Below are positions 1 to 64,000 of a stretch of DNA of 64,000 nt, in pieces. The number at the start of each line of letters is the position of its first letter. Position 1 is the first letter of the stretch. A program made the translations under genes and the position numbers. The notes beneath the pieces are model-generated. The model had not been told where the DNA came from. It worked only from the letters and a program-made list of their open reading frames with translations, and did no database searches. Source of the DNA: Thiosocius teredinicola (GTDB lineage: Bacteria; Pseudomonadota; Gammaproteobacteria; Chromatiales; Chromatiaceae); NCBI RefSeq assembly GCF_002009425.1, contig NZ_CP019936.1, forward strand, positions 1,039,001 through 1,103,000, in the 5' to 3' direction.

Positions 1-426
1 GCGTTGATGTTGGCGGCGTTGCAGGGCAAGCGCGAGGTGGTCGATGTGTTGCTTGCGGCCGGTGCCGACCTGCGCGCAGTCAACGACGATGACCACAGCG
101 CATTGTGGTTTGCCTGTGTCAATGGTGATGTGGTCTTGGTGCGCGCGCTGATTGCGCATGGCAGCGACATCGACAACCGCAATGTCAATGGCGTGACGTG
201 CAGCGTCTATGCCGCGTCGACCGGCAAGCTCGACGTTTTGCAGGTGCTGGCCGCTGCCGGCGCCGACCTGACGATCCGCACACATGACGGCTATGACGCG
301 CTGGAAAGCAGTTCGACCGTCCCCGTTCTCAAGTTTCTCAAATCCCTGGTGCGCGACAGCGCATCCGATGATGCACGGCAGATGCCTGCGGGCAATGCCG
401 CCATGGCACAGGAATCGATCGCATGA
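1..426 (+). CDS. Ankyrin-repeat protein, 5' end outside window
   Basis: The frame is open from base 1, so the gene starts outside the window. About 141 residues are visible. They contain at least three ankyrin repeats of the form G...(V/L)LLAAGAD, including DVLLAAGADLRAVNDDDHSA and a later LAAAGADLTIRTHDGYDA. Ankyrin repeats mediate protein-protein contacts, and no enzymatic domain is visible in this part. The stop overlaps the glutaredoxin start in an ATGA arrangement, implying translational coupling. The C-terminal 25 residues are non-repeat. The partner is unknown. The context suggests a link to the Grx4/BolA iron-sulfur module, but that is inference. Confidence 0.85.
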   Translation, partial: ALMLAALQGKREVVDVLLAAGADLRAVNDDDHSALWFACVNGDVVLVRALIAHGSDIDNRNVNGVTCSVYAASTGKLDVLQVLAAAGADLTIRTHDGYDALESSSTVPVLKFLKSLVRDSASDDARQMPAGNAAMAQESIA

Positions 427-743
427 AGACAACCGACAAGATACGCAAGCAACTCGAAGAAAACCCGATCATTCTCTATATGAAGGGTACGCCGGAAGAA
501 CCGCGTTGCGGGTTCTCTGCGAAGGCGGCTGCTGCGATGAAGGCAAGTGGTTATCCCTTCGCCTTTGTCGATGTACTCGCGTCGCCGCTGATCATGGAGG
601 CGTTGCCCGAGGTGTCGGACTTTCCCACCTTCCCGCAGTTGTTCATCAACGGCGAGATCATCGGCGGCAGCGATATCGTCGAGGCGATGATGGCCAGCGG
701 TGAACTGCAGCCGATGCTTGAGTCGGCCACTTCGAACGCCTGA
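423..743 (+). CDS. grxD: Monothiol glutaredoxin (Grx4/GrxD family)
   Basis: This 106-residue protein has the usual length of single-domain monothiol glutaredoxins. It carries the CGFS active site at residues 29-32, preceded by the family-typical MKGTPEEPRCGFS. It also has the cis-Pro FPTFPQLFINGEIIGG segment and the GGSDI glutathione-binding region. Family members bind a glutathione-ligated [2Fe-2S] cluster and act in cluster trafficking and iron sensing in the cytoplasm, often as a heterodimer with a BolA protein. A BolA gene follows directly (15-bp gap), which fits that partnership. The start overlaps the upstream ankyrin gene by 4 bp. Confidence 0.95.
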   Translation: MKTTDKIRKQLEENPIILYMKGTPEEPRCGFSAKAAAAMKASGYPFAFVDVLASPLIMEALPEVSDFPTFPQLFINGEIIGGSDIVEAMMASGELQPMLESATSNA

Positions 744-757
744 CCACGGAGACGGCG

Positions 758-1018
758 ATGACAGAAGACGAGATCGTCGAGCGTATCCGAACGCTCTATC
801 CTGATGCAGTAATCGATGTGGCCGGCGAGGACTGTAACTTCGAGGTCTATGTTATCAGCGAAGCTTTCGCCGGCATGAATACGCTGCAGCGGCAAAAACC
901 GATCCTTGCGCTGTTCAAGGACGAGATCAAGGGTGGCGCACTGCATGCCTTATCGGTACGTGCCAAGACGCCGGAAGAACAAAACAGCCAAACCGGGCTG
1001 GTGCAGATCAAGATGTAG
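758..1018 (+). CDS. BolA-family protein (IbaG/YrbA-like)
   Basis: The protein has 86 residues and a single BolA domain, with the characteristic ending GGALHALSVRAKTPEE. The conserved His in LHALSV corresponds to the cluster-ligating His of BolA-Grx heterocomplexes. BolA proteins partner monothiol glutaredoxins in [2Fe-2S] handling, and the immediately upstream gene is a CGFS glutaredoxin. An AGACGG stretch precedes the ATG. The short length and acidic N-terminus favour the IbaG/YrbA branch over BolA proper, but the subfamily assignment is tentative. Confidence 0.88.
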   Translation: MTEDEIVERIRTLYPDAVIDVAGEDCNFEVYVISEAFAGMNTLQRQKPILALFKDEIKGGALHALSVRAKTPEEQNSQTGLVQIKM

Positions 1019-1139
1019 TCGCCGCCCCACAGCCTGCCTGTGGTTTCCCAACTGACGACACTATGGCGTGTCGCCTCTCGGTCGGAGCGCCGTATGGCGG
1101 TGGCGCGTTATGCCTCGTCGCGCTACGCGGCAAGCATGC

Positions 1140-1574
1140 TCAAGCGAGCTTGCTGCGATAGCGTGGGATCGGCTCCAGGTCGGGGTCGACAAACTCGGTG
1201 CGTGCGGTTTCGGACTCGAGTAACTGCTTACTGTAGTGGCTTAGCATGATGCCTTGATCCAGAAGCAGTGGATTGCGTTCGATAAATTCGTCCGCACTGT
1301 TGCAGCGCTCGGTGCTGCGCATGAAATGGTCGATGGCGAGTACCCACGCCCGCGTCAATGTCTCGTGGTATTTGGTCTTGTCCGCGCCCACCGCCGTCAG
1401 CAGCGCCAACAGACTCTGTCTTATCGTCAACCAGACGGCATTCGCATCCATGGTGGTCAACAGACAATAGGCGATCTTGACGTGTTCCCGGTGGCGGAAG
1501 AGCCCCGCATCGATACGGCTGTGCAGAAAATCGTCGACGTATTGCCGATCAGCTTGTGACATTTTGTGGTTCAT
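1140..1574 (-). CDS. Conserved hypothetical protein
   Basis: A 144-residue soluble protein of unknown function. The ATG at 1574 was chosen because an AGGAGG Shine-Dalgarno lies about 8 nt upstream. The longer open frame starting at 1610 would place that site inside the coding region. Visible conserved-looking motifs are FRHREHVKIAYCLL near residue 25 and KYHETLTRAWV near residue 70, where His, Arg, Tyr and Glu recur as in a predicted helical ligand-binding fold. There is no signal peptide or membrane segment. It is convergent with the upstream BolA gene. I recognise the pattern from uncharacterised bacterial proteins but cannot assign a function. Confidence 0.7.
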   Translation of the reverse strand: MNHKMSQADRQYVDDFLHSRIDAGLFRHREHVKIAYCLLTTMDANAVWLTIRQSLLALLTAVGADKTKYHETLTRAWVLAIDHFMRSTERCNSADEFIERNPLLLDQGIMLSHYSKQLLESETARTEFVDPDLEPIPRYRSKLA

Positions 1575-1674
1575 GCCCGATCCCTCCTTTGCCGCGACCC
1601 ATCCGGGCACCGCCGGTGACAGCGGTGCACGTTCAATCGCGCGCTTGCGCGGCGCTATCCTCTATTGGCTCAGG

Positions 1675-2031
1675 TTAGTCGACGATCTTGATCTTCGCCT
1701 TGACCAGGCGCGCATCCACGTCGGCTTCAGCGTCCAGCCAATCCTGGCGTCCGTCACCGGCGAACCCCTGGGCCTCGCTGCGCAGGTAGGCGGCTTCGGA
1801 GATCATCTGGTGGCGCTCTGCCGACGATATGGCGCCGTACACTTTGGCGGCTTTCTTGCTCGTTGCTTTTTTAGCAGTCGACTTTTTTGCAACTGCTTTT
1901 TTCTTGCTGACGGCTTTCTTCGCCGATGCTTTCTTTTTGGTTGTTTTCTTTTTTGTCGCTTTCTTCTTTTCGTCCGATATCGTGTCGCTGCCGGATGCTT
2001 TCGTAGCGCCTTTCTTCGTCGTCTTGGCCAT
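1675..2031 (-). CDS. Lys/Ala-rich histone H1-like protein with DUF2934 C-terminus
   Basis: This 118-residue protein is bipartite. Residues 1-62 are almost entirely Lys, Ala, Ser and Thr in KK(A/T)xxKK units, like the basic tail of histone H1 or AlgP-type nucleoid proteins. Residues about 68-118 read SAERHQMISEAAYLRSEAQG and on to a DWLDAEADVDA motif, which matches the DUF2934 helical pattern (AYxxxxxxG...DWxxAE). The basic tail should bind nucleic acid non-specifically; DUF2934 has no known function. It is encoded by low-complexity AAG/AAA-rich DNA at 1850-1980. It is on the same strand as the next gene (1140-1574), about 100 bp away. Confidence 0.8.
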   Translation of the reverse strand: MAKTTKKGATKASGSDTISDEKKKATKKKTTKKKASAKKAVSKKKAVAKKSTAKKATSKKAAKVYGAISSAERHQMISEAAYLRSEAQGFAGDGRQDWLDAEADVDARLVKAKIKIVD

Positions 2032-2731
2032 GGATACCCTCGTAGACGTTCTTAAAATTCTGGTTTAACCCTTGTACCGCCAAGGGCAAGATTTGAACCA
2101 ACTCTGCGGTAGTCGCTATTTACGGATTTCTGTATTGCATCCACAAGCGGGAACCGGGGGTGCATGCACAGCAATTGTGCGCACGGTCACGGCCGCGCAT
2201 AACGATGGCGCATTTGAGCGCGCTGAGCTGTAACGAGGCGATCGGGTAGTCGCCTTGGCTTGCCGCGATTGATTCTCAACTCTGTGGGGTCGATCCGCGT
2301 TGCGGGCGATATGAAGAAACCAGGATCGTCCATGGGATGGTGGTGCGGACGTTATGTCGCGGCAACCACCGGCGGCATAAAGCGTGACTTTGCGGCTGGT
2401 TTGCCTGTTGCTTTGCTCGTTCCGGACACCGGCGGCGCGATGTGCCCTGTCGTATCGCCAGGATACTCTATAGTCATAGGTAGTCAGACGAACGGGATTT
2501 TCTGTTCAACTGGACTGCCGCGGTACTTGGTAAGTTAGGTTAATGATGTCCAGGCAGCCGCCTTTCGCCCTCACATCGCCCGTCGCCATCGCCATGCGCT
2601 GCGGCCGATGCAGATGAATGAGCCTTCAAAAAAATTCCTTTGCCGTGAACTGGTTAGATCGTCGGGCGTCCGCTAAGCTCAGTTGGACTAGGGAAATACC
2701 CACAGGATAGTGGGGAGTCTACCTAAAAGGC
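2032..2731. other. Intergenic region, no gene identified
   Basis: About 700 bp lie between the DUF2934 gene (minus) and the giant kinase (plus), so promoters of both must lie here. A 92-codon open frame at 2260-2538 lacks a good ribosome-binding site and resembles no protein family. I see no tRNA or recognisable riboswitch. The 80 bases before the kinase contain short G/C-rich complementary runs around 2693-2720 (GGGAAATACCC and GTGGGGAG) that could be a regulator site. Confidence 0.4.
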
Positions 2732-9515
<6,784 letters not shown>

Positions 9516-9523
<8 letters not shown>

Positions 9524-10631
9524 CGGCAAACCCAAGATTCTGATCGTTGACGATGAGAAGTTTTATATCGACGTTTTGGTCGATCTTCTCAAAGACGACT
9601 ACAAGACCGTGGTCGCAAAAGACGGTGAGCAGGCGCTGCGCCGTGCTGCGTCGGATCCGCCGCCGGATCTGATCCTGCTCGATATCATGATGGAAGGCAT
9701 GGATGGCTACGAGGTCTGTCGTCGCCTCAAAGAGAATCCGGCGGTCAGCGAGGTGCCGGTGATCTTTCTCACCGTCAAGAGTGAGGTTGCCGACGAGTTG
9801 CGAGGATTCGAACTCGGTGCGACCGACTACATCTCAAAACCGATGAGCCCGCCGATTGTACGTGCCCGCGTGGCCACGCATCTCGAACTGGCGCGGGCGC
9901 GCCGGGAGCTGGAACGGCAGAACGTGATCCTCGAAGAGCGGGTGCAGGAGCGCACCGCCGAGTTGGAACGGGCCAAAGATGTTGCGATCTTCTGCATGGC
10001 ATCACTCGCCGAGGCGCGCGACAACGAGACCGGCCGCCACCTGTTGCGTACGCAGAACTATGTGCGCGTGCTGGCCGAAAAGCTGCAGGATCATCCGCGC
10101 TTCGAACACTTTCTGAATCCACGCAACATACGGCTACTGTATAAGACCGCGCCGCTGCACGACATCGGCAAGGTCGGTGTGCCCGACCGGATTCTGCTCA
10201 AACCGGCCAAGCTCGACGACGATGAGTGGGAGCTGATGAAGAAACACACGGACTATGGTCATGACGCGCTGCTGCGTGCGGAAGACGAACTGGGCACCAC
10301 CGACTTTCTTGAACTGGCCCGATCGATGGTGCTCTCGCACCATGAAAAATGGGACGGTTCAGGATATCCCAAGGGCCTCAAGGGCGACGAGATACCGATT
10401 GCCGGCCGCTTGATGGCATTGGCGGATGTCTACGATGCCTTGATCAGTCGACGCGTCTACAAGGAACCCTATAGCCACGATGATGCCGTCGACATGATTC
10501 GCGAAGGTTCCGGCAAGCATTTCGATCCGGACATCGTCGACGCCTTCGTTGCGTTGCAAACCCAGTTCAAAGAGATCGCGGCCACCTATGCCGACCAGGA
10601 AGCCGGCGCCTCGGAGGCCGGGATGCAATAG
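9516..10631 (+). CDS. Response regulator with HD-GYP domain (RpfG-like cyclic-di-GMP phosphodiesterase)
   Basis: The product has 371 residues from the ATG at 9516, which overlaps the kinase stop by 8 bp. An open frame from 9396 is an artefact running through the kinase 3' end. Residues 5-125 form a receiver ([10 protein letters not shown]; phospho-acceptor in [14 protein letters not shown] in YISKPMSP). A coiled coil at about 130-160 ([19 protein letters not shown]) leads to an HD-GYP domain with [30 protein letters not shown] and [14 protein letters not shown] domains hydrolyse cyclic-di-GMP. The metal-binding HD and the GYP motif are intact, so it should be active. The overlap makes it the likely phosphorelay partner of the giant kinase. 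Confidence 0.93.
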
Positions 10632-10673
10632 GTCCCAGGCCGGTCAGGCAGCGTCTGCGTTTGGCTCAGCCGG

Positions 10674-11879
10674 TCAACGATCGGCGCGCACCGCCTGTAA
10701 CAGGCGCTGGCAGATGTCGGGGAATGCGTCGTGCACCCGGTTCCAGTTGGGGATGAACGGCGATTCCATCGGATTGGACAGGAAGGTCTCGCCGGCCGAC
10801 ATGACGCTTTGCGCGAACACCTCGATACTGCCTTCCTCTTTGTGGCGGTCGTACTTCAGGCCGTTGATGCGTGCATCGTAGAAATATTGCTCGGTGGAAT
10901 CGAGTGCGATGCGATAGTACGCGGCCTTGATCGAGCGAAAGTCCTCGCTCGACAGCGTAATGCCTTCGGTCGCCAGCTTGCGGTACAGCGACTTGGCGAT
11001 CTCCACGCTCATCCGTGTCAGGCCCTTGGTGGCGTCGTCTTCGGAGAGGTCCTGGTGCTTGTGGTCGTACTGGTCGGCGATATCGACCTGGCATACGCTG
11101 CTGCGCGCCAGGGTACGGTAGACCTCCGAAAGCACACCCACTTCAAGGCCCCAGTCGCTGGGGATGCGCAGCGTCTTGACGAAGTCCCTGCTCAGTGAGA
11201 ATTCGCCGGATAAGGGATAGCGAAAACTGTCCATGAAGTCGAGGTAGTCGAGTTGTCCGACGACCTTGCGCAGTGCGCGGATCAAGGGTGTCACGAACAG
11301 CCGGGTCGCGCGACCACTCAACTGATCGTTGTGTACACGCGAGTAGTAGCCCTTGCAGAATTCAAAACTGAATGCCGGGTTGGCGACCGGGTAGAACAGT
11401 CGAGCCGGCAGGCTGCGGTCATAGGTGGTGATGTCGCAATCGTGCAATGCGATCGCTTCGCAATGATCGAGCGCCAAGGCATAGCCCATGCAATACCAGG
11501 CGTTGCGCCCTTTGCCGGCCTGCGTCGGTGCGAGGTTCTGCGATTGCAGGTCGGCGTCGATATCGCGCAACCAGGGGCCGTCGTTCCACAGGATATGCAC
11601 GTTCTGCGGCAGTTCGGAGAAGAATTCCTTGGCGTGCTCGAACTGGCTTTCATCGGCCTGATCGAGTCCGACGATGATCTCGGAGATGTAGGTGGCGTGT
11701 TTGAGTTCTTCGACGATGTGAGGCAACGCAGGGCCCTGCAACTCGGAATACAGACTCGGCAGGATCAACGCCATCGGACGGTCGGCGGAGAATGCCTTGA
11801 GCTCGGCTTCCATCTCCTCGATCGGCCGGGCACAGAGTTTGTGCAGGGTGGTAATGGTTCCGTTCTGGAAGAAGTCCAT
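10674..11879 (-). CDS. gpgS: Glucosyl-3-phosphoglycerate synthase (GT81-type)
   Basis: This 401-residue protein resembles bacterial and archaeal glucosyl-3-phosphoglycerate synthases over its whole length. It has an N-terminal MDFFQNGTITTLH, a nucleotide-sugar region MALILPSLYSELQGPALP, and ALHDCDITTYDR carrying the DxD-like metal site. Further on are SFRYPLSGEFSL and IPSDWGLEVGVLSEVYR. The enzyme transfers glucose from a nucleotide sugar to 3-phosphoglycerate. It is the last gene of a minus-strand trio with a matching phosphatase (39 bp upstream) and a glucosylglycerate phosphorylase-like GH13 enzyme. Together they make and recycle the compatible solute glucosylglycerate. A mannosyl specificity is possible but less likely in this context. 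Confidence 0.85.
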   Translation of the reverse strand: MDFFQNGTITTLHKLCARPIEEMEAELKAFSADRPMALILPSLYSELQGPALPHIVEELKHATYISEIIVGLDQADESQFEHAKEFFSELPQNVHILWNDGPWLRDIDADLQSQNLAPTQAGKGRNAWYCMGYALALDHCEAIALHDCDITTYDRSLPARLFYPVANPAFSFEFCKGYYSRVHNDQLSGRATRLFVTPLIRALRKVVGQLDYLDFMDSFRYPLSGEFSLSRDFVKTLRIPSDWGLEVGVLSEVYRTLARSSVCQVDIADQYDHKHQDLSEDDATKGLTRMSVEIAKSLYRKLATEGITLSSEDFRSIKAAYYRIALDSTEQYFYDARINGLKYDRHKEEGSIEVFAQSVMSAGETFLSNPMESPFIPNWNRVHDAFPDICQRLLQAVRADR

Positions 11880-11918
11880 CGAATACGTCCTCGTCTTTGT
11901 CGACCTTTGGCTGTCCGT

Positions 11919-12740
11919 TTATTGTCGAAGTAGTTGCAGGATGGCTTGATTCCATCCTGCCGGACCCTGTTGTTCGGTGCGGATCGTCTGCTTTTTGCCG
12001 CGACAATCCAGGTGCGTATCATCATGGCGTTTGATGACGACGGCTATGTCGGCCATCTCGAGCATTTCGCGATCGTTCTCGCTGTCGCCAAGGGCGATGA
12101 CGGTGAGCGGTGTTGCGTCATGCGGCGTATACAGCCGACACATGGTATCGAGCGCCTTGGCCTTGCTGCTGTTGCCCATCAGATGCCAAAAGCGACCGCC
12201 CTGGGTCACGCGCAATCCATCGTCGGCGGCCAGGGCGCGAAAGTTTTCCAGGTTGGCCGGCGTGTCGTGCCAAAGAAACGGCTCGCTGCACAGGCGTTGC
12301 TTGGCGAGTTCCGCCTGCTCGTGGCTAAGACCGGTGTGCTCGACAACCTGCTCGACGCTCATGTCGCCGAAACCTTCGATCTGCCAGTCGTATCGCGCGC
12401 GCTGGTTTCTCAGGAATCGCCGTATCGAATCGATGGGTGTTGAACAGCGGACCACGGCGTGCCCGTTGATGGTTTCCTGGGTGCGTATCTTGAACGGGTA
12501 GCTGCGACTCAGCGGAAAGCACAGGGCACAGCCGTTCTCGACGATGACCGGTTGTGGGTTGCCGAGCTGGCGATTGATCTCGGTGACCTCGGCCAGGGTC
12601 TTGCTGGTGGCGAGTATCAGCGGGATCGCGCGTTGCTCGACCTCGGCAAGCGCTGGTCCGGCAGCGTCGAAGCTGTAATCGCGATGATCGAGTAAGGTGC
12701 CGTCAAGGTCGGTGAAGATAATGGTGTCGCTGGCGCGCAT
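11919..12740 (-). CDS. Glucosyl/mannosyl-3-phosphoglycerate phosphatase (HAD superfamily)
   Basis: The product has 273 residues and belongs to the MPGP branch of the HAD superfamily. HAD motif I is IIFTDLDGTLLD (nucleophile and acid Asp near residue 11), motif II is ILATSKT, a Lys sits in the SSKAKAL segment, and motif IV is VIALGDSENDREML. The family removes phosphate from mannosyl- or glucosyl-3-phosphoglycerate, giving the neutral-sugar glycerate osmolyte. It sits between the synthase and the GH13 phosphorylase on the same strand with gaps of 31-39 bp, so an operon is likely. The glucosyl substrate is inferred from the neighbours. Confidence 0.87.
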   Translation of the reverse strand: MRASDTIIFTDLDGTLLDHRDYSFDAAGPALAEVEQRAIPLILATSKTLAEVTEINRQLGNPQPVIVENGCALCFPLSRSYPFKIRTQETINGHAVVRCSTPIDSIRRFLRNQRARYDWQIEGFGDMSVEQVVEHTGLSHEQAELAKQRLCSEPFLWHDTPANLENFRALAADDGLRVTQGGRFWHLMGNSSKAKALDTMCRLYTPHDATPLTVIALGDSENDREMLEMADIAVVIKRHDDTHLDCRGKKQTIRTEQQGPAGWNQAILQLLRQ

Positions 12741-12771
12741 GAGGTTGTGTGCGGTCGTGGTCGATCAGGGC

Positions 12772-14544
12772 TCAGGGAGTACGCTGACTAAACCAGAAGA
12801 TGGCGTAGGGTTCCAGTTGCAGCACATCCTGGCTGATGACCGGGACGTTCAGTTCCAGTAGGTCTTCGCGTTGACCGAGGTCGTCCGGTAGCAGATGGGC
12901 ATTGATGTTCACTGTTTGCGGCGACAGATTGGCGATCACCAGGATGCGTTGACTGTCGTCGAGGGCGATGCGTTCGAAACAGAACACCGCTTCGTCGACG
13001 ATGTAGATGACCTGCTCGGCATCCGGATGAAACGCCGGCTGCTCGCGTCGGATCGGCAACAGACGTCGATAGAGGGCGAATACCTGGCCGGTCTCCGACT
13101 CGGCGTTGCCGATGAGAAACTCAAGTTCGCCTTTATCCCACTTGCGGCGGTTGACCGAGCGCGTCATGCCGGTGCGTTCGACGCCGAGCTTGTCGTTGGG
13201 CGTCGCCGTCAGGCAGTGGATGTAGACCGCCGGGATACCTTTGAACGACAGCGAGATGATCTGCGACACCATGAACATCGGGATGTGCCACTGATTGTCT
13301 CCGGCCGGATCGCGGAAGGCATCGAAGTAACTGATGTTGAGCTCGTAGGGACTCTCCGTACCGTCCTGGTTTGACTTGGTCGAGATATAGCCGCCGCGCT
13401 CACGCATCGCCTCGAGCATGTACTGCACCTCTTCGGCGGGTACCAGGCCTTCGAGCGGACGCAGGCCGACCCCGTCATGCGATGCGGTGAAGTTGAGATA
13501 GGTACAGTTCGGCGGTTGGCCGAACTGCTCAAGGCCTTTGGCCCAGGCATTCAGGTAACTGCTCTTGCCGCTGAACAAGGCATGCAGCAGCAAAGGCGGC
13601 AGGCTGAACTGGTAGATCACGTGCGCTTCGTCGCCATCGCCGAAATACGCGATGTTTTCGGCGTGCGGCACGTTGGTCTCGGTCATGATCAAGGCTGCCG
13701 GCTCGACCAGTTCAAGCACATCGCGAAACAGTTTGACCACTTGGTGGGTCTGCGCCAGGTGGATGCAGCTGGTGCCGATCTCTTTCCACAGGTAGGCCAC
13801 GGCGTCGAGACGGATCATGCGGGCGCCGCGTCGAATGTAGTACAGCAGGATGTCGATGAACTCGATCAACACGTCGGGATTGGCGTAGTTCAGATCGATC
13901 TGGTCGTTGCTGAACGTCGTCCATACGTGGCGCATACCGGTCTGCGTGCGTACACCGCTCAGTACCGGTGAACTGCGCGGTCGCGTGACCATCGACAGGT
14001 TGGTCGATGGATCCAGTTCGATGAAATAGTTGCACGCCGGTTCTTCGCCGAAGATGTAATCGACGAACCACAGGTTTTCGCGCGAACAGTGATTCAGCAC
14101 CAAGTCCATCGTCACATCGATGTCTTCCGAGAGGCGCTTGATGTCCTGCCAGGTTCCCAGGTCCTGCTTCACTGCGCGGAAGTCGGTTACCGAGAAGCCG
14201 TCATCGGAACTCCATGGGAAGAACGGCAGGATATGCACCATGCTGAACGCGTCGGATAGGTAGTCCGAGATGAAATTGTGCAGCGTCTGCAGCGGGGGGT
14301 GGGTCGACGATTGCACCGAATCGCCGTAGGTGATCATGACCACGTCGCGCTGCGACCAGAACTCCCCCTGCACAACGCGTGTACGCAACTGGCGATGGGT
14401 CTTGAGCAGACGCTGTATCCGCCGGTCTATCTCCGCCGCTCGTTCGTCACCGTACAGAAAAGCCAGGCGCGCAACGATGCGTTGCTCGGCCGGCAGATCG
14501 GATGGGATGTCGGGGAACGGCAAATCCAGTTCGGCGGTGCTCAT
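12772..14544 (-). CDS. GH13_18 glycoside phosphorylase, probably glucosylglycerate phosphorylase
   Basis: This 590-residue alpha-amylase-family protein has the sucrose-phosphorylase subgroup layout. It contains HILPFFPWSSDDGFSVTDF, MDLVLNHCSREN, the nucleophile Asp in RMIRLDAVAYLWKE, the acid/base Glu in LIMTETNVPHAEN, and the third Asp in NFTASHDGVGLRPLEG. Subfamily GH13_18 includes sucrose, sucrose 6'-phosphate and glucosylglycerate phosphorylases. Co-transcription with a glucosyl-3-phosphoglycerate synthase and phosphatase favours glucosylglycerate as substrate, releasing glucose 1-phosphate and glycerate. No signal peptide is present, so it is cytoplasmic. It is the first gene of the trio, and its promoter should lie in 14545-14700. 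Confidence 0.82.
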   Translation of the reverse strand: MSTAELDLPFPDIPSDLPAEQRIVARLAFLYGDERAAEIDRRIQRLLKTHRQLRTRVVQGEFWSQRDVVMITYGDSVQSSTHPPLQTLHNFISDYLSDAFSMVHILPFFPWSSDDGFSVTDFRAVKQDLGTWQDIKRLSEDIDVTMDLVLNHCSRENLWFVDYIFGEEPACNYFIELDPSTNLSMVTRPRSSPVLSGVRTQTGMRHVWTTFSNDQIDLNYANPDVLIEFIDILLYYIRRGARMIRLDAVAYLWKEIGTSCIHLAQTHQVVKLFRDVLELVEPAALIMTETNVPHAENIAYFGDGDEAHVIYQFSLPPLLLHALFSGKSSYLNAWAKGLEQFGQPPNCTYLNFTASHDGVGLRPLEGLVPAEEVQYMLEAMRERGGYISTKSNQDGTESPYELNISYFDAFRDPAGDNQWHIPMFMVSQIISLSFKGIPAVYIHCLTATPNDKLGVERTGMTRSVNRRKWDKGELEFLIGNAESETGQVFALYRRLLPIRREQPAFHPDAEQVIYIVDEAVFCFERIALDDSQRILVIANLSPQTVNINAHLLPDDLGQREDLLELNVPVISQDVLQLEPYAIFWFSQRTP

Positions 14545-15204
14545 GGGCGATTAGGTCGACGCAGTAGCAAACATCATCGCAACGCAGCAAAATCTACGCC
14601 ACTGATACTGCCCAGTACAGCGGGCTGCCGCTGCCACAAGCCTGCGCGACCGGGCAGTGGCGGCAATGCGGGCTGGAAAGCCGCTGGGCGGGCGTGCGGC
14701 GGAGATTCTGCTGCCCTGTCGCGACGTGGATGGGTGCTGGGCGACATCGTAAGGTATTCAACGGCAAGACGTTTCGCCGCCGACCTTCGGCCGGCTTCAG
14801 CTTGCCGGGAATCGGCAATGCGACCGCGCGACGATAAGGGGCGTGATCCAGCGCCGCCAGGCTTGTCGACCTGTTCGCAGTTCGGGCGTGCGGGACTTGC
14901 CCCATGGAGACCAACATTGTTGCCTATAGTTTGGTTCTCGACGCAATGTTTTGCACCAATTTGGATCGCGACCGCCAGTTCGTGGTTCAAGTGGGCAAAA
15001 AGTATCGAAAAATCTGGTGGTAGAAAGCGATCGTGCGGGTGCACAATATTAGAGAAGGCTGTCACAACACTGTGCTCCAGCGCTGGTCGACTTGATTTCA
15101 TTGAGATGGCTCAATCCCAAATTTCGTCGAAACAATCTAGAATGCTAATAGGCGTTTGAATTGGCTGATTTTTTAGCCGTATTACGATCTGTGAGGAGGT
15201 CGAA
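14545..15204. other. Intergenic region between divergent genes
   Basis: About 660 bp separate the GH13 gene (minus) and the OmpA-like gene (plus). The open frames here (for example 14574-15101, minus) have no plausible ribosome-binding site or family resemblance. The right third (14930-15180) is noticeably more AT-rich than the rest. It probably holds the OmpA-like gene promoter. A small GGCT-N8-AGCC inverted repeat lies around 15163-15178. No RNA gene was recognised. Confidence 0.4.
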
Positions 15205-15810
15205 ATGAGAATCCGGGTTATTCGTCTTGCTGTACTGATGGCCGCCGCGCTTGGGGTATCGCAGGTTCAGGCAGGTTACTGGACCGATTCCAGTGGTGAG
15301 GTTTGGCGCAACAGTGCCGGCGAATGTTGGCGCACTGGCTCGTGGACGCCAGAAGACATCATCGTGGGCTGCGATGGAAAAGTGGCTGAGGTCGCCGAAC
15401 CCGAACCTGCTGCTCCGGCTCCGGCTCCGGCTCCTGCTCCGGCAGCAGTCACCACTGAGGCTACCGTGACCTTTGGTTTCGACAGCGCTGACCTCGACCA
15501 AGAGGCCATGTCGTCGATCGATACCCTGGTCAACGATGCACAAGGCAAAGGCAAGATCCAGACGGTTCGTCTGACTGGCCATGCCGACCGTATCGGTACC
15601 GAGGAGTACAACCTTGATCTGTCGCTGCGCCGCGCGAGCGCCGTCAACGACTATCTGGTCAACAACAAAGGTATCGATCCGCAGGCCATCGAGATCTCCG
15701 GTAAGGGTGAATCGATGCCGGTCGTAGGTTGTGAAGGCGTCCGTGGTTCGGAAGCTATCACCTGCCTGCGCCCGAACCGCCGTGTAGAGGTCGATCTGGA
15801 CCTGTTCTGA
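15205..15810 (+). CDS. OmpA-family outer-membrane/peptidoglycan-associated protein
   Basis: The product has 201 residues with a signal peptide cut near AQAG (about residue 23). An N-terminal motif of tandem Trp/Cys units (GEVWRNSAGECWRTGSWTP...GCDG) is typical of small gammaproteobacterial OmpA-like proteins. A Pro-Ala hinge (residues about 68-82, PAPAPAPAPAA) leads to a C-terminal OmpA domain with TVTFGFDSADLD, RLTGHADRIGTEEYNLDLS and RRVEVDL. The domain anchors the outer membrane to peptidoglycan, with the diaminopimelate-binding Asp and Arg in the GHADRIG and NxxLSxxRA-like region. The start is certain: a perfect GAGGAGGT Shine-Dalgarno lies at 15193-15200. It stands alone and is followed by a strong hairpin. 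Confidence 0.9.
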   Translation: MRIRVIRLAVLMAAALGVSQVQAGYWTDSSGEVWRNSAGECWRTGSWTPEDIIVGCDGKVAEVAEPEPAAPAPAPAPAPAAVTTEATVTFGFDSADLDQEAMSSIDTLVNDAQGKGKIQTVRLTGHADRIGTEEYNLDLSLRRASAVNDYLVNNKGIDPQAIEISGKGESMPVVGCEGVRGSEAITCLRPNRRVEVDLDLF

Positions 15811-15872
15811 TCGAACCGACAGGTTGCTCGGGGTAGCCGCCAGTCTACTCCGCGCAACCGACTATCGCTTGT

Positions 15873-15896
15873 CGGTCCCGGGCCATCCCGGGACCG
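15873..15896 (+). terminator. Perfect 10-bp hairpin after OmpA-like gene
   Basis: CGGTCCCGGG and CCCGGGACCG form a perfect 10-bp stem with a 4-nt CCAT loop, 62 bp after the OmpA-like stop. No U-run follows on the plus strand, so it may be a Rho-assisted terminator or an mRNA 3' stabiliser rather than a classic intrinsic terminator. Confidence 0.5.
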
Positions 15897-15899
15897 CAC

Positions 15900-15928
15900 A
15901 AAAAAAGCCGAGACCTCCGGTCCCGGCT
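15900..15928 (-). terminator. Intrinsic terminator, minus strand (after galU)
   Basis: Read on the minus strand, AGCCGGGAC pairs with GTCTCGGCT (one G-U pair) and is followed by a run of seven T. It is the likely end of the rhodanese-zincin-galU transcript, 260 bp downstream of the galU stop. Confidence 0.7.
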
Positions 15929-16189
15929 CAAGAACGGTCTATAGGCGAACGCAGAATCGGCTGATTTCTGCGCAGCCAGCTTCCCTGCCAGCTTTCGCTA
16001 GCATTACTCCCCTGTGTGTCGTGAGCATGACGGAGCGCTGAACGCGTTGTGTCGATCTTATTTCGCCCTTGAGACGGCGAGTGGTGCGGGTATGCCGACG
16101 GCGGCGTTGCAAGGCGGGGGGATGAAGGGACGGCAAGCGTGGCAGGCATTCCCCCGCGCGAGGGAACACCTGCCTATGCAGCTTGGCGA
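15929..16189. other. Gap between terminator and galU
   Basis: This part of the 15811-16189 gene-free stretch would be the long 3' untranslated region of galU. Short open frames on both strands here show no family resemblance or ribosome-binding site. I see nothing else in it. Confidence 0.35.
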
Positions 16190-17023
16190 TCAGGCGCCTT
16201 CTTTCTCTTTCCAGCGCTCGTAGAAATAGTTGGTCGCTTTAACGAAGCCTTCGACGCTGCCGCAGTCGAAACGCTGGCCTTTGAAGCGATAGGCCAACAC
16301 CATGTTTTTGGTCGCCTGCGTCTGTAGCGCATCGGTGATCTGAATCTCACCATTGCGTCCGGGCGGGGTATCGCGAATCACATCGAACAGGTCGGGTGTC
16401 AGGATGTAACGACCGATGATCGCGAGGTTCGACGGTGCATCTTCGGGACTGGGTTTCTCCACCATGTCCGAGACCACGTAAACGCCGTCTTCGAGTTCGG
16501 AGCCGGCGATCACACCGTACTTGTAAACCTCTTCGTGCGGCACCTCTTCGATGGCGACGATGCTGCAGCGGTATTTGGCGTAGATATTTGCCATCTGCAT
16601 CAAAACGCTGTCGTTCTCACCGACACACAAGTCGTCGGCGAGGATGACGCCGAAAGGTTCACGACCGATCAGGTTCTCGCCGGTCAGAATGGCGTGGCCG
16701 AGGCCTTTCATTTCGGTCTGACGGGTGTACGAAAAGCTGCAGTTGTCGATGATGTTGCGGATGTCGGCCAGGTAACTTTCTTTCGACGTGCCGCTGATCT
16801 GGTGCTCGAGCTCATAGCTGACGTCGAAGTGGTCTTCGAGCGCGCGCTTGCCGCGACCGGTCACCATACCGATGTTGGTCATTCCGGCTTCCATCGCCTC
16901 TTCGACGCCGTACTGGATCAGCGGCTTGTTGACGATCGGCAGCATCTCTTTCGGCATCGCCTTGGTGGCGGGAAGAAAGCGGGTGCCGTAGCCGGCGGCA
17001 GGGAATAAACACTTCTTGATCAT
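16190..17023 (-). CDS. galU: UTP-glucose-1-phosphate uridylyltransferase
   Basis: The product has 277 residues and is a full-length GalU. The N-terminal nucleotide-binding signature is KKCLFPAAGYGTRFLPATKAMPKEMLPIVNKP. It also has VILADDLCV (metal-binding Asp), YGVIAG, DMVEKPSPEDAPSNLAIIGRYIL and FDCGSVEGFVKATNYF. The enzyme makes UDP-glucose from UTP and glucose 1-phosphate. That feeds surface polysaccharide synthesis and possibly the glucosylglycerate synthase encoded at 10674-11879. It is the third gene of a minus-strand run with the zincin-like protein (21 bp upstream) and the rhodanese. Confidence 0.95.
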   Translation of the reverse strand: MIKKCLFPAAGYGTRFLPATKAMPKEMLPIVNKPLIQYGVEEAMEAGMTNIGMVTGRGKRALEDHFDVSYELEHQISGTSKESYLADIRNIIDNCSFSYTRQTEMKGLGHAILTGENLIGREPFGVILADDLCVGENDSVLMQMANIYAKYRCSIVAIEEVPHEEVYKYGVIAGSELEDGVYVVSDMVEKPSPEDAPSNLAIIGRYILTPDLFDVIRDTPPGRNGEIQITDALQTQATKNMVLAYRFKGQRFDCGSVEGFVKATNYFYERWKEKEGA

Positions 17024-17044
17024 GGGGGAGGGTCCGTAGTTTCT

Positions 17045-17539
17045 TTATCGACGAAGCAGGCCCGTCGGGCACTGCGTGGAATCAATGATACGGTGGGTTT
17101 GCAACCAAGTCCGGGCGTCTTTCGCATCCTGCTCGAACCACGCCTGGGCCGAGCCTAAGCGAAAGCTGTAGCCCCAGGCGTCCATGTCGGCGAACAGGTG
17201 CGATCGGTCATAGCCGGGCAGCTTGTCGGCGACCAGTCCCTGCAGGTAGCACACGGCGTTCTCTTCGGGATCGTCGCCGCCGGCATCGGTATGCAACTGG
17301 GCACGCCGTGCGTCATCCATGCAGATGTAGTGGCAGGCCTCGTGCAGCGCCGAGTGGAGCGGGGTGTCGTTGCGTACGAACAGGTGGTTGCCGATCAGCC
17401 CGGCTTCAGATTCGCCCCAGTAGGAACCGGGAATGGATTGACCGTCTGCGACCTTTTCTACGTGCAGTCCGTAGCGTTCCAGGATTGCGCCCAGCGCAAG
17501 CAGGTAGTGGGGTTCACACAGGGTGACAGCGGTCGACAT
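17045..17539 (-). CDS. Conserved hypothetical protein with HExxH zincin-like motif
   Basis: The product has 164 residues and no signal peptide. LHSALHEACHYICM near residue 65 contains HEACH, an HExxH zinc-binding signature. About 30 residues downstream the acidic DDPEENAVCYLQ could supply the third ligand Glu (E-x-N-A-x-x-Y-Q). This suggests a cytoplasmic metallopeptidase-like fold. Cys-rich positions (HEACHYIC, NAVC) are unusual. It lies between the rhodanese and galU genes on the same strand. I do not recognise a named family, and the enzymatic role is inference from one motif. Confidence 0.75.
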   Translation of the reverse strand: MSTAVTLCEPHYLLALGAILERYGLHVEKVADGQSIPGSYWGESEAGLIGNHLFVRNDTPLHSALHEACHYICMDDARRAQLHTDAGGDDPEENAVCYLQGLVADKLPGYDRSHLFADMDAWGYSFRLGSAQAWFEQDAKDARTWLQTHRIIDSTQCPTGLLRR

Positions 17540-17581
17540 GTAGCGGCAAACTGACCAACGATGCGGTCAGCGTACCATGCT

Positions 17582-18010
17582 TCAGCATTGCTCCCAAGGC
17601 AGTCCGTGGTAGCGCCAGCCACCGACTGTGCCGCGCTGATGGTTGTCGTCGAGTTCGCCTTCGAAGCCTTCGTCGATGTGGAAGACGTTCTTCAGACCTG
17701 CGCCGATCAGGGCGCGTCCGGCTTCGGCTGAACGCTTGCCGCTGCGACAGATCAGGATCACCGGGGCGCAGCCTTCGTCGAGGTCGCACACCGCGCCGCC
17801 GAGCAGCAGCTTGCGGATCTCGGGGACGAAATGCGGATTGATGTCCCAGTCCGGTTCGTCGATCCAGGCGACGTGCACTGCGCCCTTCGGGTGCCCGACG
17901 AACAGGAATTCCATGGTCGAGCGGATGTCTACCAGCAGGGCGCGTGGGTCATCCTGCAACATCTGGAATGCCTGTTTGGGTGATAATTCGGACGGGTCCT
18001 TTTCGCTCAT
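17582..18010 (-). CDS. Rhodanese-like sulfurtransferase, single domain
   Basis: This 142-residue protein has one rhodanese domain: LLVDIRSTMEFLFVGHPKGAVHVAW at the front and the active-site loop ICRSGKRSAEAG around residue 86. The loop Cys is the persulfide carrier, and CRSGKRS is close to the CRSGxRS type found in sulfur-relay rhodaneses. It has no signal peptide. In this genome it could feed sulfane sulfur to the TusA-DsrEFH-DsrC relay, though its gene is away from both sox and dsr. It heads a three-gene minus-strand run ending in galU. Confidence 0.88.
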   Translation of the reverse strand: MSEKDPSELSPKQAFQMLQDDPRALLVDIRSTMEFLFVGHPKGAVHVAWIDEPDWDINPHFVPEIRKLLLGGAVCDLDEGCAPVILICRSGKRSAEAGRALIGAGLKNVFHIDEGFEGELDDNHQRGTVGGWRYHGLPWEQC

Positions 18011-18101
18011 CGCTGGATCTCGCTACAAAACCAAGTTGTTTTTATAGACCAATAAGCCGTGTTTGTCCTCAACGAAAATCCAATCGTCGGTATTGCCGAT
18101 C

Positions 18102-19001
18102 ATGCGTGACCGATTACTGCGCGGCCTGATTCGCCTGATCGCCCGCTTGCCGCTTACCTGGGTCAGCAGCCTGGGTGCTGCGATCGGGCGTTTGCTGCAC
18201 CGACTGGACACCCGCGAGGCGCGCACCGCTCGCGTCAATATCGCATTGTGTTTCCCCGAGCTCACCGCGGAAGAACAGCGACAGTATGCGCGCAAGAGCG
18301 TCGTCGAGTCGGGGCGCAGCATGGCCGAGATGATCAAGATCTGGGCCGATGACCGCACCGACTGGTACGCCCTGGTCGAAGACGAGGGTTTCGCGCAGGC
18401 TGCGCAGTCCCGGTTGGCGAAGGGCAGGGGGCTGATCTTTGCCCTGCCGCATATCGGCAACTGGGAAATGATGGCCTATCCGCTGGCGAGAGTGACGTCG
18501 ACCACGGCGCTATACCGACCGCCACGGGCGCAGTTCATGGACGACATCATGCGCAAGGGCCGCGCGCGGCCCGGGATCAAACCGGTGCCGACCGACCGTC
18601 AGGGGCTAAAGGCGCTGCATGCCGCTTTGCAGCGCGGCGAGGCGATCGTGATCCTGCCCGATCAGGTGCCGAAAGCCGAGGGTGCCTCGGGGGTGATTGC
18701 GCCGTTCTTCGGCCATCCGGCGATGACGATGACCTTGATCAGTCGCCTGGCCCGACGCCACGGCTCGCCGGTGATGTTCTGTTACTCGGTATTCGACCCG
18801 ACGATCGGGCGTTACCGGGTGAGTTTCTTCGACGGCGACGCCGATATCGCCGCGGACTCTGCCGAGCTCGCGGCAACCGCGCTCAACCGCGATGTCGAGC
18901 GCTGCGCACGCGAGTTTCCGACCGCGTATCAATGGACCTACCGGCGTTTCGAGATACCCGGACAACGCCGGTCCAGCCCGTACAAGCAGCACAACCGCTG
19001 A
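18102..19001 (+). CDS. LpxL/LpxM-like lipid A acyltransferase (HtrB family)
   Basis: The product has 299 residues from the ATG at 18102. A TTG at 18063 in the same frame would add 13 residues. The family HX4(D/E) acyltransferase motif is present as LPHIGNWEM near residue 130. It is followed by the ALYRPPRAQFMDDIM and ILPDQVPKAEGASGVIAPFFG segments seen in Kdo-lipid A late acyltransferases. A hydrophobic N-terminal stretch would anchor it to the inner membrane. It acylates lipid A precursors or a related lysophospholipid. It is divergent from the rhodanese gene. Confidence 0.87.
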   Translation: MRDRLLRGLIRLIARLPLTWVSSLGAAIGRLLHRLDTREARTARVNIALCFPELTAEEQRQYARKSVVESGRSMAEMIKIWADDRTDWYALVEDEGFAQAAQSRLAKGRGLIFALPHIGNWEMMAYPLARVTSTTALYRPPRAQFMDDIMRKGRARPGIKPVPTDRQGLKALHAALQRGEAIVILPDQVPKAEGASGVIAPFFGHPAMTMTLISRLARRHGSPVMFCYSVFDPTIGRYRVSFFDGDADIAADSAELAATALNRDVERCAREFPTAYQWTYRRFEIPGQRRSSPYKQHNR

Positions 19002-19125
19002 CGACGGCTTTTGCCGACGAATTTCAAGCACATAAGCGTGGCCGAAACCCTCGTTCAACATTAAAGCGCGGCCTCAGCCTGCCGTTACCCGGTGGAGGAA
19101 CTCATTTCGTATCCAGGGGCAAGGT

Positions 19126-20967
19126 ATGCGTTTTCCACCGGCGAATCGATACATCGGGCGGCTGTTGTTGCTTGCCGTGCTGCTTTGTTGTGCCGCACCT
19201 GGGTTCGCCGCGCCGCCGCAGCAGGCGGATGTCCGCGTGCTGATCGATATCTCCGGCAGCATGAAAAAGAACGACCCGAACAATCTGCGTCGCCCGGCGC
19301 TGCGCATGCTGAGCGGTCTGCTGCAGCCGGGTACACGTGCCGGGGTATGGACCTTCGCGCATCAGACCAACAACCTGGTGCCGGTCGCCGATGTCGACGA
19401 TGCGTGGAAAAAAAGCACCAAGGCGCTTTCTCAGCGTATCTCGTCGCCTGGTCAGTTCACCAACATCGAAGATGTGCTCGACAAGGCGTCGGCCGACTGG
19501 AGCGGCGAGCCCGACAAGTTCGCGCGTCACCTGGTTCTGCTGACCGACGGCATGGTCGATGTTTCGAAGAAAGCCGAGGAGAGCACGGCGTCGCGTGAAC
19601 GCATCCTCGACACTTTGCTGCCGCGACTCAAAGCCGCCGGCGTCAAGGTGCACACGATCGCGCTGTCCGAGCGCGCCGATCACGAACTGATGAAGGCGTT
19701 GGCGGGTGATACCGGTGGCTGGTATCAGCAGGTCGAGCATGCCGACGAGTTGCAGCGTGTGTTCTTGCACATGTTCGAGCAGGTCGGCAAACCGGATGCA
19801 GTACCGCTGCAAGACAACCGCTTCGTCGTCGACGGCAGCGTCAGCGAGGCCACCGTGCTGTTGTTCAGCAAGCCCGACGCCAAGCCGGCCGTGCTGCATT
19901 CGCCGAATGGCGAGTCGTACACCGACAGTGACCTGCCCGCGGGCGTGGCCTGGTTCCGCGATCAAGGCTATGACCTGATTACGATCGCCTCGCCGCAGAA
20001 AGGCGAGTGGCGCCTCGAGGCGGACGTCGACCCCGACAACCGCGTTATGGTGGTTACCGATCTCAAACTGCAGACGTCGGAGATACCGGCGCACATCGCG
20101 GCCGGCGAGACCACGCCGATCGAAGCGAGTCTGTCCAACCGCGGCAAGGTGGTGACGCGTCAGGCCTTCCTGCGTCTGCTGCAGGTACACGCCGCAGCCA
20201 ATACCGGCGGCGAGACCTCGCCGCTGCCGCTCAATGACACCGGTGAAAGCGGCGATGAAAACGCGCAGGACGGTCGCTATTCGATGCAGTTCGGTGAAAC
20301 CGATCCGCGCGAAGAGCTCGAGTTGGTGGTGGCGATCGATAGCCCGACCTTCATGCGCGAAAAACGTTTTCGTATGCAGGTGCACGCGCCGATGACCGCC
20401 GAGGTTGTCGATGCAGATGGTGCGGCGCAACTGAACGTCGCCTTGCAGACTGCGGTGATGCAGGGCAACAGCGCCGTCACTGCATGGCAACAGGCACCGG
20501 ACGGCAGCAAGACACCGCTCGCCTTGTCGTCCAGCGGCGAAGACCGCTGGCAGGCGGTGGTCGCGGACCGCGCCTTGCCGACATACGTCCAATTGTCGGG
20601 ACAAAGCCGCCTTGGCAACCTGGTCGAACGCACCTCGGGCCCGCTGATGGCGCCCGGTGTCGAGCCTCCGCCCGCGGAGCCGGCGCCGGTCGAACAGGAA
20701 CCGGTCGAAGAGGTAGCGGCGCAAACCGAAGAGCCTGCGCCGGCCGAGCCGCAACCCGAACCTGAAGAGGTATCGGATACCGATTGGATGGCCATCGGTT
20801 TGATTATCGGTGGCGTCAACCTGTTGTTGCTGATCGTCGGCGGTGTCTGGTTCTTCCTGCGCAAACGACGTGCCGCTGCTCCTGCGGATGACGGCGACAT
20901 CGATGCCTTGGCCGACCTCGACGACGGCAACGCCGATGCCGAAGACGCGAAGGAGGACGCCGCATGA
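19126..20967 (+). CDS. VWA-domain protein with C-terminal membrane anchor
   Basis: The product has 613 residues. A signal peptide (residues about 1-28, cut near GFAAPPQ) is followed by a von Willebrand A domain whose MIDAS begins VLIDISGSMKKND. A second MIDAS-type Asp lies in LLTDGMVDVS. The centre is a beta-rich extracytoplasmic region. An acidic Pro/Glu-rich linker (about 520-550) precedes one transmembrane segment (GLIIGGVNLLLLIVGGVWFF) and a short Asp-rich cytoplasmic tail. The topology is a periplasmic ligand-binding sensor or adhesin-like anchor. The stop overlaps the next gene in ATGA fashion, so the two very likely act together. Confidence 0.87.
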   Translation: MRFPPANRYIGRLLLLAVLLCCAAPGFAAPPQQADVRVLIDISGSMKKNDPNNLRRPALRMLSGLLQPGTRAGVWTFAHQTNNLVPVADVDDAWKKSTKALSQRISSPGQFTNIEDVLDKASADWSGEPDKFARHLVLLTDGMVDVSKKAEESTASRERILDTLLPRLKAAGVKVHTIALSERADHELMKALAGDTGGWYQQVEHADELQRVFLHMFEQVGKPDAVPLQDNRFVVDGSVSEATVLLFSKPDAKPAVLHSPNGESYTDSDLPAGVAWFRDQGYDLITIASPQKGEWRLEADVDPDNRVMVVTDLKLQTSEIPAHIAAGETTPIEASLSNRGKVVTRQAFLRLLQVHAAANTGGETSPLPLNDTGESGDENAQDGRYSMQFGETDPREELELVVAIDSPTFMREKRFRMQVHAPMTAEVVDADGAAQLNVALQTAVMQGNSAVTAWQQAPDGSKTPLALSSSGEDRWQAVVADRALPTYVQLSGQSRLGNLVERTSGPLMAPGVEPPPAEPAPVEQEPVEEVAAQTEEPAPAEPQPEPEEVSDTDWMAIGLIIGGVNLLLLIVGGVWFFLRKRRAAAPADDGDIDALADLDDGNADAEDAKEDAA

Positions 20968-22457
20968 GCAGCACGACATGGATGATCATCGGCGCCCTGG
21001 TGGCCGAAGTAGTCCTGATCCTGATCGTATTGCTCGGTGCTTTCTGGTTTCGCACACAGGCGGCGAGACGGCGCGATGCCAAAGCGATCAAGACCTTGAT
21101 CGAGCGCGTGCAGGGCGCGCGCAAAGATCGCGGAGAGGCGATCGAGCAGTATCTCTCGCAGAATGTCGGGTTCGAGGGCGACATGCTGGCCGCCGCCAAG
21201 GTCAACCTGTTGCGTGCGGAGCTTTCCTTACTGCAGCGGTTCGCCGCGATCTATCGCAATCGTGACGCCGCAGCCGCCGCGCAGTTCGATATCGACGTCA
21301 TATCCGTAGTCGGTTTGTACCAGGAAATGGGCGGCCCGGGGGGCGAGGGCGGCGAGAACCATAGCGAGCTCGAGGCGTTGCGCGCCGAGAACGCCGGTTT
21401 GTCAGACGAACTGCGAATGACCATGGAAACCATGAGCCGTATGCTCAAGGACTATTCCCACATGTTCGCCAACGGGCCGGAGGGGGCAGAGGCGCCGCCC
21501 GAAGTGGCCGCCGCAGCCGCCGCGCTTGCCGGCGCCCAGGTTGCCGGCGACGAGCCGGTGCCGGATGCCGTAGCCGTGGAAGCGCCAGGCGAAGGTACTG
21601 AGGAAGCGTCGGCAGCCACAGCCGCTGAGGATGCAGTCGGAGCGGAAGAACAGCTTGCCGACGACGCGGTCGCCGAGGTGGGTGGTGAAGATATCTCGTC
21701 CGACGATATCGATGATCTGTTCGAGGCGGCCGACGAGTCGGCGTCTGATGCAGACGATCTGTTTGAAGCGACCGATATCGATGGCGAGCCCGAGCCTGAT
21801 AACGCGGCGCAACCGTCCGACGGTGATCAGGCGGCGGCAGCCGAGACGGATCTGAGTGCGGTGGCCGACTTGTTGGAAGACATGCCCGAGCAGGTAGCTG
21901 ACGAGGTGGTTTCCGACGAAGCTGCGGCACCCACGGCGTCTGCCGACGATACCGACCTCAGCGCGGTAGCCGACCTGCTGGAAGATATGCCCGAGGAAGT
22001 TGCCGATGCAGCGTCCGAAAAAGCCGAGGCGACAACGGCGCCGGCCGACGAAACCGACCTCAGTGCTGTCGCTGACTTGCTGGAGGAGGAAGCCGCAGAG
22101 CCGGCCGATGGTGGCGACGAGGCTGCGGGTGAAGACGATCTGAGTGCGGTAGCCGACCTGTTGGATGCAATGCCGGAAGCGGACAGCGCGCATGACGAAG
22201 ATGCAGATAAAGCTGTGACCGCCGACGACATCGATGACCTGTTGGAGACGGCCGGTGCGGATGGGGTGACCGATGAATCGGCATCCGATGAAGCGACTGC
22301 CGACGTCGACAGTGTGTTCGTCGAGGAGAGTTCAGAGATCGTGGCGCAGGACGACGCCGATGACCTGTTCGGCGAGGACCCGTTCGACCTGGGGGCGTTC
22401 GATGACGTCGAAGAAGACACGGAAAAAGACAAGGAAGCGACTGCCGGAAGCCAATAG
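20964..22457 (+). CDS. Membrane-anchored acidic protein with TDLSAVADLLE and DDIDDLFE repeats
   Basis: The product has 497 residues. One N-terminal membrane segment (residues about 5-28) is followed by a helical domain to about residue 170. The rest is a strongly acidic, Ala-rich tail. The tail holds four copies of (T/D)DLSAVADLL(E/D) and several DDIDDLFE, DDLFEATD, DDIDDLLE and DDLFGEDP elements. These resemble short amphipathic docking motifs such as the CheZ C-terminus or the FliM N-terminus. No catalytic domain is visible. It is translationally coupled to the VWA gene, implying a membrane complex. The transcript ends at the terminator at 22483-22512. The function is unknown. Confidence 0.8.
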   Translation: MSSTTWMIIGALVAEVVLILIVLLGAFWFRTQAARRRDAKAIKTLIERVQGARKDRGEAIEQYLSQNVGFEGDMLAAAKVNLLRAELSLLQRFAAIYRNRDAAAAAQFDIDVISVVGLYQEMGGPGGEGGENHSELEALRAENAGLSDELRMTMETMSRMLKDYSHMFANGPEGAEAPPEVAAAAAALAGAQVAGDEPVPDAVAVEAPGEGTEEASAATAAEDAVGAEEQLADDAVAEVGGEDISSDDIDDLFEAADESASDADDLFEATDIDGEPEPDNAAQPSDGDQAAAAETDLSAVADLLEDMPEQVADEVVSDEAAAPTASADDTDLSAVADLLEDMPEEVADAASEKAEATTAPADETDLSAVADLLEEEAAEPADGGDEAAGEDDLSAVADLLDAMPEADSAHDEDADKAVTADDIDDLLETAGADGVTDESASDEATADVDSVFVEESSEIVAQDDADDLFGEDPFDLGAFDDVEEDTEKDKEATAGSQ

Positions 22458-22482
22458 ACGATGGCAGTGGGTATGCGGTACC

Positions 22483-22512
22483 AAAAAAAGCCCGGCGATG
22501 CCGGGCTTTTTT
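22483..22512. terminator. Bidirectional intrinsic terminator
   Basis: A run of A, then AGCCCGGC-GAT-GCCGGGCT, then a run of T. It can terminate the VWA/acidic-repeat operon on the plus strand and soxXYZA on the minus strand. Confidence 0.85.
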
Positions 22513-22536
22513 CGTCAGGTCGGAAGACCCCTGTGC

Positions 22537-23385
22537 TTACTTACGTGCCGACGGACCGTTGAATTCGATGCCGTTGCTCATGTGAGACAGGAAGTATTCC
22601 AGGTTGCGGTACTCTTTACCTTGCGGCTTGAACTTCTTCGCCCGCACCTGCTCGTTACAGCCGCCGAAGCGACGATGCAACGTGCCGAGCTCACCCCACT
22701 TCGAGCGGTAAACCGGCCAGCCTGAGGTGTGGCCCAGTGCCGGGCTCAGGATGTCGGTACGCACGTGCATACCGGCGCTCTGCATGTGGCAGTGTGCACA
22801 CGAGAAGTTGAGCTGACCGCGACGTGCAAAGTAGAAGCTCTTGCCATCGTTGTAGGCGGCGAGGGCCTCTTTGTCGTTCGGTACTTCGACGTTGATCTTC
22901 TGCCCGCGTGACTTGTACGCCATGAATGCGCCGAGATCGGCGATTGCACCCTTGTTGTACTTCAGCGGTTTCTCGCCATTTGCCTCGCGACAGTCGTTGA
23001 TCGCCATCTCCATCGATACGACCATTTTGCGCTTGGCATCCCACATCGGGTAGTTCTTGCGTTGCGCAGGATCGTTGTTGAAGCAGCTGCCGTAGCCTTT
23101 ACCGTTGGCGAAAGGCGTGTTCCACATGGTTTCGCCGGCTTCGATCATCGGTTCGTAAGGCGGGAATTCCTCGATGGCTTCCCAGCTGTCACGAGATACG
23201 CGGTCGATGGCGTATACGCCATTGCCGAACTCGTTGAGCGGAACGCCCGGAAAACGCTTTGCGAAGTAATCGCGGTAAGTCTTCAGATCTTCTGCCGGTG
23301 ACGTTTCAGTTGCTTTTTTGTCTGCCATGACGACCGACGCGCTCAGGGCGCAGATCGCTGCCAAGGCCAGTGATGTCATTTTCAT
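22537..23385 (-). CDS. soxA: SoxA, sulfur-oxidising L-cysteine S-sulfotransferase subunit (mono-heme type)
   Basis: The product has 282 residues with a signal peptide (cut near VVMADKK). The C-terminal heme site is CAHCH (in LNFSCAHCHMQSAG). The catalytic heme-ligand Cys is in RFGGCNEQVRAKKF, as in SoxA. The N-terminal heme site of di-heme SoxA is reduced to GYGSCFNNDP, so this is a mono-heme SoxA. With SoxX it forms the periplasmic complex that attaches thiosulfate to the SoxY cysteine. It is the last gene of soxXYZA. A hairpin at 23418-23443 separates it from soxZ. Confidence 0.93.
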   Translation of the reverse strand: MKMTSLALAAICALSASVVMADKKATETSPAEDLKTYRDYFAKRFPGVPLNEFGNGVYAIDRVSRDSWEAIEEFPPYEPMIEAGETMWNTPFANGKGYGSCFNNDPAQRKNYPMWDAKRKMVVSMEMAINDCREANGEKPLKYNKGAIADLGAFMAYKSRGQKINVEVPNDKEALAAYNDGKSFYFARRGQLNFSCAHCHMQSAGMHVRTDILSPALGHTSGWPVYRSKWGELGTLHRRFGGCNEQVRAKKFKPQGKEYRNLEYFLSHMSNGIEFNGPSARK

Positions 23386-23417
23386 CTATGTTATCTCCTC
23401 CCCGATGGATATCCGAT

Positions 23418-23443
23418 AAAAGCCCCGATTGCCGGGGCTTTCT
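23418..23443 (-). terminator. Intra-operon hairpin between soxZ and soxA
   Basis: On the minus strand AGCCCCGGCAATCGGGGCT folds into a stable stem followed by TTTAT. It lies in the 73-bp soxZ-soxA gap, so it may act as an attenuator or processing/stability element that lowers or decouples soxA expression. Confidence 0.6.
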
Positions 23444-23458
23444 TCGAAAACGCCGTTA

Positions 23459-23773
23459 TTACTTGATCTGTGCCGTTTCCGAATCGGATCCACCCTGGTT
23501 GTCAGTCCAGCTGATCTTCACTTCGTCGCCTTTGGCGGCGCCGGTGAAGGCGAACGACAGGTAGGGGTTCTTCGAAATGCCGCCACTCCAGTAGGCGGTC
23601 ATCACTGTTTTACCGCCAGCCTCGGCAACCACTTCGTTGATGAAGTGAGCCGGGATTGCCTTGCCGGTTTTCTTGTCTTTGCGCAGACCGGTTTCCATCG
23701 GGTGCGTCATCAGACACTTGACGGTCGTCTCGTCGCCTTTGATTTTGGCGCGGATCTTGATGCTTTTAGCCAT
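23459..23773 (-). CDS. soxZ: SoxZ sulfur-carrier partner
   Basis: The product has 104 residues and no signal peptide. It matches the SoxZ immunoglobulin-like fold: KIRAKIKGDETTVKCLMTHPMETGLRKDKKTG, INEVVAEAGGKTVM, SGGISKNPYLSFAFTGAAKGDEVKISWTDNQG. SoxZ pairs with SoxY and is co-exported with it through the Tat system. It lies 54 bp after soxY. Confidence 0.95.
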   Translation of the reverse strand: MAKSIKIRAKIKGDETTVKCLMTHPMETGLRKDKKTGKAIPAHFINEVVAEAGGKTVMTAYWSGGISKNPYLSFAFTGAAKGDEVKISWTDNQGGSDSETAQIK

Positions 23774-23827
23774 GAATATGTACCTCGAAATCTATCGCTG
23801 ATGCTCGGTGATTCAGCCGTGGGCCGA

Positions 23828-24304
23828 TCAACCGCCGCAGCCGCCGATGGTGACTTTGACGCTCTTGCGTGCCGACATCAGTTTGCCGCCAGCTTTTACA
23901 ACAGCGATTACGTCGCCGGTTTTACCCATCTTGATACGGGTAGCGACATCGGGCACCGCACCGGCGCCGAGGTTGAAGGTCGCAACCAGCGGGGTGTTGT
24001 TGCCGTCCGCCAGCAGGGCGATCGACTCAACGCCGCTCATATCGGTAGCAACCGATACAGGAACGACGGCGCCGTTCTCAGCGATGTCGGGGGCTTTGAT
24101 TTTGATCGAGTCGCTGGCGCTGTTCGAGGCGCTGCCCATGGCGGCGCTCAATGCGTCGTCAACGCTCTTTGCTTCGAATGCCGGTTTCGGCCAGGCAGCC
24201 AGTACTGCCTGGGGGGTCAGCAGGCCGGCACCAACGGCCACGCCGACGGTACCCGCAGCCAATGAGCCTTTCAGAAAGACTCGGCGTTTGATATTCGTGG
24301 TCAT
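23828..24304 (-). CDS. soxY: SoxY thiosulfate-binding sulfur carrier
   Basis: The product has 158 residues from the second ATG. A TAGGAG Shine-Dalgarno lies 8 nt before it, while the first in-frame ATG at 24310 is too close. A Tat signal (KRRVFLKGS followed by a hydrophobic stretch) is present. The mature domain ends in the swinging arm KVTIGGCGG, whose Cys carries the sulfur intermediates in the periplasm. Its neighbours are soxX (41 bp upstream) and soxZ. No soxB or soxCD occurs in the window. Confidence 0.95.
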   Translation of the reverse strand: MTTNIKRRVFLKGSLAAGTVGVAVGAGLLTPQAVLAAWPKPAFEAKSVDDALSAAMGSASNSASDSIKIKAPDIAENGAVVPVSVATDMSGVESIALLADGNNTPLVATFNLGAGAVPDVATRIKMGKTGDVIAVVKAGGKLMSARKSVKVTIGGCGG

Positions 24305-24345
24305 CAACATTCTCCTAACGTACGGAATGGTGTTTCAGTCGGGAT

Positions 24346-24717
24346 TTACAGGGTGTAGAGGTAATCGACGACAGCGTCAATCTCGGCTTCGCTCAATGCC
24401 TTGTACTTGCCGAACGGCGGCATCCTCGTGCTCGGGTTGTTGGCCGTAGGATCCCAGATCTGTGCGCGCAGCTTGGCACGGTCGGGGAAGCGCGCCTTCA
24501 TGGCAATCAGGGGCGGGCCGATGTCGCCGGGGCTGACCCCGTCGTCCATCATGTGGCACGCGAGACAGTTACCCTTTTTACGGTCGTAAGCGACCTCTTT
24601 GCCCATCTTGACGGTAGCGGCGTCGGCCGCTGCTGCGGCCATCGGCAACATGCTCGCGCCGGCAACCAGGGCGGCCAGGGAGACGGCCGTTGTCGCGAAT
24701 CTTGCGGTTTTCCGCAT
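24346..24717 (-). CDS. soxX: SoxX cytochrome c subunit
   Basis: The product has 123 residues from the ATG at 24717, chosen because AGGAGGAAAGGCG precedes it. An open frame back to 24822 has no such site and would bury the signal peptide. The signal peptide ends near AAAAADAA. The single heme site is NCLACHMMDDG, with the distal Met in TRMPPFGKYKALS. SoxX accepts electrons from SoxA-catalysed thiosulfate conjugation. It is the first gene of soxXYZA; its promoter should lie in 24718-24939. Confidence 0.93.
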   Translation of the reverse strand: MRKTARFATTAVSLAALVAGASMLPMAAAAADAATVKMGKEVAYDRKKGNCLACHMMDDGVSPGDIGPPLIAMKARFPDRAKLRAQIWDPTANNPSTRMPPFGKYKALSEAEIDAVVDYLYTL

Positions 24718-24939
24718 CGCCTTTCCTCCTATCACTATCTTCATACTGGTGAGAGTTATTCGTTGTAATGTAGTTGTGATGCGTTCCGATCTACATTGCG
24801 ATCGATTGCTCAATCGCCGCACCTGCCGGAATCTATCGTTAACCCATATCAGGGCTGAGGGGCTAGCATAATGGATTGTATTGCTTTAGCAAGCGCCCGA
24901 ACTGCCTAATAATCCCTAAAAAAAAACTGATGGAATAAA

Positions 24940-26457
24940 CTACGGCGTTGCGCTTCGCTTGCGGTCTTCTTCGTCCTGCTCAGCCCTTAACTCTGCCAGT
25001 CTAGATTCGAGTTTCGACGATTCGTAAAAGTTCAGTTCGGGACGTTTGAGTGCAATTTCCAGTTGCAGGATGGCGCTTTCGAGGTCGCCGATCCAATAGT
25101 AGTACTCTGACAGATACTGGTGGCCCAAAGCCTGTTTGTCTTGGTCACCGGCGGCGCGTGCCAACAATTGATAGACACGCGGTTCCTCGTCACGGAAATC
25201 CAGGAAACCCTGTAGTTTTTGCGAGGCATTCGCGGGCTGACCCTGGGCCAGGGCCGTTTCTGCATAGGCGATGTTCAGGGCGTAGCTTCCCGGATGCTTG
25301 TCGATGGCCGCGCTCAGGCGGCGCAGGGCATCGGCGCCCTTGCCGCGCCGTGCATCCACTTCTGAGCGGCTGACGATAAATTCGATGGTATTCGGATGGG
25401 ATCTCATCAGTTCATCGAGCGCGGCCGCCGCGTCGTCGAACTGCTTGGCGCGCAGATGGGCGAGCGCGATCCCGTAGTGCACGGCCGCTTCGCTGCGGTA
25501 GCGGCCGTCCTTGAGCATTGATTCAAATTCCTGAATTGCCTCCTGGGGAGTCGGCATCGCCTGCTGCTGCAGCGTGATCCGCGCAAGGTGATAGCGCAGG
25601 TCGTCGGCCGTCTGTTTATAGGAGTACTGTTCGGCGCGTCCCAGTGCATCGGCGGTACGGTTCGTGGTGACCGGGTGGGTCATCAGGAACTCGGGCAGCT
25701 TGCTGGCATACACCCGGTTGGCCTTACCCATGCGCGAGAAGAAAGACGGCATCGCACGCGGTTCATAGCCGGATTCGGCCAGGATGTCGATGCCGACGCG
25801 GTCGGCCTCTTGCTCGTTGGCGCGCGTGAAGTTGATCTGTTTCTGAATCAAGGCAGCCTGCCCGCCGACGGCCGCGGCCGCCGCGGCATCGCCGCCGACG
25901 GTCGCGCCGAGCACGATCGCGGCGAGCAGGATGGCGGCGCTGGGGATGCTCATCTGGCTGGTCGATTCCCAGGCGCGCAACAGGTGTTGTTGGGTCACGT
26001 GGGCGATTTCGTGTGCCAGCACCGCGGCCAGTTCGCTCTCGGTTTCGGTGGTCAGCAGCAGCCCGGTATAGATACCGATGTAGCCCCCGGGGCCGGCGAA
26101 GGCGTTGATCTGCGGGTCATCAATCAGAAAGAAAGAAAACGGCGTGCCTTTGGCCGAGCTGTTGTTGACCAGCTTCTGGCCGAGCGACTGCACGTAGTCG
26201 GTCAGCAGCGGATCTTCCATGACCTTTTCCGACCGCCTCACCGAGCGCATGAAGGCCTTGCCCAGATCGCGCTCGCGTTTCGGTGTGATCAATGCGCCGG
26301 CCGAATTGCCGAGATCGGGCAGGTCGGTGACATCCGGCGAGCCGATGTTTTCGGGTAGCTCGGTATCGAGCGACCAGGCCGAAGGCAGGGGGGCTGCGAA
26401 GAGCAGAAAGCTCAGGACCAGACGGGACAGCAGGGAGCCGGTTTGCGTATTGTTCAT
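24940..26457 (-). CDS. M48-family periplasmic protease/chaperone with TPR domain (BepA-like)
   Basis: The product has about 505 residues from the ATG at 26457, with TGAGG 7 nt upstream (a TTG at 26466 is the longer alternative). A signal peptide ends near SAWSLDT. The M48 domain has AHEIAHVTQQH near residue 150 (HExxH) and the third ligand in NEQEADRVGIDIL. The C-terminal half is TPR-like helices ending in a charged tail. BepA/YfgC proteins assist outer-membrane protein assembly and degrade stalled LptD or BamA substrates. It stands between soxX and the MoxR/VWA pair, all on the minus strand. Confidence 0.9.
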   Translation of the reverse strand: MNNTQTGSLLSRLVLSFLLFAAPLPSAWSLDTELPENIGSPDVTDLPDLGNSAGALITPKRERDLGKAFMRSVRRSEKVMEDPLLTDYVQSLGQKLVNNSSAKGTPFSFFLIDDPQINAFAGPGGYIGIYTGLLLTTETESELAAVLAHEIAHVTQQHLLRAWESTSQMSIPSAAILLAAIVLGATVGGDAAAAAAVGGQAALIQKQINFTRANEQEADRVGIDILAESGYEPRAMPSFFSRMGKANRVYASKLPEFLMTHPVTTNRTADALGRAEQYSYKQTADDLRYHLARITLQQQAMPTPQEAIQEFESMLKDGRYRSEAAVHYGIALAHLRAKQFDDAAAALDELMRSHPNTIEFIVSRSEVDARRGKGADALRRLSAAIDKHPGSYALNIAYAETALAQGQPANASQKLQGFLDFRDEEPRVYQLLARAAGDQDKQALGHQYLSEYYYWIGDLESAILQLEIALKRPELNFYESSKLESRLAELRAEQDEEDRKRSATP

Positions 26458-26495
26458 GCGCCTCAATCATCGATCGGCGCTTGTGTCGCACCGGA

Positions 26496-27842
26496 TCAGT
26501 TCAGTTGTATCCGTTGACCCCAGGGGACGGTTTCCTTCCCCTTGACCAACCAGATAACGGGATAGTTCGGTTCGTGTTCCGGGAACTGGCCTTGTGCATC
26601 GGTGAAATACACCAGCAGTTCCGGGTGCGAACCCTGTTCATCCAGCCATTTGAACACCGGGCGGAAATCGGTGCCACCGCCACCGGCAATTTGCGTCGGG
26701 CAGGTGAACTCTTCCCAGGGTTCGAATATCCACGGTGAACCCTCAGCCAGATTGGTGTCGCAGGCCAGCAGCGTCACCCTGGCGCGCATCTGCCCTTTGA
26801 GCGCCGAGACTTCCGACAAAAACTCGTCCATCTCGTTGCCGCGGATCGAGCCACTGGTATCGATGGCGACCACGATCTCGACCTGCGAGCTCTTCAGCGA
26901 CGGCAGAATCGCATCGCCTTCGCGTCGCGACGGCCGCATGTAACTGAAGTCGTCGCGCGCCATCGCCGTCATGTAGCGCGCCAGCAGCATGCGCCACGGC
27001 AACTGTGGTTGCAGCAGATGATCGACCAGGCGCGCCATGGTACCGCCCATCTTGCCGGCCTGCATCGCCTGCTGGGCTGCGCCGGCGAGACGTTGCTGCC
27101 ACTGCACCTCGAGTGTCTGGCGCTCTTCGTTGCTCAGCGGTGGGGGTGTGGGCTCGCCGCGGCCGCTCTCATCGCCGTCGCGTTGCTGTTGATCGGTCTG
27201 CTGATTGTCGGCCTCGAGCGGCTTGGCGCCCTGGCCTTGGCGTTGCTCGCTCTTCTGATCGAGCGGTGTCTCGCCACCACTGTCGCGGTCGTCCTCACGC
27301 TGGCTGTTGTCGCCGCCTTTTCCTGAACTCTGTTGTTCTTTCTCCGGCTTGTCGGGCGCCTTGCCCTGCTGGCCGCCGCCGGACTGGTTGTCCTGGTCGA
27401 ACAGGTGCTGGTCGACGGTTTCGGTCTGGTCGTTCTCGTCGATCAGCGGATAGATCTCTTCGGCGGTCATGCCGAGATACTGCGGCATCACGTTGCAGTT
27501 GGGCGGCGGCGTCAGGCCGTCGTCGAGCAGCAGCGGATTGATCGCGTAGTCGCAGGCCAGATCCCAGCGGTGCTGGATGCGGTGTTGGCGGCGGGCAAAA
27601 TGCGACAAGGCGCAGTGCAGCGCCTCATGGGCCAGCATGAACTGGGTCTGCGACATCGACAGCGAGTCGATGTATTCGGGGTTGTAGTAGAACTTGCGCG
27701 CATCGGTGGCGGTCGTCGCACACCAGTTCGGATCGGCCGCGGCCATCGGCAGGCGCAGCACCAAGGCGCCGAGAAAGGGTTTGTCGAGAATCAGCTTGGC
27801 GCGTGCTGCGGTCAGCTTGGTCTCGATCGCGTCGATGTCCAT
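26496..27842 (-). CDS. VWA-like metallopeptidase-type protein (MoxR partner)
   Basis: The product has 448 residues from the ATG at 27842. A longer open frame to 28523 only overlaps the upstream ATPase gene out of frame. The N-terminal domain has FMLAHEALHCALSHFARR near residue 70, an HExxH-type motif. A low-complexity Gln/Asp/Glu linker runs over about residues 165-245. The C-terminal VWA-like domain has VVAIDTSGSIRGNEMDEF and GGGGTDFRPVF. This is the architecture of DUF2201/VWA-like proteins co-encoded with MoxR ATPases. The ATPase gene ends 17 bp upstream. The substrate is unknown; metal insertion or complex assembly is typical for such pairs. Confidence 0.87.
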   Translation of the reverse strand: MDIDAIETKLTAARAKLILDKPFLGALVLRLPMAAADPNWCATTATDARKFYYNPEYIDSLSMSQTQFMLAHEALHCALSHFARRQHRIQHRWDLACDYAINPLLLDDGLTPPPNCNVMPQYLGMTAEEIYPLIDENDQTETVDQHLFDQDNQSGGGQQGKAPDKPEKEQQSSGKGGDNSQREDDRDSGGETPLDQKSEQRQGQGAKPLEADNQQTDQQQRDGDESGRGEPTPPPLSNEERQTLEVQWQQRLAGAAQQAMQAGKMGGTMARLVDHLLQPQLPWRMLLARYMTAMARDDFSYMRPSRREGDAILPSLKSSQVEIVVAIDTSGSIRGNEMDEFLSEVSALKGQMRARVTLLACDTNLAEGSPWIFEPWEEFTCPTQIAGGGGTDFRPVFKWLDEQGSHPELLVYFTDAQGQFPEHEPNYPVIWLVKGKETVPWGQRIQLN

Positions 27843-27859
27843 CTGCGCGTGCGGGCTGC

Positions 27860-28903
27860 TCACTCGTACAGCATCACGTCGGCGATTGCGTTGGCCCAGG
27901 TGGCGAACTCCGGCACCTGGAACAGGCTCTCGCCGATCGCCCGGTGCAGGTCCGAAACCAGCATGACGCCCATCTCGCGCTGCGGGAAGCTGCCCGCATA
28001 GCGCAGGATGTTGCCGGTGGTCGTCAGCGCCTGGTCGCTGCCCTGGGCGCGGATCGCGCGGCCGACGAGCGCGGCGGCGACGGCATACTGCAGATCGATC
28101 TCGTCGGGCATCGGTACCTCTTTGCCGGCCACGATATCGTCGAGGTCGGGCATCTTGTCGAGGCTGTTGACGAACGCGGTCAGCTCGATGCCGGCGGCCG
28201 GGCCGACACAGGCCTGCAGTGCGCCCTGCAGCAGTTCGGTGCTGTCGCCGAATTTTTGCAGGCTGCGATGGGCGAATTCCCACGAGCGCGGCGACGGAAA
28301 GGCCACCGGGTTGTGCGCCGGGTCGAAATCGAACAGCAGCTCGGGGCGGAAGCGCAGGAACGCGATCACCCGTTCGTCGATGCGGTGCTGGTAGGCCCAG
28401 GCGACCCAGTCGTCGAGGTGGGTGTCGACGTCGAAATGCGAGAAGCGGTTGGCCAGCGGGGCAGGCATCGTGTAGGTGACCCCGCGGTCGCCCTGGCGGT
28501 TGCCGGCGGCAAAAATGGCCCACCCCTCAGGCACCTCGTACTCACCGAGTCGGCGATCGAGTATCAACTGATAGGCCGCGGCCGACACGCTCGGCGGCGC
28601 CGAGGTGATCTCGTCGAGAAACAGGATGCCGTGCTCTCCGTGGCGCTCGCGGTCGGGCAGGATCGCGGGCGCGGCCCATTCGACGAAATCGCCCTTGCGA
28701 AACGGGATACCGCGCAGGTCGCTGGGCTCCATCTGCGACAACCGGATGTCGATCACCGGGGCTGCATGGCGTGCGCCGGTCTGGCGGATCATGTCGGATT
28801 TGCCGACGCCGGGTGGTCCCCAGAGCATGACCGGGGTGTGGTGTCCCTCGCGGGTACTGGTGAATTCTCGGTCGAGGACGGTTAGCAACTGCGCCGGACG
28901 CAT
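27860..28903 (-). CDS. MoxR-family AAA+ ATPase
   Basis: The product has about 347 residues from the ATG at 28903 with AAGGAG 5-6 nt upstream (a GTG at 28909 overlaps that site). Walker A is LWGPPGVGKSDMIRQ and Walker B is GILFLDEITSAPP. Sensor 1 lies in WAIFAAGNRQGDRG, and the arginine region in PAPLANRFSHF. MoxR ATPases act as chaperones that remodel partners together with a VWA-domain protein, which is encoded directly downstream. It probably forms a two-gene operon. Confidence 0.92.
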   Translation of the reverse strand: MRPAQLLTVLDREFTSTREGHHTPVMLWGPPGVGKSDMIRQTGARHAAPVIDIRLSQMEPSDLRGIPFRKGDFVEWAAPAILPDRERHGEHGILFLDEITSAPPSVSAAAYQLILDRRLGEYEVPEGWAIFAAGNRQGDRGVTYTMPAPLANRFSHFDVDTHLDDWVAWAYQHRIDERVIAFLRFRPELLFDFDPAHNPVAFPSPRSWEFAHRSLQKFGDSTELLQGALQACVGPAAGIELTAFVNSLDKMPDLDDIVAGKEVPMPDEIDLQYAVAAALVGRAIRAQGSDQALTTTGNILRYAGSFPQREMGVMLVSDLHRAIGESLFQVPEFATWANAIADVMLYE

Positions 28904-29215
28904 TCTCACTCCTTACGCTAAAGCAGGGCGCAAGCATGAAAACGCGAGGCGGCGAGGTCAACCCCCGCCCCCCTGGGGATTCGTCGTTTCCGGCCATCCC
29001 CCGGCAAAGCCAATACTCAGGATCAAAAAGTGACTTGTCAGCCTTTAGAAAAGCAGAGTATTCTAATGCCCCTTTTAGAAGCCGCCGTGCCGGAAAATAT
29101 AACCCGGCAGCAGCCTGTTCCCCGGGCAGATGCCTTAAGGACTAGAAGCCCACGGGTATTGAAAAAGGGACAGGCCTACGAGGGGCAAGAAGTTGGCAAA
29201 TTTCGGAGACCGGAC
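28904..29215. other. Divergent promoter region, moxR / small protein
   Basis: The 312-bp gap holds the candidate promoter at 29035-29064 and the leader of the 65-residue protein gene. An open frame extending the small protein back to 29030 is probably an artefact because it starts inside that promoter. Nothing else was recognised. Confidence 0.5.
29035..29064 (+). promoter_or_regulatory. Candidate sigma70 promoter for the 65-residue protein gene
   Basis: TTGTCA, an 18-nt spacer, then TATTCT. The -10 region lies in AGAGTATTCTAA (29055-29066), a 12-mer also present on the minus strand in the palindrome upstream of dsrA (54153-54168). Confidence 0.45.
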
Positions 29216-29413
29216 ATGAACCAGTTCTACTACGACGCCGTTACCAAGATGGAAGAAATGGGTGTCGACGAAGAGTACATCCAGGGTTGGCAGGCAGGTT
29301 TCCTGCAGAACCCGCAGCGTGAAGAACAGCGTGTGACCGAGGCTTACGAGGCTGGTTACGGCGACGGTGAAGAAAAAAGCACCGACAATTTTGGTAACTG
29401 GGTTAAGAGCTGA
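29216..29413 (+). CDS. Small acidic conserved hypothetical protein
   Basis: The product has 65 residues from the ATG at 29216, with GGAG 9 nt upstream. It reads MNQFYYDAVTKMEEMGVDEE and contains two G-aromatic repeats, GWQAGFL and AYEAGYGDG, and an ending NFGNWVKS. The repeated (W/Y)xAG(F/Y) pattern recalls ribosome-modulation-factor-like miniproteins, but the charge is acidic rather than basic. That makes ribosome binding doubtful. It has its own candidate promoter and a strong terminator directly after, so it is a well-expressed single-gene unit. The function is unknown. Confidence 0.75.
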   Translation: MNQFYYDAVTKMEEMGVDEEYIQGWQAGFLQNPQREEQRVTEAYEAGYGDGEEKSTDNFGNWVKS

Positions 29414-29434
29414 TCGCTTTTCCGGTAATCAATG

Positions 29435-29463
29435 AAAAAAGGCGGGTGATCCCCGCCTTTTTT
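29435..29463. terminator. Intrinsic terminator
   Basis: AAAAAAGGCGGG-TGATC-CCCGCCTTTTTT: a strong symmetrical stem flanked by A and T runs. It lies 21 bp after the 65-residue protein gene and 34 bp beyond the stop of the convergent gene at 29497, so it can serve both. Confidence 0.85.
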
Positions 29464-29496
29464 CTTGCCTGACTGTTTCGCACCACATCGGTGCGT

Positions 29497-30057
29497 TCAT
29501 TCAAACAGGTTTGACACGGCCCGCTTGATCTCGCGGTCGATATCCACGCCGTCCTTGTCCATCACCTGGTCGATCACCCAGCGGTTTTCCTGCGACTCAC
29601 CCATGATCTGCTGGATCTCGTAGCCGAGGTGGCGCATGAACGGGTAGGAGGGACCGTCGTCGGTGTAATTGAACTCGGCGTATTCCGCGCCGCGTTGGTT
29701 CATGCGGGCGATGAAGGGTCCGACATAGTCGCCCGGGCCGAAGATGTCCATGCTGTTGTCGTTCAGGTGCCCTGCCTGGTGCTTGGCCACGGTGATGACC
29801 AGTTTCTGCCGGTCGTCATCGCTCAGCTGCAGGCGGGTGGCCGCCAGCCGGTCGACAATCTGCAACTGAAAGATCAGGTACTCCTGGATCACCGCGAACC
29901 GCTGCTCGTCGGTTTCGTAGACATAATCCTCGCCGTGCAGATTGATCGCCTTGTCTTTGGCGATGCGCCAGCTGATGAAGGCCAGCGCGCCGGCGATCTC
30001 TTCGAGTGAGCGCTCGGCATCGTCGTCATGCCAGCGACTTTTGATTCTCAACGCCAC
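29497..30057 (-). CDS. Conserved hypothetical protein
   Basis: The product has 186 residues from the GTG at 30057, chosen because AGGAG lies 9 nt upstream. The open frame extends to 30147 without a ribosome site. It is soluble and acidic, with predicted helices. Notable stretches are ALRIKSRWHDDDAERSLEEI, INLHGEDYVYETDEQR and the C-terminal DKDGVDIDREIKRAVSNLFE. There are no known catalytic motifs. It is divergent from the gene at 30165. I do not recognise a family with an assigned role. Confidence 0.72.
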   Translation of the reverse strand: MALRIKSRWHDDDAERSLEEIAGALAFISWRIAKDKAINLHGEDYVYETDEQRFAVIQEYLIFQLQIVDRLAATRLQLSDDDRQKLVITVAKHQAGHLNDNSMDIFGPGDYVGPFIARMNQRGAEYAEFNYTDDGPSYPFMRHLGYEIQQIMGESQENRWVIDQVMDKDGVDIDREIKRAVSNLFE

Positions 30058-30164
30058 AACCCAATTCTCCTGCCATGTTGTGCGGTTTTGGCGATTGGCT
30101 CGCCCGCAATAGTCGAGTATTTTACTTGGAAATGCCGTTTCGGCCACCGTTGTCAGGAGGACGC

Positions 30165-31199
30165 ATGCAAGCCTTCATCGAGTCCGTACAACGCAACTGC
30201 GACATCGCCGACGCCCGTCATGGCGCAGACTATGGCATGTGCACCTACCTGCTGAAGATGCGCGAGCTGTATCGCTGGGAACACGGCCTGCCGCTCGGTG
30301 CACCGCTCGGCAAGGACGCCGTAGGCGATTGGCTGACCGAACGTGAGGCTCATCTCGAAGGTCTCGAAGAGGCCGATTTCGCCGACATGGTCATCGATGG
30401 CGAAGCGATCGACCCGTTCGACGCCGAAGCGGTCAATCGGGCGATCGATGGTCAGGGCCTCGTCTACAGCGCGGGCCTGGTCTACGGGGCGCGTCCGCAG
30501 TTCTTTCTGGCCGAACTCGAAGGCGAGCAGCGTGCCGACAATGGCTTCGTGCTGCGCGTCAGCGGACGCGAGTTGGCGCGCTGCCTCAATGCCCCGCCGG
30601 CGATGACGCGCGGCTCGACGATTTTTCTGCGACGCGAAGCGTTGCGCCGCTACCTATGGGAACGCTATGAATCCTGGCTGTGGAGCCGGCCGAACAATGC
30701 GATGGCCAAAGTCGCTGCGTTTTATCCGTTCGAGACGGCGTTGGAACATGCGCTGGATGCGATGACATCAGCCGAGATGGCGGTGGTTGCGGCACATGAA
30801 CGCGGCGAGTACCAGGCCGGCCTGTGGCTCGGTGACGAGTGGGACAGCATGCTGCTCGAGCTGAGCCTGACACCCGCCGAACTGATGGCGCGCGCCGTGC
30901 GCGATCACCTGGCCGACTGCACACAGACCTTGCCGTTGCTGCTTGAAAGCGGGCGCGAAGCCTCGTTGCATTTCTTCATCGCCAATCTCGGCGCGATGCG
31001 CAAGCAGCTGTTCCCGTCGCTGGTTGAAGCCTACCGTCGGTGGGATGAAAGCGGCAATAAACAGCCGCTGGCGGATCTGGTAGCACGCGGCGTCGATCAT
31101 TGGAGTCAGTTGGCCGAGCAGATGGTGCAGTTGTACCGGCGCGATCCGCAGCAAGTCGCCGGCGCTGTCGCTGAGGCCATCGAACAAGCCTACCTGTGA
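30165..31199 (+). CDS. Conserved hypothetical protein (possibly the Sfum_1244 family)
   Basis: The product has 344 residues from the ATG at 30165, with CAGGAGG 5 nt upstream. The N-terminus MQAFIESVQRNCDIADARHG followed by CTYLLKMRELYRWEHGLPLG resembles a family I recall as Sfum_1244. That family occurs in sulfur-metabolising and other proteobacteria, but the identification is from memory and untested. It is soluble, mostly helical, and lacks known catalytic motifs. Later segments include GSTIFLRREALRRYLWERYE and AFYPFE. It is not in an obvious operon. Confidence 0.72.
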   Translation: MQAFIESVQRNCDIADARHGADYGMCTYLLKMRELYRWEHGLPLGAPLGKDAVGDWLTEREAHLEGLEEADFADMVIDGEAIDPFDAEAVNRAIDGQGLVYSAGLVYGARPQFFLAELEGEQRADNGFVLRVSGRELARCLNAPPAMTRGSTIFLRREALRRYLWERYESWLWSRPNNAMAKVAAFYPFETALEHALDAMTSAEMAVVAAHERGEYQAGLWLGDEWDSMLLELSLTPAELMARAVRDHLADCTQTLPLLLESGREASLHFFIANLGAMRKQLFPSLVEAYRRWDESGNKQPLADLVARGVDHWSQLAEQMVQLYRRDPQQVAGAVAEAIEQAYL

Positions 31200-31287
31200 G
31201 TTTGCGGCGCCCGGCGCCGTTTTGCGTCACTGATCGGCAAGTCGGATAATCAAGGTTCAACGCCTTCAACCGCAGTCTTAATCCGCT

Positions 31288-31908
31288 ATGTCCAGCAACC
31301 CCTTTCCGATCGAGCGTACGGTCAAGCCGCTCGCCACTTTCCGCGAGGTCCAACCCGGCAGTTTCATCTTCGAGCGGCCGAACACGATCCCGGCGGATTG
31401 GTGTGAAGAGATGATCCGGCGCTTCGAGGCCAATCCCGAACAGCAGAATGCCGGGCGCATCGGCCAGACACAGGGTCTGGACACCGAGATCAAGCGCACG
31501 ATGGATCTGGTGGTTAGCGGACGTGAGGAATGGAAGGATATCGACCAGGTGTTCTTCCGTTGCGTCGGCGCGGCCCTGGCCGAGCTGCGCGAGACCTTTC
31601 CGTTTTTCAAAGGTCCGTTCAAAGACATGGGTTACCAGATTCAGCGCTATCTGCCCGGAGAGTTTTATCACTGGCATATCGATGGCGGCAGCCACGAGTT
31701 CAGTCAGCGCCAGCTGGTGGTGATCTGGTATCTCAACGACGTGCCCGGTCCGGGCGGCGAGACCGAGTTTCTGTACCAGGACGTCAAGGTAAAACCGGAG
31801 CAGGGCAAGATGTTGGTGTTTCCGCCGTTCTGGACGCACGAGCACCGCGCCGCCGAGCTGCACGCCGGGGTCAAGTACATCGCGACCACCTGGGTGGTGT
31901 TCCGCTGA
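31288..31908 (+). CDS. 2-oxoglutarate/Fe(II) oxygenase-like protein (2OG-FeII_Oxy_3)
   Basis: The product has 206 residues with the double-stranded beta-helix metal site. HWHIDGG near residue 131 gives the HxD pair, THEHRA near residue 185 gives the distal His, and KYIATTWVVF carries the co-substrate-binding region in the prolyl-hydroxylase-like order. PGGETEFLYQD matches the core GGxTxF motif. It probably hydroxylates a protein or small molecule in the cytoplasm; the substrate is unknown. The degenerate receiver-like protein starts 1 bp after its stop, so the two are co-translated. Confidence 0.85.
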   Translation: MSSNPFPIERTVKPLATFREVQPGSFIFERPNTIPADWCEEMIRRFEANPEQQNAGRIGQTQGLDTEIKRTMDLVVSGREEWKDIDQVFFRCVGAALAELRETFPFFKGPFKDMGYQIQRYLPGEFYHWHIDGGSHEFSQRQLVVIWYLNDVPGPGGETEFLYQDVKVKPEQGKMLVFPPFWTHEHRAAELHAGVKYIATTWVVFR

Positions 31909-31909
31909 C

Positions 31910-32287
31910 ATGCCGTCGCTGTTGTCAATCATCGAGTTGGGCGGCTATCCCAACCTGATGCCGCTTTACCAGCGGCTGGGATTCGATGTCGAGGTGGTCA
32001 ATTCGCAGCGCAAGGCGCGCAGCCTGTTGAAGAAGGCCATGCCGGACGTGATCGTCGCCGAGTACATCTTTCAGTCGGACTTTCGCGACCGTACGTCCAA
32101 CCTCGAAACCCTGATGGCGATCCTGCAACTCCATCCCGAGGTCAAGGTGATCGTCTTCTACCTGCCCGAACAGCGCGAGAAACTGGCGCTGCTGGAATCG
32201 CGTTTTCCGATCTTCGCCAAGGTCGACTTTCCGGTCACGCTGGAGAAGGTCGAAAGCGCACTCAACGCGGCGCTGACCGCCGTGTAG
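31910..32287 (+). CDS. Degenerate receiver-like protein
   Basis: The product has 125 residues with an alternating beta/alpha layout like a CheY fold. The phospho-acceptor position appears as Glu or is displaced (PDVIVAEYIF). The usual Lys-Pro loop reads FAKVDFPVT. No DNA-binding domain is attached. This suggests a non-phosphorylated (pseudo-) receiver. It follows the 2OG oxygenase gene by 1 bp, so a shared role is likely. The fold is inferred from pattern only. Confidence 0.65.
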   Translation: MPSLLSIIELGGYPNLMPLYQRLGFDVEVVNSQRKARSLLKKAMPDVIVAEYIFQSDFRDRTSNLETLMAILQLHPEVKVIVFYLPEQREKLALLESRFPIFAKVDFPVTLEKVESALNAALTAV

Positions 32288-32414
32288 CCGGTCGTCGCCG
32301 TCGCAGCACGCCAAGCGATTGTGTCTAAACATTTATTTCATTCAAACGTCACCTAGGTGACATCCGCGCCATCGACACTGCGCCCGTCGACAACCAAACG
32401 ACAGGTGACTATCG

Positions 32415-33221
32415 ATGCAAAACATCAGTCGATTGCGCCCGCGCAGGGTGCGTACGGTCTGGATCTCGGATGTGCACTTGGGCTTTCGCGGTTGCAGCGC
32501 CGATATGCTGCTCGACTTTCTGCATTCGACCGAATGCGAAACCCTGTACCTGGTTGGCGATATCGTCGACGTATGGAATATGAAGCGCGGGCTGTACTGG
32601 CCGCAGGCGCACAACAACGTGATTCGCACGATTCTCGGCAAGGCCAAGCACGGCACCCGCGTAGTCTTCGTGCCGGGGAACCACGACGAGGTGTTTCGCG
32701 ACCATGTCGGCACACAGTTCGGCAACGTCGAGATCGCCGAGAGCGCGATCCACGAAACCCGCGATGGGCGGCGCTTGCTGATCGTTCACGGTGACGAATT
32801 CGACAGTGTCGTGACCTGCCATCCCTGGTTGGCCAAGCTCGGCAATCATGCCTACGACTGGCTGCTGGCCAGCAACCGCTGGCTGAACATCGTGCGCCGT
32901 CGTCTGGGCATGGGTTACTGGTCGTTGGCCGGATTCCTGAAACACAAGGTGAAGAACGCCGTGAATTACATCGGCGGTTTCGAAGAGGCGGTCGCCCGCG
33001 AGGCACGCCGCCAAGCGGTTGACGGTGTGGTCTGCGGTCACATCCACCGTGCCGAGATTCGCGACATCGAAGGCATCGCCTATCACAACTGCGGCGACTG
33101 GGTGGAGAGCAATACCGCCTTGGTCGAACGCTTCGACGGCAACATCGAACTGCTGCACTGGACCCAGGCAGCCGAACTTCAATCGGTGGGCGCGGAGGCA
33201 ACGCTACGCAAGACGGGCTAG
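32415..33221 (+). CDS. Metallophosphoesterase of the LpxH/UDP-2,3-diacylglucosamine hydrolase-like group
   Basis: The product has 268 residues. It has all five calcineurin-like motifs: WISDVHLGFRG, LVGDIVDVWNM, VPGNHDEVF, IVHGDEFD and GHIHRAEI. The spacing fits the LpxH-related UDP-2,3-diacylglucosamine diphosphatase family, in the longer branch (about 270 residues) often found near GT4 glycosyltransferases. A GT4 gene is present at 35236-36423. It is predicted to be peripheral at the membrane. The exact lipid or nucleotide-sugar substrate is uncertain. Confidence 0.85.
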   Translation: MQNISRLRPRRVRTVWISDVHLGFRGCSADMLLDFLHSTECETLYLVGDIVDVWNMKRGLYWPQAHNNVIRTILGKAKHGTRVVFVPGNHDEVFRDHVGTQFGNVEIAESAIHETRDGRRLLIVHGDEFDSVVTCHPWLAKLGNHAYDWLLASNRWLNIVRRRLGMGYWSLAGFLKHKVKNAVNYIGGFEEAVAREARRQAVDGVVCGHIHRAEIRDIEGIAYHNCGDWVESNTALVERFDGNIELLHWTQAAELQSVGAEATLRKTG

Positions 33222-33408
33222 TTACTGGCCGTTAAAAAAGGCTGATGACGCTGCAGCCACCCGGGATGAGCCTGACCGCTGCCGGGCGACAAATCGATTT
33301 GGGATGCCGGTCACAGCTCGGCCCCGGCTGACTATACTCTTTTGTGGAACAGTTGTTCAGATAACAACAATCAATCGTTCATTCGCTGTTGCCCCAAAAG
33401 GAGACGCC

Positions 33409-33672
33409 ATGTCCACCCGACCGACGCCGACGCAGGTCGACCTTCCCGCGTTCGATCAAACACTCGACGTACGCCCGCTGAACTGTCCGCTTCCGATCTT
33501 GAGGACCAAGGCCATGTTTGCCGGCATGCAGCCCGGCGACGTACTCAAGGTTCTCTATCAACAGAAAGAGTATGTGCGTGAACTCGAGATGTTCACGCGA
33601 CAAACCGGTAACGAAGTCATCCATACGGAAGATCTCGGTGATCATCACGCGGCATGGCTGCGCAAGGTCTGA
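33409..33672 (+). CDS. TusA-family sulfurtransferase
   Basis: The product has 87 residues from the ATG at 33409 (AAAAGGAGACGCC upstream). It has the TusA signature LDVRPLNCPLPILRTKAMF with the persulfide Cys near residue 25, followed by MQPGDVLKVL. TusA proteins pass sulfane sulfur to DsrE/TusD-type acceptors and onward to DsrC. In this genome it is a plausible link between rhodanese-type donors and DsrEFH. It is encoded alone, about 21 kb from dsr, whereas many oxidisers have rhd-tusA next to dsrE2. A housekeeping tRNA-thiolation role is the alternative. Confidence 0.9.
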   Translation: MSTRPTPTQVDLPAFDQTLDVRPLNCPLPILRTKAMFAGMQPGDVLKVLYQQKEYVRELEMFTRQTGNEVIHTEDLGDHHAAWLRKV

Positions 33673-33749
33673 GCTGTCTACATTTTCTGCCCCGATTATC
33701 TTTTTAGCGCGACAAATTTAGGTGCCAACACCAAAGCTGTCGACACTTT

Positions 33750-35222
33750 ATGGAGTTCATCTTGAATGATGCGCTGTCTTTGATGCGTTCTCGTGCCTTC
33801 ATCGACGGTGCCTGGGTGGCCGCCGACGATGGTGACGAGTTCGATGTAACCAATCCGGCAGACGGCAGTGTGCTTGCACGTGTGCCCGATCTGTCGGCGG
33901 TCGAGACGCGTGCTGCGATCGAGGCCGCGCATGCTGCAATGCCTTCCTGGTCGGCAAAGCCGGCTAAATCGAGGTCGGCGATTTTGCGCCAATGGTTCGA
34001 GTTGATCATCACCCATCAAGACGAGCTGGCAACCTTGATGACCCTGGAGCAAGGCAAGCCGTTGAACGAGGCGCGTAACGAGGTGGTGTACGGCGCCGCG
34101 TTTGTCGAATGGTTTTCCGAAGAGGCGAAGCGTCTGTATGGCGACGTGATTCCAGCGCCGACGCGCGACCGGCGTTTTGTCGTTATGAAGCAGCCGGTGG
34201 GGGTGGTTGCGGCCATCACGCCGTGGAACTTTCCACTGGCGATGATCACACGCAAGGTGGCGCCGGCGCTCGCGGCAGGCTGCACGGTGGTCGTCAAACC
34301 CTCTGAGTTGACGCCCTTATCCGCACTGGCATTGGCCACGCTGGCCCAACGTGCGGGCTTGCCGCGCGGTGTGTTCAACGTGATCACGACGCGCGACGCT
34401 GAGCGCGTGGGCGACGAACTCACGTCGAACTCGATGGTGCGCAAGCTGTCGTTCACCGGTTCGACCGAGGTCGGCAAACTGTTGAGCCACAAGTGCGCCG
34501 ATACGGTAAAGCGGGTTTCGCTGGAGTTGGGCGGCAATGCGCCCTTCATCGTGTTTGACGATGCCGACCTCGACGAGGCGGTCGCCGGCGCGTTGGCCTC
34601 CAAGTACCGCAACAGCGGTCAGACCTGTGTATGTGCGAATCGTATCCTGGTGCAGCAGGGTGTTTACGATGCTTTCGCTGCGAAACTGCGTGATGCGGTT
34701 GAGCAACTGCAGGTAGGGCGTGGCATGGAGGAGGGGGTAACCCAAGGTCCGTTGATCGACATGCATGCCGTGCGCAAGGTGGAGGAACACATCGCCGATG
34801 CGGTGCAGAAAGGAGCATCGATCGTCTGTGGTGGCAAGCGCCACAATCTCGGGGGCACCTTTTTCGAACCGACCGTGCTGCGCGACGTGACGTCGTCGAT
34901 GCGTATTGCCAGCGAAGAAACCTTTGGACCGGTCGCACCTTTGTTCTGCTTCAAGACCGAAGATGAAGCGATCGCGATGGCCAACGATACATCTTCCGGT
35001 CTGGCGGCCTATTTCTATTGCCGCGATGTCGCCCGGGTCATCCGTGTATCCGAGGCATTGGAGTACGGCATGGTGGGTGTGAACGAAGGCGTGATCTCCA
35101 CCGAAGTCGCGCCGTTCGGTGGGGTAAAGGAATCCGGCGTTGGTCGAGAGGGCTCGCGCTATGGGATCGATGAGTATATCGAGCTCAAGTATGTCTGCAT
35201 CGGCGGATTGACCAACGCCTGA
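33750..35222 (+). CDS. gabD: NAD(P)-dependent succinate-semialdehyde dehydrogenase
   Basis: The product has 490 residues and is a full aldehyde dehydrogenase. It has TPWNFPLAMITRKVAPALAAG, the catalytic Glu in VSLELGGNAPFIVFDDADLD, and the nucleophile Cys in NSGQTCVCANRILVQ. EETFGPVAPLF and APFGGVKESGVGREGS follow. The NSGQTCVCANR form with two Cys is typical of GabD (oxidation of succinate semialdehyde to succinate). There is no gabT neighbour here. The ATG at 33750 has a weak ribosome site; the ATG at 33783 is a possible alternative. Confidence 0.9.
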   Translation: MEFILNDALSLMRSRAFIDGAWVAADDGDEFDVTNPADGSVLARVPDLSAVETRAAIEAAHAAMPSWSAKPAKSRSAILRQWFELIITHQDELATLMTLEQGKPLNEARNEVVYGAAFVEWFSEEAKRLYGDVIPAPTRDRRFVVMKQPVGVVAAITPWNFPLAMITRKVAPALAAGCTVVVKPSELTPLSALALATLAQRAGLPRGVFNVITTRDAERVGDELTSNSMVRKLSFTGSTEVGKLLSHKCADTVKRVSLELGGNAPFIVFDDADLDEAVAGALASKYRNSGQTCVCANRILVQQGVYDAFAAKLRDAVEQLQVGRGMEEGVTQGPLIDMHAVRKVEEHIADAVQKGASIVCGGKRHNLGGTFFEPTVLRDVTSSMRIASEETFGPVAPLFCFKTEDEAIAMANDTSSGLAAYFYCRDVARVIRVSEALEYGMVGVNEGVISTEVAPFGGVKESGVGREGSRYGIDEYIELKYVCIGGLTNA

Positions 35223-35235
35223 GCTTGCCGCGCGT

Positions 35236-36423
35236 TCACTGCGAGCCGAGTTGCACGACGCTGCCTTCGGCGCGCGCTGCAATGCACTTCTGGTAAAGCG
35301 ACAGCATGCGCTCGGTGGTCGATGGGGCGCTCCATTCCAGGGCCTTTGCGACCGCCTGATCTTGCAGCTCGCCGCGCAGGCGGGCATCGGTAAACAGGCG
35401 CTCGACCTTGGCGGCGAAATCGCCGATGTCTTCTTCGGCCACCAGCCCGCCACGTCGGTCACGCATCACCTCTGCAGTGCCCATGACCGCGGTCGAAACC
35501 ACAGGTGTGCCGGCCTGCATGGCCTCGAGCAGCACCAAGCCCTGCGTCTCGGTGCGCGAAGCGAACGTGAACGCGTCGCCGGCCGCATAGCAATCGGGCA
35601 GATCGGTATCGCGCGCCAGGTAGCCGACGAAGCGCACATGATCGCGTAGACCGAGTGCGTCACGCATTTTGTGCAGGTGTTTGGTTGCGGGGCCTTCGCC
35701 GGCGATCACCAACAGCGCTTTCGGGATTGTCTTGCGCACCCGGTCGACGACGCGCAACAGAAAGTCGAGGTTCTTCTCGTGCGCCACCCGGCCGACGTAC
35801 AGCATGACCTTGCGATCGGCCTCGATCTGGTGGCGTGAGCGGAACCGGCTGCCGTCACCATTGCTGAATGCCCCGGCCGGGATGCCGGTCGGTATGACCT
35901 CGGCGGGGGTGTCGATGCCGTATCCGCGCAGTACGTCGAGCATGGGTTGCGTCGGCACGACCATCGAATCGACATCGGCGCACTGGCTGCGCGAGAAACG
36001 TCGCGCGGCATAGCGCAGTGCCTTGCGCGGCAGCCACGGCAGGTACTTGTCGAGGTATTCCTCGAAATAGGTGTGATAGGTCTCGACCACCGGCAGGCCG
36101 AGTTTCTTCCCCAGCCAGATGCCCTCGTAGTGAGCGGCGAACGGTGTGTGGACATGGATGATGTCAAACTCGCGCGCCCGCAGCTCGGCCACCCGGCGGC
36201 GTAGTGGGCCGCGTCGCATCAGGCGGTCTTCCGGGTCGACGAACAGGTAGCGCGACGGCACGCGCAGAATCTCGAACTCGTCCTCCAGCTCGCTCGGGTA
36301 CTGCGGCGCGATCAGGGTCACGCTGTGTCCCTGGTGCTGCAATTCGTGGGCGAAGGTTCGGATCGATGTGGAAACGCCATTGACGCGCGGAAAGTACACG
36401 TCGGAGATTTTCAGGATTCGCAT
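35236..36423 (-). CDS. Family 4 glycosyltransferase
   Basis: The product has 395 residues with a GT-B fold. The N-terminal acceptor domain has ISDVYFPRVNGVSTSIRTFAHEL and FDIIHVHTPFAAHYEG. The C-terminal donor domain has MLYVGRVAHEKNLDFLL, a TETQGLVLLEAMQAGTPVV loop carrying the EX7E motif, and GGLVAEED. It is close in pattern to bacterial glycosyltransferases acting on diacylglycerol or lipid acceptors. It is convergent with gabD. The acceptor is uncertain. Confidence 0.88.
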   Translation of the reverse strand: MRILKISDVYFPRVNGVSTSIRTFAHELQHQGHSVTLIAPQYPSELEDEFEILRVPSRYLFVDPEDRLMRRGPLRRRVAELRAREFDIIHVHTPFAAHYEGIWLGKKLGLPVVETYHTYFEEYLDKYLPWLPRKALRYAARRFSRSQCADVDSMVVPTQPMLDVLRGYGIDTPAEVIPTGIPAGAFSNGDGSRFRSRHQIEADRKVMLYVGRVAHEKNLDFLLRVVDRVRKTIPKALLVIAGEGPATKHLHKMRDALGLRDHVRFVGYLARDTDLPDCYAAGDAFTFASRTETQGLVLLEAMQAGTPVVSTAVMGTAEVMRDRRGGLVAEEDIGDFAAKVERLFTDARLRGELQDQAVAKALEWSAPSTTERMLSLYQKCIAARAEGSVVQLGSQ

Positions 36424-36587
36424 AGGTCGGGTATTGCAGCTTTGTCACAAGACAAAACGATGACCGCTACGTGACCGTTGTGCGTCCGGCCCGCCGCCCC
36501 GCCTATCGCCGTGGGGGTTGCTTATCTTCCGGTCGCCGACGCGTGCTCACGGCGTATCCCGAAGGCAGGATCTCAAGCTGTCGAGAA

Positions 36588-36944
36588 TCAGGGCTTGGGT
36601 GTTGCCCCGAGTTTGCGCGCGATATCGATGATCTGGGCGCGCGGCGGATACGCCTCGGCATGCGACTGCAGGTATTGCTGCCAGGCAGTGAAGTCATCCT
36701 GCAGATGGGGATCGGTATGGTGGCAGCCGAGCACGCGCAGGCGGTGTTCGCCGACACGCCACGGGCCTTCGCCTTTGAGCTCACCGCGAACCAGGTGGGC
36801 CGCCTCTGCCGGCTTCGACCGATGCCAGTACAGATCCAGGTAGAGCAGACCGTCGGGATGGGTGAAGCCGGCGGCAATAAGCTGTTCGCGTCCGTCCGGG
36901 TGGCGCAGCACCAACGGTGCGGTCATGCTGTCGATGCTCGCCAT
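36588..36944 (-). CDS. Conserved hypothetical protein
   Basis: The product has about 118 residues from the ATG at 36944; a longer start at 36968 would overlap the upstream gene by 10 bp. It reads MASIDSMTAPLVLRHPDGRE and continues to LLYLDLYWHRSK and VLGCHHTDPHLQDDF. It is soluble and His/Trp-rich with no known motif. It lies just after the gene at 36959-37543 on the same strand. The function is unknown. Confidence 0.65.
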   Translation of the reverse strand: MASIDSMTAPLVLRHPDGREQLIAAGFTHPDGLLYLDLYWHRSKPAEAAHLVRGELKGEGPWRVGEHRLRVLGCHHTDPHLQDDFTAWQQYLQSHAEAYPPRAQIIDIARKLGATPKP

Positions 36945-36958
36945 GACCCTGCTGTGCG

Positions 36959-37543
36959 TCAGCCGCACAGCGCGTCGAAGCGTGCCTTGAAGGCGTGCTC
37001 ACGCATTGCCTCAGCTTGCGCTTTGTCGGCGATGGCCGGCGAGTCTTCCCAACTGTCTTTGGCATGGTTGTATACCGAGAAGCGGTACTGCTTGCCGACC
37101 TTGAAGACCTTGCTGACGTCTTTGGCCGCCTGCGCCATGGCCTGCATCTTGTTGAGACCTTGCGGAATGCCGGGGTGAGCAATTTCCGCTGAGGACGGCG
37201 GCGCGTCATCCGTGGCCGCCTGCTCGATATTGATGCGATGGTCGCGTGTTTCGCCGGCGGGGTTCAGCTCGACGCTTTCGACGTTGGGGATGCGCGAGAC
37301 GATATAGCCGGCCATCAATCGGCCGAGCTTGTGGTCTTCGTTCTCCAGAGCGGTAAACAGTTTGTTGGCCGCTATCTGCGCACGCAGCATCGTGTCGGGC
37401 TTTTCGATCCATTCGCGATCGACCTGCCAGCCCTGATCCATGTCGGCATCCATCTTGGCGAAGAAGTCGTGTGCCTGTTCCATGAACGCTTCGGGCACAT
37501 TGAGCTCCAGTAGCTGGTCATCGATAACCACGTTCAAAATCAT
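36959..37543 (-). CDS. Conserved hypothetical protein
   Basis: The product has 194 residues from the ATG at 37543; the open frame to 37618 lacks a ribosome site. The N-terminal half (MILNVVIDDQLLELNVPEAF, DQGWQVDREWIEKPDTMLRA, GYIVSRIPNVESVELN) looks like a compact alpha/beta domain. The C-terminal half is Ala- and Lys-rich with FKVGKQYRFSVYNHAKDSW. There is no signal peptide or membrane segment. It is probably co-transcribed with the next gene. The family is not recognised. Confidence 0.7.
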   Translation of the reverse strand: MILNVVIDDQLLELNVPEAFMEQAHDFFAKMDADMDQGWQVDREWIEKPDTMLRAQIAANKLFTALENEDHKLGRLMAGYIVSRIPNVESVELNPAGETRDHRINIEQAATDDAPPSSAEIAHPGIPQGLNKMQAMAQAAKDVSKVFKVGKQYRFSVYNHAKDSWEDSPAIADKAQAEAMREHAFKARFDALCG

Positions 37544-37767
37544 CGTGTGTTTCCGTGTCTTGTATACCTGAGGCGTTATTTTACGGAGTGACGGCGGTGC
37601 AATACCCGGTCGGCGCATGCGGAATTGCGGCCTTTGCTCAGGAAATCGCTGATCCGTTGAGCCCGGTCAGTAACTCGGGGCGCCACTGGCTAGCGTCGTG
37701 CGTTGCGTCGACCCTGACCGTCTGAAATCATGCCAGATCGAAAACGACAACCCATGGTCCCTTACCC

Positions 37768-38439
37768 ATGCTGATTGAGATTCCCGAGCTGTTGAACAGT
37801 GCCCAGGTAGAGAAGATTCACGAATTGCTCGCCGGGGCATCGTTCGTCGACGGCAAACTGACGGCCGGCATGGCTGCGGCCAAGGTCAAGAACAATGAAG
37901 AGCTGGCGATGCAGCCGGACCTGTTGCAGCGCCTGTATCGCGTGGTGATGGCCAGCGTGGGGCATAACGCGACTTTTCGCAACGCCGCACTGCCGGCCAA
38001 GGTGGCCGATTTCATCTTTGCGCGGTATCAACCGGGTATGCACTATGGTGACCACGTCGACGATCCGATCATGGGGCAGGGGCCGAAGTTTCGTACCGAC
38101 GTGTCGATGACCATTTTTTTGAACGACCCGGCGAGCTACGATGGTGGCGAGTTGGTAATCCGTACGCCGTTCGGCGATCAGCAGGTCAAGCTGCCCGCGG
38201 GGCATGCCGTGGTCTATCCTTCCGCCAGCGTGCACCGCGTGGCCGACGTCACGCGCGGCGAACGCCTGGTGGCGTTGACCTGGATCCAGAGTTTCGTGCG
38301 CGATGCCGCCAAGCGTGAGTTGCTGTACGAGCTCAATGAATCGCGAGAGCATTTGTTGCGCGCCGACCCGGAAAGCGACGTGACCAAAAATGTCGACCGT
38401 TCCTACGTGAATCTGCTGCGGATGTGGGCCGACGTTTAG
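37768..38439 (+). CDS. PKHD-type Fe(II)/2-oxoglutarate hydroxylase (PiuC/YbiX-like)
   Basis: The product has 223 residues and matches the PiuC/YbiX family over its length: GKLTAGMAAAKVKNNEE, FARYQPGMHYGDHVDDPIMG (HxD motif) and RTDVSMTIFLNDPASYDGGELVI. It ends with the distal His in YPSASVHRVADVTRGERLVALTWIQSFVRD. PiuC genes accompany TonB siderophore receptors and are iron-regulated in pseudomonads. Here it sits next to the siderophore AraC regulator, which fits. The substrate is unknown. Confidence 0.9.
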   Translation: MLIEIPELLNSAQVEKIHELLAGASFVDGKLTAGMAAAKVKNNEELAMQPDLLQRLYRVVMASVGHNATFRNAALPAKVADFIFARYQPGMHYGDHVDDPIMGQGPKFRTDVSMTIFLNDPASYDGGELVIRTPFGDQQVKLPAGHAVVYPSASVHRVADVTRGERLVALTWIQSFVRDAAKRELLYELNESREHLLRADPESDVTKNVDRSYVNLLRMWADV

Positions 38440-38534
38440 CCGGCCTGTCTTGCCGGGCCTGCCCGGCGCCAGTCTGACGCGAACCGATTAAAGCGAGAAA
38501 TCGCGGGTCTTTTGCCACCCGCCGGCGGCGTATC

Positions 38535-39572
38535 ATGGAAAGCCGCCTGAATGGTCGTTCGAGGCTTTTAGTGATGCAGTATCAGCACAAATCGCATGCG
38601 CCAATCTATGTCAGCGACATGCGCGCGCTTAGCGAGGCGGTCGGTTTGCCGCACAACATCAGCGTGGATGTGCAACAGCCGGTCATGAACGGCCGTTGGA
38701 CTTACCAGAGCCACACCGGTGGTTTGTCGGCGCATTGCGTGCAGGTCACCGAGCTTTGCGATCTGAGCAACGCGTCAGAACTGCCCGCTGGAATCAGCTT
38801 CAACCTGGTTTTCGATGGAGAAGTCGATTTCTCGTTGAGTGGTCGCCGTCACCGTATGACGGCCTCGGGTCAATCGGGTGCTTGCTGCTCGGCCATTGTA
38901 TTGGGACGGCCGGAAATTCTGACGCGCTACCTGCGAACCGGTCAGCATGTACACAAGATCAATCTCTTCGTGACCCGCGAATGGCTGGAGGCCCGTTGCG
39001 CGACGGGCCAGGCCGTGGATGATCTGGCCTCGCTGTTCCGCAGCCATGGTCGTGTTGTCGCCTGGCGACCGCCAACGTCGCTGCTGCGCATGGCAGCGCA
39101 GTTCGCGCGGGAACGGCCGGATGCGGAACGCTTGGCATCCTCGCTCGCATTCGAACAGGCGGCTATCTCTCTGTTGAGTGCCTTCCTCGATGAACTTCAG
39201 GGACAGTTGGGGCAGGCGGCATCGCAGGCGCCCGCCATGCGGGTGGCCGATGCGGGGGCGAGCCGCCTCAAGCAGCGTATCGACGACTGCCTGTCGCAAT
39301 GCCATACCCTGCAGGAGATTGCGGCATCGTTGGGCATGAGCAGCAGCACGCTGCAACGCCGCTTCAAGGGGTCATACGGGACCACCGTGATCGACTACAT
39401 CCGTCAACGGCGGCTGGAGATCGCACGTTACGCCCTGGCTGTTCAAGGTGTCAGCATTGGCGAGGCGGCGTACCTGGCCGGCTACAAGCATCCGTCGAAT
39501 TTCGTCACCGCGTTCAAAAAGCACTTCGCCGTTACCCCGGCACAGTTGGTCAAGTCGCATCGCCAGCCGTGA
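38535..39572 (+). CDS. AraC-family transcriptional regulator (PchR-like)
   Basis: The product has 345 residues; an ATG at 38574 could be the real start. The N-terminal ligand-sensing domain resembles PchR-type iron regulators. The C-terminal double helix-turn-helix has TLQEIAASLGMSSSTLQRRFKGSYG and VSIGEAAYLAGYKHPSNFVTAFKKHFAVTPAQ. Regulators of this type activate siderophore and receptor genes on binding the ferric siderophore. It converges with the siderophore operon, its stop lying 5 bp from that of the MFS gene, and follows the PiuC-like gene. Local control of siderophore genes is inferred from position. Confidence 0.87.
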   Translation: MESRLNGRSRLLVMQYQHKSHAPIYVSDMRALSEAVGLPHNISVDVQQPVMNGRWTYQSHTGGLSAHCVQVTELCDLSNASELPAGISFNLVFDGEVDFSLSGRRHRMTASGQSGACCSAIVLGRPEILTRYLRTGQHVHKINLFVTREWLEARCATGQAVDDLASLFRSHGRVVAWRPPTSLLRMAAQFARERPDAERLASSLAFEQAAISLLSAFLDELQGQLGQAASQAPAMRVADAGASRLKQRIDDCLSQCHTLQEIAASLGMSSSTLQRRFKGSYGTTVIDYIRQRRLEIARYALAVQGVSIGEAAYLAGYKHPSNFVTAFKKHFAVTPAQLVKSHRQP

Positions 39573-39577
39573 AGCGA

Positions 39578-40801
39578 TCAACGTTTGCCCGCGGCGCTGA
39601 AGGCGAGTGCCGTTGCCGGGTAGCGTAATCGCAGCAGCAGGCAGCTCAGCGCCACGACCACCAATACGGTCGACGCAATGACGAAGGCCGGCGGGTAGCC
39701 TAAATTGCTGACCAACGGCTGCGTTGCGAGCGGTGCGATGAACTGGCCGAGAAAGTAACTGGTGGTGACCTTGCCCATCACGCGACCGCGTTCGGCCGGC
39801 GGCGTTATACCGATGATGAAGTTCGCCAGGTTGGGTCGCATGATACCCAGGCCGCTGCCGACGACCGCGAGGGCGATCACCAGGGTCGCGGTCGTCTGTG
39901 TCGTTACCGCTGATCCGATGCCCACGGCGAGCAGCAGCAGGCCGGCCGCCTGCAGTGCGAACGGATCGGCGAGGCGACGTAGCCGGGCGTAGACGCTGGC
40001 GACCAGTGCCATCGCCAACAGCATGATCGCGATGTAGCTGCCGACTTCGCTGGCACCGCCGCCGATCTGGCCGACCGACTGGCCCTGCAGGTAGAACGGG
40101 AGATGCAGCGGCACCATGTACAGGGCGACGATCTCAACGATGGCCATCAGGTACACGGCGTAAAACCATCTTCTGTTGGTCGTCGGTGGATTGTCCCGCT
40201 GCGGTAGGTTGCCCGGACTTTGCCCATGCGGCTCATCGACGTAACGCCACAGACCCGGCACCAACAATATGGCAGCGAAGTACAGCAAGAACGCAAAGGT
40301 CCATTCGATATCGGCGAGCACGCCGCCGAGAAACATGAACAGCACGCCACCGAAACCGGTGAATGCCGCCTTCAGGCCGAGATAGCGGGCGCGCTGTTCG
40401 GGGGCGTAGTGGTCGGCGATCAGGGTCATGCTCGCCACCGCGATGCCGGCCACAGCGATGCCCAGGCCGATCCGCCCGATCAGGATGGCTCCGAGGCTGT
40501 CTTCGAGAAAATAACCTGAGCCGCCGCACAGGCCGTAGAGCAGGGTGGCACCGAGCAGCACGGTCGCTTTGCGCACCCGCTTGAACAGGTAGCCGATCAG
40601 CGGTGCCGTCACGGCGACGACGAGCCCCGGTAGGCCGACCACCGATTTGACCAGCAACTCGGCATGCGGCACATCGGCGAACGCCTTGTGCATCTCGGGC
40701 AAGGCGGGCGCCATGGTGGCGCCGGCCATGACCGTCAGGGTGCTGGCCAGCAGGATATAGCTGATGCGCATCTGCGCGGCGGAGTCGGTCGTTTGAGTCA
40801 T
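39578..40801 (-). CDS. MFS transporter, putative catechol siderophore exporter
   Basis: The product has 407 residues with about 12 predicted membrane segments. It opens with ILLASTLTVMAGATMAPALPEM and contains the MFS loop motif YLFKRVRKATVLLGATLLYG plus PAERGRVMGKVTTSYFLGQF. It resembles drug/proton antiporter MFS proteins. As the last gene of the siderophore operon (44 bp after the dehydrogenase gene) it is the natural candidate for exporting the product, as EntS does for enterobactin. Efflux of another substrate cannot be excluded. Confidence 0.85.
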   Translation of the reverse strand: MTQTTDSAAQMRISYILLASTLTVMAGATMAPALPEMHKAFADVPHAELLVKSVVGLPGLVVAVTAPLIGYLFKRVRKATVLLGATLLYGLCGGSGYFLEDSLGAILIGRIGLGIAVAGIAVASMTLIADHYAPEQRARYLGLKAAFTGFGGVLFMFLGGVLADIEWTFAFLLYFAAILLVPGLWRYVDEPHGQSPGNLPQRDNPPTTNRRWFYAVYLMAIVEIVALYMVPLHLPFYLQGQSVGQIGGGASEVGSYIAIMLLAMALVASVYARLRRLADPFALQAAGLLLLAVGIGSAVTTQTTATLVIALAVVGSGLGIMRPNLANFIIGITPPAERGRVMGKVTTSYFLGQFIAPLATQPLVSNLGYPPAFVIASTVLVVVALSCLLLRLRYPATALAFSAAGKR

Positions 40802-40845
40802 GATGCTTCGGGCCCGCTGAGACCTCGTGAAGGTGGGTACGGTGT

Positions 40846-41595
40846 CTAGCAGCCCAGCGTGGCACCGCCGTCGACGATGATGTTTTCCAGGGTGATGTGG
40901 GCAGCGCTGTCGGAGAGCAAAAACACGACAAGGTCGGCTATCTGCGCCGGTTGCGCGATGCGGCGTAACGGAATGCCCAGGCGATGGTTTTCCAATGAGC
41001 CCTTGATGACCTGTTCGGCGCCCGAGCCGTCACGCCATAGCTGGCGCTGCATCTCGGTGTCGGTCGAACCGGGTGCGACGACATTGCAGCGAACATTGAA
41101 CTCGGCCAGTTCGAGACCGAGGCACTTCATCATCTGCGTCATCGCAGCCTTTGATGCCGCATAGCTGCCCATCGCGATGCGGGGAACGTTTGCCGCGTTC
41201 GAGCCGACGGCGACCATCGCGCCTTGTCGCCGCTGACGCATTCTGCGCCCGACTTCGCGGGCGAGGTTGAACGTGCCGGTGGCGTTGACCGCCAGCGTTG
41301 CCAGCCAGTCTTCGGCCGGCGCGTCGAGCAGTGGCCCCATCCGCAGGATGCCGGCAGAGCTGACCAGGTAATCGATCGGCCCGAGGCGTGCTTCAATCGT
41401 GCCGATAGCCTGCGTTACCGCGCCGGCATCGGCGACATCGACGGCGAAGCGTTCCGCATCGGGGGTGTCGTCGAACCGGATATCCAGCTCGGCAACACGT
41501 GCCCCAAACTGGCGCAGGCGTTGCACGACCGCTTTGCCGATGCCCTGGGCAGCGCCGCTGACCACAGCGGTCTTGTTGTTGAATTCCTGATACAT
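40846..41595 (-). CDS. entA: 2,3-dihydro-2,3-dihydroxybenzoate dehydrogenase
   Basis: The product has 249 residues and is a short-chain dehydrogenase. The NAD site is AVVSGAAQGIGKAVVQRL, the NAG-equivalent is VSSAGILRMGPL, and the catalytic Ser, Tyr and Lys lie in VAVGSNAANVPRIAMGSYAASKAA. C-terminal features are VAPGSTDTEMQ and IVDGGATLGC. Context with EntC, EntE and EntB homologues identifies it as the EntA/DhbA step that oxidises the dihydrodiol to 2,3-dihydroxybenzoate. It starts 18 bp after the NRPS stop. Confidence 0.92.
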   Translation of the reverse strand: MYQEFNNKTAVVSGAAQGIGKAVVQRLRQFGARVAELDIRFDDTPDAERFAVDVADAGAVTQAIGTIEARLGPIDYLVSSAGILRMGPLLDAPAEDWLATLAVNATGTFNLAREVGRRMRQRRQGAMVAVGSNAANVPRIAMGSYAASKAAMTQMMKCLGLELAEFNVRCNVVAPGSTDTEMQRQLWRDGSGAEQVIKGSLENHRLGIPLRRIAQPAQIADLVVFLLSDSAAHITLENIIVDGGATLGC

Positions 41596-41613
41596 CGAAA
41601 CGCTCGCAACGGC

Positions 41614-44600
41614 TCAGGCCGACTCCTGCTGTGTGACGGTGCGAGCTGCAGCCGGCTTGATCCACCCTTGTTGTGTCGCATGGTGCATGTAGTTGGCAAA
41701 AGTCATGCGTTCAACGCTCGGCATCGGCAGGTCAGTGGTATCGACCATGCGTTCAAGCGCGGCGTTGGCGACGCCGCTCAAGGCGGCGCTGCCTGCCAAG
41801 GCGGCGCGTTGCTCGAAGAACGCCGCCAGTGCCTGATGATCGGGGTCGTCGGCGTTGCGCAACTGGGCAAGCCACGCCGACAGCGGTGCGGAACGCAAGG
41901 GATAATCGAGTTCGCGCAGCCAGGCGAACATCTGCTGCAAGGTGAGGCGCTGCGACGGCACGCAGTTGAACACACCGGAGTTGGTGGTTTGCCGGGCCAG
42001 CGAGACCATCGCCAACGCTACCTGATCGACCGGCGTCCAGGGTTCGGCGAAGTCGAACTCGGGCGCGCAGCCGTGATGGATGGCCGCCTGCAGGATCCGC
42101 CATGCCAGATCGCCACGGTTGAAATAACCCGAAATGCTGTGGCCGCTGACACGACCGAGTCGGTAGATTGCGACCGGTTGACCCTGTTCGGCTGCCTGCG
42201 CCAGTAGTCGCTCGGATGCCCATTTGCTCTGCTGATAGCCGTCTTGCAATCCAGCGTGCCAGGCAACGAAGTCTTCCGGCAATACATAACCGGGTGCTGC
42301 ATTCATCGCACCGACGGCAATCGTCGAGACATAGTGCATTGGCACTCTTCGTGGCGTCGCGATCTCGAGCAGCGCGCGGGTCGAATCCAGATTGGCGGCG
42401 CGCAATGAGCGGTAACTACGCATCACGCTGGTGACAGCTGCGTTGTGCCAGATGGCATCGACCGTATCGCTTAGCCGTTGACGGGTCGGTTCGGACAATC
42501 CCAGACCAGTGCGTTCGAGGTCGGCGACGACGACCTCGATACGTTCTGCGTACCGGTCATAGGGCAGGTTTGCGGCGTGCAACGCGTCGCGCAGTTTTTG
42601 TCGAGCATGATGTTCGTCGCTACCGCGCAACAGGCAGACGACACGTGCGCCGGTCTGCTCGAGCAACTGGTAGAGCAATTGGGTGCCGACAAAGCCGTTC
42701 GCCCCGGTCAGCAAAACCGTGGCGACGTTGTCACTCAACAGGCCGTTGGCTGGCGGGGTGTCGTATTGCGCAACGACCGGGGTGTCGAGTCGACTGTCGT
42801 GTTCGACCTGTCGGCGAACATCTTCGTGGACAGTTCCCTGCCGGTCTTCCAACGCCGCGGCGAGTTGTCGCACGGTAGGATGTTCGAACAACAAGGTCAC
42901 CGGGATGTCGTCGTTGAGCGCCGCGCTCAGGCGGTTGGCAACTTGTATCGTCTGCAGTGATTGCCCACCGAGCAGGAAGAAATCGTCATCGGCCGAGATC
43001 GTGCGTTGTCCCAACACCTGTTGCCAGGTGTCGATGATCAGTCGCTCGTGGTTGCTCAGGCTCGCAGCAGCAATGGTTGTGCTGTGTGCCGAGCTTTCGC
43101 CGCACATCTCGACCAGTCGGCGTCGATCGACTTTGCCGGCGGTACTTTTCGGCAGGCTCTCGACAATTGCCAGGCTGGTCGGCAGCATCGCTGCAGGTAA
43201 ATGTGACGCAAGCTGCCGGCGAAGTTGTACCAGCGACCACGCTTTGTTCGATACGACGAAGGCGGCAAGGAACTTGCTGCCATCCGCCTGGCCGACCGCG
43301 ACGAGTGCGGCTTGATCGACATCCGGCAAGCGTAGTATCGCCGCTTCGATTTCAAGTGGGTTGATTCGGTGGCCACTGATCTTGATCTCGTCGTCGATCC
43401 GGCCGCGATAGTCGATATCGCCGCTTGGTGTCAGGCAGACACGGTCTCCGGTGTGGTACACGCGCTGCGGCGCGTTGAGAAACGGCAGGTGCAACGTTCT
43501 GAAAGGCTGGTGTGAGAACGTCTCGCCGTTCAGGTAACCATTGGCCAGTCCTGCGCCGGCGAGTACCAGTTCACCGGCGACGCCGGTGGGGCAAAGATGG
43601 CCATGCACGTCGAGCACGAATACGTCACGCCCGGGTAGCGGTGTGCCGATCGAAAGTGGCGACTGCGCATTCAGCTGCGCGCAGGTGGCGACCACCGTGG
43701 CTTCGCTCGGCCCATAGGTGTTCAACAGGCGGGCGTTGTTCGGATTGACGGCATGCCATTGCGCCAGGCGCTCGGCCTGTGCCGCCTCACCGCCGATGAT
43801 GACGCAGCGTAGTCGCGTGGGCAGCATCAGCCCGGCGCTGGCACAGTAGTAGACCAGCTCGTGCCAGTACGCCGTGGGTAGGTCGAGCACACTGATCCGC
43901 CAGCGGTCGCATTGCTCGATAAAGCCGGGAACGGAAGCGATCATGTCGTCGTCGCGCACGACCAGGCAGGCGCCGCTGCACAGGGTGACGAAAATCTCTT
44001 CGACGCTGGCGTCGAAGTGCAGCGGTGCGAATTGCAGCACGCGATCGTTCGCCGCGATGCCGTAGGTCTGTTGCGCGCCGACAACAAACTCCGCCAATGC
44101 CTGGTGGCTGACGACTACGCCCTTGGGTTTGCCGGTGGAGCCGGAGGTGTAGATCACATAGGCGGCCGAACGGTCGCTGGTGGAAGCCGGTGCGAACGGT
44201 TCAACGACACCGTCAAGTGCAGGGTTGTCGGCGACCAGTTCGACAAAGGCGATCGCCGGTATATCGGTACCGGCCGGCGAAGGTTGGTCGGCGTAGACCA
44301 ACATACGCGGCTGGGCATCGTCGAGAATCGTGCGGTTACGCAGTTCCGGGCCGTGGGGATCAATGAACACATAAGCCGCGCCGATCATCAATAGCGCGAG
44401 ACTGGTGGTAACGGCTTCTTTGCCGCGTGGTAGGGCCAGGGCGACGAGGTCGCCTTCCTCGATATCCAGCGCCTTGAGGCGTCGTGCAAGCTGTTCGCAA
44501 GCGGCATGCAGTTGCGCGTAGCTCAATTCATTATGACCGTCGACCAACGCCGTTGCGTGCGGGCGCTGCCGTGCCTGCTCGGCGAACAGGGTTGTCACCG

Positions 44601-45966
44601 GGCGTACCGGTGTGTCGAACGCCGGGCCTTGCAGATACGACAGCTTGCCGAGGTCGGCGCGTAGCGGAGCGTCCGGTTCTGCAATCAACTGATCGATCTG
44701 ATCCAACGTCTGCGCTTGCAGGTATTCGATGTCGCGTTGGGTGTAGCGCAACGGGTTGGCGTCGAGATCGAAACGCAGGCTGCCATCGGCGTCGACGATG
44801 AAGTTGAACGAGATGTCTTCGACCGGGCCGGCCGATAGCGTTCTACTGCGGCAGGTCGTGCCCGCAAAGTGCATGGCACGGTCGAACGGCATGACGTTGA
44901 CCACCGGGCCGAACAGGCGACGTTCACCGCCGACGGCTTGTAGATCGCGGCGCAGGTGTTCGTAGCGGTAGCGTTGGTGAGGCGCCGTCGCGCGCATGGC
45001 GCCGGCCACTTGATCGAGCAATTCGGAGAACACGCTGCTGCGATCGAGGCGAATACGCAACGGGATGATGTTCATGACCATGGCCGGCACGCGCAGGCTG
45101 ACCGAGCCCATGCGGCCCATGATCGGGATGCCCAGTGTTAGTTCGCCGGCGGCGCGTTGTCGGTACAGGAGGTAGGCGACCAGGCTCATAAAGAAGTTTG
45201 GCCAGCCGACGCCGCGCTGCTGGCACAGGTGCTTGATGGCCTGCATCCGCTCAGGCGGGATCAGTGCCGGCGCGTGTACTGCCCGATCGCTGATCGGTGA
45301 TGGCGTGTCGTTGAACGACACCGGCTGGACGAGGCCTTGCATGTACTGCTGCCAAAAGTGTCGGTCGGCATCGTGGTGTTGTGACGCATGATATTGGCGA
45401 TCCTCGTCGACGACGTTTGCCAGCGTTCTGTATGAGCGCGCGTTGGTGGTCTCGTCAGGCGTCTGCGCGCCCCGCGCGACGGCATGGTTGTAGCGTTCGA
45501 TAACGCGTTGTGCGATCAGGTTGAAGGCATAGCCATCGGCTGCGATGTGGTGCACCTGTTGGTACCACTTATAGCGCTCGTCCCCGAGTTTGAACAACAC
45601 CTGGCGGAACAACGAGCCGCGCGCCAGATCGGCGGTCTGTGCCAACAGTCCACGCATCATTTCGTCGGCACGCTGCTGCGGGTCGCTGGCATTGCTGAGA
45701 TCGACGATATCGATCTGGGGTTCGGTGATCTTTACAGCCTGTTGCAGATTGTCGCCGTCCTGCCGGTAGACGGTATGCATCGCATCGCATTCCAGCAGCG
45801 TTCGGCGCAACGCGGTAACGAACTGGTCGACGTGGAACACGCCACCGATATCGATGACCTCGGCCGCGTTGTACATCGGACTGTCGGGATTGAGCGATTG
45901 TCCGAGCCAGATGCCCTTCTGCGCCTCGCTCAGTGGCAAGACAGGCTGTGCCACAGGGTTATGCAC
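41614..45966 (-). CDS. NRPS with C-A-T-reductase modules (MxcG-like)
   Basis: The product has about 1450 residues. The start is probably the GTG at 45966, overlapping the aryl-carrier gene stop; a TTG at 46002 is the longest option. Condensation domain: HHIAADGYAF near residue 140. Adenylation domain: YVIYTSGSTGKPKGVV, NTYGPSEATV, YRGRIDDEIKISGHRINP. Carrier: DDFFLLGGQSLQT with the phosphopantetheine Ser near 1003. The C-terminal thioester reductase (from about 1080) has LLTGANGFVGTQ and YQQSK. There is no thioesterase, so release is reductive, giving an aldehyde or alcohol. This matches MxcG of myxochelin synthesis rather than EntF. The hand-aligned specificity code is lysine-like. Confidence 0.93.
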   Translation of the reverse strand: MHNPVAQPVLPLSEAQKGIWLGQSLNPDSPMYNAAEVIDIGGVFHVDQFVTALRRTLLECDAMHTVYRQDGDNLQQAVKITEPQIDIVDLSNASDPQQRADEMMRGLLAQTADLARGSLFRQVLFKLGDERYKWYQQVHHIAADGYAFNLIAQRVIERYNHAVARGAQTPDETTNARSYRTLANVVDEDRQYHASQHHDADRHFWQQYMQGLVQPVSFNDTPSPISDRAVHAPALIPPERMQAIKHLCQQRGVGWPNFFMSLVAYLLYRQRAAGELTLGIPIMGRMGSVSLRVPAMVMNIIPLRIRLDRSSVFSELLDQVAGAMRATAPHQRYRYEHLRRDLQAVGGERRLFGPVVNVMPFDRAMHFAGTTCRSRTLSAGPVEDISFNFIVDADGSLRFDLDANPLRYTQRDIEYLQAQTLDQIDQLIAEPDAPLRADLGKLSYLQGPAFDTPVRPVTTLFAEQARQRPHATALVDGHNELSYAQLHAACEQLARRLKALDIEEGDLVALALPRGKEAVTTSLALLMIGAAYVFIDPHGPELRNRTILDDAQPRMLVYADQPSPAGTDIPAIAFVELVADNPALDGVVEPFAPASTSDRSAAYVIYTSGSTGKPKGVVVSHQALAEFVVGAQQTYGIAANDRVLQFAPLHFDASVEEIFVTLCSGACLVVRDDDMIASVPGFIEQCDRWRISVLDLPTAYWHELVYYCASAGLMLPTRLRCVIIGGEAAQAERLAQWHAVNPNNARLLNTYGPSEATVVATCAQLNAQSPLSIGTPLPGRDVFVLDVHGHLCPTGVAGELVLAGAGLANGYLNGETFSHQPFRTLHLPFLNAPQRVYHTGDRVCLTPSGDIDYRGRIDDEIKISGHRINPLEIEAAILRLPDVDQAALVAVGQADGSKFLAAFVVSNKAWSLVQLRRQLASHLPAAMLPTSLAIVESLPKSTAGKVDRRRLVEMCGESSAHSTTIAAASLSNHERLIIDTWQQVLGQRTISADDDFFLLGGQSLQTIQVANRLSAALNDDIPVTLLFEHPTVRQLAAALEDRQGTVHEDVRRQVEHDSRLDTPVVAQYDTPPANGLLSDNVATVLLTGANGFVGTQLLYQLLEQTGARVVCLLRGSDEHHARQKLRDALHAANLPYDRYAERIEVVVADLERTGLGLSEPTRQRLSDTVDAIWHNAAVTSVMRSYRSLRAANLDSTRALLEIATPRRVPMHYVSTIAVGAMNAAPGYVLPEDFVAWHAGLQDGYQQSKWASERLLAQAAEQGQPVAIYRLGRVSGHSISGYFNRGDLAWRILQAAIHHGCAPEFDFAEPWTPVDQVALAMVSLARQTTNSGVFNCVPSQRLTLQQMFAWLRELDYPLRSAPLSAWLAQLRNADDPDHQALAAFFEQRAALAGSAALSGVANAALERMVDTTDLPMPSVERMTFANYMHHATQQGWIKPAAARTVTQQESA

Positions 45967-46894
45967 GGCGTCGTACTTCGCCAGCGGGTGCGTCGGTTGC
46001 AAGGCGCTGTTCGATCAGCGCCCACCAGGTGCCTACACTGGTCGATTCGGCGAGTTCCGTGAAGCTGACATCGGCGCCTATCTCTCGCCAGGTCTCGAGC
46101 AGGCTCATCAGGCGAATCGAGTCCAGTCCCAGGTACATCAGGTTATCGTCGTCGCCCACTTCGTCGACGGAGATGCCCAGGCTGTCGGCAATCTGCAGTT
46201 TCATCGTCGCGAGATTCAGCGGCAGTTTCGATGGGTCCGACGTGGGGGCGTGAGCGGCGTTGCGCAACATCGCAATGGCATTGTCCAACAACGCCACGAC
46301 GCCGCAACGCTGAGCGACGTAGTTCAGCGCCATGCTTTGCTCTGCGGCGCTGAAATCGGCGACCGCATTGCCGACAACGAAGGTTTGGATGTCGCTCATA
46401 AAGGCTTCGAGACTGGTGGCCAGGATGCCGATGTGTGCGTACACGCCGCAGACGATCAACTGGTCGCGTCCTTCTTCGCGCATGAAGTCGTGCAGCGGTG
46501 TGCGCTGGAACGCGCTGTAGCGCCACTTGGTGTATTGCCGGTCGTCGCCGTCGGGTTGTACGCCGGCGTCGATAGCCTGCGCATGGGCATCATCGGCCAA
46601 GCCCGTTCCCCAGAAATCGGTCAGCAGGGCGCGATCGTGTGGCGATTGATTGCCGGGTTGTGCCGTGTAGACCACCGGCACGCCGACCTCTTTGCACACG
46701 TCGCGCAACCGCCGAATGTTCGGCAGCAGCTCGGTGATGGGTTCGCGGTCGCGATCGTAGAAGTCGAGGAAGTAGTTCTGCATGTCGTGCACAAGCAACA
46801 CGGCTCGCGCAGGGTCGAGTTGCCAATCGGCGCGGTTGACCGGCGTCGTCTCGACATCGGCGAGGGCATAGGGTTGGATCTTGGGTATGGCCAT
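45959..46894 (-). CDS. entB: Bifunctional isochorismatase / aryl carrier protein (EntB-like)
   Basis: The product has 311 residues. The isochorismatase domain (about 1-215) starts MAIPKIQPYALADVETTPVN and has VLLVHDMQNYFLDFY, TKWRYSAFQRTPL and VCGVYAHIGILATS. The C-terminal aryl carrier domain (about 232-300) has LMYLGLDSIRLMSLLE with the phosphopantetheine Ser. It makes 2,3-dihydro-2,3-dihydroxybenzoate and carries the activated 2,3-dihydroxybenzoyl group to the NRPS. It lies 37 bp after the ligase gene, and its stop overlaps the NRPS start. Confidence 0.94.
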   Translation of the reverse strand: MAIPKIQPYALADVETTPVNRADWQLDPARAVLLVHDMQNYFLDFYDRDREPITELLPNIRRLRDVCKEVGVPVVYTAQPGNQSPHDRALLTDFWGTGLADDAHAQAIDAGVQPDGDDRQYTKWRYSAFQRTPLHDFMREEGRDQLIVCGVYAHIGILATSLEAFMSDIQTFVVGNAVADFSAAEQSMALNYVAQRCGVVALLDNAIAMLRNAAHAPTSDPSKLPLNLATMKLQIADSLGISVDEVGDDDNLMYLGLDSIRLMSLLETWREIGADVSFTELAESTSVGTWWALIEQRLATDAPAGEVRRRA

Positions 46895-46931
46895 GGGTGT
46901 ATCTCGTTGCGGTTGGTCGGCTTGTGCGTGA

Positions 46932-48595
<1,664 letters not shown>

Positions 48596-48596
<1 letters not shown>

Positions 48597-49777
48597 CAGA
48601 TGCCGAGCGCCTGACGCATGGTGTTGAACTTGGCCTCGGTTTCGTGAAACTCCTTATGTGGATCCGAACCGTCGACAATGCCGGCACCGGCATACAGGCG
48701 GATCGCCCGATCGCTGACCTCGGCGCAACGAATGGTGACCACCCACTCGCCGTCGCCGCGGGCATCGCACCAGCCGACCATGCCGGTGAACAGGTCGCGG
48801 GCGTGCGGCTCGATCTCGGCGATGGCGCGCGATGCGGCCGGTGTGGGATAGCCGCATACGGCGGGTGTTGGGTGCATCGCCAGCGCGAGTTCCAACGAGC
48901 TGGGCAGGTTGTCGTTCAGTTCGCCTTCGATGCGGGTCGATAGGTGCCACATGGTGCGCGTGGTGATCAGCGAAGGTTCGGCCGGCACGTCCAAGGTCTT
49001 GCAGAATGGACGCAAGGCCTGTTCGATCGCCCGGATAACCAGCGCGTGTTCGTGGCGGTCTTTTTCCGAGGCGAGCAATTGCTCGGCGTGCCGGCGGTCG
49101 ATTGCGGGATCGTCGCTACGCGGTTCCGAGCCGGCCAGCGGATTGGCGATGATCTTGTTGCCACGGCGCGAGATCAGCAGTTCAGGGCTGGCGCCGATCA
49201 GGGCGCGGAACGATTGACCGGCGTCTTGCTGAAGATCGATCGCAAAGGTGTAGCCGTGTTTGTTCGCGGCTTCGAGGTTGCGCACCAGCGTGGCCAGGTC
49301 TGGGGTTTTCTCACAATCGACATGCAGGGTGCGCGATAGCACCACCTTGTCGAGTTCGCCGCGGGCGAAACGTTGCAGCGCCTGTTTGACGCCACCCAGG
49401 TAGGCTGCCTGCTCAGGAAAGCTCGATACCGAAAACCGGCCCAGTTCGACGGCATGCCGATCGGCCTGCGATGCGCGGTCAACCGATTGGGTTTTGACGT
49501 TGGTGCTGACCCGTAGGTAGTTCTTCTGGGCGATATCGAACGGGATGGCGCCGACCACGATGGCGTCTTCAAAGCCCAGCTCGCTGGCCAGGCGGAGGGA
49601 TTCGCTCACTTGCTGCGACAGGTCTTTCATGCCGGTCACGAGCAGCGATGCAAACGGTGGCTGGGCTAGTAGTGCCTGGCTGGACGATGAAAAGAACACC
49701 GATGCGCCGCCCTGGTACTCGTCGACCAGACGTGCGGGTGCTCGGAAAATGTCATTGGCAACAAGTGTTTCGCGCAT
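48596..49777 (-). CDS. entC: Isochorismate synthase
   Basis: The product has 393 residues from the ATG at 49777, with AGAGGA about 9 nt upstream. An open frame to 49885 would run over the regulatory palindrome. Chorismate-binding-enzyme motifs are present: [66 protein letters not shown] and [25 protein letters not shown]. It converts chorismate to isochorismate, the first committed step. It is the first gene of the six-gene operon. Confidence 0.94.
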
Positions 49778-49872
49778 TGATTCAGTCCTCTGCAAACGCG
49801 GCATGTGCCGTGGGTGTTGCTGATCTGAAGAGCACGGCACCCGGCGGTGGCCATTGCTTGCTTCGGTAATAC

Positions 49873-49893
49873 AAATCGCAATCATTCGTATTT
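49873..49893. promoter_or_regulatory. Candidate Fur-type palindrome upstream of siderophore operon
   Basis: A 21-bp imperfect palindrome is centred on base 49883. Its left half is AAATCGCAAT and its right half is ATTCGTATTT, with a single C between (7 of 10 positions symmetric). The core CAATCATT matches the centre of Fur boxes, but the flanks are weak against the consensus. It sits about 95 bp before the entC start. Assigned from symmetry and context only. Confidence 0.4.
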
Positions 49894-50019
49894 ACAGAAT
49901 GGATTTAAGCAAACGGGGCGAGGGCTGTATAGGGAAAAACAGTTTGCTAAACAGGCAAAACGTTATGCGGAATCGCCACCCGACCACGACCCGCGTCGGT
50001 CGCCCGGCCGAGGCTTAGC

Positions 50020-50808
50020 TCATGAGTCGACGGGGAAATACTTGAACGACGGGGTATCGGCGGCGCTGCAACGGATGGCGACGCTGAGCAGGTGCGACTC
50101 GCTCAGTTGTCGGTGGCGAAAGTGCCAGAGTTGGGGATGTGGTTCGATGTTGTGAGGCGCCGATAGCGAGGCAACATCGCCTTCTTCTGCGGCAAAGATC
50201 AACGCGTGCGTCGGAAAGCCAATGCCGATGCCGCGCGCCTTGACGTAGGCTTCACGCAGCGTCCAGCCGATGTAAAAGGCTTGCAGGTGTTGCGTCCCGT
50301 CGAGTGTTTCCAACGCCGCAGTCTCGGCCGGCGAAAACATGCGGGCCGCGACCCCTTCGATATTGCGTTTGGCTTCGAGACGTTCGGCATCCACTCCGCA
50401 ATCCATGGCCCGCGTCACCACGCAGGCGGCGAAGCCGCGCGTATGGGTGAGATTGAAGCGCAGGTTCGGAACTGCGGCGTTGTCGATCTCCGGGCGCCCT
50501 TTTTCGGCGATTCGAAATAGCCACTCGTGCGGCTGTAATGCGGCGTACTTTGACAGTGTTTGGCGCAACAGCAGATGTGATTCGAGGTAGAGGAAACGGT
50601 CACGCTCGAAACGAAACCGCGAGTAGCGCGCCTGTTCGTCGGCCGACAGGGTCGCCAGCCTGTCCGGGCCGACAGGCGTTTGCGCCGGCGCAGGAATCTC
50701 GCGATACCAGATGTGGGCCTCGTTGTCGGCCAGTTCAAGCGGCATGACAAAGGTGGGTATGTTGCAGGCGCGGCGGCATGCCGTCAGTCTGACATACCCG
50801 CCGGGCAT
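50020..50808 (-). CDS. 4'-phosphopantetheinyl transferase (Sfp-like)
   Basis: The product is about 262 residues if started at the ATG at 50808, or 241 from the ATG at 50745. The open frame to 50862 would cross a terminator and is rejected. It has the Sfp-type motifs GRPEI, LRFNLTHTRGFAACVV, DCGVDAERLEAKRN (metal-binding Asp/Glu) and FYIGWTLREAYVKARGIGIG. It primes the aryl carrier and NRPS carrier Ser with phosphopantetheine. It is encoded just upstream of the operon on the same strand, separated by 242 bp. Confidence 0.9.
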   Translation of the reverse strand: MPGGYVRLTACRRACNIPTFVMPLELADNEAHIWYREIPAPAQTPVGPDRLATLSADEQARYSRFRFERDRFLYLESHLLLRQTLSKYAALQPHEWLFRIAEKGRPEIDNAAVPNLRFNLTHTRGFAACVVTRAMDCGVDAERLEAKRNIEGVAARMFSPAETAALETLDGTQHLQAFYIGWTLREAYVKARGIGIGFPTHALIFAAEEGDVASLSAPHNIEPHPQLWHFRHRQLSESHLLSVAIRCSAADTPSFKYFPVDS

Positions 50809-50830
50809 TCTGCTGACCGGTGCCGTAAAG

Positions 50831-50858
50831 AAAAAGGCAGCCCGCGGGCTGCCTTTTT
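50831..50858 (-). terminator. Intrinsic terminator after the DsrC paralogue
   Basis: AAAAAGGCAGCC-CGCG-GGCTGCCTTTTT, symmetrical, with T runs on both strands. It lies 40 bp past the stop of the minus-strand DsrC paralogue. A second short hairpin, GTTCCCG-T-CGGGAAC, lies between them at about 50863-50877. Confidence 0.85.
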
Positions 50859-50897
50859 GCAACGTTCCCGTCGGGAACGCGTGCGCTGCTCGGCGAC

Positions 50898-51242
50898 TCA
50901 GTAACCGCCTTTGCGCGCAACGTAGGGCAGGCCGGCGATGCGGTTGCCCTGTTTGCTGGGTGCGCCGGGGAACAGGTTGTAAAGGTCTTTGCTGCTGACC
51001 TTCTTGCCCCAGACCTTGCCCATGTCTTTGTTGATCTGGCGTTCCATCGGCTGGTTGCCATTATTGTCGAAGAATTCTTCGCGCAGGTATTTCAACACAT
51101 CCCAGTGTTCCTGGGTCAGTTCGCCCATGGTGTCGTCGGCTGCGGCGAGCGCCTTCGCCACGTCTTCGTCCCATGCGTTCGGGTCGACGAGGTTGCCGTT
51201 GCCATCGAGTTCGACCGATTTACCGTTCACGTCCAAAGCCAT
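50898..51242 (-). CDS. DsrC-family paralogue lacking both conserved cysteines (RspA-type)
   Basis: The product has 114 residues and aligns with DsrC over its full length: MALDVNGKSVELDGNGNLVD, ELTQEHWDVLKYLREEFF, KDMGKVWGKKVSSKDLYNLFPGAPSKQG. The C-terminal arm, which in DsrC reads QACRYAGLPKPTGC, here reads QGNRIAGLPYVARKGGY. Both redox cysteines are therefore gone. Cys-less DsrC homologues have been proposed to be regulatory (named RspA in the literature). It cannot carry a persulfide or trisulfide. It may instead compete with DsrC for partners or bind nucleic acid through the DsrC helix-turn-helix-like region. It is a single gene ending at a strong terminator. Confidence 0.92.
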   Translation of the reverse strand: MALDVNGKSVELDGNGNLVDPNAWDEDVAKALAAADDTMGELTQEHWDVLKYLREEFFDNNGNQPMERQINKDMGKVWGKKVSSKDLYNLFPGAPSKQGNRIAGLPYVARKGGY

Positions 51243-51535
51243 GTTGTCTGCTCCTCTTTGAAATGACGAGTGTTGTTTGCATGTCTGCCCAAAGCTCGTT
51301 CCGGCAAGCCCTCAGCCACGCAATTCGACCTCATCATGTGTCCAGCGTTGGCGGGGAGTCTCCGTGGCAGCGGATGCCACTGGGGAGATTCGCCGGGCGG
51401 CTTGGCGAGCCCTCTCATCGACTGTCAGCGTTGCCGCGATCTATGCCGGGCCGCTGAAATCTGGCGGGCGATTGTATTTGAATATCAGGATTTGTTAAAC
51501 CACCGGCATTTTGGCGTCTGTTCGCAGTTCGCGGT
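51243..51535. other. Intergenic region before the DsrC paralogue
   Basis: The 293 bp between the Cmx6-like stop and the DsrC paralogue start should contain the latter's promoter. No repeat array, RNA gene or clear operator was seen. In particular there are no CRISPR-like direct repeats despite the adjacent Cas6-like gene. Confidence 0.4.
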
Positions 51536-52234
51536 TCAGCTGTCGTCTTCGGCCTTTTTTACCGCCTCGATGCCCTTGTGCGGGATCACGATGCCACACC
51601 CCATCCGGCGCAAGGGGCCGATGCCTTCTTCCTGCAATTGCACCGAATCGTCGGCGCTCAGGTCGGCGATCATGATGCTGCGCGTCTGGATCGGGCCTTC
51701 GGGTCCGGCCATTTCCGCGGTCTTGCCACACAGGGCCTTTTTCACCCGGATACCGCGGTCGGCCAGGTGCGAGACGATGCGTTGCAGGAAGGCGTTTTCG
51801 TCGTCTTCCTCGCCCGGTTCGAGCGCGACGTGACGTGCGAACACCGTGCTCTGGCTCGACAGCTTCTTCTGCTTTGGCTTGCCGATGGTCATCTCGCAAC
51901 CGGCCACGTCGATCTGTGCGCCTTCCAGTGCCTGTTCGACGGCAGCGATGTGTTCACGCGGTACGCGCAGCGTCAACTTGGTGCGGCGCGACAGGATCAG
52001 TTTCTGTCCCAATTTCGGATCGGGGCGCTCCCAGCCGTTTTGCGATCCGGCGAGATGGATCGTGTGGATGCCGAAACGATCGTCGTCGATCGCCGGCAAA
52101 TGCGCCTGGATGGCGGCAGACAGATCGTGTGCGTGATCGACCGGCAGTTCGCGGCAACGGATGTCGAATACCAGGTCGACGATGTCTTCCGGCACATCCA
52201 GTTTTTTCGGTTTGTCGTCTTCTTGCCAGAACAT
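51536..52234 (-). CDS. Cas6/Cmx6-like RAMP-superfamily protein, stand-alone
   Basis: The product has 232 residues. It resembles the Cas6/Cmx6 (type I-MYXAN) pattern. It has VDLVFDIRCRELPVDHAHDL at the start, then FGIHTIHLAGSQNGWERP and LILSRRTKLTLRVPREHI. The C-terminal glycine-rich loop is EEGIGPLRRMGCGIVIPHKG, like the G-rich loop of RAMP RNA endonucleases. His residues suited to RNA cleavage occur in DHAHD and GIHTIH. No cas genes or CRISPR repeats occur in the window. It is the last gene of a minus-strand set that begins with a TauD-like gene divergent from dsrA. A role in processing a non-CRISPR RNA is inference. Confidence 0.72.
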   Translation of the reverse strand: MFWQEDDKPKKLDVPEDIVDLVFDIRCRELPVDHAHDLSAAIQAHLPAIDDDRFGIHTIHLAGSQNGWERPDPKLGQKLILSRRTKLTLRVPREHIAAVEQALEGAQIDVAGCEMTIGKPKQKKLSSQSTVFARHVALEPGEEDDENAFLQRIVSHLADRGIRVKKALCGKTAEMAGPEGPIQTRSIMIADLSADDSVQLQEEGIGPLRRMGCGIVIPHKGIEAVKKAEDDS

Positions 52235-52271
52235 GGGGCCTCCCGCGCGGCAGCGTGCCGTGCGCTTTCAA

Positions 52272-52988
52272 TCAGTTCGACGGAATCTGCGCCTGCAGTG
52301 CGTCACGATCGAACCACCATTGATCCTGCACCAGCACGTCGACCACGTTGCGCAGGCGTACCAGGAACTTGTCGGGATCGTTGAGCTCGAGCTTCTCGAC
52401 CCACAGGTCGAACTGGTCCTGGGTTTCGACCTCGCTGTGGCGACGCGCCACTTTGCCGAGCAGTTGCTGGGCAAAGAAGCCGAGCCGTTCCTTCTCCGGG
52501 CCTTCATCGGCGCGCACGTCGGCCAGGAAACAGGCGGTGGCCGCAGCGACGGCGGCGCCATCGGAATCGTCCGGCGTGTCGTCGACCACGCGGCTCAGCA
52601 GGTTGACCGAAACTTCCGGGTCGATCGGAAAGGTCACACCCAGCCAGATGCCGTGGCCGAGGGCGATCAGGGAATCATCCTGGTCGCACTCATAAAGTAT
52701 GTTGCAGGCATCGGCTGCCGCCTCCCATTCCTGCTCTTGCAGTAGGATGCCCAGCGCGGTGTAAGCGATAGGCCAGGCCTCGTCGCCGCGTTCGAGAATC
52801 TGCAACGCGCGGCCGATTTCCAGCTGCAGGCCGGCACGCTGCATGGCCGAGGCGTTTTCCGGCAGTCGCGCGAGCTGCTCGCGCAATTCAACCAGTTCGC
52901 CTTCGAGCTGGGCCTGCTGGCCGAGTTGTTTGCGCAGCGAGTCGGCCGCGGTGTCTTCGAGTTCGTCGGGCTTGAAGAATTCGACCAT
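52272..52988 (-). CDS. Conserved hypothetical helical protein
   Basis: The product has 238 residues from the ATG at 52988; the open frame to 53117 overlaps the upstream small gene out of frame. It begins MVEFFKPDELEDTAADSLRK, followed by a coiled-coil-like stretch (QLEGELVELREQLARLPENA). TPR-like helices follow, with repeated Ala/Leu positions (LQLEIGRALQILERGDEAW, AADACNILYECDQDD). It is strongly acidic. There are no catalytic motifs. It lies 4 bp after the 65-residue gene and 37 bp before the Cmx6-like gene, so they are very likely co-transcribed. The function is unknown. Confidence 0.78.
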   Translation of the reverse strand: MVEFFKPDELEDTAADSLRKQLGQQAQLEGELVELREQLARLPENASAMQRAGLQLEIGRALQILERGDEAWPIAYTALGILLQEQEWEAAADACNILYECDQDDSLIALGHGIWLGVTFPIDPEVSVNLLSRVVDDTPDDSDGAAVAAATACFLADVRADEGPEKERLGFFAQQLLGKVARRHSEVETQDQFDLWVEKLELNDPDKFLVRLRNVVDVLVQDQWWFDRDALQAQIPSN

Positions 52989-52992
52989 CGTC

Positions 52993-53190
52993 TCAGTACC
53001 TGCTGTTGAACGTGGCTTCCAGCTGGTCTTCCCAGTCGGACGGCGTGTCGGGGAAGGGCGGTTTGACATCGAAGCGCAAAAACATCTCGCCCTGACGGGC
53101 AAATTCTTTGACCGCATCCTTGAGTTCGTCGAAGTTCTGGAGTTCCTGATTGGCGATCAGGATCTTGCTCAGGTACAGCATGTCGTTCAT
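52993..53190 (-). CDS. Small conserved hypothetical protein
   Basis: The product has 65 residues: MNDMLYLSKILIANQELQNF, then DELKDAVKEFARQGEMFLRF and DWEDQLEATFNSRY. The ATG overlaps the dioxygenase stop by 4 bp, and the next gene begins 4 bp after its stop. This indicates tight translational coupling in the operon. No motif is recognised. Confidence 0.75.
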   Translation of the reverse strand: MNDMLYLSKILIANQELQNFDELKDAVKEFARQGEMFLRFDVKPPFPDTPSDWEDQLEATFNSRY

Positions 53191-54101
53191 TTCTCCCGCG
53201 GTACCGGCAGGCGCTGGTAATAGCGCGCCCGGTACATCAGTCTTTTCGAGCCGGCGCCGGGTTCGTCGCGGAAACCGTCGCGGCGGTGCAGCACATTGTT
53301 GCTGATGATGCCTTCGCCGGCGTTCAGGCGATAACGGAAGATGTGGTCATCCCCTCGCTTAAACAAGTCCAGCAGAAAAGCGGCGGCTTCACGGGTGGGT
53401 GCATCGTCTTTCCAGATGACGTTGCGCTGGCGCGCTGAATAGCGCATGTGCAGGCTGCCGTCGATCGGCGACACCGAGAACACCGGTCCGCTGTGGTCGG
53501 GGCGGATCTCTTCGCCCTGTTCCGTGTTGCTGGGGATGGTAAAGGCATCGGGCGCCATCAATGCCTCGATCCATTCCGGGTTTTCGTCGCGCAGGCGGAT
53601 ATACGCGATCTCGTGATCCATGATCTCGTTGGCGCCGCCCTCCGCTGCGGGCTGGGCGCAAAACAGCAGCCAGGCGCGCACCTGGTGTTGGCCGGCGTTG
53701 TAGTAGCCGTCGGTGTGCCATCCGAGCGGGCGGTTGGTGTAGGGGATATAGATATGATCGGTGTCGGTGGGTTTGACCGTGATGGCGGTCAGGCCGCTGT
53801 CTTCGGCACACAGGTTTTGATCGAGATCGAGCAGGCCGAAGCGTCGGCCGAGCGCACGCAGCGCAGATTCGGTCTGGCCGAGCGCCTCTTTGATACGAAA
53901 GAACGCAAAATTGCGCCGCTCGCAGGTCGACAGCAGTGTCTGCTGTTCTACGCCTTGCAGATCACCCGGGTCATTGATCTCGACCACGGCCGGCAGACCG
54001 GTTTCGGCCAGTTTCTGCTCACGCCAACGCTGATACGCATCGTCGTCGTTCAGCGCAAATGGCGATGAGTCTGCGGGGATGGCGTACATGCTGGTATTCA
54101 T
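53187..54101 (-). CDS. TauD/TfdA-family Fe(II)/2-oxoglutarate dioxygenase
   Basis: The product has 304 residues from the ATG at 54101; the open frame to 54293 runs back through the dsr control region and is rejected. It has the HxD pair in PLGWHTDGYYNAGQ near residue 165, the distal His in ISNNVLHRRDGFRDEP and the 2-oxoglutarate-binding Arg in KRLMYRARYYQ. It belongs to the TauD/gamma-butyrobetaine hydroxylase group. TauD proper releases sulfite from taurine, but no taurine transporter accompanies it, so the substrate is open. It heads the operon divergent from dsrA. Confidence 0.87.
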   Translation of the reverse strand: MNTSMYAIPADSSPFALNDDDAYQRWREQKLAETGLPAVVEINDPGDLQGVEQQTLLSTCERRNFAFFRIKEALGQTESALRALGRRFGLLDLDQNLCAEDSGLTAITVKPTDTDHIYIPYTNRPLGWHTDGYYNAGQHQVRAWLLFCAQPAAEGGANEIMDHEIAYIRLRDENPEWIEALMAPDAFTIPSNTEQGEEIRPDHSGPVFSVSPIDGSLHMRYSARQRNVIWKDDAPTREAAAFLLDLFKRGDDHIFRYRLNAGEGIISNNVLHRRDGFRDEPGAGSKRLMYRARYYQRLPVPREK

Positions 54102-54499
54102 AGTCAAACTCGCGTGTCGGCTCACGCGCCCGGTCCGAGGAGTAATTAGTAGTTTAGAATACTCTAAATCAGCGCTGGCAGTACCGCAGGTCAAAAGAAT
54201 CCGCGAATCAGATGCCTGCATTGGATTCGTTGATGCGGGGTTAAAACCCGCATATCCCCAAAGGGATAGATGCTTATCCCCTCTATCCCCCAATGGTGGA
54301 GTATGGGAAAGGGCAATGGTCCCCTAATATTAGCCACCGTTGATAGGGGGCATGTCTATCGGGCATCTGCACGGGTCCTGCACACGGTTTGCCCTCTTCG
54401 GAACAGTGACCCCAGGATCACGTCGTTCGGTCGATGCAATCGGCTCGGCGACAGCGGGATTCCGCCAAATACGAACGATTAGTCAGGAGAAACAGCGAC
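54102..54499. promoter_or_regulatory. Divergent dsr / TauD-operon control region
   Basis: The 398-bp spacer should hold both promoters. It contains the perfect inverted repeat at 54153-54168, three TATCCCC copies (54253-54259, 54275-54281, 54284-54290) and a short TATCCCC-AAA-GGGATA hairpin at 54253-54268. Two CAATGGT copies lie at 54291 and 54314. The AGGAGA ribosome site for dsrA is at 54485-54490. No coding frame is convincing. Confidence 0.6.
54153..54168. repeat. Perfect inverted repeat TTTAGA-ATAC-TCTAAA
   Basis: Six-base arms with a 4-bp centre, about 55 bp upstream of the TauD-like start. On the minus strand it contains AGAGTATTCTAA, whose TATTCT could be a -10 element. The same 12-mer lies in the candidate promoter at 29055-29066. 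Confidence 0.6.
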
Positions 54500-55750
54500 A
54501 TGGCAATCGACCAGTATCCAACACCTATGCTCGACCAGCTCGAGGAAGGTCCGTGGCCGAGCTTCATCAGCGGCATCAAACGCCTGCGTGACCAGCACCC
54601 GGAACAGCGTATCAATGAGGTGACCAATTCTCTGCTCGGTCAGCTCGAACACTCTTATGAAACCCGCAAAGGGTACTGGAAGGGTGGCACCGTTTCCGTC
54701 TATGGATACGGTGGCGGCATCATCCCGCGTTTCTCCGAGGTCGGTAAGGCCTTCCCCGAATCGAAAGAATTCCACACGCTGCGCGTTCAGCCGCCGGCGG
54801 GTAACCACTACAGTACCGGCATGCTGCGCCAGCTCGCAGACAGCTGGGAGAAGTGGGGCTCTGGTCTGGTGACCTTCCACGGTCAGACCGGCAACATCAT
54901 GTTCATCGGTACCAACACCGCGAACACCCAGCACTTCTTCGACGAAATCAACGACTACGGATGGGACCTCGGCGGCGCCGGCCCGTGCGTACGTACCGCG
55001 ATGTCCTGCGTCGGTGCGGCACGTTGTGAAATGTCTTGCACCAACGAGCAGAAGGCACACCGTCTGCTGGTCAACAACTTCACCGACGACGTGCACCGTC
55101 CGGCTCTGCCGTACAAGTTCAAGTTCAAGGTCTCGGGTTGCCCGAACGACTGCCAGAACGCCATCGAGCGTGCTGACTTCGCAGTCATCGGTACCTGGCG
55201 CGACGACATGAAAGTCAACCAGGACGAGTGGAAGGCGTATGTTGGTCGCAAGGGTCGTCAGCACACCATCGACAACATCATCAGCCGCTGCCCGACCAAC
55301 GCGCTGTCGCTGAAAGACGACGACTCGCTGGAAGTCAACAACAAGGACTGCGTGCGCTGCATGCACTGTCTGAACGTTGTGCCGAAGGCGCTGCACCCTG
55401 GCGACGACCGTGGCGTGACCATCCTGATCGGTGGTAAGCGTACGCTGAAGATCGGCGACCTGATGGGTACCGTAGTCGTTCCGTTCAAAAAGCTCGACAC
55501 CGAGGAAGACTGGGAATCGCTGGTCGAACTCGCCGAAGAGATCATCGATTTCTGGGCAGAGAACGCCCTGGAACACGAGCGTTGCGGTGAGATGATCGAG
55601 CGTATCGGTCTGGTCAACTTCCTGGAAGGTGTCGGCGTCGAAGTCGATCCGAACATGGTCAACCACCCGCGCGAATGTTCTTACATCCGTATGGATGGTT
55701 GGGACGACGAGGCAGTCAAGTGGTTCGATCGTCAGGCCGAAGCGTCCTGA
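54500..55750 (+). CDS. dsrA: Reverse-type dissimilatory sulfite reductase alpha subunit
   Basis: The product has 416 residues from the ATG at 54500 (AGGAGA upstream); an in-frame extension to 54434 lacks a ribosome site. The siroheme-[4Fe-4S] ligands are CVGAARCEMSC near residue 170 and CPNDCQNAIERA near 214. An inserted ferredoxin domain near 282 has DCVRCMHCLNVVPKAL. DsrAB in this lineage oxidises protein-bound persulfide sulfur from DsrC to sulfite in the cytoplasm. The oxidative direction is inferred from dsrEFH and dsrL in the same cluster. Confidence 0.97.
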   Translation: MAIDQYPTPMLDQLEEGPWPSFISGIKRLRDQHPEQRINEVTNSLLGQLEHSYETRKGYWKGGTVSVYGYGGGIIPRFSEVGKAFPESKEFHTLRVQPPAGNHYSTGMLRQLADSWEKWGSGLVTFHGQTGNIMFIGTNTANTQHFFDEINDYGWDLGGAGPCVRTAMSCVGAARCEMSCTNEQKAHRLLVNNFTDDVHRPALPYKFKFKVSGCPNDCQNAIERADFAVIGTWRDDMKVNQDEWKAYVGRKGRQHTIDNIISRCPTNALSLKDDDSLEVNNKDCVRCMHCLNVVPKALHPGDDRGVTILIGGKRTLKIGDLMGTVVVPFKKLDTEEDWESLVELAEEIIDFWAENALEHERCGEMIERIGLVNFLEGVGVEVDPNMVNHPRECSYIRMDGWDDEAVKWFDRQAEAS

Positions 55751-55861
55751 TCCAGATCTAGACCGTTTGGTTAAGAGAAATCTACCCCGCGGGCGGCCGT
55801 AACAAACGGTCGCTTCGCAGGGAAAGCTTTACGCGAATAGCCCCGCTTTTTGGAGGGAAAA

Positions 55862-56935
55862 ATGGCGAAAGAAATGCGCGAGCCGATCGAGACAGGTTGT
55901 CCTGATCCGTTCCAGTACATGCACCCCGTGATGCGTCGCAACTTCGGTTTGTGGGCGTACCACGAGCATCCCCGTCCCGGCGTTCTGCTGCACGTTGCCA
56001 AAAACGGCGACAAAGTCTGGACCATCCGTGTAGGTACCCAGCGTATCCTCGACGTGTTCACCCTGCGCACCCTGTGCGACATCGGCGACACCTACGGCGA
56101 AGGCTACGTTCACTTCACCATCCGTTCGAACATCGAATACATGGTTACCGACGAAGCCAAAGTCGATCCGCTGATCAAAGCGATCGAAGACGCCGGCTTC
56201 ATCGTTGGTGGTACGCAGAACTCCGTCACCATGATCTCGCACACCCAGGGCTGGTTGCACTGCGACATCCCGGGCACCGACGCATCGGGCGTGGTCAAGT
56301 CGATGATGGATGAGCTGATCGACGAGTTTAAACAGGCGAACATGCCGAACCGTGTGCATATCACCACCTCTTGCTGCCAGATCAACTGTGGTGGCCAGGG
56401 CGATATCGCCATCAACGTTCAGCACACCAAGCCGCCGAAGATCAACCACGATCTGGTCGCCAACGTGTGTGAGCGTCCGTCGGTTGTTGCACGTTGCCCG
56501 GTAGCGGCTATTCGTCCTGCCATGGTTAACGGCAAGCCGTCGCTTGAAGTCGACGAGAAGAAGTGCATCTGCTGTGGTGCCTGCTTCCCGCCGTGCCCGC
56601 CGATGCAGATCAACGACGCCGAGCACACCAAGCTGGCCATCTGGGTTGGTGGTAACCACTCGAACGCACGTGGCAAGCCGACCTTCCAGAAGCTGGTTGC
56701 AGCGGGCATCCCGAACAACCCGCCGCGTTGGCCGGAAGCAACCGCCATCGTCAAGCGCATCCTGAAGGCCTACAAAGAAGGCGCACGTGATTGGGAGCGT
56801 ATTAACGAGTGGATCGAGCGTATCGGTTGGCCGCGCTTCTTCGAGGAAGTCGAGCTGCCGTTCACCAAGTACCACATCGACAACTGGCGTGGTGCTCGTA
56901 AGAGCTTGAACTCTTCCGCTTACATCCGCTTCTGA
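55862..56935 (+). CDS. dsrB: Reverse-type dissimilatory sulfite reductase beta subunit
   Basis: The product has 357 residues from the ATG at 55862, with GGAGG 5 nt upstream (a TTG at 55850 is in frame but unlikely). The siroheme-cluster ligands include TSCCQINCGGQGDI, and CPVAAIRP follows. The ferredoxin domain is KKCICCGACFPPCPPMQI. It forms the alpha2-beta2 enzyme with DsrA. The 111-bp dsrA-dsrB gap contains a GC-rich stretch around 55783-55800 that may fold. Confidence 0.97.
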   Translation: MAKEMREPIETGCPDPFQYMHPVMRRNFGLWAYHEHPRPGVLLHVAKNGDKVWTIRVGTQRILDVFTLRTLCDIGDTYGEGYVHFTIRSNIEYMVTDEAKVDPLIKAIEDAGFIVGGTQNSVTMISHTQGWLHCDIPGTDASGVVKSMMDELIDEFKQANMPNRVHITTSCCQINCGGQGDIAINVQHTKPPKINHDLVANVCERPSVVARCPVAAIRPAMVNGKPSLEVDEKKCICCGACFPPCPPMQINDAEHTKLAIWVGGNHSNARGKPTFQKLVAAGIPNNPPRWPEATAIVKRILKAYKEGARDWERINEWIERIGWPRFFEEVELPFTKYHIDNWRGARKSLNSSAYIRF

Positions 56936-56967
56936 TAGCGGATCGACAGACGAGGTCATACGAAGCT

Positions 56968-57360
56968 ATGAAATTGGCAGTACAGGTAAACGAGGGTCCC
57001 TACCAACATCAGGCGACCGACTCGGCATACCACTTCACCAAGGCAGCTCTGGAAAAGGGCCACGAAGTATTTCGCGTGTTCTTCTATCACGATGGCGTGC
57101 TCAACGGCACCCGTCTGACCACGCCCCCGCAGGACGATCGCAACATCGTCAATCGTTGGGTGGAGTTGGCAGAGAAGTATGACCTCGATCTGGTCCTCTG
57201 CGTCGCCGCGGCCCAGCGCCGCGGCCTCGTGGACGACGGCGAAGCCGAGCGTAACGGTAAGGACGCGACCAACATCGCGCCGAAGTTCCGAATCTCGGGT
57301 CTGGGTCAGCTGATCGAAGCCGCCATCCAAAGTGACCGTTTGGTCGTGTTTGGTGATTAA
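56968..57360 (+). CDS. dsrE: DsrE sulfur-transfer subunit
   Basis: The product has 130 residues. The persulfide-carrying Cys78 lies in LDLVLCVAAAQRRG, the position known in Allochromatium vinosum DsrE and TusD. DsrE forms the DsrE2F2H2 hexamer that passes sulfur from TusA-type donors to DsrC. It starts 32 bp after dsrB. Confidence 0.96.
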   Translation: MKLAVQVNEGPYQHQATDSAYHFTKAALEKGHEVFRVFFYHDGVLNGTRLTTPPQDDRNIVNRWVELAEKYDLDLVLCVAAAQRRGLVDDGEAERNGKDATNIAPKFRISGLGQLIEAAIQSDRLVVFGD

Positions 57361-57374
57361 GGGAGTCCGCCACG

Positions 57375-57782
57375 ATGTCTGATATCAAGAAGTTCATGTA
57401 TCTGAACCGTCGCGCTCCTTACGGCACCATCTACGCCTGGGAGTCGCTCGAAGTTGTCCTGATCGCTGCTGCATTCGACCAGCAAGTCAGCCTGATGTTT
57501 ATGGACGACGGTGTGTTTCAGCTGGTCAAGGGCAGCAACACGTCGGAGTCGGACATGAAAAACTTCATGCCGACCTACCGCACGCTGGGTGATTACGGTG
57601 TTCGCCACATGTTCGTCGACAAGGCCTCGCTCGAAGCTCGCGGTCTGACCCAGGACGACCTGATCGAGGTTGCGTGGGAAGACTTCGAGACCGAAGAAGA
57701 GGTCGACAACATTGTCGAAGTTGTAGATACGGAGCAGGCCACCAAGCTGATGGCCGAGTCCGAAGTCGTATTCAGTTTCTGA
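57375..57782 (+). CDS. dsrF: DsrF subunit
   Basis: The product has 135 residues and is a DsrE/TusC-family protein (KKFMYLNRRAPYGTIYAWES, DQQVSLMFMDDGVFQL). It has no conserved sulfur-carrying Cys, as expected for DsrF. It is a structural partner in the DsrEFH hexamer. It starts 14 bp after dsrE. Confidence 0.95.
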   Translation: MSDIKKFMYLNRRAPYGTIYAWESLEVVLIAAAFDQQVSLMFMDDGVFQLVKGSNTSESDMKNFMPTYRTLGDYGVRHMFVDKASLEARGLTQDDLIEVAWEDFETEEEVDNIVEVVDTEQATKLMAESEVVFSF

Positions 57783-57791
57783 GGTAATCCG

Positions 57792-58100
57792 ATGGCTGAT
57801 TTGCTCACTGTTAACAAATCCCCGTTCGAGAAGAATTCGCTGGAAACGGCGATCAAATATTCGACAGCGGGTTCAGCGATTCTGCTCATCGAAGACGGCG
57901 TCTACGGCGCAATGAAGGGCAGCAGAGCCGAGAGCATGGTCAAAGATGCGATGGCGGACAAAAAAGTCTACGCCCTCAAATCCGACCTGATGGCACGCGC
58001 AATTAAAGATGACCGCATTATCGATGGTATCGAGGTGGTCGACTACGCAGGATTCGTCGATCTGGTGGAAGCCAACGACAAGGTACAGGCTTGGCTGTAA
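57792..58100 (+). CDS. dsrH: DsrH subunit, lacking Cys20
   Basis: The product has 102 residues in the DsrH/TusB family: LLTVNKSPFEKNSLETAIKY and ending VDLVEANDKVQAWL. In A. vinosum DsrH, Cys20 lies in the NSLES-C segment. Here residue 20 is Ala (NSLETAIKY), and the whole protein contains no Cys. It should still complete the hexamer structurally, but it cannot bind sulfur. Confidence 0.94.
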   Translation: MADLLTVNKSPFEKNSLETAIKYSTAGSAILLIEDGVYGAMKGSRAESMVKDAMADKKVYALKSDLMARAIKDDRIIDGIEVVDYAGFVDLVEANDKVQAWL

Positions 58101-58143
58101 ACGCCGGGCTGTAATTGCAAACTCTTTCGGAGAGGAGATAGAT

Positions 58144-58476
58144 ATGCCTATCGAAGTAAATGGTAAGTCGTTTGAAACCGACGAAGAAGGTTACTTGGCG
58201 AACATCAACGAGTGGGAGCCCGGCGTTGCCGAGGTGATGGCGAAGGAAGATGAACTGGAGCTCACCGATGAGCACTGGGACATCATCAACTTCCTGCGTG
58301 AGTACTACGAAGAGTACCAGATCGCTCCGGCTGTTCGCGTTCTGACCAAAGCCGTTGGTAAGAAAATGGGTAAGGACAAAGGTAACAGCAAGTACCTGTA
58401 CGGCCTTTTCCCGTACGGCCCGGGCAAGCAGGCTTGCCGTTACGCTGGCCTTCCGAAGCCGACCGGCTGCGTCTGA
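58144..58476 (+). CDS. dsrC: DsrC sulfur carrier
   Basis: The product has 110 residues from the ATG at 58144 with GGAGAGGAGATA before it. The C-terminal arm KQACRYAGLPKPTGCV holds both redox cysteines, Cys98 and Cys109, ten residues apart as in canonical DsrC. It receives persulfide from DsrE and presents it to DsrAB; the trisulfide or disulfide form is handled by DsrK. Compare the Cys-less paralogue at 50898-51242. Confidence 0.97.
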   Translation: MPIEVNGKSFETDEEGYLANINEWEPGVAEVMAKEDELELTDEHWDIINFLREYYEEYQIAPAVRVLTKAVGKKMGKDKGNSKYLYGLFPYGPGKQACRYAGLPKPTGCV

Positions 58477-58547
58477 TCGCAGACTGATCTTCCGGGCGGG
58501 CCTCGGGGCCCGTCCGGCCTATCTAACGAAGAGAGGTTTTCGGAAAC

Positions 58548-59291
58548 ATGTCGTTTCTGACGATCGCATTTGCCGCACTGTTTTATGCCGCTACCTTGTT
58601 GCTGGTGGTGGGTTTGGTTCGTCGCATCATGCTGTACTGGAAGACTCCAGCACCGCTGAAGATCCCGACGACCCCGGCGCCCGTCACCCAGAGTGGCGTG
58701 GTCATGCGGATGTTCCGAGAAGTGGTTTTTTTCGAAAGCCTTTTCAAATCGACCAAGTGGACCTGGCTGTTCGGCTGGGTGTTTCACATGGCGCTGTTCG
58801 CCGTGCTGTTTCGCCACTTGCGTTACTTCACCGACATCCAATGGCTGATGGCGATCGTTGCGTTCGTCAGCCCGCTGTTCAAGTATCTCGCATTCGCAAT
58901 GATCATCGGCCTGCTGGGCTTGTTGGGTCGCCGCCTGTTTGTTGATCGCGTGCGCTACATTTCTGCGCCGTCCGACTATCTGATGCTGCTGTTGCTGCTG
59001 TTGATCGGTATCAGCGGCGCGATGACAACGTTCGTCGCCCATACCGACGTGGTTGTGGTCAAACAGTTCTTCCGCAGCCTGATGTACTTCAATTTCGGTG
59101 ATATGCCGAACCTGCCGACCGACCCGTTCATCCTGGTGCACCTGTTCCTGGTTGCCCTGCTGATGATCATCTTTCCGGTCAGCAAACTCCTGCACGCCCC
59201 GGGTGTGTTCTTCAGCCCGACCCGCAACCAGGTCGATAACCCCCGCGAGCAGCGCCACGTCGCCGATTGGGCGCGCAAGCTGGAACAGTAA
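58548..59291 (+). CDS. dsrM: DsrM membrane cytochrome b subunit
   Basis: The product has 247 residues with about five membrane helices and a NarI-like layout. Candidate heme-ligand His residues lie in WVFHMALFAVLFRHLRYF and in DPFILVHLFLVALLMIIFPVSKLLHAPG. It is the quinone-interacting anchor of DsrMKJOP. AGAGAGG lies upstream. Confidence 0.94.
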   Translation: MSFLTIAFAALFYAATLLLVVGLVRRIMLYWKTPAPLKIPTTPAPVTQSGVVMRMFREVVFFESLFKSTKWTWLFGWVFHMALFAVLFRHLRYFTDIQWLMAIVAFVSPLFKYLAFAMIIGLLGLLGRRLFVDRVRYISAPSDYLMLLLLLLIGISGAMTTFVAHTDVVVVKQFFRSLMYFNFGDMPNLPTDPFILVHLFLVALLMIIFPVSKLLHAPGVFFSPTRNQVDNPREQRHVADWARKLEQ

Positions 59292-59312
59292 GACGGAGCA
59301 AGGTCAGCGAGC

Positions 59313-60848
59313 ATGGCAAAAGCAGATTTTGAAATCCCTGAGCTGAAAGAATATCCGGAAGTGCCCAAGGTCGTGCCTGGCACGATGGCGCACAGCCAGC
59401 CTTTCATCGCAAAACCGGAGTTTCAGGAGCCGCTGGGCTTCCCGGGCGAATTGCCCGAGGATTGGCACGATAAGGCCATCAGCGCGATGGGCGACCTGCT
59501 CGGAAAGTACCGCTCACTGCAGGTGTATCTCGATTCCTGCGTGAAATGCGGCGCTTGTACCGATAAGTGTCATTACTATCTCGGTACCAAAGATCCCAAG
59601 AACATGCCGGTCGGTCGTCAGGACCTGCTACGCAAGGTCTACCGTCGCTACTTTACGTTTGCCGGCAAGTATTTCCCGAAGCTGGTGGGCGCTGAGGATC
59701 TGACCAAAGAAGTCCTCGACGATTGGTACAGCTACTTCCACCAGTGTTCGCAGTGTCGTCGCTGCTCGGTATTCTGCCCTTACGGCATCGATACCGCCGA
59801 GATCTCGATGGCTGCACGCGAAATCATGGACCGCATCGGTGTCGGTCAGAAGTACTGCAACGAAATCATCGGCAAGGTCTACAAGATCGGTAACAATCTC
59901 GGCCTGCCCGAGGCAGCTCTGGCGGATACGCTCGAGGGTCTCGAAGAAGACGTCGAGGAAGATACCGGTGTCGCGGTCAAGTACCCACTCGACGTCAAGG
60001 GTGCCGACATTCTGCTGGTTACGCCGTCGGCCGATTTCTTCGCCGAACCGCACGTCGATGGCCTGATCGGTTACGGCAAGGTCTTTCACGAAGCGGGCGT
60101 ATCCTGGACTCTGAGTTCGAAGGCATCGGAAGCGGCCAACTTCGGCATGTTCATCGGTTCATACGAGAACATGCGCCGCGTGTCGATGCGTATTCGCGAG
60201 GCTGCACTCGAGTTGGGCGTCAAGCGCATTATCTTCGGTGAGTGTGGCCACGCCTGGCGTGTTGCCTACAGCTTCCTCAACACCCTGGCCGGCCCGTTCG
60301 ATTTCCTCGATCCGAAGTATCCGGTGCCGCAGCATATCCTCGAGTTCACCTGGAACGAGATCCAGAAAGGCACGCTGAACATCGATAAATCCGCCAACGA
60401 CGACATGGTCCTGACGTTCCATGATTCGTGCAACGTTGCGCGTGCGTCGCGCATGGGTCCCGAGCCGGGCGGTCAGTTCAAGATTCCGCGTAACGTCATC
60501 AAGGCTGTTTGCAACAACTTTTACGACATGGCGCCGGAAACGATCCACGAGAAGACGTTCTGCTGCGGCGGGGGCGGTGGTCTGCTGACCGACGACCTCA
60601 TGGAGCTGCGCGTGAAAGGCGCCAAGCCTCGCATGGAGGCGCTTAAGAACGTCATTGAAGAACACGGTGTGACCAATATGGCGGCGATCTGTGCGATCTG
60701 TAAGTCGCAGTTCACCAAGGTTCTGCCGTATTACGGACTCGACATGGACATGATTGTCAGCGTCCACCAACTGGTTTCGAACGCCATTATCTTGACTGGG
60801 CAGACCAGCGAAGATGATGACGATGAATCGGCAGACGACGCAGCATAA
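59313..60848 (+). CDS. dsrK: DsrK, HdrD-like iron-sulfur catalytic subunit
   Basis: The product has 511 residues. Two [4Fe-4S] motifs are CVKCGACTDKCH near residue 75 and CSQCRRCSVFCPYGI near 145. The C-terminal CCG-type segments around CCGGGGGLL (about 416) and MAAICAICKSQF are the heterodisulfide-reductase-like site. It probably interacts with DsrC disulfide or trisulfide at the cytoplasmic face with DsrM. The last 15 residues are very acidic. Confidence 0.96.
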   Translation: MAKADFEIPELKEYPEVPKVVPGTMAHSQPFIAKPEFQEPLGFPGELPEDWHDKAISAMGDLLGKYRSLQVYLDSCVKCGACTDKCHYYLGTKDPKNMPVGRQDLLRKVYRRYFTFAGKYFPKLVGAEDLTKEVLDDWYSYFHQCSQCRRCSVFCPYGIDTAEISMAAREIMDRIGVGQKYCNEIIGKVYKIGNNLGLPEAALADTLEGLEEDVEEDTGVAVKYPLDVKGADILLVTPSADFFAEPHVDGLIGYGKVFHEAGVSWTLSSKASEAANFGMFIGSYENMRRVSMRIREAALELGVKRIIFGECGHAWRVAYSFLNTLAGPFDFLDPKYPVPQHILEFTWNEIQKGTLNIDKSANDDMVLTFHDSCNVARASRMGPEPGGQFKIPRNVIKAVCNNFYDMAPETIHEKTFCCGGGGGLLTDDLMELRVKGAKPRMEALKNVIEEHGVTNMAAICAICKSQFTKVLPYYGLDMDMIVSVHQLVSNAIILTGQTSEDDDDESADDAA

Positions 60849-60921
60849 GCACTGCGCCTCTGTTCAAAAATACAACCGATCCCACGGGATCATCTGGGCA
60901 TGAAAGTAAGGAGAGTTTTAG

Positions 60922-62883
60922 ATGGCAACTCCTAGCGATGAGATGAACACCAAACTCACTTGGCGCCGTTTCGAAGATGGCGAGAACAAATGGGATTCTT
61001 TCACGGATAAGATCTTCAACGAAGATACTTCTCACAAGTGCCCAACCTACGTGCACAAAACGCCACCATGCCAGGGTAGCTGCCCGTCGGGTGAAGATAT
61101 CCGCGGCTGGCTTGCCGTTGTGCGCGGCCAAGAAAAGCCGGTCGGCGACATGGCGATGGGCGAGTACGCTTTCCGCCGTTCAACCGAGGCCAACCCGTTC
61201 CCGTCGATGATGGGTCGTGTATGCCCGGCGCCTTGTCAGGACGGATGTAACCGCAACGAGGTCGAAGACTTCGTTGGCATCAATGCGGTCGAGCAGTGGA
61301 TCGGCGACAACGCATTGTCGAATGGCTACAAGTTTGAAGTGGGTCCGACCAGCGGTAAGAAGGTCGCCATCATCGGTGGCGGACCGGCCGGTATGGCAGC
61401 GGCCTATCAGCTGCGTCGCAAAGGTCACGCTTCGACCGTCTTCGAGTCGCAGGCTGAACTCGGCGGCATGATGCGTTACGGCATCCCCAACTACCGTATT
61501 CCGCGCGACAAGCTCGCCGGCGAAATCCAGCGCATTCTGGACATGGGCGACATCGACGTGCGCACCAATACCCGCGTTGGTAAGGATGTGACGGTCGAGG
61601 AACTCGAGAAAGACTTCGATGCCATCCTGTGGGCTGTCGGCTGCTGGACTGGTCGTGGCCTGCCCGTGGCGGGCTGGGAAAACACGCCGAACTGTGTGTC
61701 GGGTGTTGCGTTCCTCAAGGCCTTCAACGAAGGCCGCATGAAGGTCACCGCATCCAAAGTTGTATGTGTCGGTGGTGGTGATACCTCGATCGACGTCGTT
61801 TCGGTTGCGCGCCGCCTCGGTCATATCGAGCAGACCAACCCGACTGATCGCCCTGAGCTGGTGGTCAACGATGGCTTTGTCGCACATGACACGGCGGTCA
61901 CCGCGGCTGCGCAAGGCGCCGAGGTCACGCTGACCTCGTTGTTCCCGAAGAGCAACATGACGGCTGCCGAGCACGAAGTTCACGACGCGCTTCACGAAGG
62001 TGTAACCATCCTTGATGAGGTTATGCCGGTTGAAGTGATCCTCGGCGACGACGGACGTGCCACCGGTCTGAAGATTGCACAGTGCCAGATGGTCGACGGT
62101 CGCCCGACGCCGGTTGAAGGTACCGAACAGGTGCTGGAAGCTGACCTCATCGTGTCGGCGATCGGCCAGGGTGGCGACCTTGGCGGTCTCGAGGTTCTCG
62201 ACAATGGTCGTGGCCTGATCAACGCGGATAGCTTCTACCAGGTCCCGGACCGTGAGAAGCACTTCGTCGCTGGCGACATCATTCGTCCGCACCTGCTGAC
62301 CACGGCGATCGGCCAGGCATCGGTTGCCTCGGATTCGATCGACGAATACCTGCAGCACAAAGAGCACAAGAAGCGTCCGAAGGTTGATGTCCATCACTTC
62401 GACCTCGACAAGAAGCTGGAAGAGGCCGGATTGGCCCCCGACCACTTCGACGCGATTGAGCGCGGCGACATGCGCGGTACTTCGAGTGGCAACTGGGCAG
62501 TGCACAACTACGAGGATCGCTCGTTTGCAGAAGTCATTCCGCACGATGAGCTGTTCTTGGGTCACTTCGCCTACACGCCACGCATCGCGCGTAAAGAAGA
62601 AGTGCCGTCGGCTGACGATGTGCTGGGCCACTTCCACGAGCGCCTGATCGGCCTCGACGAAACGCAGGCCGCGGAAGAAGCCAAGCGCTGCATGAGCTGC
62701 GGTATGTGCTTCGAGTGTGACAACTGCGTGATCTTCTGTCCGCAGGATGCCGTATACCGCGTCAACAAGAAGGAAGCGACCACAGGTCGTTACGTCGCGA
62801 CCGACTACGCGCGTTGCATCGGCTGCCACATCTGTTCGGATGTCTGCCCGACCGGCTACATCAAAATGGGTCTTGGCGAGTAA
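60922..62883 (+). CDS. dsrL: DsrL NAD(P)H:acceptor iron-sulfur flavoprotein
   Basis: The product has 653 residues. The N-terminal cluster region has TPPCQGSCPSGEDIRGW and CPAPCQDGCNRNEVED. The FAD site is VAIIGGGPAGMAAAY near 149 and the NAD(P) site VVCVGGGDTSIDVVS near 283. The C-terminal ferredoxin domain has CMSCGMCFECDNCVIFCPQDAV and CIGCHICSDVCPTGYI. DsrL is essential for sulfur oxidation in A. vinosum and marks the oxidative pathway. AAGGAGAG lies upstream. Confidence 0.96.
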   Translation: MATPSDEMNTKLTWRRFEDGENKWDSFTDKIFNEDTSHKCPTYVHKTPPCQGSCPSGEDIRGWLAVVRGQEKPVGDMAMGEYAFRRSTEANPFPSMMGRVCPAPCQDGCNRNEVEDFVGINAVEQWIGDNALSNGYKFEVGPTSGKKVAIIGGGPAGMAAAYQLRRKGHASTVFESQAELGGMMRYGIPNYRIPRDKLAGEIQRILDMGDIDVRTNTRVGKDVTVEELEKDFDAILWAVGCWTGRGLPVAGWENTPNCVSGVAFLKAFNEGRMKVTASKVVCVGGGDTSIDVVSVARRLGHIEQTNPTDRPELVVNDGFVAHDTAVTAAAQGAEVTLTSLFPKSNMTAAEHEVHDALHEGVTILDEVMPVEVILGDDGRATGLKIAQCQMVDGRPTPVEGTEQVLEADLIVSAIGQGGDLGGLEVLDNGRGLINADSFYQVPDREKHFVAGDIIRPHLLTTAIGQASVASDSIDEYLQHKEHKKRPKVDVHHFDLDKKLEEAGLAPDHFDAIERGDMRGTSSGNWAVHNYEDRSFAEVIPHDELFLGHFAYTPRIARKEEVPSADDVLGHFHERLIGLDETQAAEEAKRCMSCGMCFECDNCVIFCPQDAVYRVNKKEATTGRYVATDYARCIGCHICSDVCPTGYIKMGLGE

Positions 62884-62904
62884 ACCAAACCAGCAGGGGC
62901 CGCA

Positions 62905-63297
62905 GTGGCTATGAAAGGTAAGTTTGGCTTGGGTCTGGTCATGGCATTGTGCCTGACCCTGTTCGCAGGGTTCGGCGCTCCGCATGCCGGTGAAGGTATC
63001 GAAGGCAGCTCTAAAGCGGCCAAACTGGATGCCTGTGTTGAGCCCACCGACTATATGCGTCGCAATCATTTCGAGTTGATCAAGCATCAACGCGATATCA
63101 CGGTGCATGAGGGTGTGCGTGCCACGGATTACAGCCTGGCCGGTTGTGTCGACTGCCATGTGCGCAAAGATGCACAAGGTCAGCACGTCCCGGTCAACGC
63201 GCCCGGTGAGTTCTGTTCGGGGTGTCATCAATACACCGGTGCCACGCTGGACTGCTTTACCTGTCATGCCACCAAGCCTACGGGGAATGGACAATGA
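62905..63297 (+). CDS. dsrJ: DsrJ triheme cytochrome c
   Basis: The product has 130 residues from the GTG at 62905 (AGGGG 5 nt upstream); an ATG two codons later is the alternative. A signal anchor or peptide spans residues about 5-27. Three CxxCH sites are present: GCVDCHVRK, FCSGCHQYT and DCFTCHATK. A free Cys in LDACVEPTDYMRRNHFE could be the unusual Cys heme ligand known for DsrJ. It is the periplasmic redox subunit of DsrMKJOP. Confidence 0.95.
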   Translation: MAMKGKFGLGLVMALCLTLFAGFGAPHAGEGIEGSSKAAKLDACVEPTDYMRRNHFELIKHQRDITVHEGVRATDYSLAGCVDCHVRKDAQGQHVPVNAPGEFCSGCHQYTGATLDCFTCHATKPTGNGQ

Positions 63298-64000
63298 GTC
63301 AGCAGACTGACCATTTGGCCGACAAGGCGCGCCGTCAATTTCTGACCAAGGCAACCGGCGTCGCTGCGGCGACCGTGGTTGCGCCCGGCGTATTTCTGCA
63401 CTCGGTCGGCAATGCCGCACCGCGTGAAGAGCCGGTAAACGATAGTGTTCGATGGGGCATGTTGATCGACACCAGCAAGTGTGCAGACGGTTGCAATGAC
63501 TGTGTTGCCGCATGCGACAAAGAAAATGGTCTCGATCAGCTGATCAAGCCGGAGGGGGCTAGTGAAGAGCAGTGGGATATGCAGCGTCCGCGCTGGATCC
63601 GCTCGGTCAAACTGAAAAATAATCTGACCGGCCGAGTCACTACACTGCCGATGATGTGTCAGCACTGCGAACATCCGCCGTGCGTGGATGTCTGTCCGAC
63701 GGGCGCTTCGTTCCGTCGGGCAGACGGCATCGTCATGGTTGACCGTCATACTTGTATCGGATGCCGCTATTGCATGATGGCCTGTCCGTACAACGCGCGT
63801 TCTTTTATCCACGAGAACGTGCAACTCAAGCCGACGGCGACGCCGCGCGGCAAAGGTTGTGTCGAGAGCTGCAATCTGTGCGTCCATCGCCTGGACAACG
63901 GGCTCAACACAACGGCTTGCCAAGAAGCTTGTGACAAGGGCGCCATCGTATTCGGTGATCTCAGGGATCCTGAAAGTGCTGTTTCGCAGGCGTTGGCCAA
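63294..64000 (+). CDS. dsrO: DsrO periplasmic iron-sulfur subunit, 3' end outside window
   Basis: The first 235 residues are visible, with the stop outside the window. The start overlaps dsrJ (ATGA). A Tat signal (ARRQFLTKATGVAAATVVAP) is followed by 4Fe-4S motifs of the DMSO-reductase beta type: SKCADGCNDCVAAC, CQHCEHPPCVDVCPTG, CIGCRYCMMACPYNAR and a last set in SCNLCVHRLDNG with CQEACDKGAI. It transfers electrons between DsrJ and the membrane subunit DsrP, which should follow outside the window. Confidence 0.95.
   Translation, partial: MSQQTDHLADKARRQFLTKATGVAAATVVAPGVFLHSVGNAAPREEPVNDSVRWGMLIDTSKCADGCNDCVAACDKENGLDQLIKPEGASEEQWDMQRPRWIRSVKLKNNLTGRVTTLPMMCQHCEHPPCVDVCPTGASFRRADGIVMVDRHTCIGCRYCMMACPYNARSFIHENVQLKPTATPRGKGCVESCNLCVHRLDNGLNTTACQEACDKGAIVFGDLRDPESAVSQALA

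Follow-up and report, generated by a model that had tools for sequence, protein, structure and literature searches.

The locus analysed here raises the question of what a gene for a Cas6-family protein does beside the dsr genes of Thiosocius teredinicola. An initial annotation, made from the letters of the whole stretch of 64,000 nucleotides (hereafter, the window), had described a stand-alone Cas6/Cmx6-like protein and had proposed that a RAMP-fold protein that binds or cleaves RNA was recruited to sulfur metabolism, e.g., for the processing of dsr mRNA leaders. Mere misresemblance of the family had been left as the alternative. The gene concerned, here called Cas6L, is the following:

51536..52234, minus strand: Cas6L, a Cas6-family protein of 232 amino acids with an ATG start, His34 and a glycine-rich loop at residues 204-218

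The protein matches the Pfam family PF09559 (Cas6) with 203.9 bits against a cut-off of 26.7 (E 3.1e-60) and the NCBIfam family TIGR02807 (cas6_cmx6, type I-MYXAN) with 104.7 bits against an equivalog cut-off of 98.85, and six Cas6 models of PADLOC recognise it as well (best E 3.5e-57). Together, these scores place its membership of the Cas6 family far beyond chance. All 45 aligned members of its family, which are 39-78% identical to the protein of the window, match both PF09559 and TIGR02807 at E <= 0.001. The AlphaFold2 model based on this 45-row alignment (pLDDT 88.3, pTM 0.84) shows a tandem RRM/RAMP fold with a glycine-rich loop, in which G204, G206, G212, C213 and G214 are kept. The closest solved structure is that of the Cas6 protein of a type I-B CAST (8fcj_B; Z 24.4, rmsd 1.8 over 196 residues), which was also matched at the sequence level with the Cas6L profile (E 4e-21), and the top ranks of the structure search are occupied by Cas6 chains, including P. 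furiosus Cas6, Cas6e and Cas6b. Cas6L is, by its profiles and its predicted fold, a bona fide Cas6-family protein. Thus, the Cmx6-type pattern and the conserved glycine-rich loop that had been noticed from the letters are genuine, and misresemblance is excluded by the profile scores and the Cas6 fold.

Upstream of Cas6L and divergent from it, as had been noted at the outset, lies the dsr gene cluster:

54500..55750, plus strand: dsrA (TIGR02064, 643 bits; start placed by inspection), the first gene of dsrABEFHCMKLJO, which runs to the end of the window

This arrangement is widespread. Among 369 gammaproteobacterial genomes drawn evenly across the class, PF09559 was found in 118 and dsrA in 119 (112 above the curated cut-off and seven strong partial matches). 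Both genes were present in 111 genomes, only Cas6L in seven, only dsrA in eight and neither in 243, which corresponds to a Fisher p of 7e-75 in a test that ignores phylogeny. The 118 carriers come from 57 families, and in 55 of these at least one genome has both genes. In all seven genomes scored as Cas6L only, the contig breaks off at most 2.6 kb from the start of the gene, towards where dsrA would lie, and at one of these ends (L127) a piece of dsrA is visible. The matches of Cas6L and dsrA are at most 10 kb apart in 82 of the 111 genomes, divergent in each of the 82, with a median gap of 1.73 kb; the remaining 29 genomes have them on separate contigs (27 genomes) or far apart on one contig (two genomes). 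In seven of the separate-contig cases (L131-L137), the region around Cas6L was read and contained no dsrA. At least nine Cas6L genes are located away from dsrA, as judged from coordinates (G166, G380) or from the regions (G066, G089, G099, G114, G236, G282, G360).

Closer to the window, 56 of the 93 nearest genomes have both genes, six only Cas6L (one of them, in G082, a weak match without confirmation by PF09559), one only dsrA and 30 neither. In a sample of 299 genomes from the phylum, PF09559 was found in four, all Gammaproteobacteria, and the three new ones also have it beside dsrA. It was found in none of 47 genomes outside the Gammaproteobacteria with dsrA above the cut-off, in one sample in which Dsr may be oxidative or reductive. 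Thus, Cas6L is a gammaproteobacterial companion of dsrA and not a universal one, and a general need of reverse Dsr for Cas6L does not follow. Carriers with names are, among others, Solemya gill symbionts, Sedimenticola MAGs, Thiocapsa, Allochromatium (e.g., A. warmingii, L067) and Thiobius, and seven listed genomes that measure only 1.0-1.5 Mb have kept the gene together with dsrA. On the basis of these comparative facts, a dedicated role of Cas6L in the Dsr system is very likely.

Cas6L belongs to an operon with recurrent content. The usual order opposite dsrABEFHCMKL, as read from 45 listed contig loci, many of them cut by contig ends, is a TauD-like gene (not at every locus), followed by the genes for a 65-residue protein, a TPR-like protein, Cas6L and a DsrC paralogue. 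The corresponding features of the window are:

53187..54101, minus strand: TauD/gamma-butyrobetaine-dioxygenase-like protein, often first in the divergent operon; start placed by inspection at MNTSMYAIP
52993..53190, minus strand: conserved protein of 65 amino acids, without a Pfam or NCBIfam family
52272..52988, minus strand: TPR-like repeat protein of 238 amino acids, all-helical, highly conserved in and around the window's family but variable and without linkage at greater distance
51471..51498, minus strand: TTAACA-16-TACAAT, a predicted sigma70-like promoter that lies between Cas6L and the DsrC paralogue, in their gap of 293 nt
50898..51242, minus strand: DsrC-KGGY, a DsrC-family paralogue of 114 amino acids, without cysteine and ending in RKGGY, the usual downstream partner of Cas6L

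The DsrC paralogue, the vicinity of which had also been pointed out initially, directly follows Cas6L. In four sets of loci that overlap in genomes, an ORF of the DsrC family lies within 1.5 kb downstream of Cas6L at 25 of 30, 37 of 46, 24 of 30 and 11 of 23 loci. In a collection of 99 such ORFs (72 distinct), 97 end in KGGY and two are truncated by a contig end. DsrC has a catalytic cysteine within its last four residues. The four sets of loci together hold 97 ORFs, none of which has a cysteine at these positions, while five have one further in. At larger distance from the window's family, it is mainly Cas6L and the DsrC paralogue that stay together.

The TPR-like protein has 44 invariant positions in 39 sequences. 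Neither this protein nor the 65-residue one matched a family in Pfam or NCBIfam, PADLOC recognised neither of them nor DsrC-KGGY, and a Foldseek search with the TPR-like protein gave weak matches of the TPR type and none at E <= 0.001. The TPR-like protein was considered as an obligate partner of Cas6L, but this was rejected because eight carriers (G076, G089, G096, G198, G360, G623, G650, G674) lack it. Outside the class, 13 genomes with dsrA were compared, and eight of them gave a weak match to it. As to the predicted promoter, a scan for sigma70-like sites yielded a count no higher than in shuffled sequences; by eye, a motif of the TTAACA-16-TACAAT type recurs in the same gap at four genus-level loci (L031, L032, L036, L037). 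The dsr locus is adjoined by an NRPS cluster (41614-50862), which encodes an NRPS with a reductase domain, an isochorismatase, an AMP ligase, a chorismate-binding enzyme and a phosphopantetheinyl transferase, and from which we infer a siderophore-type product.

Whether Cas6L could still act as a ribonuclease depends on its active site, and conserved residues of its own set it apart from other Cas6 proteins:

51536..52234, minus strand: dsr-type signatures of Cas6L in the alignment, i.e., W3, H57, SxNGWxRP (residues 64-71), R84, E146 and K220

The alignment comprised 104 distinct dsr-type rows and eight others (six CRISPR, one probable CAST and one solo). Candidate catalytic histidines had been proposed initially. 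His34 sits right before the first helix of the model, a place in the fold which, as in other Cas6 enzymes, we take to be the catalytic position. It is retained in 103 of the 104 dsr-type rows and in all seven of the other rows that reach this column. In the CAST protein 8fcj_B, this position holds an Asn, in contrast to the His of the dsr family and of the cyanobacterial CRISPR members. From one conserved histidine in an alignment, Cas6 activity cannot be read.

Among the signatures, R84 and E146 are invariant in the dsr type (104 of 104); an Arg is present in three of the eight others at the former position, and Pro or Ala at the latter. W3 is found in 103, K220 in 101 and H57 in 100 of the 104 rows, with a His at the last of these positions also in the CAST row. 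The positions of the SxNGWxRP insert are kept in 96-102 rows each, and its Gly, and in one row its Arg-Pro, are also found in others. As a set, these residues are near-invariant in the dsr type and not common to the other proteins. In a quick tree rooted on the eight others, the 104 dsr-type rows are all located on one side of a branch with an SH-aLRT value of 94, just below the tool's mark of 95. Within the genus, dN/dS amounts to 0.13-0.43 (21 pairs of seven sequences), which indicates purifying selection on Cas6L.

The absence of cas genes and repeat arrays from the 64 kb, as stated in the initial annotation, was borne out, and the search for Cas1, RAMP and Cas3 genes was extended to the whole genome. 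Tandem and direct-repeat scans of the window gave only short repeats, each with two to about five copies, and no CRISPR-like array, and the neighbours of Cas6L are the dsr, TauD, TPR-like and DsrC-paralogue genes, with no cas3, cmx8, cas8a1, cas5 or adaptation module near it. The genome itself (4.79 Mb, a single contig) has one PF09559 gene; over its whole length, it has no Cas1 (PF01867), no RAMP protein (PF03787) and no Cas3 above the cut-off (best match 36.4 bits against 102.45). The survey of homologues likewise located them beside dsr genes and not with complete type I CRISPR systems. If Cas6L is an exapted protein, the NCBIfam label of type I-MYXAN Cas6/Cmx6, taken as evidence for CRISPR, is misleading for this genome and probably also for its relatives, since all 45 aligned members match TIGR02807 at E <= 0.001 (the cut-off itself was compared for the protein of the window only).

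Cas6L and Cas1 were compared over the 93 genomes, i.e., the own genome and its relatives: 38 have both, 24 Cas6L alone, seven Cas1 alone and 24 neither. For the whole set, the association reaches significance (Fisher p 5e-4), but within the family it does not (p 0.19), and 24 of the 62 carriers are without Cas1. One genome, G051, holds two PF09559 genes, a dsr-type copy (G051:C30:33607-34284, L019) and a second one about 6 kb from Cas1 (G051:C18:26581-27168, L128), which groups with CRISPR Cas6 in the tree; these copies offer a built-in control for functional comparison. Of the seven relatives on cyanobacterial plasmids, five adjoin cas3 and cmx8/cas8a1, and a sixth is part of an apparent CAST. 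On a plasmid of Gloeobacter morelensis (L143:2974-5546), a solo Cas6/Cmx6 gene, the only annotated cas gene within 6.6 kb, is found near genes for a PAPS-reductase-domain protein and a cupin, which is possibly another CRISPR-free use of this family.

The region between the divergent operons contains a conserved element:

54253..54268, no strand assigned: dyad TATCCC-N4-GGGATA, a candidate operator that precedes the dsrA promoter and has no second perfect copy in the genome of 4.79 Mb
54284..54303, no strand assigned: TATCCC-N8-GGAGTA, another dyad, imperfect and found by eye, at about 33 bp from the first
54325..54330, plus strand: TAATAT, a candidate for the -10 box of dsrA, at +72 nt counted from the first letter of the first dyad

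The tandem dyads with the -10-like box (54253-54330) are conserved before dsrA in many Gammaproteobacteria. When one mismatch is allowed, TATCCC-N4-GGGATA has five sites in the own genome, against two for a reversed control. A loose pattern of the dyad was found upstream of dsrA in 35 of 43 leads. The strict dyad is present in 42 of 80 dsrA leads of genomes with linked Cas6L, where 0.62 are expected from shuffles, and in one of two genomes with unlinked Cas6L. The dsrA genomes that lack Cas6L supplied 18 leads, 13 of them from outside the class, and the strict dyad is present in none of these (p 1e-5); within the Gammaproteobacteria alone, none of four usable Cas6L-less leads has it (p 0.12). 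In 72 of 77 aligned leads, the first letter of a -10-like box (TAnnnT or CTAGAC) falls between +70 and +74 relative to the dyad, in 50 of them at +72, and each of the two central positions of the loop is A or T in 75 of the 77. Given the position of the box, transcription would probably start downstream of the dyad. Because of this spacing and the A/T centre, the dyad is read as a DNA site rather than an RNA hairpin, and it looks like the operator of some dsr regulator. A role of the dyad as a CRISPR-repeat-like leader hairpin and substrate of Cas6L was rejected as the leading idea in view of the box at +70 to +74; the changes in the arms of the dyad are as compatible with a symmetric DNA site as with paired RNA.

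Other candidate substrates were sought in the dsr transcripts. Seventeen probable 5' leaders of dsrA, i.e., 16 chosen by hand from the 43 leads and that of the window, have no common fold (RNAalifold -1.8 kcal/mol), and their median single-sequence z is -0.47 against mononucleotide shuffles. Four of them (L048, L050, L055 and L060, of one clade type) have z < -2 and may contain a clade-specific leader structure. Between dsrA and dsrB (55751-55850) and between dsrC and dsrM (58477-58547), strong stem-loops are found, the stem sequences of which vary between species while the hairpin persists; for dsrC-dsrM, this was judged by eye. For dsrA-dsrB, the wider group around the window reached z < -2 in 23 of 31 sequences and the class-wide carriers in nine of 22; among genomes without Cas6L, four of 13 from outside the class and none of five Gammaproteobacteria did so. 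As the hairpins are also found without Cas6L, with p = 0.10 for the 22 carriers versus these 18 genomes, they were rejected as a Cas6L-specific substrate; possibly, these stem-loops are mRNA stabilising or processing elements. An Rfam scan of 49000-64000 produced only a chance match below the threshold (asX4, 15.7 bits against 100), and none of 42 candidate stretches in viral contigs was confirmed. Thus, of the initial proposal, the recruitment of a RAMP-fold protein to sulfur metabolism is supported, given the structural match to 8fcj_B and the dsr-linked homologues, but the example offered for it, i.e., the processing of dsr mRNA leaders, is not, since the dyad looks like a DNA operator, the 17 leaders lack a common fold and the hairpins are unspecific.

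Taken together, the sequence comparisons favour, with a probability of roughly 0.6, the reading that Cas6L is an exapted Cas6 protein, which would serve as a dedicated accessory of the gammaproteobacterial reverse (oxidative) Dsr system and would bind, and probably cut, RNA. This reading is supported by the Cas6 sequence and fold, the retention of His34, the co-occurrence and divergent linkage with dsrA, the presence without Cas1 and the separate branch in the tree, and further by purifying selection and the standing partner gene for a DsrC protein without a terminal cysteine. On this reading, energy metabolism would have taken over an RNA-processing enzyme of immunity for good. As to the mechanism, the fold and the active site suggest that Cas6L still binds and probably cuts an RNA hairpin like other Cas6 proteins. 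The target could be part of the dsr regulon or of its control, and the cysteine-less DsrC paralogue might signal the state of the sulfur-relay chain (DsrEFH-DsrC) to Cas6L, so that dsr expression or mRNA balance would track the sulfur supply. This full scheme, in which a domesticated CRISPR ribonuclease cuts dsr-related RNA and the cysteine-less DsrC couples the cut to the sulfur load of DsrEFH-DsrC, is put forward as tentative.

A rather unlikely alternative is that the RAMP fold serves as a binding scaffold only. Cas6L would then bind RNA, or a sulfur-relay protein (e.g., DsrC/TusE-like partners or tRNA-related factors), without any cutting, and would act as a regulator or assembly factor. 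The constant neighbour from the TusE/DsrC family agrees with this idea, and so does the poor order of near-invariant dsr-type segments in the model (residues 1-8, and block 61-70 with a mean pLDDT of 59), as expected for partner contacts; yet the histidine at the catalytic position has been kept in all but one of the 104 rows despite the divergence of the family (39-78% identity). Action at the DNA level, where Cas6L and/or DsrC-KGGY would help to control the dyad upstream of dsrA, is favoured by the enrichment of the strict motif, with its one perfect genomic copy, in Cas6L-linked leads and by its absence from the 18 Cas6L-less ones. It is improbable nevertheless: most of these controls are from outside the class, the gammaproteobacterial comparison is not significant, and 38 of the 80 Cas6L-linked leads lack the strict motif. 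Moreover, Cas6 proteins are RNA binders.

A conventional role of Cas6L, with CRISPR transcripts processed in trans, or its origin as a leftover of a type I-MYXAN system that has since been lost, could be argued from the NCBIfam call above its cut-off and from the association with Cas1 over the 93 relatives. This explanation is very improbable in view of the own genome, which lacks Cas1, RAMP proteins and an over-cut-off Cas3, and of the 24 Cas1-free carriers and the insignificant association within the family. In addition, the plasmid relatives do adjoin cas3 and cmx8/cas8a1 in five of seven cases, with the sixth in an apparent CAST, G051 has a Cas1-linked copy besides its dsr-type one, and persistence together with dsrA across 55 families is hardly expected of a remnant. 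Finally, Cas6L could be a hitch-hiker that keeps its place beside dsrA and does something unrelated, as some gene order is kept by vertical inheritance alone and the co-occurrence test takes no account of phylogeny, but this is scarcely credible when the presence or absence of the gene tracks dsrA even where the two are unlinked (e.g., in G166 and G380).

If exaptation is the correct reading, a CRISPR processing enzyme has, in one bacterial class, an existence apart from immunity, in which it accompanies dissimilatory sulfite reductase almost universally, also in reduced genomes. The tentative scheme of RNA-level control given above would amount to the lasting exaptation of one cas gene for core energy metabolism, passed on mostly by vertical descent and working without guide RNA or any other Cas protein. 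Exaptation would also provide a testable handle on the control of dsr expression and a CRISPR-free setting for the action of Cas6 on cellular RNA.

The adjacency appears to have been drawn in print already. In a study on mangrove MAGs, some of them Chromatiales, the legend of Figure 3B on the organisation of dissimilatory sulfur genes lists "purple: cas6" (PMC10989796); the accompanying text mentions cas6 nowhere else and CRISPR not at all, and this cas6 is very probably the same gene as Cas6L. A search of openly accessible journal papers found no published discussion of the adjacency, conservation or function of cas6 at dsr loci, and this use of the known Cas6 family appears to be undescribed. 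The passages found elsewhere mention cas6 in ordinary CRISPR contexts (PMC5728499, PMC10952691, PMC7540712, PMC5944118, PMC8889020, PMC5109826, PMC4046663), and CRISPR reviews are available (PMC8730458, PMC6452270). A study on dsr evolution from 2024 treats DsrR, DsrS and DsrT as other dsr genes, with no CRISPR in its main text, and DsrR is said there to take part in the regulation of sulfur oxidation (PMC11406059).

Among the known systems with which Cas6L can be compared, DsrR, which is IscA/HesB-like, and DsrS are counted among the dsr genes (PMC11406059, PMC3368242, PMC10892978) and are, likewise, accessory; unlike Cas6L, DsrR is not Cas6-like, and the operon of Cas6L is divergent from dsrA. 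The partner DsrC-KGGY resembles the RspA type in being a member of the DsrC family without redox cysteines, but its pairing with a Cas6 protein was in none of the papers found. Proteins of the RspA type are cysteine-less DsrC homologues. With type I-MYXAN Cas6/Cmx6 (TIGR02807, PF09559), Cas6L shares the sequence family, the Cas6 fold, the glycine-rich loop and the histidine at the catalytic position. It is, however, only 24.5-28.4% identical to the seven members on cyanobacterial plasmids, it has dsrA and a DsrC paralogue as neighbours instead of cas genes, and the set of W3, NGWxRP, E146 and K220 is found in the dsr type only. The Cas6 protein of type I-B CAST (8fcj_B) is similar in being used outside defence, but it works in a Cascade-transposition complex, according to the titles of the PDB entries, and has an Asn at the position of His34.
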